Shown one piece after another: positions 1 to 34,287 of a stretch of DNA of 34,287 nt; position 1 is the first letter of the stretch, and the number at the start of each line of letters is the position of its first letter. The stretch covers positions 1 through 34,287 of the forward strand of contig JAUXDH010000008.1 of the NCBI GenBank assembly GCA_030618545.1, given 5' to 3'. The position numbers were made by a program, and so were the translations under genes. This DNA is from Chlorobiota bacterium (GTDB lineage Bacteria > Bacteroidota > Bacteroidia > Bacteroidales > F082). The notes beneath the pieces are model-generated. The model ran no database searches. It was given only the letters and a program-made list of their open reading frames with translations, and was not told where the DNA came from.

Positions 1-26
1 CGTCAGACCACTTGGAGTGGTCAGAC
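1..26. repeat. Imperfect hairpin at window edge
   Basis: Twelve-base arms, CGTCAGACCACT and AGTGGTCAGACG, flank the loop TGG with one mismatch. It may be the terminator of a gene outside the window or part of a dispersed repeat. There is no T-run directly after it, so a terminator role is uncertain. Confidence 0.4.
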
Positions 27-40
27 GACTATCAAGAATT

Positions 41-80
41 TCTTTGCGAATCTTTGCGGAATCTTTGCGCAGCTTTGCGT
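41..80. repeat. CTTTGCG tandem-like intergenic repeat
   Basis: Four copies of CTTTGCG occur within 40 bases, spaced 10 to 11 bases apart. No coding potential is seen. The same style of short G/C-punctuated repeat recurs in other gaps of this window (1584-1630, 12318-12360, 17938-18000, 22486-22574, 29912-29957), which suggests a dispersed family of non-coding repeats. Confidence 0.55.
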
Positions 81-109
81 AACAGCTTTTCTTATTTTCG
101 CTAAAGTTG

Positions 110-964
110 ATGTCACATAAACAATACCAAACCAAACAACCTCTGTACCAGGTCCTCAGCCTTGACGTAGTACTGGGATCAATAGCCGTTGGTATTTTCG
201 CTGTTAAACTTCTTGCTGTTAAGCCCAACCCGGCCTGGTTTTTCATTCTGGCAGGAGCAGTATGGGTAGTGTATACTCTGGACCACCTTCTGGATGGCCT
301 CAAACACAAAGACAAAAGCCATATTTACAGACACAGGTTTCATTACAAACACAGGAAATCGATCATTTCCGCGATGTTAGCAGTATCCCTTTTCACCATC
401 GGCCTTGCCTTTACTTTTCTTGACAGAAACATATTGGTTTGGGGCATCTACCTTTCCTTATTTGTGATGGGCTATTTCGCCTTGCATTATCTTTCAGGGA
501 AAAGAAACAAATCCTATTTCCAGAAGGAACTGATCATCGCTGCAGTGTATATCGGCGGGATATTTTTGGCGCCCCTGGCCTGGTACGGCGGATTACCGGA
601 TAACGATTTACTAATGATCATCGCCATACTTTTTCTTCTTGTCTGGATAGAAAGCATCACTATTTCCTATTACGACTACGACCTGGACCGGGCAGATAAG
701 CTGGATTCGTTTACCATCGCTTACGGTAAAAAAGGCAGCAGAACATTCGTGATCATCCTTTTGTCGAGTATCATCATTTTACTTGTTTTCTGGTTATTGG
801 CCGGCCAGGATGGGTTGATCAGAGTGGCGGTTTGGATTGAGCTTGTGATGGGTACGCTTTTATTAATACTGCTTCTTTATCCAAATTATTTTGGCAGATA
901 CGGGGTTTTCCGTTGGATAGGTGAAGGTGTATTCCTACTTCCTGCATTTATCATTATTATTTAA
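110..964 (+). CDS. UbiA-like prenyltransferase family membrane protein
   Basis: A 284-residue protein with about eight hydrophobic segments. The first loop has an aspartate motif DHLLDG (DxxxD, near residue 60). A second loop, near residues 190-200, reads YYDYDLDRADK and is followed by the SFTIAYGKKG pattern usual after the second Asp-rich motif of UbiA-type enzymes. UbiA members transfer prenyl chains to aromatic acceptors in the membrane. Here the first motif lacks the usual preceding Asn-Asp and the protein is divergent, so the substrate cannot be named. I chose ATG at 110; a TTG directly before it (107) would add only one residue. It stands alone, with a repeat upstream and a palindrome downstream. 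It is a different protein from CtaB at 16920, which has the canonical motif. Confidence 0.6.
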   Translation: MSHKQYQTKQPLYQVLSLDVVLGSIAVGIFAVKLLAVKPNPAWFFILAGAVWVVYTLDHLLDGLKHKDKSHIYRHRFHYKHRKSIISAMLAVSLFTIGLAFTFLDRNILVWGIYLSLFVMGYFALHYLSGKRNKSYFQKELIIAAVYIGGIFLAPLAWYGGLPDNDLLMIIAILFLLVWIESITISYYDYDLDRADKLDSFTIAYGKKGSRTFVIILLSSIIILLVFWLLAGQDGLIRVAVWIELVMGTLLLILLLYPNYFGRYGVFRWIGEGVFLLPAFIIII

Positions 965-1003
965 CTTAGAGAGTTCAGCAAGGTTGTAACAATTGTCAAA
1001 CTT

Positions 1004-1037
1004 CAACCTATCAGGTTTTGTTTAACCTGATAGGTTG
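1004..1037. repeat. Perfect 14-bp inverted repeat overlapping a promoter
   Basis: CAACCTATCAGGTT and AACCTGATAGGTTG flank a 6-base loop (TTGTTT). It follows the UbiA-like gene by 39 bases and could act as its terminator hairpin, although no T-run follows directly. It also spans the -33 box of the next promoter, so an operator role is possible. Similar AACCTGnnAGGTT palindromes are, from memory, dispersed repeats in Bacteroidota. Confidence 0.7.
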
Positions 1038-1047
1038 ATTACTTTTG
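1017..1047 (+). promoter_or_regulatory. Bacteroidota-type promoter for the FKBP gene
   Basis: TTTG at 1017-1020, a spacer of exactly 19 bases, then TACTTTTG at 1040-1047. This is a full match to the TTTG-N19-TAnnTTTG consensus of the Bacteroidota primary sigma factor. The -33 box sits in the loop and arm of the palindrome at 1004-1037. Confidence 0.6.
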
Positions 1048-1065
1048 CCAATCAAACAATCCCAG

Positions 1066-1515
1066 GTGGAAATAGCAAAGAACAGAACAGCCATACTGTG
1101 TTATAAACTGACGCTGGCAAAAGAGGGAACGGAAATATCTGATATCCCGGAAGACAAGCCGGCAAAGTTCGTCTTTGGGGCCAAGCAGTTGCTTCCTGCT
1201 TTTGAATCAAATCTACTCGGCATGAAAACCGGAGATCAGTTTGATTTTAAGGTCAAAGCCGAAGATGCCTATGGCCCTGCAGATCCTTATGCGGTATTTG
1301 ATGTTCCAAAAGACACTTTTGAAGTTGATGGGAAAACTGATGACAAGATGTTACAGTTAGGGAATACCATCCCGATGACGGACAATGAGGGCAACAAGCA
1401 TATGGGAAGGATCACCAAAGTACTGAGCGATGCCATCACCATGGACTTCAATCATCCGCTGGCAGGAAAGGACCTGCGATTTGTTGGGAAGGTTATTGAA
1501 GTGAAGGAAACTTAA
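1066..1515 (+). CDS. FKBP-type peptidyl-prolyl cis-trans isomerase, SlyD-like
   Basis: A 149-residue cytosolic protein of the SlyD type. FKBP strands flank an inserted chaperone flap: the N-terminal part (residues 1-70) ends in a segment containing AEDAYGP, a well-conserved FKBP/SlyD motif. The insert follows around DKMLQLGNTIPM, and the fold closes with MDFNHPLAGKDLRFVGKV, the signature SlyD ending. It would catalyse proline isomerisation and act as a folding chaperone. I chose GTG at 1066 because it gives MEIAKNRTAILCYKL, the usual family start. An upstream TTG at 1045 lies inside the predicted -7 box and would be at or before the transcription start. There is no His-rich metal-binding tail as in E. 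coli SlyD. Confidence 0.85.
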   Translation: MEIAKNRTAILCYKLTLAKEGTEISDIPEDKPAKFVFGAKQLLPAFESNLLGMKTGDQFDFKVKAEDAYGPADPYAVFDVPKDTFEVDGKTDDKMLQLGNTIPMTDNEGNKHMGRITKVLSDAITMDFNHPLAGKDLRFVGKVIEVKET

Positions 1516-1583
1516 TTTAATTGGAAAATATTTATTTGAAGATGATAAATTCTGGCATTATGACAACAAATAACTTAGTGAAC

Positions 1584-1630
1584 CTTCGTGCCTTCGTGGC
1601 TATGATTTTTTTTGCCACTAAGGCACAAAG
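1584..1630. repeat. Inverted repeat of the CTTCGTG/CACAAAG type
   Basis: Seventeen-base arms (1584-1600 and 1614-1630) pair with two mismatches: CTTCGTGCCTTCGTGGC against GCCACTAAGGCACAAAG. It fills the 221-bp gap between the FKBP gene and the DUF3365 gene. A short reading frame across it (1521-1712) is composed largely of this repeat and is not called as a gene. Confidence 0.65.
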
Positions 1631-1736
1631 ACACCAAGTAAACACAAAGTATTTTGTAATGGAAGTAATTGGGCTTTTGAAATCAATTCATGTTTTTCGG
1701 AAATCACATTAAAGGAAAAAAATAATAATTAAGTCA

Positions 1737-2405
1737 ATGAGATCATTTTATCTATTAATCATAGCAACAGCCTTTGTTTTAACGGCCTGTAATTTTGAAG
1801 GCGCTAAAAAAGAAACACTGGTAAAGAAGGAATATACACCGGTAACGATCACTCCTGATAAGATTACCCGTATCACGTTGAACGATAGCGTCTCACATAT
1901 TCTGCTGGCGCGCGGGAGAAAGATTGCCGGAGCTGCAAAAGTTGCATTGAAAAAAGAACTGCGGAAAGCGATCAAAGAGGGTGGTCTTGAACATGCCGTT
2001 GAATTCTGTTACACCCGTGCAATGGAAATTACCGACTCTATCTCATTAGCGGAACAGGTTATCATCAAAAGACTGGCCAGGAAAAACCGCAACCCCCTGA
2101 ATGAAACCAACGAAGACGAAAGCAATATTTTCAAAGGTTATGTGCTGAACTATATTGGAGGAGCGAACCTGAAATCCATGGTATCCTGGGATGACCTGGG
2201 TAGGCCGGTCTATTTTAATCCTATTATGACTGAAGCAGCATGTTTGAATTGCCATGGAACAGTGGGTCAGGAAGTAAATCCTGAAATAGCAGCAAAGATT
2301 GCTGAGTTGTATCCTGAAGACAAAGCCACCGGTTTTAAGCTGGGAGATATCCGGGGTATGTGGTCGATAACGTTTCCTGAATACATGGTTGTAGCGGCAG
2401 AATAA
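1737..2405 (+). CDS. DUF3365 (Tll0287-like) c-type haem lipoprotein
   Basis: A 222-residue exported protein. The N-terminus is a lipoprotein signal ending in LTAC-N, so Cys18 is the likely lipidated residue. The C-terminal half contains CLNCH (Cys169, Cys172, His173), a c-type haem attachment site, followed by the LGDIRGMWSITFP ending typical of DUF3365. The family is known from the cyanobacterial haem protein Tll0287 and from sensor domains of histidine kinases, with proposed redox or gas-sensing roles; no enzymatic role is established. It lies 26 bases upstream of ccoI, so it may be cotranscribed with the oxidase genes and sense or buffer periplasmic redox state. That role is inference; the family call is firm. 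Confidence 0.8.
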   Translation: MRSFYLLIIATAFVLTACNFEGAKKETLVKKEYTPVTITPDKITRITLNDSVSHILLARGRKIAGAAKVALKKELRKAIKEGGLEHAVEFCYTRAMEITDSISLAEQVIIKRLARKNRNPLNETNEDESNIFKGYVLNYIGGANLKSMVSWDDLGRPVYFNPIMTEAACLNCHGTVGQEVNPEIAAKIAELYPEDKATGFKLGDIRGMWSITFPEYMVVAAE

Positions 2406-2431
2406 AAGGACCTTGTTTTATCTCAGATGGT

Positions 2432-4813
2432 ATGGGAGCAAAATGTGAGCACTGCGGGGAAGATTGCGGAAAGCAGCCGGTTTTACTGGATGAAATGCCC
2501 TTTTGCTGTTACGGTTGTAAAACAGTCTATCAGATCCTCAATGAAAAAAAGCTGGACAAGTATTACGAAATCCGGCCTATGTCAGGCATCCGTATCGAAC
2601 AGCAGGAAATGGGCGACAAGTATGCCTACCTCGACCTGGATGAGATCAAAGAAAAACTGATCAGCTTCTCCGATGGCGGCATCAGCAAGATCGATCTGTT
2701 CATCCCCGTGATCCATTGTGCGTCCTGCATCTGGTTGTTGGAAAACCTGCATACTCTGAATCGGGGAATTATCCAGGCCTATGTAAACTTTCCAAAAAAA
2801 ACCGTTAGCATCACCTTTAAAGACAGCGAGATTTCCTTACGCCAACTGGTTGAATTGCTGGCTTCTATTCACTACATCCCGGATATCACCCTGGATCAAC
2901 TTGATAAGAAAGAAAACAAATCCGGCGACAAAGACCTGCTGATCAAGATTGGCATCGCGGGATTCAGCCTGCTGAATGTGATGCTCTATAACTTCCCGGA
3001 GTACCTTCCCGGTGGCGATCAACTTGGTGACTACTTTACCAATATGTTTGGCTGGCTTAGCCTGGTGGTATCCCTTCCTGTTGTTTTTTATTGCGCAAGC
3101 GATTACTACCTGTCAGCCATTAAAGGCCTCAGGCATCGGATGGTGAACATAGATGTGCCGATAACCCTTGGAATATTTACCCTTTTCGGGCAAAGCGCCT
3201 TTGATATCATCAGTGGTTCAGGTGTGGGATTCTTTGATTCACTCGTCGGACTGGTATTCTTTTTATTGGTAGGTAAATGGTACCAGGGCAAAACCTACCA
3301 GGCGCTCTCTTTTGAACGTGATTACAAATCATATTTTCCGGTTGCGGTAACCACCCTGAAAGAAGATAAGGAAGTACACATTCCTCTCGAAAAAGTAAAA
3401 CCCAAAGATCTGATCCTGATCAGGAACCAGGAGCTTGTTCCGGTGGATTCAAAGATTCTTAAGGGCCAGGCCAATATTGATTATTCTTTTGTCACGGGAG
3501 AGTCTATGCCTGTACCTAAAAAAACAGGCAATTCTGTTTTCGCCGGTGGCCGCCAGGTTGGTGGGACCATCAGGCTTGAAGTGTTAAAAGAAGTAGAGCA
3601 AAGTTACCTTACACAGTTGTGGAACCAGAGCAGCGACCGAAAAGATGAAAAATCAGGATTGAAAACGATCATCAACAGGGTGAGTGAATATTTCACTGTG
3701 ATCATCCTGTTCATCGCTCTTGCCGCGGCAGTTTATTGGATCATCAACGATCCTTCCCTTGCCGTGTTTGCATTTACTTCTGTGCTCATCATCGCATGTC
3801 CCTGCGCGCTTGCACTGACAGTCCCCTTTACTTTTGGCAGCACCATGCGTGTATTTGGCAGAAGTGGCTTTTATATTAAAAATACCGGGGTGATAGAGAA
3901 TCTGAATAAGACAGATGTCGCTGTATTTGATAAAACCGGAACGCTAACCCTCAACAGGTCGATGAATGTTGTGTTTGAAGGCGACACTTTGAACCACAAA
4001 GAGAAGGTGTTGATTAAATCACTGGCAGCCAACTCTAGTCACCCCCTCAGCTCCACCATTGCCTCCCACATCGATGTGGATGAGAAACTGGAGATAGAAG
4101 GTTTCCGTGAAATACCTGCAATGGGAATTACCGGACGGATGAACGGCACCACCATCAACATGGGTTCAAAAAAGTTTGTGATGGGGAAAGAGGACGACCG
4201 GCCCGGGACTACCAATGTGTATGTTTATATCGGGGATAAAGTGAAAGGTTTTTTCAGGATAGAAAACAGCTACCGCCAGGGTCTGGATGAGGTAATCACC
4301 AATATGAAAGGAAAGTTCGACCTCCATCTTTTATCCGGTGACAATGATGCTGAACGCGAAAACCTGGAGCCCATTTTTGGAAAGAAAGCCAGCCTGCTTT
4401 TCAACCAGAGCCCGACAGATAAAATGGAATTTATCAACAATCTGAGAAAAGACAACAGGCACGTGTTAATGATAGGTGATGGTTTGAACGATGCCGGAGC
4501 GCTGATGAAAAGCCAGGTGGGTATTACTGTCGCGGACGATATTTACAGCTTCTCCCCTGCCTGTGACGGCATCATTGAATCTACGAAGTTCGGCAAGCTT
4601 TATGACTTCATCAGTTTTACGAATGTCTCCATGACTGTGGTGAAGATCAGCTTTGTCATCTCTTTCTTATACAATGTGATTGGTATCTATTTTGCTGTTC
4701 AGGGTACACTTTCGCCGCTTATCGCCGCAATCCTCATGCCAATCAGTTCGATCAGCGTGGTAGCCTTTGCCACTTTTGCCATTAACCTGATGGCAAGGAA
4801 AAGGCTTAATTAA
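2432..4813 (+). CDS. ccoI: Copper-translocating P1B-type ATPase for cbb3 oxidase assembly
   Basis: A 793-residue membrane pump. In order: an N-terminal Cys-rich metal-binding domain (CEHCGEDCG, then FCCYGCKTVY, residues 4-33); an HMA-like domain with the metal site CASC (near residue 95); transmembrane helices; the actuator motif TGES; the ion-binding CPC motif (Cys456-Pro-Cys458); the phosphorylation site DKTGTLT (Asp500); the P1B-specific SHPLSS; and the hinge GDGLNDAGA. CcoI/FixI-type pumps move Cu(I) across the inner membrane for insertion into the CuB site of cbb3 oxidase. The Cys-rich N-terminal domain and the position just before ccoS and ccoNO point to CcoI rather than a detoxifying CopA. 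The start is ATG at 2432, 26 bases after the DUF3365 gene. Length and motifs are complete. Confidence 0.93.
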   Translation: MGAKCEHCGEDCGKQPVLLDEMPFCCYGCKTVYQILNEKKLDKYYEIRPMSGIRIEQQEMGDKYAYLDLDEIKEKLISFSDGGISKIDLFIPVIHCASCIWLLENLHTLNRGIIQAYVNFPKKTVSITFKDSEISLRQLVELLASIHYIPDITLDQLDKKENKSGDKDLLIKIGIAGFSLLNVMLYNFPEYLPGGDQLGDYFTNMFGWLSLVVSLPVVFYCASDYYLSAIKGLRHRMVNIDVPITLGIFTLFGQSAFDIISGSGVGFFDSLVGLVFFLLVGKWYQGKTYQALSFERDYKSYFPVAVTTLKEDKEVHIPLEKVKPKDLILIRNQELVPVDSKILKGQANIDYSFVTGESMPVPKKTGNSVFAGGRQVGGTIRLEVLKEVEQSYLTQLWNQSSDRKDEKSGLKTIINRVSEYFTVIILFIALAAAVYWIINDPSLAVFAFTSVLIIACPCALALTVPFTFGSTMRVFGRSGFYIKNTGVIENLNKTDVAVFDKTGTLTLNRSMNVVFEGDTLNHKEKVLIKSLAANSSHPLSSTIASHIDVDEKLEIEGFREIPAMGITGRMNGTTINMGSKKFVMGKEDDRPGTTNVYVYIGDKVKGFFRIENSYRQGLDEVITNMKGKFDLHLLSGDNDAERENLEPIFGKKASLLFNQSPTDKMEFINNLRKDNRHVLMIGDGLNDAGALMKSQVGITVADDIYSFSPACDGIIESTKFGKLYDFISFTNVSMTVVKISFVISFLYNVIGIYFAVQGTLSPLIAAILMPISSISVVAFATFAINLMARKRLN

Positions 4814-4835
4814 TATCTGAATTCCAGCCGGCAGA

Positions 4836-4867
4836 AAGCTTATTTAGACTCATTCTCAAATAAGCTT
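4836..4867. promoter_or_regulatory. Perfect inverted repeat just upstream of the cco promoter
   Basis: AAGCTTATTT (4836-4845) and AAATAAGCTT (4858-4867) flank 12 bases. It lies between ccoI and the predicted promoter of ccoS-ccoNO, ending 6 bases before the -33 box. No T-run follows, which argues against a classical terminator. A binding site for a regulator of the oxidase operon is possible. It does not match the FNR consensus. Confidence 0.45.
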
Positions 4868-4873
4868 CACATC

Positions 4874-4902
4874 TTGATTCTTATGTATTTTTAGTAAATT
4901 TG
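4874..4902 (+). promoter_or_regulatory. Likely promoter of ccoS-ccoNO-ccoQ-ccoP
   Basis: TTG at 4874-4876, 18 bases, then TAAATTTG at 4895-4902. This matches TAnnTTTG and is close to the usual spacing. The first downstream gene starts at 4937. Confidence 0.5.
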
Positions 4903-4936
4903 AGCTGCTCTAAAAACCAACAATTCGACCTCTTAA

Positions 4937-5113
4937 ATGTCTGTAATTATCTTTCTCATTATCCTTGGTATTCTCGTTGCAGGAGGCTTCCTGGCCGGGT
5001 TTATCTGGGCGGTGAAAAGCGGTCAGTATGATGACACCGAATCTCCGGCCATCCGGATGCTTTTCGATGATGCTGTTCCCGTTAAAAAAAAAATGGTGAC
5101 GAAGAAAAAATAG
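4937..5113 (+). CDS. ccoS: cbb3-type oxidase assembly protein CcoS
   Basis: A 58-residue protein. It has one N-terminal membrane helix (SVIIFLIILGILVAGGFLAG), then FIWAVKSGQYDDTESPAIRM, the conserved CcoS pattern (aromatic-W-x-VK-x-GQ-[YF]-DD), then a short basic tail. CcoS is needed for cofactor insertion into cbb3 oxidase. It lies between ccoI and ccoNO, as expected. The oddity is an A10 run at codons 50-53: in the frame given the protein ends KKKMVTKKK at 5113, but a -1 shift on that run gives a 30-residue charged tail ending at 5169, just before ccoNO. A sequencing slip, a real slippage site or a true short tail are all possible. Confidence 0.88.
   Translation: MSVIIFLIILGILVAGGFLAGFIWAVKSGQYDDTESPAIRMLFDDAVPVKKKMVTKKK
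5084..5093 (+). other. A10 homopolymer, possible slippage site in ccoS
   Basis: Ten consecutive A residues follow the GTT of codon 49. In the annotated frame, translation ends 18 bases after the run, at 5113. With one extra A (or a -1 shift) the reading continues as NGDEEKIEEDSRKEKPE and further to a TAA at 5167-5169. That tail is rich in Glu and Lys, as the soluble tails of many CcoS proteins are. Confidence 0.6.
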
Positions 5114-5183
5114 AAGAAGATTCCCGGAAGGAAAAACCAGAAAACAACAATGAAATCAAAACAAATTAAATAATCAAAAGCTT

Positions 5184-7331
5184 ATGGAATTAGAAAAGTT
5201 TACGTACGACAACAAGCTATCCAAAATGTTTCTTTTTGCAACGATCCTTTGGGGCATAGTTGCCATGTTAGTTGGCTTGACAATAGCATTTGAGTTGATA
5301 TTTCCTAACATGAGCGACGGAATATCATGGTTGTCGTTTGGCCGCTTAAGGCCATTGCATACAAATGGCGCTATTTTCGCTTTTGTTGGGAATGGGATTT
5401 TCCTTGCTGTTTATTACTCTACCCCCAGGCTATTAAAAACACCGATGTTTAGTAAAGCATTGGGTTGCATACATTTCTGGGGATGGCAATTGATTATTGT
5501 TCTGGCTGCAATCTCTTTCCCTTTAGGATTTACACAATCGAAAGAATACGCGGAATTGATTTGGCCCATTGACGTATTGGTAGTAATAATATGGGTCGTC
5601 TTCGGGCTTAACATGATGATGACAATTGTTAAGCGCAGGACCAAACACATTTACGTTGCCATCTGGTTTTATATTGCAACCTGGGTAACAGTGGCAGTTT
5701 TATACATTGTAAATAACCTGCAATTGCCTACGTCATTTTTGCATAGTTATCCTGTTTATGCCGGTATTCAGGATGCACTGGTACAATGGTGGTACGGACA
5801 TAATGCAGTTGCATTCTTCCTTACAACGCCTATCCTTGGAATGATGTATTACTTCATTCCAAAAGCGGCGAACCGTCCTGTTTATTCCTACAAACTATCA
5901 ATTATTCACTTCTGGGCATTGATCTTCCTGTATATCTGGGCAGGCCCTCACCATTTGCTTTATTCATCTTTGCCTGACTGGGTACAAGCGCTTGGTGTTG
6001 TTTTCTCTATCATGCTGATTGCCCCGTCATGGGGCGGCATGATCAATGGTTTGTTAACATTGAGAGGAGCCTGGGACAAAGTTCGTGAAGATCCGGTATT
6101 GAAAATGTTTGTGGTTGGTGTAACTGCTTACGGCATGGCAACATTTGAAGGACCAATGCTTGCCCTGAAATCAGTCAATGCGTTAAGCCACTTCACCGAC
6201 TGGACCATCGCACACGTTCATATTGGAACGCTGGGCTGGAACAGCATGCTAAACTTTGGGATGATTTACTGGCTAGTGCCACGCCTTTTCAAAACAAAAT
6301 TATGGTCAGTCAAAATGGCCAATACTCACTTCTGGATTGCAACACTGGGAATGTTGTTCTTCGCGGTTCCATTATATTTTGCAGGGTTTACCCAGGCATT
6401 GATGTGGAAACAATTCACCGAAGAAGGCTACCTTTCTTATCCTAACTTCCTTGAAACGGTAACACAGATACTTCCGATGTATTATCTCCGCGCATTCGGC
6501 GGAACGCTTTACATCACCGGTGCCATTCTGTTTGTTATTAATATATGGAAAACTGCTTCTGCCGGTAAATTCACAAGATATGAAGAAGATCAGGCTCCGG
6601 CCAAACCTGCTCCCAAAGCAGGTGAAGGGTGGCACAGGAAATTAGAAGGAAGACCTTTACAACTCACTGTTGTAGCATTAGTTGTTATTTTGATTGGAGG
6701 TTTGGTTGAGATCATTCCTATGTATCTTGTAAAAACCAACGTGCCAACAATAGCAAACGTACAGCCGTTAACCCCACTTGAACTGGAAGGACGGGATATT
6801 TACATCAGGGAAGGCTGTTATACGTGTCACTCACAGATGATCAGGCCATTCAGGAGCGAGGTTGAGCGTTATGGTGAATACACAAAATCAGGAGAAGGAG
6901 TGTATGATCATCCATTCCTGTACGGATCCAAACGTACCGGGCCGGACCTTGCGCGTGAAGGTGTTAAAACCCTGCCAAATTATAAGCCCGATTCGTGGCA
7001 TTACAGCCACATGATCGATCCGCAAAAATTAAATGCAGAATCCATCATGCCTCCTTACCCATGGTTAGCCGAAAGAGACCTTGACGTTTCTAACCTCGAA
7101 TCAAAGATTGATGTTCTGGAAAGATTAGGTGTTCCTTATAATGACTATTTGAAAGGACAGGATCCTATAGCACATTTAAACGATCAGGCCACAAAAATTG
7201 CTGCCGGTTTGCGCTCCGGAGGAATCGAGGTACAGGATAACAAAGAAATCATCGCGATGATCGCATATTTGCAACGCCTGGGTACCGACCTGTACAATGG
7301 TAATACACAAGCACAATTAAATAGCAAATAA
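5184..7331 (+). CDS. ccoNO: cbb3-type cytochrome c oxidase, fused subunits I and II (CcoN-CcoO)
   Basis: A 715-residue fusion. Residues 1-470 are CcoN, the catalytic subunit with about 12 helices: low-spin haem ligand His59 (RPLHTNGA), CuB ligand His206 (WWYGHNAV), CuB ligands His256-His257 with the catalytic Tyr250 six residues before (YIWAGPHH), and haem ligands in AHVHIGTLGWN (His344, His346). Residues 495-515 form the CcoO anchor helix. The periplasmic domain carries one c-haem in EGCYTCHSQM (Cys545, Cys548, His549), followed by MIRPFRSE and YGSKRTGPDLARE, both typical of CcoO. The enzyme reduces oxygen at low concentration and pumps protons. The N-O fusion is usual in Bacteroidota. All key residues are present. 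Confidence 0.95.
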   Translation: MELEKFTYDNKLSKMFLFATILWGIVAMLVGLTIAFELIFPNMSDGISWLSFGRLRPLHTNGAIFAFVGNGIFLAVYYSTPRLLKTPMFSKALGCIHFWGWQLIIVLAAISFPLGFTQSKEYAELIWPIDVLVVIIWVVFGLNMMMTIVKRRTKHIYVAIWFYIATWVTVAVLYIVNNLQLPTSFLHSYPVYAGIQDALVQWWYGHNAVAFFLTTPILGMMYYFIPKAANRPVYSYKLSIIHFWALIFLYIWAGPHHLLYSSLPDWVQALGVVFSIMLIAPSWGGMINGLLTLRGAWDKVREDPVLKMFVVGVTAYGMATFEGPMLALKSVNALSHFTDWTIAHVHIGTLGWNSMLNFGMIYWLVPRLFKTKLWSVKMANTHFWIATLGMLFFAVPLYFAGFTQALMWKQFTEEGYLSYPNFLETVTQILPMYYLRAFGGTLYITGAILFVINIWKTASAGKFTRYEEDQAPAKPAPKAGEGWHRKLEGRPLQLTVVALVVILIGGLVEIIPMYLVKTNVPTIANVQPLTPLELEGRDIYIREGCYTCHSQMIRPFRSEVERYGEYTKSGEGVYDHPFLYGSKRTGPDLAREGVKTLPNYKPDSWHYSHMIDPQKLNAESIMPPYPWLAERDLDVSNLESKIDVLERLGVPYNDYLKGQDPIAHLNDQATKIAAGLRSGGIEVQDNKEIIAMIAYLQRLGTDLYNGNTQAQLNSK

Positions 7332-7343
7332 TTCTTTAACAGC

Positions 7344-7553
7344 ATGAAGATCGTTATCAATACACTGGAGCAAATTGATGGAATAGAAATCTATCCCATC
7401 ATTTCGTTAATCATATTTTTCACTGTGTTTGCAGTTACTATTTACCTGGCATTAACTGCCGACAAATCATATATCGATGAAATGAAGAATATGCCGTTTG
7501 ACAATAACAACGATTTTCAATTAGATAACAATAACGAAAAAGTAAATCAATAA
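7344..7553 (+). CDS. ccoQ: cbb3-type oxidase small subunit, CcoQ-like
   Basis: A 69-residue protein with one membrane helix (residues 17-38) and a short hydrophilic, Asn-rich tail. Its position between ccoNO (12-base gap) and ccoP (10-base gap), its size and its topology identify it as the CcoQ/FixQ equivalent, which stabilises the cbb3 complex. Sequence conservation of this family is too low to be decisive on its own. Confidence 0.75.
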   Translation: MKIVINTLEQIDGIEIYPIISLIIFFTVFAVTIYLALTADKSYIDEMKNMPFDNNNDFQLDNNNEKVNQ

Positions 7554-7563
7554 ATCTGGAAAT

Positions 7564-8169
7564 ATGGCTACAGATAATGCAAAGAAACCACCGGTTGAGG
7601 ATTATGAATATGATACCCTCACCAACGAGCGACTGATAAAAGACCATGATTATGATGGTATCAGGGAGCTCGATAATGATTTGCCTACCTGGTGGAAATG
7701 GCTTTTTTATATCACGATTGTTTTCTCTGTTGTTTACATGATCAGGCTTTGGGTTTTCCATTCCGACGATCTGGTACAGGAGCGTGAGTTTGCGATTGAG
7801 ATGGAAGAAGCAGCCGCGAAAACACCCACGGATACCAAAGCAGCAGGTGAGTTTCAACTTGTCTTGCTGGAGGATGAAGCTTCCCTCGCGAGTGGAAAAG
7901 AAACCTGGGACAAGATTTGCGCGGTTTGCCATCTTGTGGATGGTGGGGGGTTGGTTGGACCCAACATGACCGATAATTATTGGATTCATGGAGATAAGCT
8001 TGATCAGCAATTCAAGATTATTACCAACGGCGTCATTGAAAAGGGAATGATTCCTTACAGAGATCAGCTTTCGGAACAAAAGCGACTCGAAGTGATCAGC
8101 TATGTGATGGTCAAACTTCAGGGAACCACCCCTGCCAATCCAAAAGAGCCACAGGGCGATCCGTACTAA
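7564..8169 (+). CDS. ccoP: cbb3-type oxidase subunit III, single-haem CcoP
   Basis: A 201-residue protein. The N-terminus has the CcoP signature DHDYDGIRELDNDLPTWW, then one membrane helix (about residues 45-65), a linker, and a cytochrome c domain with one CAVCH site (Cys119, Cys122, His123), followed by GGGLVGPNMTDNYW and, as candidate axial ligand, Met in KGMIPYRDQL. CcoP passes electrons from soluble cytochromes to CcoO. Proteobacterial CcoP has two c-haems; this one has a single site. From memory, single-haem CcoP is common in Bacteroidota. It is the last gene before a strong hairpin terminator. Confidence 0.92.
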   Translation: MATDNAKKPPVEDYEYDTLTNERLIKDHDYDGIRELDNDLPTWWKWLFYITIVFSVVYMIRLWVFHSDDLVQEREFAIEMEEAAAKTPTDTKAAGEFQLVLLEDEASLASGKETWDKICAVCHLVDGGGLVGPNMTDNYWIHGDKLDQQFKIITNGVIEKGMIPYRDQLSEQKRLEVISYVMVKLQGTTPANPKEPQGDPY

Positions 8170-8202
8170 GCTGAATGAAATGAAGATTGATCATTAATAA
8201 TG

Positions 8203-8235
8203 GGAAGCCGGATAAAAATCCGGCTTCCTGATTTT
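8203..8235 (+). terminator. Rho-independent-type terminator after ccoP
   Basis: A perfect 11-bp stem, GGAAGCCGGAT and ATCCGGCTTCC, with an AAAA loop, is followed by TGATTTT. It lies 34 bases after the ccoP stop and separates the structural genes from ccoG. Confidence 0.8.
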
Positions 8236-8295
8236 AGCGAAAATATGCGACATTTTATTTCATAATCGGTATAAATCTTTGCATAACTAAAGGAC

Positions 8296-9696
8296 ATGAC
8301 GAAGGAAGATTCATCAAACACAGAAGGTTCGTTTCGAGACAGGATATCAACTGTTGACAGTGAGGGCAAACGAAATTGGGTATATGCTAAAAAACCAAAA
8401 GGAAAACTGTTTAACCAAAGACGGATACTGGCTATTATCCTGCTGGCATTTTTTTACCTGGCTCCGTTCATCAAATACAGAGGTGAACCAATATTGCTGT
8501 TAAACATTCTTGAGAGGAAGTTTATCATTTTCGGTGTGGCTTTCTGGCCTCAGGACTTTCACCTTATCGTAATGTCGATCATCACCTTCCTGGTTTTTAT
8601 CGTTCTCTTTACCGTGATTTATGGCAGGCTGTTCTGCGGATGGGTTTGTCCACAGACCATTTTCATGGAATTTGTCTTCCGGCGCATTGAATACATCATC
8701 GAGGGAAGTGCAGCAAAACAAAGAAAGCTTGATAGTGGCCCATGGGATTTTAATAAAATCTGGCGAAAAACCCTGAAACATTCAGTCTTCTTTCTGATTG
8801 CATTTGTTACGGCTAATATTTTCCTTTCTTATATCATCGGAATGGACGAGCTACTCTTTTTCTATACTGAAGGGCTGGCCGCTCATGCAGGAGGATTTGC
8901 AGGGCTTTTGATCTTTTCCGGAGCCTTTTATTTTGTCTTCGCATTTTTCCGGGAACAGGTCTGCGCAATAGCCTGTCCTTACGGTAGATTGCAAGGGGTA
9001 CTTACCGACAAGAAAACCATCGTGGTTGCTTACGACTATGTTCGTGGAGAACCCAGGGGACCCCTGAACAAAGCGGAGGGCGATTGCATTGCCTGCAATA
9101 GTTGTGTCCAGGTTTGTCCAACAGGAATCGATATCCGTAATGGCACCCAGCTTGAATGTGTGAATTGCACTGCCTGTATTGATGCATGCAACAGTGTGAT
9201 GGAGCGCGTTAAGAAACCAAAAGGACTTATCCGGTATGATTCGGAAGAAGGTATCGCCAAAGGACAACATCACATTTTCAACCCAAGGTCAATTGCCTAT
9301 TCAGTGGTGCTTACATTGCTCCTCTTTTTCGTCGGATTATTGTTTGCCTTCAGGGGTGATTTTGAAGTAACTATCCTGAGGGCAAGGGGTTCCCTTTACC
9401 AGGATTACGGTGCCGACAGTATCAGCAACATATATAATTTCAATATTGTCAACAAGGTACGGACACCCATTGAGGTTGACTTCAAATTAGAGTCCCATAG
9501 CGGAAGTATCAAATATCTTGGTGATAAACTAACTGTTAACCGGGGTGAAATAGGTAAGGGAACATTTCTTGTAATCATCCCGTTAAGTGAGTTGGTAAAA
9601 TCAAAGACAACCATCAGCATAGGACTTTACACTAACGGTGAAAAAGTTGAGGATTATGAAAGCTCTTTTGTGGGGCCCAATTCCCTGGATAACTGA
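8296..9696 (+). CDS. ccoG: cbb3 oxidase accessory protein CcoG (RdxA/FixG), polyferredoxin
   Basis: A 466-residue membrane iron-sulfur protein. Five or so helices carry the FixG motifs LFCGWVCPQTIFMEF and REQVCAIACPYGRLQGV. Two 4Fe-4S sites follow, CIACNSCVQVCPTGID and CVNCTACIDAC. After a last helix (about residues 340-360) comes a periplasmic Ig-like domain of about 100 residues, usual for the family. CcoG reduces Cu(II) to Cu(I) during cbb3 oxidase assembly. It lies after the ccoNOQP terminator and before ccoH. All cysteine motifs are intact and the length is normal. Confidence 0.95.
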   Translation: MTKEDSSNTEGSFRDRISTVDSEGKRNWVYAKKPKGKLFNQRRILAIILLAFFYLAPFIKYRGEPILLLNILERKFIIFGVAFWPQDFHLIVMSIITFLVFIVLFTVIYGRLFCGWVCPQTIFMEFVFRRIEYIIEGSAAKQRKLDSGPWDFNKIWRKTLKHSVFFLIAFVTANIFLSYIIGMDELLFFYTEGLAAHAGGFAGLLIFSGAFYFVFAFFREQVCAIACPYGRLQGVLTDKKTIVVAYDYVRGEPRGPLNKAEGDCIACNSCVQVCPTGIDIRNGTQLECVNCTACIDACNSVMERVKKPKGLIRYDSEEGIAKGQHHIFNPRSIAYSVVLTLLLFFVGLLFAFRGDFEVTILRARGSLYQDYGADSISNIYNFNIVNKVRTPIEVDFKLESHSGSIKYLGDKLTVNRGEIGKGTFLVIIPLSELVKSKTTISIGLYTNGEKVEDYESSFVGPNSLDN

Positions 9697-9706
9697 TAGG
9701 GTGGGA

Positions 9707-9735
9707 TTTGGATTAATAACAGAAGAATAGTTTTG
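9707..9735 (+). promoter_or_regulatory. Possible promoter upstream of ccoH
   Basis: TTTG at 9707-9710 and TAGTTTTG at 9728-9735 are 17 bases apart, slightly short of the usual 19. They sit in the 66-base gap between ccoG and ccoH. The -7 match is good; the spacing makes the call weak. Confidence 0.3.
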
Positions 9736-9762
9736 GACTAATTTTACAGGAAAAGAAGATTG

Positions 9763-10203
9763 ATGAATATCAAATGGAATTGGGGAACGAAGTTGCTTAT
9801 AGCGATGATCCTGTTTATGGGCATGCTGGTGGGGATGGTGGTTCTATCAACCAGGCATAGTATTATGCTTGTTGAAAAGGATTATTATCCCAAAGGTTTA
9901 AAATACCAGGACAGATTGGATGAGATCAGTAATGCCGGCCAATATGCCGCTGAATTGCGAATTTATCAACAGGCAGATAATATTATCATTACACTTCCGG
10001 AAATAAATCCGGATACCGGTTCAATAGTATTTTTCCGCAGTTCAGATAATAACCTTGACAGGACTTTTCTTTTGCAGCCGGATACGATGACCTCAGTTTC
10101 TTTCCCTAAAAAAGAATTCACTAAAGGGAAATACCTGGTAAAGATTTATTGGAGACAGAACAGCAAAGGATATTACATAGAAAAGCCTTATTACTTTAAT
10201 TAG
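9763..10203 (+). CDS. ccoH: FixH/CcoH family protein
   Basis: A 146-residue protein. It has an N-terminal membrane helix (residues 8-28), then SIMLVEKDYYPKGLKYQDRLD, matching the conserved FixH segment (V-x-x-DYY-x-x-x-x-x-Y), and a periplasmic beta-rich domain. FixH/CcoH is required for cbb3 oxidase assembly, probably together with CcoI in copper insertion. The start is ATG at 9763; a TTG just before it would add one residue. The stop is followed 5 bases later by the SafE-like gene, so the two are probably cotranslated. Confidence 0.88.
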   Translation: MNIKWNWGTKLLIAMILFMGMLVGMVVLSTRHSIMLVEKDYYPKGLKYQDRLDEISNAGQYAAELRIYQQADNIIITLPEINPDTGSIVFFRSSDNNLDRTFLLQPDTMTSVSFPKKEFTKGKYLVKIYWRQNSKGYYIEKPYYFN

Positions 10204-10208
10204 AGCAA

Positions 10209-10961
10209 ATGACGGATCTCTACATATTTGCCCTGATGACAGGACTGATAGGAAGCCTTCACTGCATTGGCATGTGTGGGCCGATAGCTGTAGCGCTGCC
10301 ACTGGGCAAAAAGTCATGGGGTTACAGGGCGGTTGGAAGTCTGTCGTACAATATTGGGAGAACCCTCACTTATGGGCTTCTTGGTGGATTGTTCGGCTTG
10401 CTTGGGAAAGGCATTCAATTGGCAGGATTACAGCAGTGGGCTTCCATCGCTATTGGAATTGTTATGATTCTAACCGTAATTTTCCCTGCAATATTCAAGA
10501 GCAAATTCCAACTGGATAAAATCTTCACCGGCTATGCGGCAAGATTGATCGGCCGGTTCAGAAAACTTTTTAGTCATACTTCAATTTCTTCACTATTTGT
10601 GATTGGATTGTTGAATGGATTGCTGCCATGTGGTCTTGTTTATGTTGCCATCGCAGGGGCCATCAATACCAATGAAGTTGCCAACGGAATCATCTATATG
10701 TTAATTTTTGGTATCGGTACCATTCCTGTGATGTTTATCATCCCAATGGCAGGGAATTTGATTGGGATTGGTCTTAGAAAAAAGCTGAGAGGTGTTGTTA
10801 GCGTTTTTATTGTAACTCTCGGTGTACTCTTCATCTTAAGGGGTCTGGCTCTTGGAATACCATACGTAAGTCCAAAAACCAAAATGCTTCAACCCCGTGA
10901 AGAGATGATGAATATGGGCGAAGACCCGAAAAAAAATGACACCATTGAAATGTCTCATTAA
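10209..10961 (+). CDS. SafE/TauE-like membrane protein of cbb3 clusters (probable metal transport)
   Basis: A 250-residue protein with six to seven predicted helices. It begins with GLIGSLHCIGMCGPIAVALPL, the conserved Cys-x-Gly-Met-Cys-Gly-Pro motif of this group, and has a second motif, NGLLPCGLVYVAI, near residue 140. Members are usually annotated as sulfite exporter TauE/SafE family or the DsbD-like (UreH-type) transmembrane domain. They regularly follow ccoH, where a role in copper handling for oxidase assembly is proposed. The C-terminal 30 residues are hydrophilic and Met-rich (MLQPREEMMNMGED), which could bind copper; that is inference. Five bases separate it from ccoH. Confidence 0.85.
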   Translation: MTDLYIFALMTGLIGSLHCIGMCGPIAVALPLGKKSWGYRAVGSLSYNIGRTLTYGLLGGLFGLLGKGIQLAGLQQWASIAIGIVMILTVIFPAIFKSKFQLDKIFTGYAARLIGRFRKLFSHTSISSLFVIGLLNGLLPCGLVYVAIAGAINTNEVANGIIYMLIFGIGTIPVMFIIPMAGNLIGIGLRKKLRGVVSVFIVTLGVLFILRGLALGIPYVSPKTKMLQPREEMMNMGEDPKKNDTIEMSH

Positions 10962-10988
10962 TGAAGTAATCCAAGTGTTATTAATCGT

Positions 10989-10996
10989 ATTTTTGC
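10989..10996 (+). promoter_or_regulatory. Possible -7 box for the cytochrome c gene
   Basis: TATTTTTG matches TAnnTTTG and lies 20 bases before the ATG at 11017. No good -33 box is seen at the right distance, so confidence is low. Confidence 0.3.
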
Positions 10997-11016
10997 TGAC
11001 TTAAATTCCTGATACC

Positions 11017-11472
11017 ATGAAAAAGTCAAGTCTTCTATTTATCCTCGCTGCAGTGATCATTCTCGCTGGAAGTTCATTCGATTATTTCAACTCCGACATT
11101 ACTGATAATAACGAGGTGATTCTTATTCCGCAGGATCCGGCAGATGCCGAATACCCGGAGGGAGCTAAAATCTTTAAAGTGAAGTGTGTGGTTTGCCACC
11201 AGGTAACCGGAGAAGGTCTTCCCGGCGCTTTTCCCCCACTGAAAAATTCAGATTACCTGCTGGCTGATAAAAAACGTGCCGTTGCACAGGTGCTCAATGG
11301 GTCAAATGAAGCCATGGTAGTGAACGGCCAAACCTATACGGTTCCGATGCCCCCTCAGGTTGAATCCCTGGAAGAAGCAGTGCAGGTCATCAATTATGTG
11401 CTGAATGCATGGGGAAATAAAGGCGGCACCATTACCCTGGACGAGGTGAAAGACATCAAAAAAGTAAGATAA
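11017..11472 (+). CDS. Periplasmic class I cytochrome c, single haem
   Basis: A 151-residue exported protein. An N-terminal hydrophobic segment (residues 5-24) is a signal peptide or anchor. The haem site is CVVCH (Cys57, Cys60, His61), followed by GEGLPGAFPPLKNSDYL, a pattern typical of small electron-transfer cytochromes and of nitrite-reductase-type cytochrome domains. The sixth haem ligand is probably Met111 (VPMPPQ). Its place between the cbb3 and caa3 blocks suggests it delivers electrons to one or both oxidases. It could instead be a diffusible domain of another respiratory chain; no partner enzyme is encoded nearby. Confidence 0.85.
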   Translation: MKKSSLLFILAAVIILAGSSFDYFNSDITDNNEVILIPQDPADAEYPEGAKIFKVKCVVCHQVTGEGLPGAFPPLKNSDYLLADKKRAVAQVLNGSNEAMVVNGQTYTVPMPPQVESLEEAVQVINYVLNAWGNKGGTITLDEVKDIKKVR

Positions 11473-11508
11473 CAGTATTTCTTATAACTATTTATTTACA
11501 AATTCCTG

Positions 11509-11529
11509 ACCGGCAAACACTTTGCTGGT
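11509..11529 (+). terminator. Hairpin between cytochrome c and DUF4920 genes
   Basis: ACCGGCAAA and TTTGCTGGT form a 9-bp stem with one G-T pair around a CAC loop. Only a weak run (TGATTAAAA) follows. It could be a weak terminator or attenuator. Confidence 0.35.
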
Positions 11530-11546
11530 TGATTAAAATATAGAAC

Positions 11547-12116
11547 ATGAAAAGAATTTTGAATCTTATTATAGTGTTTGCAGTAGTCTCATTTTTCGGG
11601 GCCTGTAATTTCGGAAGTGATCACGAGCATGCGCACGATGGTGATAATGGACACGAACATGAATCCGACGAGGTTCATGATGAAATGCATGAGGGCGCGG
11701 TAGAGCCAGGCTCTTCTACCGGAAATTTTGGCGAAATTATCACACCCGATAATGCGCTTCCGGCTCATGATTTGCCTGATATGCTGGAGGGCAAACAAAA
11801 TATCGAATTAAAACTTACAGGTGAAGTATCATCGGTTTGTCAGATGTCAGGTTGCTGGATGGATGTGGATATAGGCGATGGTGAGATCGTTCATGTAACC
11901 TTTGAAGATGACGAATTCCTAATGCCAAAAGATGCTGCCGGAAAAACGGCTGTAATTGAAGGAATCGCGGTTTACGAAGAGATTCCTGTAAAGATGCTTA
12001 AACACCTTGCTGAAGATGAAGGCAAATCACAGGAAGAAATCGACGCGATCACAGAACCGAAAATGGAGTACTCATTTGTTGCAAAAGGAGTGATTCTCCA
12101 GGAGAATTTGTATTAA
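11547..12116 (+). CDS. DUF4920 lipoprotein with His-rich N-terminus
   Basis: A 189-residue exported protein. The signal ends FFGAC-N, so Cys20 is the likely lipid anchor. Residues 24-50 are rich in His, Asp and Glu (DHEHAHDGDNGHEHE). The following domain matches DUF4920: a beta-rich fold with GEVSSVCQMSGCWMDVD (Cys98 and Cys103), then VHVTFEDDEFLMPKDAAGKTA. DUF4920 has no established biochemical role. The spaced Cys pair and the His-rich arm suggest binding of copper or zinc. Lying between a cytochrome c and the Sco gene, it is a candidate metallochaperone for oxidase assembly; that is inference from context. Confidence 0.75.
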   Translation: MKRILNLIIVFAVVSFFGACNFGSDHEHAHDGDNGHEHESDEVHDEMHEGAVEPGSSTGNFGEIITPDNALPAHDLPDMLEGKQNIELKLTGEVSSVCQMSGCWMDVDIGDGEIVHVTFEDDEFLMPKDAAGKTAVIEGIAVYEEIPVKMLKHLAEDEGKSQEEIDAITEPKMEYSFVAKGVILQENLY

Positions 12117-12317
12117 TGCCTTTTGTAGTTTATACAATTTTTATTTCATAATGTGCCAAAACTTGCCCGTACAACTTACGGAAGTCCGTATGGAAGGGAA
12201 ACAAGGTAGGCATAACTTTATTTGCAGTTTACGGTGTCTTTTAAGGCCTACCTATCATTTCCAGTTTTCGCTGATTTAGCCTGGTGTAATGTTATGTAAA
12301 TTGATGTTTACGAACTT

Positions 12318-12360
12318 TTCTGCGGGCATCTGCGGATAACTTCTGCGATAATCAGCGTGA
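12318..12360. repeat. CTGCGGG-type intergenic repeat
   Basis: TCTGCGGGCA, TCTGCGGATA and TCTGCGATAA occur in quick succession, about 12 bases apart, and are followed by TCAGCGTG. It is the same style of repeat as at 41-80 but with a different core word. The surrounding gap, 12117-12543, contains no gene that I can support. It also has an AGGTAGGC...GCCTACCT arm pair with its second arm near 12250. Confidence 0.5.
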
Positions 12361-12402
12361 ACTCTTTTTTAACCAGGTATTACATTGAACTTACCTTAAG
12401 AA

Positions 12403-12430
12403 AGCCCGCGGTTTGAGCCGTGGGTTTTTT
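12403..12430 (+). terminator. Terminator hairpin in the DUF4920-sco gap
   Basis: GCCCGCGG and CCGTGGGT form an 8-bp stem with two G-T pairs around TTTGAG, followed directly by TTTTTT. It is a good rho-independent terminator, but it sits 287 bases after the DUF4920 stop, so it may end a long 3' untranslated region or a small RNA. Confidence 0.7.
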
Positions 12431-12543
12431 ATTATCTGATTTATATCATAAAAAATAATTCAAACTTTCCCTTAACTTATTTATATTTAATCTAAATTAG
12501 CGCCCCAAAAATCAGACTGTTTTTATTACCTTTTTACCTATTT

Positions 12544-13338
12544 ATGAAGCAATTAGCATTACTGACTCTCGCGCTTGTTTTAATCCAGTTTCCAACACTT
12601 TGTTTTTCTCAAGATGATAGCGCCCCGGCAGAATTGGGCATCTATGAAAAACTGGATGAATTTATCTCAGACGACCTCATCTTTACAGACGAGACTTTCG
12701 AAGAGGTAAATATCAAAGAATCACTTGACAAGCCAACAATTCTGGCGCTCGTCTATTACGAATGTCCGGGGATTTGCAGTCCCTTACTCAACGGATTGGC
12801 CGAAGCAATGGATCGCACCGACATTGAGCTGGGCAAAGATTACCAGGTGTATACCATTAGTTTCAGCCATACTGAAACCCCTGCACTTGCCCGTCAAAAG
12901 AAGAAGACTTACGCGAATCTGGTTTCACATGGTGACACCAAAGATTCCTGGAAGTTTTTTACCGGCGACAGTACAAACATTTATCGTCTTCTGAATGATG
13001 TTGGTTATAAAATCAAGAAGGAAGGAAAAGAATACATACATCCTGGCACCATCATCGTTTTGAGCCCCGAAGGTAAAGTGACCAGGTATTTATACGGAAG
13101 CACCTATTTCCTGCCTTTTGACCTGAAGATGGCGATAGTTGAGGCAGCCGAAGGAAGGTCCGGTCCAACGATCAACAAAGTACTCAAGTTTTGCTTCAGC
13201 TACGATCCGGCAGGGAAGAAGTATGTCTTTAATGTAACCAAAGTCTCAGGCAGCATCATACTGTTGCTTGCCGCAAGCCTGCTTTTTAGCATGATTTTTA
13301 AAGGACGAAAAAGAAAAAACAAATTATCCAAAGTTTAG
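12544..13338 (+). CDS. Sco1/SenC family copper chaperone
   Basis: A 264-residue protein. A signal peptide ends in LCFSQ (about residue 22), followed by a thioredoxin-like domain with the Sco copper site YYECPGICSPLL (Cys74, Cys78) and His166 (EYIHPGT), and a C-terminal membrane helix at residues 235-255. Sco proteins deliver copper to, or reduce, the CuA site of subunit II. It is the first gene of the caa3 block, and ctaD starts 3 bases after its stop, so coupled translation is likely. The C-terminal anchor after the thioredoxin domain is a feature seen in Bacteroidota Sco proteins. It has no match to the TAnnTTTG box; only AT-rich sequence precedes it. Confidence 0.92.
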   Translation: MKQLALLTLALVLIQFPTLCFSQDDSAPAELGIYEKLDEFISDDLIFTDETFEEVNIKESLDKPTILALVYYECPGICSPLLNGLAEAMDRTDIELGKDYQVYTISFSHTETPALARQKKKTYANLVSHGDTKDSWKFFTGDSTNIYRLLNDVGYKIKKEGKEYIHPGTIIVLSPEGKVTRYLYGSTYFLPFDLKMAIVEAAEGRSGPTINKVLKFCFSYDPAGKKYVFNVTKVSGSIILLLAASLLFSMIFKGRKRKNKLSKV

Positions 13339-13341
13339 AAT

Positions 13342-14985
13342 ATGACTGTTGCAGCTTTATCTCAACCCAATTTTTTCCAGGCAAAAAAAGGAATTGCCTC
13401 CTGGCTGTTTACCCTCGACCATAAACGTATCGGTTTGTTATACTTATACTCCATCGGCTTCTTTTTCATTGTTGCTGCCGGGTTGGGTGTACTGATGCGA
13501 CTTGAACTGCTGAATCCAGGGCGTGACCTGATAGACGCGCAAACATACAACCAGGTATTTACTCTTCACGGGGTGATCATGATCTTCCTGTTTATCATCC
13601 CGAGTATCCCTGCTGTTTTTGGAAACTTCGCGCTTCCTCTGCTTCTTGGAACAGATGATGTGGCGTTTCCGAAACTTAACCTTATATCCTGGTGGCTTTA
13701 TGTCATTGGGGCCTTATTTGCCCTTTTTACCCTGTTTTATGGAGATGGACCGGCAGATACGGGTTGGACCTTTTATGCGCCGTACAGCGTTCGAACCGGC
13801 ACAAATGTATCCATGACGGTAATGGCCGCTTTTGTTCTTGGATTTTCTTCTATACTTACCGGACTGAACTTCATCGTAACCATCCACCGTTTGAAGACCC
13901 CGGGTATGGGCTTTAATCAAATGCCATTGTTTGCATGGTCACTCTATGCAACAGCATGGATACAATTGCTGGCAACACCCATAATTGGCATCACCTTGCT
14001 TATGATTGTAGCAGAAAGAGTCCTTGGTATTGGATTATTTGATCCGTCAATTGGCGGCGACCCCATCCTCTACCAACATCTTTTCTGGATATATTCACAC
14101 CCGGCAGTTTACATTATGGCGCTGCCGGCAATGGGTATTGTTTCGGAAGTGATACCCACTTTTGCGCAACGTACCATTTTCGGATATAAAGCCATAGCCT
14201 ATTCCAGTATGGCCATTGCATTTGTGGGTTACTTCGTGTGGGGACACCATATGTTTACCTCAGGCATGAGCGGACCGGCAGGATTTATTTTTTCTATCCT
14301 GACCTTCTTTGTTGCCATACCGACGGCTGTTAAGGTTTTTAACTGGGTAGCTACACTTTACAAAGGCTCTATCAGCATAGAAGTGCCTTTGCTTTTTGCG
14401 CTTGCCTTTATCTTTAACTTCTCAATTGGAGGACTTACAGGCCTCGTTTTAGGTGCTCTGGCTACTGACGTCCATGTTCATGATACCCACTTTGTTGTAG
14501 CCCATTTCCATTACGTGATGTTTGGCGGTGCAGGATTTGCTTTCTTCGGTGCACTTCATTACTGGTTTCCAAAGATCTGGGGGAAAATGTACAACAAAGC
14601 CATGGCCAATCTTGCCTTTATACTCTTGTTTATCGGATTCAATCTTACCTACTTCCCTATGCTGATAGTTGGAATAATGGGTATGCCAAGAAGGTATTAC
14701 GATTACCTTCCGGAGTTTCATGAGATGAATATGCTTTCTACATTTGGATCCTGGATTATGATAACCGGGCTGATCATTATGATCATCAACCTGGTGGTTT
14801 CGAAACAAAGAGGAGCAAAAGTGTCTGGCAACCCCTGGAATGGCATTACACTTGACTGGCAAACTTCTTCACCTCCACCACTGCATAATTTTGATAAAAT
14901 GCCGGTTTTACCTGAAGGCGGGCCTTACAACTATCCGGATGCCATTTCAACACATGAAGAGAAAGAAAAAAAAGATGATGAATAG
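13342..14985 (+). CDS. ctaD: caa3-type cytochrome c oxidase subunit I, A2-type active site
   Basis: A 547-residue protein with 12 or more helices, the catalytic subunit of a haem-copper oxidase. Visible motifs: haem ligand His in VFTLHGVIMIF, CuB ligand His253 and the cross-linked Tyr257 in WIYSHPAVYIMALP, CuB ligands in VWGHHMFTSG, and haem ligands in HVHDTHFVVAHFHYVMFGG. In the first CuB helix the D-channel glutamate of A1-type enzymes is absent: the sequence is Y251-S252-H253-P-A255-V. The YS motif in this place defines A2-type oxidases such as that of Rhodothermus marinus, where Tyr-Ser is thought to replace Glu in proton transfer. It follows sco by 3 bases and precedes ctaE by 39. Confidence 0.96.
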   Translation: MTVAALSQPNFFQAKKGIASWLFTLDHKRIGLLYLYSIGFFFIVAAGLGVLMRLELLNPGRDLIDAQTYNQVFTLHGVIMIFLFIIPSIPAVFGNFALPLLLGTDDVAFPKLNLISWWLYVIGALFALFTLFYGDGPADTGWTFYAPYSVRTGTNVSMTVMAAFVLGFSSILTGLNFIVTIHRLKTPGMGFNQMPLFAWSLYATAWIQLLATPIIGITLLMIVAERVLGIGLFDPSIGGDPILYQHLFWIYSHPAVYIMALPAMGIVSEVIPTFAQRTIFGYKAIAYSSMAIAFVGYFVWGHHMFTSGMSGPAGFIFSILTFFVAIPTAVKVFNWVATLYKGSISIEVPLLFALAFIFNFSIGGLTGLVLGALATDVHVHDTHFVVAHFHYVMFGGAGFAFFGALHYWFPKIWGKMYNKAMANLAFILLFIGFNLTYFPMLIVGIMGMPRRYYDYLPEFHEMNMLSTFGSWIMITGLIIMIINLVVSKQRGAKVSGNPWNGITLDWQTSSPPPLHNFDKMPVLPEGGPYNYPDAISTHEEKEKKDDE

Positions 14986-15024
14986 CTTCATCACACAGAT
15001 CGTTAATACTGAAACTGAAAAAAT

Positions 15025-15654
15025 ATGAGCCAAGAACACGCATTTGTTTTACCTAACTCAGGCCATAATTTCGATGCCAAGTCATCCAAGATGGGCATGT
15101 GGCTTTTCCTGTATACGGAATTGCTGCTGTTTGGAGGTCTTTTCCTGGTCTACATGATTTACCGTTACCTCAACCAGGATGCATTCCTGCTCGCATCATT
15201 TGAGCTGAATGTCTGGATGGGAGCCACAAACACTATCGTTCTGCTGACCAGTAGTATGACCATTGCGATGGCGATCACCGCACTTCAGAAAGGCAACAAA
15301 AAACTATCCATTACTCTTTCCTGGGTGACGATCGCGGCTGCTATAGTATTTCTTGTAATCAAGTATTTTGAGTGGGGCGCAAAGTTCGAACATGGTTATT
15401 TCCCCGGTATGGATCATTACAACGAATTGCCGCACGGGGAGCGCCTCTATTTCTATCTCTACTTTTTTATGACCGGTTTGCACGCCGTTCACGTGATAGT
15501 TGGCGCAGTGTTTATACTTTTTGTGATCAGGGGAATCCAAAAAGGAAAAGTTACCAAAGACAGGTATTCCCTGCTTGAAAATTCCGGGCTCTACTGGCAC
15601 CTTGTTGACCTGATCTGGATTTATCTTTTCCCTTTGTTCTATTTAATACATTAA
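15025..15654 (+). CDS. ctaE: Cytochrome c oxidase subunit III
   Basis: A 209-residue membrane protein with five predicted helices and no catalytic metal. Typical segments are KMGMWLFLYTELLLFGGLF near the N-terminus, and FMTGLHAVHVIVGAVF and SGLYWHLVDLIWIYLFPLFYL at the end. Subunit III stabilises proton uptake through subunit I. The five-helix length is that of bacterial two-part subunit III proteins. It lies between ctaD and ctaF (4-base gap). Confidence 0.94.
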   Translation: MSQEHAFVLPNSGHNFDAKSSKMGMWLFLYTELLLFGGLFLVYMIYRYLNQDAFLLASFELNVWMGATNTIVLLTSSMTIAMAITALQKGNKKLSITLSWVTIAAAIVFLVIKYFEWGAKFEHGYFPGMDHYNELPHGERLYFYLYFFMTGLHAVHVIVGAVFILFVIRGIQKGKVTKDRYSLLENSGLYWHLVDLIWIYLFPLFYLIH

Positions 15655-15658
15655 CGAC

Positions 15659-15973
15659 ATGGCTAGCAAAGAAAATAATAACGTTCATCCCGAGCACGAA
15701 CACATCAGCAGCTACAAGGAGCATTTTGGCACCTGGGTAGGACTGATCCTCTTAACTCTGATGACTGTATTCGTATCAGCGTTTGGAGCAGACCTGAGCA
15801 CATTGACAGTAGTGACAGCCTTGACCATTGCAACTATTAAGGCCCTGGCTGTCGCCCTCTATTTTATGCACCTGAAATATGAACCAAAAGTTTACAGAGC
15901 CTGGATTATTGTGGTGATGGCTTTGTTCTTATTCTTCCTGACTATGGTAATCTTAGATTTTACAACAAGATAA
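15659..15973 (+). CDS. ctaF: Cytochrome c oxidase subunit IV (prokaryotic type)
   Basis: A 104-residue protein with three helices. A hydrophilic, His-rich N-terminus (HPEHEHISSYKEH) leads into WVGLILLTLMTVFVSA and IATIKALAVALYFMHLKYE, the characteristic COX4_pro motif. It is a small structural subunit of caa3 and related oxidases. It lies 4 bases after ctaE and 9 before ctaC. Confidence 0.9.
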   Translation: MASKENNNVHPEHEHISSYKEHFGTWVGLILLTLMTVFVSAFGADLSTLTVVTALTIATIKALAVALYFMHLKYEPKVYRAWIIVVMALFLFFLTMVILDFTTR

Positions 15974-15982
15974 AACACACTT

Positions 15983-16888
15983 ATGAATGCTTCTAATTTC
16001 GTAGAAGGAGTTGATTTTACGATGTACCTCATCCTGGGGATATCCGTTTTTTTCCTGGTGGGTATCACAGCGGTAATGATCTATTTCCTTTTCAGGTACC
16101 GTAAAAAAAACAACCCGGTAGCCACCAATATCACGCACAACAACAAACTCGAGGTGATCTGGACAGTCGTGCCAACTATCCTCGTAGTCATCATGTTTTA
16201 TTATGGATGGGCCGAATACAAACCCATGCTCAGAGCTCCTAAAGGGGCAATGGAAATAGAAGCCATCGGGCAAATGTGGAAATGGACTTTTGTATATCCT
16301 GATGGCAAAATGTCTGATTCACTGGTTGTACCTTTGGATAAACCGGTGAAACTCAACCTGGTTTCCAAAGATGTACTCCATGCACTGTATATCCCTGCTT
16401 TCAGAGTTAAACAGGATGTTACGCCGGGAGTAAATAATATGATGTGGTTTACAGCCCAAAAATTAGGTACTTATGATTTATTTTGTGCCGAATATTGCGG
16501 ACAGCTCCATTCTTATATGCTAAGTACGGTCACTGTACTGGAAAGTTCTGATTACAACACCTGGCTTGTCACACAGCCGGATCTCAGTGATGAACATCCG
16601 GGTTTGACGATTTTGAAGAAAAATGCCTGCCTCTCTTGCCACAGCCGGGATGGAACACGTTTGGTTGGCCCTTCATTTAAAGGACTTCTGGGAAGAAATG
16701 AAGTTGTAATCAGAGATGGAAATGAAACAGAGTTGATGGTTGACAGGGATTACATTATCGAATCGATTAAAATCCCCAACGCGGCAATAGTAAAGGGATA
16801 TCTGCAAGGTTTGATGATTTCTTATGAGACTACAGTATCTGATGAAGAAATCGATCAAATCATTAATTATCTCGAATCGTTAAAATAA
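15983..16888 (+). CDS. ctaC: caa3-type cytochrome c oxidase subunit II with fused cytochrome c
   Basis: A 301-residue protein. Two membrane helices (residues 12-38 and 58-75) are followed by a cupredoxin domain with the dinuclear CuA site: His133 (DVLHALYIPAF), then CAEYCGQLHSYM (Cys168, Cys172, His176, Met179). A C-terminal cytochrome c domain (residues 205-301) has CLSCH (Cys216, Cys219, His220). The fused haem makes this a caa3-type enzyme, taking electrons from cytochrome c or directly from a complex. There is no recognisable cleaved signal peptide before the first helix. Its position after subunits I, III and IV is unusual: in most operons ctaC comes first. Confidence 0.95.
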   Translation: MNASNFVEGVDFTMYLILGISVFFLVGITAVMIYFLFRYRKKNNPVATNITHNNKLEVIWTVVPTILVVIMFYYGWAEYKPMLRAPKGAMEIEAIGQMWKWTFVYPDGKMSDSLVVPLDKPVKLNLVSKDVLHALYIPAFRVKQDVTPGVNNMMWFTAQKLGTYDLFCAEYCGQLHSYMLSTVTVLESSDYNTWLVTQPDLSDEHPGLTILKKNACLSCHSRDGTRLVGPSFKGLLGRNEVVIRDGNETELMVDRDYIIESIKIPNAAIVKGYLQGLMISYETTVSDEEIDQIINYLESLK

Positions 16889-16919
16889 ACCCCTCCCTGG
16901 AAGGGCCAGGTGTGAGTCA

Positions 16920-17780
16920 ATGAAAGAGAAACTTAATATACTACTTGAAATTAATAAAGTAAAGATCACCCTTCTTGTGATGCTCACCACCATTGCAGGT
17001 TATGTCCTTGCAAAACATAGTATTGACTCAGGCATCATCTTACCGACAATAGGCATTTTCATTCTTGCCTGTGGCTCTGCTGCACTCAATCATTATCAGG
17101 ACAGGGATAAGGACGCTTTGATGGAAAGAACCAGGAACAGGCCAATTCCTTCTGGAAGAATCAAAGCATATTGGGTGTTTGTCCTTGGTGTCATACAAGT
17201 GATTTTTGGCACTTACCTTATTTACATCGGAAGCAATTTCCTGGCTGCTCAACTAGGTGTGCTGGCCTTGATCTGGTATAATTTCATCTACACCCCATTG
17301 AAGAGAAAAACAGCATTTGCCGTAATACCAGGAAGCATCATCGGGTCTCTTCCCCCGATGGTCGGGTGGGTAGCCGCCGGTGGTTCTATTTACGATCCTC
17401 AATTAATGATCCTTGCATTCTTCTTTTTTATCTGGCAGGTGCCTCATTTTTGGCTTCTCATGCTCAAATATGGCAAGGAGTACGAAAGTGCAGGTTATCC
17501 CTCCATCACCTCCATGATCAGTAAAGACCAGATCAAGAGAGCCACTTTTATGTGGACGGCGGCAACAGCAGTCTCTGCTATGATGATTGTTGTATCCGGA
17601 CTCATGAGCACAGTGTTTTTCAAGGTGACGATTTTACTGGCCGCCATCTGGTTAATTGTTGTCTTTTCGAAACTGTTGCGCAATGGGAAAGAAGACTTCA
17701 ATCCCTTCCACTATTTCATGCGTATCAATTATTTCGTGCTTGTAATGATCATCGCGCTAAGCATTGATCCGCTGCTTTAA
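16920..17780 (+). CDS. ctaB: Protohaem IX farnesyltransferase (haem O synthase)
   Basis: A 286-residue membrane protein with eight or nine helices. The substrate-binding Asp motif is ALNHYQDRDKDALMERTRNR, followed by RPIPSGRI. YNFIYTPLKRKT and the GSIIGSLPPMVGWVAA segment complete the CyoE/CtaB signature. It farnesylates protohaem to haem O, the first step to haem A. It starts 31 bases after ctaC and ends the caa3 block. No haem A synthase (ctaA) gene is present in the window, so haem A formation, if any, relies on a gene elsewhere. Confidence 0.95.
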   Translation: MKEKLNILLEINKVKITLLVMLTTIAGYVLAKHSIDSGIILPTIGIFILACGSAALNHYQDRDKDALMERTRNRPIPSGRIKAYWVFVLGVIQVIFGTYLIYIGSNFLAAQLGVLALIWYNFIYTPLKRKTAFAVIPGSIIGSLPPMVGWVAAGGSIYDPQLMILAFFFFIWQVPHFWLLMLKYGKEYESAGYPSITSMISKDQIKRATFMWTAATAVSAMMIVVSGLMSTVFFKVTILLAAIWLIVVFSKLLRNGKEDFNPFHYFMRINYFVLVMIIALSIDPLL

Positions 17781-17937
17781 TTCCTCTTCTTTATCAGTTG
17801 CTTTTCATAAAATTAAATATCAGACAGATAGTTGACTGATAAATGGATTTCTATACCCGAAAGAAATAAATCATACCATTCTTATTTCCTGATTGCTGAA
17901 TCACAATAAATGCTCAATAGATTCGATTCAAAGCTAT

Positions 17938-18000
17938 ACCACAAAGAGACACGAAGCAAACACAAAGTGCCACGAAAGATTCTCTTTGTGAATTTGGCTC
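17938..18000. repeat. CACAAAG/CTTTGTG intergenic repeat
   Basis: CCACAAAGAGACACGAAG, CACAAAGTGCCACGAAAG and TCTCTTTGTGAATTTGGC lie in series; the last word is inverted relative to the first two, so the segment can fold. It occupies most of the informative part of the 297-bp gap after ctaB. No gene is seen in the rest of that gap. Confidence 0.5.
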
Positions 18001-18042
18001 ATTTTTTTATTTAGCAGGTTTTATTTATCATTCATAAATATA

Positions 18043-18069
18043 TTTATATTTGTGTTTTGTAAATATAAA
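18043..18069 (+). promoter_or_regulatory. Promoter and likely operator of the toxin-antitoxin pair
   Basis: A perfect 9-bp inverted repeat, TTTATATTT (18043-18051) and AAATATAAA (18061-18069), has a 9-base spacer and overlaps a TATATTTG -7 box at 18045-18052. It ends 8 bases before the antitoxin ATG. Ribbon-helix-helix antitoxins repress their own promoters by binding such palindromes, so an autoregulatory operator is likely. Confidence 0.55.
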
Positions 18070-18077
18070 TGTAAATT

Positions 18078-18311
18078 ATGGCTACTTTCACCAGTACATT
18101 GCCGGATGAATTGCTGCATCATTTAAGCGAGCAATCCCAAAAGCTCTCTCTTCCAAAGAATAAGATTATAGAGAAAGCATTAAGAATCTATCTCGATCAA
18201 CTTAACCGTGCAGAATATGTTAAATCTTACAAGAAGGCTTCAAAGGATGAAGATATTTTGACAATCGCTGAAGAAGGAATGGAAGATTACTTCAAACAAC
18301 TGGAAGAATGA
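18078..18311 (+). CDS. Ribbon-helix-helix (CopG-type) antitoxin
   Basis: A 77-residue acidic-tailed protein. Residues 1-45 read as a ribbon-helix-helix DNA-binding fold: strand TFTSTLPDELL, helix, the turn SLPKNKIIEKAL, second helix to YLDQL. The C-terminal 30 residues are rich in Lys and Glu and probably wrap and neutralise the toxin. Its stop overlaps the toxin start (ATGA, 18308-18311), the usual coupling in type II modules. It would also repress its own promoter through the palindrome just upstream. Confidence 0.82.
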   Translation: MATFTSTLPDELLHHLSEQSQKLSLPKNKIIEKALRIYLDQLNRAEYVKSYKKASKDEDILTIAEEGMEDYFKQLEE

Positions 18312-18640
18312 AACAGGCAGAGATTTGGATGGCTGACCTGAATCCCGTTAAAGGAAGCGAACAAGCAGGTTTCAGACCGGTGGTGATTATCAGTGGCAAT
18401 CTCCTGAATGCCTATCTTCCTGTCGCAATCATTTGCCCGATAACTACTAAAATAAAAAACTATAAAGGGAACCTAATCCTGAAACCCAATCCTGAAAATG
18501 GTCTGGAAAGCACTTCTGAAGTCCTGGTGTTTCATGTACGTTCCGTATCCAAAGACAGGCTGGTGAAAAAAATCGGTGAGATAACCGCAGTCGAACTTCA
18601 GCGTTTGAAAACAGGATTGGATGAGATGTTGAGATATTAA
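18308..18640 (+). CDS. MazF/PemK-family endoribonuclease toxin
   Basis: A 110-residue protein. It begins KQAEIWMADLNPVKGSEQAGFRPVVIIS, the MazF/PemK fold signature (G-D/E-x-W-x-A-D-L-x-P-x-x-G-x-E-x-x-x-x-RPV). A Thr in CPITTKIK lies at the usual catalytic position, and HVRSVSKDRL follows. MazF enzymes cleave single-stranded RNA at short sequences and arrest growth when free of antitoxin. Length is complete and the key Arg and Thr are present, so it should be active. The module sits between the respiratory genes and the secreted-protein locus and may be a transferred cassette; no flanking transposon is visible. Confidence 0.88.
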   Translation: MKQAEIWMADLNPVKGSEQAGFRPVVIISGNLLNAYLPVAIICPITTKIKNYKGNLILKPNPENGLESTSEVLVFHVRSVSKDRLVKKIGEITAVELQRLKTGLDEMLRY

Positions 18641-18726
18641 GCCATTCAGGGCTAAATCCAAGCAACTGCAGACGATCCGGCCTAAATTAGTCACCCAATT
18701 CTTTATGATAAAAATTGAATGATTGG

Positions 18727-18758
18727 TTTGGACAACGCCCCCGTGTTGACTACATTTG
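18727..18758 (+). promoter_or_regulatory. Promoter of the first giant secreted-protein gene
   Basis: TTTG at 18727-18730, 20 bases, then TACATTTG at 18751-18758. It is a near-consensus Bacteroidota promoter 28 bases before the ATG at 18787. If right, it rules out the upstream in-frame ATG at 18715. Confidence 0.6.
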
Positions 18759-18786
18759 TGACACAGAAACGCAACAACACACTATC

Positions 18787-21700
18787 ATGAAAAAAATTAC
18801 CCTCCTCGCATTAGCAATTGCTGCATTTTGTGTTTTCGGATACACCCAATCGCAACAGCAACAAACAAGTAAGGACTATGCCAGTTATCCCTACTGGATA
18901 GAGATGATGCAGGATCAGGAAGCCAATTACTTTGAAACTGTTGAGGCTTTCAATGCCTATTGGAAAACCCGTGAGATTACACGCGGATCAGGTTACAATC
19001 CTTTTAAGCGCTGGGAGTGGCACATGAAGTATAAAATCAATCCTGACGGATCAAGGATAGCTGTTGATTATGAACGTGAAGTTTATCTTGAATTCATGTC
19101 GAAACAGGTTGATAGATCTGATTTTGAAGGAAACTGGGAAAACCTCGGCCCGATAGATCTACCAGACTCACCCCATGATTTCTGGGGAAATGGCAGGCTC
19201 AACGCCATTGCTTTCCATCCTACTGATCATGACATCATTTATGTTGGTGCGCCATCCGGAGGTTTGTGGGTTAGCGAAGACAGGGGCCAAAGCTGGGACA
19301 TCCTCACCGATGATCAGCCTACACTGGGCGTTTCCTCCATTGTTGTTGACTATAACGATCCTGATATCATTTACATCGGAAGTGGTGACAGAGATGCTGG
19401 TGATGCCCAGGGACTGGGGGTGTTCAAAAGCACAGATGGAGGAGCAAGCTGGGTAAGGAAAAACACCGGCATGGGGAACGTTAGTGTTGGAAGAATGATC
19501 CAGGATCCTGATGATGCGGATGTGTTGTATGCTGCTGCAAGCGGTGGAATCTTCAAATCCACCGATGCTGCTGAAAGCTGGATCAACACAAAGACCGGGA
19601 CCATGAAAGAAATCGTTTTCAAACCCGGCGATCCATCGGTACTTTATGCCTCGGCCACCGGGAAATTTTATCGTTCTGCGGATAACGGAATTAACTGGCA
19701 AAAGATCACTACCGGTCTGCCCGGGAACGCAGCAAGGGCAGTAATTGCCGTCTCAGAAGCCAGTCCTGAATATGTCTATTTCTTCGCGACCTCTCAATCA
19801 TCTTTTCTGGGGCTTTATCGGTCGACTGATGGAGGCGCCACATTTTCCCTGAGATCCAATTCACCCAATGTCATGGGGTGGGCCTGCAATGGCGGTAGCG
19901 GGGGTCAGGCATGGTACGACCTGGATATGGCTGCAGATCCTTTGAATGAAGAGATTATTTATGCCGGAGGAATCAATTGCTGGAAATCTGCCGACGGCGG
20001 ATTAACCTGGACCATGTCATCCAACCAGGTTGGGGACTGCGGAGCGGAAGCAGTTCACGCTGACCTGCATGTGCTTGAATGGAATCCGGTTGATGGACGC
20101 CTGTACGTTGGCAATGATGGCGGTGTGTGGTGGACAGATGATGGTGGTGTTGAATGGAACAGGATCACCGACGGCCTCGCTATTGGCCAGCAATACAAAA
20201 TGGGCCAGAGTAAACTGGTAAGCAAGCACACGATCACAGGATACCAGGACAATGGCATTTCCACCTATACCGCTGACGGATGGGTACAGTCGGATATGTA
20301 TGCCGATGGAATGGAGTGCCAGATGGACAACACAGATACTACCTTAAGCTATGGATGCATGCAATTTGGCAGAATGACAAGGATAGTTAACGATAAAAGT
20401 GTCAAATACATAGCAGGCCAGGGAATAGGTGGTATCAATGAAAGCGGTAGTTGGGTAACCCCTTTCACCCAGCATGAGTACGACAACAATATCATGTTTA
20501 TCGGTTATGATAACATCTGGCGTACAAGAAACCTGTTGGATTATTCACCGGCCTGGACAAATATAACTAATAACGCCAGCGCCGGTAAAATAAGGGTAGT
20601 TGAGCATTCACCGGCAGATGAAAACCTCTTCTATTTTGTTCCCGGAACCCAATTATTCAGATCAGACGACATCCTCGCGGACAATCCCTCTTACACTAAT
20701 CTCAAGAACTATTTACCCAATTCCGGCGCGCCAACTGACATTGAAGCCCATCCCTGGAACCCTGAAATTGTTTTCATAACCCAAAACTGGAAAGTTTACC
20801 GGTCGGAGGACAAGGGTGTAAGCTGGACCGATATTACCGGAAACCTGCCCAATGTAAGCATGAATGACATAGCCTATTATGACCGAAATGGAATTGAAGG
20901 ATTGTATGTAGGAACAAACATTGGCGTTTTCTTTAAAGATGAATACATGGATGAATGGGCCATGTTCTCAGAAGGTTTGCCTGCCGCGATAGATGTTAGT
21001 GAAATCGAGATTTATCTTCACCCGGATGATCCGTCCCAGGATATGATCAGGGCTTCTTCCTATGGCAGGGGACTATGGGAATCATCTCCTTATTACTACG
21101 ATTTGAATGCGGATTTCTATACTTCTGACACCCTTATCCCTACCGGTTGCAGCCTGGATTTCTACGATACATCCATTGGATATCCTCATAACTGGCAATG
21201 GACATTTGAAGGTGGCTCACCGGCAACTTCTACAGAACAAAACCCTGTAAATATTCAATACCCGGAGGAAGGTGTTTTTGAAGTCAGCCTTACTGTTACC
21301 AATCCGTCAGGAAGTGATACCAAAACAATAAGCGGCTATATTAAAGTTGAAGAAGGATTGCTTCCCATTGTTGAATTCAACAGCAGCCAAACCGCATTTT
21401 GCGCACCGGGCATCGTAGAATTCCATGATGAATCGCAGGGCTGCCCGACAGGCTGGTTATGGAAAGTGGAACCTGACGGCTACTCCTTCTGGGATGATAC
21501 CGGTGAAAACTCTCAGAACCCTGTTATCAAGTTCTACGAAAGCGTTCCCTATACGATAACTCTCAATGTGACCAATGCTTCAGGCAGCAATTCAGTAACA
21601 AAAGTTGATTACATACAGGCAGGAGGATATGTCCCTTATTACGAAGAAACATTTGAAGAGAACACTTTCAATGCCGTGGATTGGACAATAGAAAATCCGG

Positions 21701-22446
21701 ATAACTCCCTCTGCTGGGAACTTCATGAGATTGGCGGCACCACCCCGGAGAATACTGCTGCCGGTGTTGATTTCTCAGAATACCAGTCCCTTGGTGAACG
21801 CGACAGATTGATCTCCCCTCCTTTCAACCTGGAAGGCATGGAATCTGCCTGGCTTGAATTCCAACATGCCTATGCGAAGAAATGGGATGATAATTCCGAC
21901 TCGTTGATAGTGCTGGTTTCAGGTGATTGCGGCAATTCATGGACAAGGGTGTTCGCAGGTGGTGAAGATGGCAGCGGCAATTTTGCCACCCATGAACAAA
22001 CGAATGATTTTTGGCCTGAGGTGGAAACTGACTGGTGTATGGCCGGCTGGGGAGCTTCATGCATCGCCATCAACCTGGATCAATGGACTGGAAAAACGGA
22101 TGTAAGAGTCGCATTTGAGAGTTACTGTTATTTCGGTAATCCTTTGTTTATAGATAATGTATCAATAAGTCAGTATGTGGGACAGTTAGAGTTTAACGAG
22201 CAAAAAGATGAACTATTGGTTTATCCGAATCCCGCGAATCAATCTTTGAAAGTGGTCATACCAGATGGGCTGATTATTGAGCATTTGGAACTGATAAATC
22301 ATCTTGGCCAAACGGTATTCAGCCAAAAGGTTTTACCCGGTGAGAAGATGGAGATCAACATACAAAATAACTGGATCAACGGCATTTACTATTTGAGGGC
22401 AACCGGCAATAACAATTTAATCACCAAAAAAGTGATTCTCTTTTAG
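18787..22446 (+). CDS. Giant secreted Asp-box propeller protein with PKD domains and T9SS sorting domain (copy 1)
   Basis: A 1219-residue cargo protein. A signal peptide covers residues 1-20. A conserved N-terminal segment, YPYWIEMMQDQEANYFETVE, ends in YNPFKRWEW. Residues 120-765 hold at least eight Asp-boxes (for example SEDRGQSW, STDGGASW, SADNGINW, SADGGLTW, SEDKGVSW), typical of sortilin/BNR beta-propellers. Two PKD domains follow (about 767-857 and 858-945), then a jelly-roll domain (about 946-1131) with GERDRLISPPFNL and DWCMAGWGASC. The T9SS type A sorting domain (1138-1219) begins LLVYPNPANQSL and ends KKVILF. The protein should reach the surface or medium through T9SS. Propellers of this type bind proteins or glycans; no catalytic residues are identifiable. 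I start at ATG 18787 for the signal peptide. Confidence 0.9.
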   Translation: MKKITLLALAIAAFCVFGYTQSQQQQTSKDYASYPYWIEMMQDQEANYFETVEAFNAYWKTREITRGSGYNPFKRWEWHMKYKINPDGSRIAVDYEREVYLEFMSKQVDRSDFEGNWENLGPIDLPDSPHDFWGNGRLNAIAFHPTDHDIIYVGAPSGGLWVSEDRGQSWDILTDDQPTLGVSSIVVDYNDPDIIYIGSGDRDAGDAQGLGVFKSTDGGASWVRKNTGMGNVSVGRMIQDPDDADVLYAAASGGIFKSTDAAESWINTKTGTMKEIVFKPGDPSVLYASATGKFYRSADNGINWQKITTGLPGNAARAVIAVSEASPEYVYFFATSQSSFLGLYRSTDGGATFSLRSNSPNVMGWACNGGSGGQAWYDLDMAADPLNEEIIYAGGINCWKSADGGLTWTMSSNQVGDCGAEAVHADLHVLEWNPVDGRLYVGNDGGVWWTDDGGVEWNRITDGLAIGQQYKMGQSKLVSKHTITGYQDNGISTYTADGWVQSDMYADGMECQMDNTDTTLSYGCMQFGRMTRIVNDKSVKYIAGQGIGGINESGSWVTPFTQHEYDNNIMFIGYDNIWRTRNLLDYSPAWTNITNNASAGKIRVVEHSPADENLFYFVPGTQLFRSDDILADNPSYTNLKNYLPNSGAPTDIEAHPWNPEIVFITQNWKVYRSEDKGVSWTDITGNLPNVSMNDIAYYDRNGIEGLYVGTNIGVFFKDEYMDEWAMFSEGLPAAIDVSEIEIYLHPDDPSQDMIRASSYGRGLWESSPYYYDLNADFYTSDTLIPTGCSLDFYDTSIGYPHNWQWTFEGGSPATSTEQNPVNIQYPEEGVFEVSLTVTNPSGSDTKTISGYIKVEEGLLPIVEFNSSQTAFCAPGIVEFHDESQGCPTGWLWKVEPDGYSFWDDTGENSQNPVIKFYESVPYTITLNVTNASGSNSVTKVDYIQAGGYVPYYEETFEENTFNAVDWTIENPDNSLCWELHEIGGTTPENTAAGVDFSEYQSLGERDRLISPPFNLEGMESAWLEFQHAYAKKWDDNSDSLIVLVSGDCGNSWTRVFAGGEDGSGNFATHEQTNDFWPEVETDWCMAGWGASCIAINLDQWTGKTDVRVAFESYCYFGNPLFIDNVSISQYVGQLEFNEQKDELLVYPNPANQSLKVVIPDGLIIEHLELINHLGQTVFSQKVLPGEKMEINIQNNWINGIYYLRATGNNNLITKKVILF

Positions 22447-22461
22447 TCATCAATAAAGCGA

Positions 22462-22485
22462 GGTCTAACGTCTTTTTGTCAGACC
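22462..22485 (+). terminator. Hairpin after the first giant gene
   Basis: GGTCTAAC and GTCAGACC form an 8-bp stem with one mismatch around GTCTTTTT. It lies 15 bases after the stop. The T-run is in the loop rather than after the stem, so termination is uncertain. Confidence 0.35.
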
Positions 22486-22574
22486 CTGCGCCCTCTGCGT
22501 ATCCATTGCAGCCATTACGGTTAATAATTTTAAATCTAACCGCAAGGAGCGCAAAGAATTCGCAATGAACGCAG
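22486..22574. repeat. CTGCG / CGCAAAG inverted intergenic repeat
   Basis: CTGCGCCCTCTGCGTA on the left and CGCAAGGAGCGCAAAG plus TTCGCAATGAACGCAG on the right form a loose palindrome around an AT-rich centre. It is the same style as the repeats at 41-80 and 12318-12360. Confidence 0.5.
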
Positions 22575-22696
22575 TGAGTCCTAAGCCTTACACCATGAAT
22601 GAGGAGGTTTTATTGCTACATTCCCAACTTGCTAATTTATAACCATTCTAACAATTATTTCCCTTTAGTTGCTGTCATAAAATCACAAACGAATAG

Positions 22697-22704
22697 TACA
22701 TTTG
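22697..22704 (+). promoter_or_regulatory. -7 box for the second giant gene
   Basis: TACATTTG, identical to the -7 box of the preceding giant gene, lies 28 bases before the ATG at 22733, the same distance as in copy 1. No clear -33 box is at the usual distance. Confidence 0.45.
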
Positions 22705-22732
22705 CCGATCGATTTTTTTTAATGTGCAAAAA

Positions 22733-25700
22733 ATGAAAAAGTTTACATTACTCGCCGTTCTGTTAACGGCTTTTTTTATTGGTGGTTTTTCACAAGCCAC
22801 TTACCAGTTGGATGAAAGTAAAGATTACTCCGGCTACCCTTACTGGATAGAAATGATGCAGGATGAAGAAGCCAATTTCTATGCCACTGTCGAAGCCTTC
22901 AACAGGTATTGGGAATACAGGGAAATCACTCCGGGATCTGGCTATAAGCCATTCAAAAGGTGGGAATACCACTGGAGCACCCGTATCAAACCGGATGGAA
23001 CACGCCGACCGGCCGATGAGGCAATAAAATCCTATTTTGATTTTCTAGCGACAAACACTTCACGTGAAAATGAATTCGAAGGTGACTGGACCAATCTTGG
23101 CCCGATCGAACAACCTGGAAATGCAGGAACTGGACAGCCAAATGGCAACGGACGTGTTAATGCCATCGCCTTCCACCCCACCGATGTGGATATTGTTTAT
23201 GTGGGTTCTCCGGCAGGAGGATTATGGATCACCTACGATGGTGGAGAAGAATGGATCAGTTACACAGACAACCTGCCAACACTTGGCGTATCTTCAATTG
23301 CGATAGACTACACAGACCCTGATATAGTTTTCATCGGTACCGGTGACAGAGATGCCGGAGATGCTCCCGGAATGGGAATTATGAAAAGTGAGGACGGTGG
23401 AATTACTTTTGAATTCTCTAATGATGGAATGGGCAATGCAACCGTTGGACGCCTGATCATGCATCCTGATTTTCACCTGCACATGATTGCAGCTACCGGC
23501 AACGGAATCTATAAAACCACGGATGGAGGACAAAGCTGGAGCAATAAAAAAAGTGGAAGTTTTAAAGACGTTGTATATCATGTAAATGATCCGGATATCC
23601 TATTCGCCACAGCTTCAGGTAATTTTTACAGATCGACTGATGAAGGAGATAACTGGATTCAAATTACTTCAGGCTTAAGCAGTGCATCAAGAGGAGTGAT
23701 CGGTGTTTCGGAAGCTGACGCTGATGTGGTGTATTTCCATACTGTACAGGGAAGCGTTTACGCTGCCACTTACAGGTCGGATGATGCCGGACTCACGTTC
23801 ACCGAAAAGGCCACCTCTCCCAACATCATGAGTTGGGGATGCAATGGCGGATCAGGCGGACAGGGATGGTACGATCTCGATGTAGCCGTTGATCCAACTA
23901 ACGCAGATGTGTTGTACTCAGGCGGAGTCAATGCCTGGAAATCCACCAATGGCGCAGCAAGCTGGAGCATCAACTCACACTGGTACGGCGACTGCGGCAG
24001 ACCTGCTGTTCATGCCGATTGCCATGTACTTGAATACAACCCGCTAAACGGAAGGCTGTATGCAGGTAATGATGGTGGAGTTTACTGCACAGATGATGGG
24101 GGAACCACCTGGACCGAGCTGACGAGTGGACTTGCCATTTCTCAGGTGTATAAAATCGGGCAAGCAAAAACCAATCCGGATAAAGTCATCAACGGCTACC
24201 AGGACAACGGCACTGCTACTTACCTGGGCAAAGAAGATGGCTGGCTTACCGTGATGGGCGGCGATGGTATGGACTGCGCATACGACCACCAGGATGATCG
24301 CTATGCTTACGGAGAATATTACAACGGCGCGGGTATCTCAAGAATCTTTAACAACAACAACCAGGGTTCCATATCCAATGGTATTGGAGAATCCGGAGCA
24401 TGGGTAACACCTATTGCTCTGGATGTAACAGATCCTGTAACCATGTATGTTGGAATGAAAAATATATGGGTAAGCCACAACATCAGGAGTGGTAGTGTGC
24501 AATGGAAAAAGATTTCCGACCTGGGAAGTTCCAACTGCGCCGTAATTGAACAAAGTGAAGAAGATAACAATGTTTTTTACGTGGCCCATTCGAGCCAAAC
24601 TTTGTGGAGGACTGATAATCTTTTAGACAATAATCCCCAATGGATTAACCTTTCTGCTAACCTGCCCACAAGTGGGGTACCAACAGATCTCGAAACACAT
24701 CCCGGAAATCCGGATATCCTTTACATGACTTTGAACTACAAAGTATTTAAGTCGGAAGACCGTGGTTTAAGCTGGGAAGATATCACCCTGAACCTGCCTG
24801 CAGCCAGTACAAATACCATTGAATATTACAAAAATACCCGTGATGGCCTGTACGTTGGGACTGACGCGGGAATCTATTACAAGGACAACGATATGGATGA
24901 GTGGGCGCTGTTTTCGGAAGGTTTCCCATTGGCTGCCGATGTTACTGAAATTGAAGTTTACTATGATCCTGAGGGACCTTCAGGAGACCTGGTAAGGACA
25001 TCAACTTATGGACGCGGACTCTGGTCCTCACCGGCATTCTACTCTTCGCCAACCTCAGATTTTATGGCAAACGAAACCCAGATACCTGCCGGCTGCGCAA
25101 TCGATTTCTTCGATCTGTCAGGGGGAGTGCCACATGAATGGGAATGGACTTTTGAGGGTGCCGGCACAACATCGTCCTCAGAACGAAATCCAACAGGGAT
25201 CACTTATGAAGAAGAAGGAACTTTTGCTGTTATACTCACTGTGACAAATCCTGCCGGTAATGATACGAAAACAATTACTGAATACATTACGGTAAGTGAT
25301 GCCATGATGCCATTGGTCAACTTCATGAGCCCGGACAGGGTTTTCTGTGCACCCGGAATTGCGAGCTTCTATGAAGATTCGCAGGGATGTCCAACAGATT
25401 GGCTATGGGAATTTGAACCATCAAACGTTTCTTTCCTTGAAGGAACTGACGAAAACTCACCCAATCCGGTTGTGAAGTTTTACAATGACGAGCCTTATAC
25501 GGTAAGTCTAACGGTCACTAATTCAGCAGGCAGCACCACTGAGACCAAAGACGATTACATTCAGGCGGGAGGATATGCTCCATACTACTCTGAAACATTC
25601 GATCTCAACTCTCTCAGCATCTCTGGTTGGGAAGTTGAAAATCCTGATGGAAGCGTTACCTGGGGATTGTATGAAGTGGGTGGAACAGAACCAGGTTCAA

Positions 25701-26395
25701 AAGCAGCAGGTATCGATTTCCGCGATTACCAGGTGATTGGCGAACGCGATCGTCTTATTTCACCTCCATTCAACCTGACCGGTATGAGTTCGGCCTGGCT
25801 TGAATTTCAGCATGCCTATGCCGAAAGATGGGAGAATAAAACCGACTCACTTATAGTGTATGTCTCTGAAGATTGTGGCGTTTCATGGACACGCATATAC
25901 GCAACCGGTGAGGATGGAAATGGTAGTTTTGCCACCCACGAGCCTGTAGAAGATTTCTGGCCGGAAGTGGAATCAGATTGGTGCATGTCGGGTTGGGGCG
26001 CTTCCTGTATCGCACTTAATGTGAGTAGCTGGGCAGGAAATGATGGTGTCAGGTTCGCATTTGAAACTTACAGTCATTTTGGCAATCCTATCTTCATCGA
26101 CAATGTTACCATCAGCCAGTTCGTCGGCCAGTATGAGCCGGATGCAAGAGCTGTTGGATTGATGGTTTATCCGAATCCAAACAACGGAGTATTCAAAGTT
26201 TCTCTTCAGGAGGGTCATCAGTACGATAATCTTCAGATCGTGAATCATCTCGGACAACTTGTTCATCAGCAAAGCTTATCAGATACTGACGTTAACATTG
26301 AAGTTAATCCTGAGAATAAACTTACTTCCGGAATTTATTATTTGAGGTTGAACGGTTGGGGAGAATCAGTATCAGAAAAATTAGTTCTATACTAA
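22733..26395 (+). CDS. Giant secreted Asp-box propeller protein with PKD domains and T9SS sorting domain (copy 2)
   Basis: A 1220-residue paralogue of the preceding protein with the same architecture throughout. It has a signal peptide (MKKFTLLAVLLTAFFIGGFSQ), the conserved YPYWIEMMQDEEANFYATVE segment, a propeller of eight Asp-boxes (TYDGGEEW, TTDGGQSW, STDEGDNW, SDDAGLTF, TDDGGTTW, SEDRGLSW and variants), two PKD domains (about 769-947), a jelly-roll (about 948-1131) and a T9SS sorting domain (LMVYPNPNNGVF to SEKLVLY). The two copies can be aligned nearly end to end, with many substitutions and few gaps, so the tandem duplication is old. I use ATG at 22733; an in-frame GTG at 22724 would only add three residues before the signal. 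Function is unknown; surface binding or adhesion is the usual guess. Confidence 0.9.
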   Translation: MKKFTLLAVLLTAFFIGGFSQATYQLDESKDYSGYPYWIEMMQDEEANFYATVEAFNRYWEYREITPGSGYKPFKRWEYHWSTRIKPDGTRRPADEAIKSYFDFLATNTSRENEFEGDWTNLGPIEQPGNAGTGQPNGNGRVNAIAFHPTDVDIVYVGSPAGGLWITYDGGEEWISYTDNLPTLGVSSIAIDYTDPDIVFIGTGDRDAGDAPGMGIMKSEDGGITFEFSNDGMGNATVGRLIMHPDFHLHMIAATGNGIYKTTDGGQSWSNKKSGSFKDVVYHVNDPDILFATASGNFYRSTDEGDNWIQITSGLSSASRGVIGVSEADADVVYFHTVQGSVYAATYRSDDAGLTFTEKATSPNIMSWGCNGGSGGQGWYDLDVAVDPTNADVLYSGGVNAWKSTNGAASWSINSHWYGDCGRPAVHADCHVLEYNPLNGRLYAGNDGGVYCTDDGGTTWTELTSGLAISQVYKIGQAKTNPDKVINGYQDNGTATYLGKEDGWLTVMGGDGMDCAYDHQDDRYAYGEYYNGAGISRIFNNNNQGSISNGIGESGAWVTPIALDVTDPVTMYVGMKNIWVSHNIRSGSVQWKKISDLGSSNCAVIEQSEEDNNVFYVAHSSQTLWRTDNLLDNNPQWINLSANLPTSGVPTDLETHPGNPDILYMTLNYKVFKSEDRGLSWEDITLNLPAASTNTIEYYKNTRDGLYVGTDAGIYYKDNDMDEWALFSEGFPLAADVTEIEVYYDPEGPSGDLVRTSTYGRGLWSSPAFYSSPTSDFMANETQIPAGCAIDFFDLSGGVPHEWEWTFEGAGTTSSSERNPTGITYEEEGTFAVILTVTNPAGNDTKTITEYITVSDAMMPLVNFMSPDRVFCAPGIASFYEDSQGCPTDWLWEFEPSNVSFLEGTDENSPNPVVKFYNDEPYTVSLTVTNSAGSTTETKDDYIQAGGYAPYYSETFDLNSLSISGWEVENPDGSVTWGLYEVGGTEPGSKAAGIDFRDYQVIGERDRLISPPFNLTGMSSAWLEFQHAYAERWENKTDSLIVYVSEDCGVSWTRIYATGEDGNGSFATHEPVEDFWPEVESDWCMSGWGASCIALNVSSWAGNDGVRFAFETYSHFGNPIFIDNVTISQFVGQYEPDARAVGLMVYPNPNNGVFKVSLQEGHQYDNLQIVNHLGQLVHQQSLSDTDVNIEVNPENKLTSGIYYLRLNGWGESVSEKLVLY

Positions 26396-26578
26396 AGCAC
26401 CGTCAGAACGTATATTAAAAAGTGTAAATAATCGATCCCTATAAAAGTGCGGAGAACAGAAGAATAATGGGCTATCCTGACATTAAACATTTGATTGCCT
26501 GGTGAGCTCATTAATATATTTTAAACAACCTTAACAGAACTGCTCAGGGTTTTTAGGCTGACTAACGATTATTAACAG

Positions 26579-26586
26579 TACTTTTG
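26579..26586 (+). promoter_or_regulatory. -7 box for the third giant gene
   Basis: TACTTTTG lies 72 bases before the ATG at 26659, within the 263-bp gap after copy 2. The spacer to a TTTTTAG further upstream is too long, so the -33 box is unclear. Nothing else is recognised in this gap. Confidence 0.4.
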
Positions 26587-26658
26587 CAGGTTTTATAATG
26601 AACCGATTTCTCGGGGAATTTATTAAATACAATTAAATCTAACCTTAAAATTATTTAA

Positions 26659-29571
26659 ATGAGAAGTTTTTATGTTGCTATTCTTGGTCTCTTAATGGTG
26701 GCCATGATGCCTTTTGCTGACCTTATCGGACAGGCACAAAAGCCCACCAGAGTGATCAAGGCTGCCTATTTTGATGTTACAAAACCTTTAAGGGACATTA
26801 CCCCAATTCAACCCGGTCTCCGCGACAGGTCATGGAAGAATGACGTTATCGGGAACAAGTTTGAAGAAAATGAAGAAGTAAATGCAAATTTTACTTATAC
26901 CGGACCGGATGCTGCTTTACAGACTACCGGTTCCGGAATGCGTGCTGCTGACCCAACCGTTCACCAAAACTTTGAAGGAGTTAATAATATAAGCGGAGTT
27001 GCACCACCTGATACTGACGGGGATGTTGGACCCGACCATTACATGCAAATGGTAAACCTTGCCTTTGCTATTTACGATAAAGAAGGCGCCCTGCTATATG
27101 GTCCTGCTGACAACAGCACATTGTGGGATGGTTTTATTGGCCCATGGACAGGTACGAACGACGGTGACCCAATTGTTCTATATGATGAACAAGCCGACAG
27201 GTGGCTGGCAAGCCAGTTTGCGCTTCCGAGCAGCAATGGCCCCTGGTATGAATTGATAGCCATTTCAGCCACAGGTGACCCAATGGGCGAATGGTACCGT
27301 TATGCGTTCGAGTTTGACAGGATGCCTGATTACCCTAAGTTTGGTATATGGCCCGACGGATATTATTTTACGATCAGACAGTTTATTCCCTACGATGGCA
27401 TTGGAGTTTGCATTGCTGATCGTGATGCCATGCTCGAAGGCGATCCTGATGCAGAATTGATTTTCTTTGATATGGTAAATGCTTATGACGGACTCCTCCC
27501 TGCTGATGCTGATGGTGAAATGATGCCGCCCGAAGGCGCACCCGGTATTATACTTGGCTTGAGTTCCAGTACAACCCTTCGTATGTGGGAAGTAACCGTT
27601 GACTGGGAAAATACAGCTAATTCGACCTTGCAGGCTAAGCAGTCATTTCCTGTGGAATCTTTTAACACCAGTAATATTAATGTCAGGCAGCCCGGAACCG
27701 GCCAGTTACTGGATGTGTTGCCCTGGGCTATGAAATACAGGATACAATACCGGAACTTTGGTGATCATGAAGCACTGGTGGCCTGTCATGACGTAAATGC
27801 CGGTGCTACCCGTGCCGGAATCAGGTGGTATGAATTTCGGCAGGATGAAGATAATTCGTGGTATGTTTACCAGCAGGGAACCTATGCGCCTGATGATGGC
27901 GAAAGTCGTTGGATGGGAAGTATCGCAATGAATGCAAACGGGGACATAGCCCTTGGTTATTCTGTTTCCAGTTCGAGCACATATCCATCCATTAGAGTAG
28001 CAGGGCAGACCGCCGGAGCGCCTGAAGGGCTTGGAATACTCGATATTTCAGAAACAGAGATCTTTACCGGATCAAACTCGCAAACCGGCGTAAATCGCTG
28101 GGGTGATTATTCCAGCATGAGGATTGATCCGAGCGACCAAAATACATTCTGGTACACTACGGAATACTCTAAAGGTGGATGGAACTGGAGAACAAGAATC
28201 GCTTCCTTCGGTTTTGCACAGGAACCTGTTTCTGATTTCAGCTCCAATGAAATTATTATTCCTGTGGGAGAAGATGTAAACTTTACTGACCTTACCTCCG
28301 GAATTCCAACAGCATGGGACTGGACCTTCAATGGAGGTGATCCGGAAACTTCAGATGTTAAAAATCCACAGGAAATATTTTACAATACCGAAGGTTCATT
28401 TGATGTTAAACTGGTTTCTTCAAACGACCTTGGCATCGACAGTGTTCTTAAAGAAGAATTTATTACTGCCAGCACTACTATCCTGCCGGATATAGATTTT
28501 GATGTCAGTAATGATTTTGTTTGCCTTGGAGAAGAGGTGGAATTTGAAGACCTGACCACGCATGTGCCGATTCAATGGCAGTGGGAATTTGAACCCTCTA
28601 CTGTGCAATTTATTGATGGTACCGATCAAAACAGCCAGAATCCAAAGGTTATCTTTACGGAAGCAGCCCTTTATACTGTTACCCTCACTGCATGGAACCT
28701 GAATGGTGAGTCGTCTCTGACCAGGGAAGATTATATCGCAGCCGGTGGTTATATGCCTTATTACAGAGAAACATTTGAACAAAACAGCTTTAAGGATGCC
28801 TCCTGGACTGTCGAAAATCCTGATGGCGATGTTACCTGGGAATTATATGAAACTGCCGGAACCAACCCCGGTAATTTCTCTGCCGGTATCGATTTCAGCA
28901 TTTACCAGAAGATTGGCGAAAGAGACCGGCTGATCTCTCCTTCGTTCAATTTAACAGGCATGAGTTCTGCTGTACTTGAATTCGAGCATGCTTATTCCAA
29001 ACTTCATGATAATTTCACCGATTCATTGCTCATCTATGTAGCAAAAGACTGTAATGACGATTGGGTAAGGATAGCTTCATTTGGTGAAGACGGCAGTGGC
29101 AACTTCGCTACCCAGGAGCCGATGGAAGATTTCTGGCCACAATCATCTGATGATTGGTGCCTGGCAGGATGGGGAGCAGGTTGCTTCGCAGTGGATCTTA
29201 CAGAATGGACCGGAGAATCAGGCGTGCGTATCGCCTTCGAATCTTATTCCTACTTTGGTAATCCAATGTTTGTAGATAATGTATCCATCAGCCAGTTTGT
29301 AGGTACGGTAGAAAATGAACTGGAATCTGAAGAAGTCAGTGTGTATCCAAATCCTGCAAACGGAACATTCAATGTTGTTCTGCCCGAAGGTTCTGGTTAT
29401 ACCGGGTTGAATATTGTCAACTTCCTGGGACAATCCGTTTATTCGGCAAACCTGTCCGAAACTGACAGGAACGTATCGATTAATCCTGAGGCCAACTGGA
29501 CCAAGGGAATCTATTTTGTGCGTTTGACAGGAAATGGTATTTCAACAACTAAAAAAATAATCCTGAATTAG
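26659..29571 (+). CDS. Giant secreted protein with unassigned head, PKD domains, jelly-roll and T9SS sorting domain (head type B, copy 1)
   Basis: A 970-residue cargo protein. A signal peptide ends near residue 25 (DLIGQAQ). The head (about 75-520) differs from that of the two upstream proteins and lacks canonical Asp-boxes. It has a conserved opening, GVAPPDTDGDVGPDHYMQMVN, and closes with NRWGDYSSMRIDPSDQNTFW; alternating hydrophobic strands and aromatic turns suggest a beta-propeller. From residue 522 on it matches the chassis of the neighbours: PKD 1 (522-606), PKD 2 (607-696, with VCLGEEVEF), jelly-roll (697-880, with GERDRLISPSFNL and GWGAGCFAV), then the T9SS type A domain (889-970, VSVYPNPANGTF to KKIILN). 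I cannot name the head family or its ligand. Confidence 0.88.
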   Translation: MRSFYVAILGLLMVAMMPFADLIGQAQKPTRVIKAAYFDVTKPLRDITPIQPGLRDRSWKNDVIGNKFEENEEVNANFTYTGPDAALQTTGSGMRAADPTVHQNFEGVNNISGVAPPDTDGDVGPDHYMQMVNLAFAIYDKEGALLYGPADNSTLWDGFIGPWTGTNDGDPIVLYDEQADRWLASQFALPSSNGPWYELIAISATGDPMGEWYRYAFEFDRMPDYPKFGIWPDGYYFTIRQFIPYDGIGVCIADRDAMLEGDPDAELIFFDMVNAYDGLLPADADGEMMPPEGAPGIILGLSSSTTLRMWEVTVDWENTANSTLQAKQSFPVESFNTSNINVRQPGTGQLLDVLPWAMKYRIQYRNFGDHEALVACHDVNAGATRAGIRWYEFRQDEDNSWYVYQQGTYAPDDGESRWMGSIAMNANGDIALGYSVSSSSTYPSIRVAGQTAGAPEGLGILDISETEIFTGSNSQTGVNRWGDYSSMRIDPSDQNTFWYTTEYSKGGWNWRTRIASFGFAQEPVSDFSSNEIIIPVGEDVNFTDLTSGIPTAWDWTFNGGDPETSDVKNPQEIFYNTEGSFDVKLVSSNDLGIDSVLKEEFITASTTILPDIDFDVSNDFVCLGEEVEFEDLTTHVPIQWQWEFEPSTVQFIDGTDQNSQNPKVIFTEAALYTVTLTAWNLNGESSLTREDYIAAGGYMPYYRETFEQNSFKDASWTVENPDGDVTWELYETAGTNPGNFSAGIDFSIYQKIGERDRLISPSFNLTGMSSAVLEFEHAYSKLHDNFTDSLLIYVAKDCNDDWVRIASFGEDGSGNFATQEPMEDFWPQSSDDWCLAGWGAGCFAVDLTEWTGESGVRIAFESYSYFGNPMFVDNVSISQFVGTVENELESEEVSVYPNPANGTFNVVLPEGSGYTGLNIVNFLGQSVYSANLSETDRNVSINPEANWTKGIYFVRLTGNGISTTKKIILN

Positions 29572-29611
29572 TCATCAGGATAAACAAATAGTAAAAAGCT
29601 GTTCGATCGCT

Positions 29612-29781
29612 AAGCACCAACGGTGCGTAAATCAATAGCCCCGAGCGTATGCCTGCCAAAGCGAAGCGGCAGACAGGCAGCTCGGGGTTTTTATCAGAAA
29701 TAGTCAGCAAGCCCCATCGGGGTGAAATCATTAATCCCAAACATAACGTTCGTCATATTTTATTTCATGTTCATTTAAAAG
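29612..29781. repeat. IS200/IS605-type 3'-end repeat, copy 1
   Basis: It matches the segment at 34070-34210 over its whole length apart from point changes and one 30-nt insertion. Shared landmarks in order: AAGCACCAACGGTGCG, a GCCCCGAG...CTCGGGG hairpin, a CCCCATCGGGG hairpin, then ATTAATCCC and ATAACGTTCGTCATAT. Read on the minus strand, the distal part encodes a transposase C-terminus (see the separate entry). Confidence 0.75.
29650..29679. mobile_element. 30-nt palindromic insertion nested in a hairpin loop
   Basis: These 30 bases, beginning TGCCTGCC and ending GGCAGACAGGCA, interrupt the loop of the GCCCCGAG/CTCGGGG hairpin. The copy at 34070 has AGTAG where this copy has CGTA, the insert, then G. 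The insert is itself a near palindrome and so could be a minimal dispersed element. Confidence 0.6.
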
Positions 29782-29802
29782 AGCTCGGTTTTGATTTCGC
29801 AC
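29731..29802 (-). pseudogene. Remnant of IS200/IS605-type (Y1) transposase C-terminus, copy 1
   Basis: The minus strand reads ...ALLNEHEIKYDERYVWD and a stop at 29731-29733. The last nine residues, KYDERYVWD, are identical to the remnant at 34160. This matches the C-terminal end of small IS200/IS605-type transposases as I remember it (...EYxxxLKxFEIEYDEKYLW). Upstream sequence on this strand loses similarity after about 20 codons, so only the tail remains. Confidence 0.6.
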
Positions 29803-29835
29803 CTTTGGCGCTTTTCCATACTTTGATATATTCGT

Positions 29836-29893
29836 CTCAGGGCTTAACGCCCAGAGCTATTGATGTCACCCCGTTGGGGCTCTCTCAATTCAA
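29836..29893. repeat. Further palindromic repeat fragment
   Basis: CTCAGGGC-TTAAC-style arms (CTCAGGGC and GCCCAGAG) are followed by CTATTGATGTCACCCCGTTGGGGCT. The CCCCGTTGGGG hairpin resembles the CCCCATCGGGG hairpin of the two larger repeats. It is probably another piece of the same family. Confidence 0.45.
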
Positions 29894-29911
29894 CTGATTC
29901 AACCGTGAGAA

Positions 29912-29957
29912 GCCACAAATGCCCGAATGAAAGACGAATGATTCGTGCATTCGTGGC
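29912..29957. repeat. Inverted repeat of the GCCACAAA/TTCGTGGC type
   Basis: Seventeen-base arms at 29912-29928 and 29941-29957 pair with two mismatches, the same arm length and the same GCCAC...GTGGC ends as the repeat at 1584-1630. Confidence 0.55.
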
Positions 29958-30009
29958 TCGATATTTTCCCGGAACACCATCCTCAAAGCGCCAATCTAAT
30001 TCCGGTTAT

Positions 30010-30135
30010 ACCAATTGTTTTTCATAATGCGTTATAGATATTTATGAAAATTACAATGGTTAATGCCGATATAAATTTGAAGTGGCTTTAGGAGTGTAGC
30101 GAACTAAAGGCGCATTTCAAATTATAATCGGTATT
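30010..30135. repeat. Two adjacent hairpins, possible miniature element
   Basis: Hairpin 1: ACCAATTGTTTTTCATAA (30010-30027) against TTATGAAAATTACAATGGT (30042-30060). Hairpin 2: AATGCCGATATAAATTTGAA from 30062 against TTCAAATTATAATCGGTATT ending at 30135, with an inner CTTTAG/CTAAAG stem. The pair is AT-rich, has no coding frame, and lies just upstream of the last giant gene. It could be a miniature inverted-repeat element. Confidence 0.5.
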
Positions 30136-30155
30136 ATTCCTCCATTCCAATTCAT

Positions 30156-30163
30156 TATATTTG
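30156..30163 (+). promoter_or_regulatory. -7 box for the fourth giant gene
   Basis: TATATTTG matches TAnnTTTG and lies 53 bases before the ATG at 30217. No clear -33 box is seen. It follows directly after the paired hairpins, so the repeat may have supplied or disturbed upstream promoter sequence. Confidence 0.4.
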
Positions 30164-30216
30164 TAAATCCGATCGGGCCCTCTCTTTCGGGATATCTTCC
30201 AATTAAAAAAACCTTC

Positions 30217-33120
30217 ATGAAAAAGCTTTTCTTTATCGTTAGCATACTAACCCTTGGATTTGTCAATCAAATGATTTCCCAGCATCTGCAGCCTGAGCGT
30301 GGTATAGCTCACAAGCACGCGACAGTTAAGGTATCCGATATCGAGCAGACAGCCGGTGATGGTGAAATTAAACTCAAAACGCCAAATCCCCACTGGCAGC
30401 CCCCCGATTGGAATTATGACAGGGAGAAGGTAATTTACCGGCAACCGGAGGCAGAATTGCACCAGCGATCAATTGGGATAAGAGAAGCCTCTCCCCTGCC
30501 CGACACCACATTTGCCGGTCTGGTTGACAACAATACTTCTATCCCACCGGATGTGAACGGAGCCGCGGGTCCTGACAACCTGATGCAGACATTGAACACT
30601 GAGGTAAGGATTTCCGACAAGGATGGCCAGCCCCTCTTTACGACCACACTCTCGGCTTTCTGGAGTGACTTGCCGGGATCGGGGAGCACATTTGATCCCA
30701 GGATCGTATATGACCCCTATCTCGATTGTTGGATCATGGTCACACCCAGCGGCTCAGGGGTTCAGTCAAAAATCTTCTTCGCCATCAGCACATCTACTGA
30801 CCCACTCGGCGATTGGAATATGTACTGGTTTGATCCAGACACCAGCAACCAGACCTGGTTTGATTATCCTAACCTGGGATTCAATAAAAACTGGATCAGC
30901 ATTGGCGGCATCCAGCGCGATTCACAGTTTGATGCCATCGACTATGTGGTTTTCGCCATTGATAAAATGGCTGCTTATAATGGGGAAGACAATCCCACAG
31001 TCAGCAGATTCACTACCCAGTTGGGATCAGCTATTGTACCTTCATTTACTTACGATCCGCAATTGGAAGAACTGTACCTGATTTCTACAGGTGATGGAAA
31101 TGATGAGGGTTATGGATATGTAAACCTGTTTAAGCTTAGCGGCCCTGTTAACGAACCCACCCTCGAAATGTTGGGCGCTGCAGGTGTGCCTGAGCCATGG
31201 GAGAACTGGTCATACGAATACCATGGCGATTTTCTGCCACAACTGGGAAGTGAAACCCTCAATTCAGTTGATGCCAGGATGCATACCATGATCACCAGAA
31301 ACAACAAGCTTTGGGCAGTTCACCACATTTACCTTCCGGCAGACGACCCTGAAAGGTGCGCGGTGCAATGGTGGTGCTTCGATACCACGGGTGTTATCCT
31401 GGAGAGAGACAGAATCGACGATCCGGATAATGGCTTTTCGTTTGCATACCCCAGCATAGCTGTCAATGCCAATGAAGATATAATGATCGGTCACGGTGTT
31501 TTCTCAAGCTCTCAGTATGCAGGTGCAGGATATTCGTTCAAGGCTTATTATGATGATGCAAACACAACCAGGGATTTTTATGAATACAAAGCCGGCCTGG
31601 CACCCTACTACAAAACCTATGGCGGCGACAGGAACCGCTGGGGAGACTATTCTGCTGTATTTGTGGATCCGGATCATGATGTCAATTTCTGGGCCATGCA
31701 CGAATACGCTGAACTCCCGGGCACACAGGACCAGTGGGGTACCTGGTGGGCGTACTACCGGCCTTCGTTTCCTCCCCAGGCTGATTTTGTATCGGATGAG
31801 ATACTCATCCCGGTAGGTGAAACAGTAAACTTTACCGACCTTACCCTGGGAATCCCTGAAACATGGAGCTGGACTTTTGAAGGTGCGATACCGGAAGTGT
31901 CTGATGTGCAAAATCCACAGGACATTCTTTATGAATCTGACGGCGTTTTTGACGTCACCTTAATTGTTTCCAACGAATTGGGAACAGATACCATCATCAG
32001 GGAAGGATGGATTACAGCAAGCTCAACCATATTACCTGAAGTCAACTTTGAAGCTGACTTCACAGTTCCATGCACCGAGGATACGGTTTCATTCTCTGAT
32101 CTTACCAAATATTCCCCGATCCAGTGGAACTGGGAATTTGAGCCATCAACCGTTACATTTGTGAATGGCACAGATGAAAGCAGCCGGAACCCACAGCTTG
32201 TCTTTGATGAGGCTGGTAGCTATACCGTCACGCTTAGCTGTTGGAATCTAAATGGGAGTTCAGATCAGACAAAACCGGATATGATCGCGGCAGGAGGTTA
32301 TGAGCCCTTTTACAGAGAAACATTTGAGAGCGCAACTTTCAAAAGCGAGGACTGGACCATCGAAAATCCGGATAAAGATGTCACCTGGGAATTTTTTGAA
32401 ACAGGGGGAACTGCACCTGGCCTGATCTCCGCGGGAATAGATTTTAGCAAGTATTTTAAGATAGGGGAAAAGGACCGTCTGATCTCACCACTTTTTAATC
32501 TCGAAAACCTGTCTGCAGCCTACCTGCAATTCCAGCATGCTTATGCCAAACGCCACGAAGACTTCACTGACTCTCTGCTGGTGTACATCTCTGATGATTG
32601 TGGAATTACCTGGACTAAAGTATTTTTTGGCGGTGAAGATGGAAGCGGCAACTTTGCAACCCATGAGCCCGCGGACGGGTTCTGGCCATCAATCAGCAGC
32701 GACTGGTGCATGTGGGGCTGGGGAGCTTCCTGCATCAGCATTGATTTATCACCATGGAGCGGCAAATCAAACATAAGGATCGCGTTTGAATCCTGGAGCG
32801 CTTTCGGCAACCCTATGTTTATCGATAACATCGAGATCGGGCAGTTTGTTGGACTGGAGGACATGGGAACCCACGATGAGGAGGTATTGATCTATCCAAA
32901 TCCGGCTGATGATGGTTTCAATATTTTGCTAACAATTCCCGGCAAGTTTCGTAAAGCAGAATTGGTAAACCACCTGGGTCAATTAGTTTATTCCAGGGTA
33001 CTGGACACTTCGCGAAAGCAAATGAGAATCCCAAGGGGAAAGGATTGGGCAACAGGTGTGTATTTCCTTACCCTCTCCGGAAGGGATGTCAGGGTAGTCA
33101 AAAAGATCAGTTTTTATTAA
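30217..33120 (+). CDS. Giant secreted protein with unassigned head, PKD domains, jelly-roll and T9SS sorting domain (head type B, copy 2)
   Basis: A 967-residue relative of the preceding protein. A signal peptide ends near NQMISQ (residue 22). The head (about 95-515) has the type B opening, NTSIPPDVNGAAGPDNLMQTLN, and ending, NRWGDYSAVFVDPDHDVNFW. The chassis follows: PKD 1 (518-603, QADFVSDEILIPVGETVNF), PKD 2 (604-693), jelly-roll (694-878, with GEKDRLISPLFNL and WGWGASCISI), and a T9SS sorting domain (888-967, VLIYPNPADDGF to VKKISFY). The heads of the two type B proteins are clearly more divergent from each other than the chassis parts are. It is last in the secreted-protein row, 35 bases before rsmE. 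Its role is unknown; extracellular binding is the most likely guess. Confidence 0.88.
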   Translation: MKKLFFIVSILTLGFVNQMISQHLQPERGIAHKHATVKVSDIEQTAGDGEIKLKTPNPHWQPPDWNYDREKVIYRQPEAELHQRSIGIREASPLPDTTFAGLVDNNTSIPPDVNGAAGPDNLMQTLNTEVRISDKDGQPLFTTTLSAFWSDLPGSGSTFDPRIVYDPYLDCWIMVTPSGSGVQSKIFFAISTSTDPLGDWNMYWFDPDTSNQTWFDYPNLGFNKNWISIGGIQRDSQFDAIDYVVFAIDKMAAYNGEDNPTVSRFTTQLGSAIVPSFTYDPQLEELYLISTGDGNDEGYGYVNLFKLSGPVNEPTLEMLGAAGVPEPWENWSYEYHGDFLPQLGSETLNSVDARMHTMITRNNKLWAVHHIYLPADDPERCAVQWWCFDTTGVILERDRIDDPDNGFSFAYPSIAVNANEDIMIGHGVFSSSQYAGAGYSFKAYYDDANTTRDFYEYKAGLAPYYKTYGGDRNRWGDYSAVFVDPDHDVNFWAMHEYAELPGTQDQWGTWWAYYRPSFPPQADFVSDEILIPVGETVNFTDLTLGIPETWSWTFEGAIPEVSDVQNPQDILYESDGVFDVTLIVSNELGTDTIIREGWITASSTILPEVNFEADFTVPCTEDTVSFSDLTKYSPIQWNWEFEPSTVTFVNGTDESSRNPQLVFDEAGSYTVTLSCWNLNGSSDQTKPDMIAAGGYEPFYRETFESATFKSEDWTIENPDKDVTWEFFETGGTAPGLISAGIDFSKYFKIGEKDRLISPLFNLENLSAAYLQFQHAYAKRHEDFTDSLLVYISDDCGITWTKVFFGGEDGSGNFATHEPADGFWPSISSDWCMWGWGASCISIDLSPWSGKSNIRIAFESWSAFGNPMFIDNIEIGQFVGLEDMGTHDEEVLIYPNPADDGFNILLTIPGKFRKAELVNHLGQLVYSRVLDTSRKQMRIPRGKDWATGVYFLTLSGRDVRVVKKISFY

Positions 33121-33155
33121 ACTTTGTGTCACACTTCAAAATAAATCCATGAATC

Positions 33156-33869
33156 ATGAACCTTTTTTACGCTGCTGATATTACCGATGGTTTATACACT
33201 TTAGAGAGTGCGGAATCCAGGCACCTCGTTAAGGTACTCAGAAAAACAGAAGGCGACACCATTCGATTCACTGATGGTAAGGGAACCTTTTTTGACTGCA
33301 AACTGATTACCGCCGATCCAGGGGCCTGTGAACTTGAAGTTTTCGACAAATTCGAAGGTGATGGCAGGCGTGATTTCATTATTCACCTGGCTGTCGCACC
33401 AACGAAAAACATCAATCGTTTTGAGTGGTTCCTGGAAAAAGCTACAGAGATTGGTATCGACAGGATCACCCCTTTTATCAGCAGGCACTCCGAGCGCAGA
33501 GTGGTTAAAACAGAAAGGCTCAATAAAGTGCTCATCTCCGCGATGAAACAATCACTCAAATCGAAGTTGCCGCAGTTAGACGAAATAACGACTTTTGATG
33601 AGCTACTGAAATTGGAGTCCGGAGGTGACAAATACATCGCTTATGTGGATGATTCCATTGAGGCGGAGCTGTCCAGAGAATATTCTCCTGGAAAAGATGT
33701 GTTCATCCTCATTGGACCGGAAGGTGATTTTGATTCTGAGGAAGTAGCAAAGGCAAAAACCTCAGGGTTCAAACCGGTAAGGCTTGGCCCATCAAGATTG
33801 CGTACAGAAACAGCTGCTGTTGTGGCCTGCCATACCATCAACCTGATGAATTTGCCGGCCGGAAGTTAA
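33156..33869 (+). CDS. rsmE: 16S rRNA (uracil1498-N3)-methyltransferase RsmE
   Basis: A 237-residue SPOUT-class enzyme that methylates U1498 of 16S rRNA using S-adenosylmethionine. An N-terminal PUA-like domain (residues 1-70, with ESRHLVKVLRKTEGD) precedes the knotted catalytic domain. Motifs: FEWFLEKATEIGIDRITPF, the RSERSV-like HSERRVVK, LIGPEGDFDSEE for SAM binding, and LGPSRLRTETAAVVA at the C-terminal knot. Length and motifs are complete. It is a housekeeping gene, unrelated in function to the secreted proteins upstream, and marks a return to conserved chromosome. The ATG at 33149 is in another frame; 33156 gives the expected MNLFYA start. Confidence 0.95.
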   Translation: MNLFYAADITDGLYTLESAESRHLVKVLRKTEGDTIRFTDGKGTFFDCKLITADPGACELEVFDKFEGDGRRDFIIHLAVAPTKNINRFEWFLEKATEIGIDRITPFISRHSERRVVKTERLNKVLISAMKQSLKSKLPQLDEITTFDELLKLESGGDKYIAYVDDSIEAELSREYSPGKDVFILIGPEGDFDSEEVAKAKTSGFKPVRLGPSRLRTETAAVVACHTINLMNLPAGS

Positions 33870-34069
33870 GTCGTGTTCACCTCTTTTAAGATAAATCTCA
33901 GTTTTAATAATTCGTATTCCATTTGTACATTCTGCCATAGGCATTCCTTTGGAAGCGGTTCCCTTCCTGTTTTATGCATTGGGACACCCATATTAAAGAA
34001 TTGTTCAAATTACGGCCAGTTTCTACCGAAGTAATTCTTATCTGACTTTAATCAGGTTGGTCTACCGTA

Positions 34070-34210
34070 AAGCACCAAAGGTGCGCAAATCATTAGCCCC
34101 GAGAGTAGCTCGGGGTTTCTTATCAGGAATGATTACACAGCCCCATCGGGGCGGAATCATTAATCCCATACATAACGTTCGTCATATTTGATATCATATT
34201 CTTTTAAAAG
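34070..34210. repeat. IS200/IS605-type 3'-end repeat, copy 2
   Basis: This is the uninterrupted form of the repeat at 29612-29781: AAGCACCAAAGGTGCGC, the GCCCCGAG-AGTAG-CTCGGGG hairpin, CCCCATCGGGG, then the shared ATTAATCCC and ATAACGTTCGTCATAT block. The 200 bases before it (33870-34069), after rsmE, contain nothing I can identify. Confidence 0.75.
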
Positions 34211-34287
34211 TGTACGGTATTCATCTTTAAATGATATTTTCCTATGATGTAGTTTTTTACTAAGGACTGTGGCATGAAAGAATTGTT
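34160..34287 (-). pseudogene. IS200/IS605-type (Y1) transposase C-terminus, partial and probably frameshifted, copy 2
   Basis: From the window edge the minus strand ends in HHRKISFKDEYRTLLKEYD followed by IKYDERYVWD and a stop at 34160-34162. This is the C-terminal pattern of small HUH (Y1) transposases of the IS200/IS605 group as I remember it. Upstream, the matching piece PQSLVKNYI is in a different frame, and the expected Asn-Gln-Glu residues between NYI and HHR are missing. That points to a small frame-disrupting deletion near 34246-34249, so the copy is probably inactive. The rest of the gene lies outside the window. The hairpins just downstream (34095-34150) would be the right-end recognition structures. 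Confidence 0.65.

Follow-up and report, generated by a model that had tools for sequence, protein, structure and literature searches.

The window, by which we mean the whole stretch of 34,287 nucleotides analysed here, carries four adjacent genes encoding cargo of the type IX secretion system (T9SS). All four, A1, A2, B1 and B2, end in a common back half of about 446 residues composed of two PKD domains, a choice-of-anchor J jelly roll and a type A sorting domain, as a preliminary description of this DNA had claimed (Table 1). In A1 and A2 this back half is a mosaic: A-type PKD domains are followed by a jelly roll and a sorting domain of B type. We hold it somewhat probable that the cluster is an expanded, family-specific A-B cargo unit, exported by the T9SS and remodelled by duplication and domain exchange.

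Table 1. Features of the cargo cluster and of its downstream neighbour (positions in the window)
Feature	Position	Strand	Length	Assignment
A1 gene	18787..22446	+	1219 aa	Asp-box propeller head of second A lineage; A-type PKDs; B-type jelly roll and sorting domain
A1 head	18934..21105	+		A-head profile match
A1 PKD1-PKD2, A-type	21109..21603	+		profile comparison
A1 putative exchange seam (A-type to B-type)	21590..21710	+		over repeated linker 21598-21656
A1 jelly roll (choice-of-anchor J), B-type	21622..22182	+
A1 T9SS sorting domain	22219..22437	+
A2 gene	22733..26395	+	1220 aa	A head grouping with same-genus A genes; A-type PKDs; B-type jelly roll and sorting domain
A2 head	22886..25051	+		A-head profile match
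A2 PKD1-PKD2, A-type	25055..25549	+		profile comparison
A2 putative exchange seam	25540..25670	+		over repeated linker 25544-25602
A2 jelly roll, B-type	25568..26128	+
A2 T9SS sorting domain	26165..26386	+
B1 gene	26659..29571	+	970 aa	predicted B-I seven-bladed propeller head; B-type back half
B1 head	26923..28230	+		AlphaFold2 model, pLDDT 93.7
B1 jelly roll	28744..29304	+
B1 T9SS sorting domain	29341..29562	+
B2 gene	30217..33120	+	967 aa	predicted B-II seven-bladed propeller head; B-type back half
B2 head	30487..31779	+		B-II profile match
B2 jelly roll	32293..32853	+
B2 T9SS sorting domain	32890..33108	+
RNA methyltransferase, presumably of the RsmE kind	33156..33869	+		PF04452 and PUA_4; common downstream neighbour, outside the system

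The source genome (2.77 Mb in 225 contigs, 88% complete), in which the window lies on contig 144, contains 98 sorting-domain matches at E≤0.001, the majority above cut-off. The four cluster proteins are a minor share of this large T9SS secretome.

The shared back half and its mosaic form in A1 and A2

Aligned over their full length, the last ~446 residues of A1, A2 and B2 are respectively 49%, 52% and 55% identical to those of B1, and the A1-B1 match (E=5e-145) lies far above chance. Two PKD stretches are recognized by Pfam and NCBIfam in each of the four proteins, all of which match Por_Secre_tail (PF18962) and TIGR04183 above both curated cut-offs. The segment that links PKD2 to the sorting domain (CTD) is assigned a jelly-roll fold from its sequence, by an NCBIfam match and by the preliminary description: choice-of-anchor J (NF038128) scores 31.9 bits in A1, against a cut-off of 30, and matches 26 of 33 aligned family members at E≤1, A1 being the one for which the cut-off score is known. 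A profile search of the PDB with the jelly roll returned a single match (E 0.24), and Cleaved_Adhesin gave no Pfam match at E≤10 in the three jelly rolls scanned, a result that is weak as an absence. Alignment A7 comprised 33 of 57 rows, and alignment A5 comprised 23 of 24, the first gene of L093 being omitted.

The origin of each back-half segment was scored by profile log-odds over 134 distinct genes; exact duplicates were dropped and, for each row, profile rows at least 80% identical to it were excluded. Positive values denote A type and negative values B type. In A1, the scores are +40.3 for PKD1 and +45.8 for PKD2, then -54.8/-77.1 over the jelly roll and -37.6 over the CTD; the corresponding values in A2 are +36.6, +48.8, -45.3/-58.8 and -40.8. 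Among the 52 other A-headed genes, 51 are A-type over PKDs and jelly roll, the exception, in genome G016, being negative at PKD2 and jelly roll. None of the 78 B genes is A-type in PKDs or jelly roll, and the back halves that carry neither an A nor a B head (C172 and an M6-headed gene, see below) score near zero. The sign flips near back-half residues 160-200, where the four genes share a linker whose copies are 71-78% identical in DNA.

Phylogenies built from genes of at least 700 aa with a back-half match of at least 150 bits agree with this partition. In the tree of the whole back half (87 rows), one clade (support 100/93) unites 32 of 35 A rows, while the other contains all 51 B rows (100/91) and the three remaining A rows, namely window A1, window A2 and the A gene of G016; A1 and A2 are sisters (100/100). 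The PKD part alone places A1 and A2 with the A genes (support 94.9), and the jelly roll with the CTD places them within the B genes, the AU test against holding A together giving p=0.0157, a value that is optimistic because the seam was chosen after the tree had been seen. For the whole back half, a constraint keeping the 34 A rows in one group was not rejected by the AU test (p=0.258); mosaic structure would blunt such a test, which is not decisive. Placing the A1 PKDs beside those A genes that share the head lineage of A1 gave p=0.0514, in an unfair test from which the co-grouping L182, L192 and L193 were omitted.

The p value of 0.258 would suit a view in which the B-type jelly roll of A1 and A2 is a retained ancestral state or a convergence, with no exchange at all. 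We judge this improbable, for the same-genus A genes of G001, G002 and G005 have A-type jelly rolls, that of G004 is A-type where covered (its jelly roll is cut by the contig end), and the A2 head clusters with the heads of G001, G002 and G005. It is harder still to credit that the A-front, B-back genes are an assembly artefact of a metagenome bin, even one of 225 contigs and 88% completeness: the junction occurs in two separate genes with open frames, whose jelly rolls are 66% alike in amino acids, a divergence that makes a mis-join unlikely.

Domain exchange from a B gene thus remains the preferred reading. In the tree of jelly roll and CTD, the rows nearest to B1 are A1 (0.99) and A2 (1.09, tied with a B-I gene of G002), and the B rows nearest to A1 are this same G002 gene (0.98) and B1 (0.99). 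Such distances are in keeping with a B1-like gene having been the donor in a conversion, but point to no particular one. The exchange would be old, as judged from jelly-roll identities of 66% between A1 and A2 and 64% between A2 and B1, so that no near-identical tract is left to prove gene conversion.

Away from the cluster, an A-headed gene of G016 (L087, contig G016:C5, 2726-6331) has a back half at the base of the B side and a head grouping with G044 and G046 genes that bear A-type back halves. This may represent a second exchange, here with no clear mosaic.

Two kinds of predicted propeller and the divergence of the heads

An Asp-box propeller head had been proposed for two of the four genes and is upheld in A1 and A2, where Sortilin-Vps10 (PF15902) matches partial stretches at 70.5 and 80.5 bits (cut-off 33); BNR scores of 26.6 and 23.8 bits fall under the cut-off of 27. 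The assignment is made by sequence. Sortilin/VPS10 itself consists of a ten-bladed propeller followed by a 10CC module. Against the PDB, the best match of the A-head profile is the GH74 xyloglucanase 2cn3 (E 7.9e-25, a whole-sequence value from four aligned stretches of which one passes alone), followed by 2cn2 (1.1e-24). The column that holds Asp in 2cn2 and Ala in 2cn3, which we take to be the D70A mutant of the GH74 catalytic base, D70 of CtXgh74A, is Pro in the A profile, this P106 being invariant in the A family. A proline at this column makes GH74 catalysis by A heads unlikely, and GH74 activity was set aside as a probable function on the assumed role of the base. The A head probably comprises two propellers lacking that base. 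In the head tree, A1 groups with G026 and G046 genes and A2 with the same-genus G001, G005 and G002, which places them in different A lineages.

Pfam recognizes nothing in the B heads at E≤10. The B-I head profile found no match among PDB sequences, and B1 searched alone gave chance-level matches in its head. Their fold was predicted with AlphaFold2. The B1 head, modelled from 74 family rows (alignment A3, 74 of 75 rows, the long-branch L098 row being omitted), matches CylK (Z 24.7, 330 aligned, 3.6 Å) and YncE (Z 24.5, 295 aligned, 3.2 Å), with PLL-type lectins and integrin alpha at Z ~22. In the full-length B2 model (pLDDT 80.5, pTM 0.58), the top match of the head is again CylK (Z 23.9, 338 aligned, 3.6 Å). 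Both B heads are predicted to be seven-bladed propellers, the blade count coming from the fold matches and the strand pattern. The earlier statement that the cluster carries two different kinds of head therefore holds in that A and B heads differ, but since the models make B heads propellers as well, these are two kinds of propeller. Many propellers lie within a few Z units of the top match and neither a lectin nor an enzyme stands clearly ahead of the others, so no function can be deduced for the B heads.

The ranking of 2cn3 and 2cn2 for the A heads (E 7.9e-25, 1.1e-24) and of CylK for both B heads (Z 24.7, 23.9) could be taken to mean that the heads are enzymes, a GH74-like glycosidase in A and a lyase or CylK-like enzyme in B, and that the cluster is a saccharide-degradation unit. 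We regard this as unlikely. The GH74 Asp column is Pro in the A profile, the Z score of CylK is tied with those of YncE and others within 1-2 units, and no SusC/SusD-like family is found among the 19 neighbouring ORFs scanned.

It had been noted that, in the type B pair, heads diverge more than the back half, and this is true as an observation: B1 and B2 are 24% identical in the head, 61% in PKD1, 56% in PKD2, 62% in the jelly roll and 34% in the CTD. The respective values between A1 and A2 are 52, 55, 58, 66 and 37%. The tree of B heads resolves two clades, B-I (21 rows including B1) and B-II (30 rows including B2), separated by ~6.5 changes per column. Mean head identity is 0.635 within B-I and 0.64 within B-II, against 0.257 between them (630 pairs). 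The 24% identity between the B1 and B2 heads thus reflects their membership of two old head families.

The preliminary description had taken this divergence to suggest that the heads are selected for new binding specificities while the export platform stays fixed. The low head identity of B1 and B2 beside 56-62% for PKDs and jelly roll is what such positive selection would predict, yet the explanation appears very improbable. Orthologous heads are as conserved as the jelly roll or more so: mean identities for head and jelly roll are 0.535 and 0.523 in A, 0.635 and 0.61 in B-I, and 0.64 and 0.523 in B-II (the class means exclude the truncated L067), and the head is the more conserved in 393 of 404 B-II pairs, 152 of 200 B-I pairs and 307 of 556 A pairs, so that the two are about equal in A. 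Median end branches are shorter in the heads (A 0.16, B 0.12) than in the whole back half (0.32), although the row sets differ. This contrast sits in the jelly roll with its sorting domain (0.32), PKDs (0.18) being barely faster than A heads. The B1 head is moreover closer to the head of a C71 protein, borne on another tail (39%), than to that of B2 (27%). Accelerated head evolution was rejected as the cause of the B1-B2 divergence in view of the high within-class head identities. Nor is the platform fixed, since A1 and A2 carry a B-type jelly roll and sorting domain.

The trees also give heads and back halves different histories; the shared history that would have counted against modularity is not borne out. 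In the B-type tree, from which six near-identical rows and window A1 and A2 were omitted, the back halves of B-I and B-II genes intermingle and the deepest B branches carry B-II heads. The two head families differ in range. B-I heads have at least 532 relatives among GTDB species genomes, and the 80 loci taken from these belong to Bacteroidota, Ignavibacteriota and bins labelled Chlorobiota. Their 96 B-I ORFs include 34 with a full back half, 49 without and 13 that are cut; two of the 49 (L111, L118) are truncated back-half copies, which the B-I head tree counts as back half. The same loci hold nine B-II ORFs, eight with a full back half and one truncated. Strong B-II heads (E≤1e-130) occur in 50 of 149 genomes, every one of the same family, and weak matches (1e-20 to 1e-24) in nine more. 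Where B-I heads sit on other tails, the five examples scanned show, among others, different PKD arrays, GEVED and Ig-like domains. In the tree of 98 distinct B-I heads, 43 sit on the cluster-type back half and 47 on other tails, with eight undecided. There the tail has switched type four times; well-supported branches force three of the switches, and one placement links long branches. Most simply read, the cluster-type back half exchanged its B-II head for a B-I head drawn from a shared pool, presumably in that direction.

The source genome itself encodes a distant B-I-type head (L028, contig G000:C71, 659-3589) that is 39% identical to that of B1. The protein has a GEVED match, as well as CARDB and sorting-domain matches under cut-off.

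The A-B pair, its neighbourhood and a proposed mode of action

A profile of the source genome's five back halves was searched against 149 relatives, source genome included. Parts of it are recognized at E≤0.001 in 146 of these genomes, and the whole is strongly matched (E<1e-100) in 62 of 90 from the same family (0 of 16 in one genus) and in 5 of the 59 that belong to the order's other families. In a phylum-wide sample of 296 genomes, with at most five candidates per genome scored, none of the 295 others carries the whole back half at E≤1e-60, the sole genome past this value being that of the window. A ubiquitous whole back half, the other possibility held against the proposed system, was accordingly rejected, yet its pieces are widespread among the relatives.

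A same-strand A gene lies directly upstream of B-II in 34 of the 50 genomes with strong B-II heads, the window being included although B1 intervenes. Of these cases, 29 were seen in loci (the B gene of G002 is broken) and five were read from coordinates (G017, G022, G051, G069 and G074, with broken B genes in G069 and G074). B-II occurs without an adjoining A in seven genomes (G003, G019, G026, G032, G044, G059, G061), and in the remaining nine a contig end or the tables leave adjacency undetermined. The loci compared contain 26 adjacent A-B pairs, 25 with B-II and one formed by A2 of the window and B-I; B-A pairs number zero. The A-B gaps measure 1-280 bp, with a median of 73.5 bp and 12 of 26 at or below 50 bp. 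Such short spacing suggests an operon, and A and B are probably co-transcribed; in the window, where gaps among the four genes are 263-645 bp, an operon is less sure. An RsmE-type gene, recognized by PF04452 and PUA_4, directly follows the last B in 18 loci by hand count. Other genes take this place in, for example, L064-L066, L068-L073, L077 and L080, and in two genomes of other families (L184, L181) A stands immediately before RsmE, B being absent there. It therefore seems that the A-B pair is inherited as a unit, frequently at a single location, and that it is enlarged to A-A-B-B in the window.

Several features of the surrounding DNA may be recorded. The gap between B1 and B2 (29572-30216), at 645 bp the longest in the cluster, holds no credible gene; an 82-aa ORF within it has no relative in the pooled loci. 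Upstream, at 18078-18640, a PemK/MazF-type toxin gene (110 aa, PF02452 96.4 bits) is overlapped at its start by a 77-aa ORF, a likely toxin-antitoxin pair between an oxidase operon and A1, with one similar protein (40%) in locus L059. Two terminal oxidases adjoin at 5184-17780: a first operon for a cbb3 oxidase (COX1 and FixO in a single 715-aa ORF, FixP, FixG, FixH) is followed by a second haem-copper oxidase operon with COX1, 3, 4, 2 and a UbiA-family gene, CtaB-like by position.

The modularity proposed in the preliminary description, common back half and varied heads, extends to relatives, as seen in the B-I heads on other tails and in an M6-type head. The latter belongs to G050 (contig C220), where the same kind of back half stands behind an M6-type peptidase (PF05547, 22.6 bits against a cut-off of 22) with an HEMFH motif and an in-frame stop. 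In the source genome, contig C172 has a back half at 40% identity, its head cut off by the contig end. The back half has hence carried at least four heads, A, B-I, B-II and M6.

The T9SS export route is present in the source genome, which encodes a full SprA/Sov (TIGR04189, 2527.6 bits) and PorU-type sortases. Hydrophobic N-termini, where a signal peptide would lie, are visible by eye in the four translations, as is a helix at residues 2-20 of the B2 model. Two full-length PorU-type sortases lie in tandem (NF033707, 1339.2 and 1215.2 bits; G000:C24:1722-8858, L212 and L213), perhaps with two attachment specificities. According to published work, T9SS sorting domains bind PorV, are cut by PorU and are attached to surface polysaccharide (PMC11969387).

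From these elements a mode of action can be proposed. An A cargo with an Asp-box head and a B cargo with a single seven-bladed propeller, probably co-transcribed, would leave the cell via the T9SS by means of their C-terminal domains. By analogy with type A cargo, PorU would cut them and fix them to surface polysaccharide, and they would be held on the surface or released from it. The PKD-PKD-jelly-roll part would serve as a stalk, perhaps itself adhesive, and the propeller would face outward to bind its target, most likely glycan or matrix. Glycan is a first and weak guess, prompted by propeller lectins and GH74-like propellers, which count among the kinds most similar to these heads. Tandem duplication combined with domain exchange may have produced the four-gene form. 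One B copy would have received a B-I head, in place of its former head, from a pool spread across Bacteroidota and Ignavibacteriota, and both A genes would have taken over a B-type jelly roll and sorting domain, with the conserved PKD2/jelly-roll linker as seam, probably when a B gene of the cluster acted as donor in gene conversion.

A more speculative idea, to which we give little credence, is that the jelly roll and sorting domain form a matching code by which the products of A and B bind each other or a common surface partner. If true, recombination at the conserved linker would make the tails of co-expressed genes match again, A1, A2 and the B genes of the window having been brought to one tail type, and the A-B pair would be a two-part surface complex with exchangeable heads and tails kept alike.

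Relation to known systems

The cluster is modular T9SS cargo, a known kind. Its value is that of a natural experiment in the assembly of such cargo by module exchange, with a mapped seam and 134 genes nearly all from one uncultured Bacteroidota family. The analysis also defines a widespread propeller family without Pfam match (B-I, at least 532 relatives), next to B-II, found in one family only among 149 relatives, and a conserved A-B pair whose joint function is directly testable. No description of the A-B pair or of the B heads was found in the open-access literature searched.

Each domain of the back half is already known from T9SS cargo that combines PKD, choice-of-anchor J and type A sorting domains; unlike these in general, the whole back half is strong in one family plus 5 of 59 other-family genomes and in 0 of 295 beyond. 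Like GH74 xyloglucanase and sortilin-type Asp-box propellers, to which they are similar in sequence, A heads are Asp-box propellers; unlike GH74, they have Pro at the column of the base Asp, whose role we assume, and show no sign of being an enzyme. The archaeal S-layer YVTN propeller-PKD protein (PDB 1l0q) has the same order of propeller then PKD, with a Foldseek E of 4.5e-10 to the B2 model and a sequence match to the PKD part of A1 and B1. It differs in that B heads have no sequence match to it (B-I profile searched) and in that its system has no T9SS.

Choice-of-anchor J occurs in putative adhesins among the T9SS cargo of Prevotella intermedia (PMC11969387). For gingipains and related adhesin cargo, domain rearrangement and allelic exchange are described (PMC5266723). 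Among the closest parallels is the gingipain/HagA family of Porphyromonas gingivalis (RgpA, Kgp, HagA, PG0411), in which adhesin domains and CTD recur behind differing heads. The heads there are proteases or adhesin arrays, whereas those of the cluster are propellers, and exchange is seen there between strains, here between species of a family.
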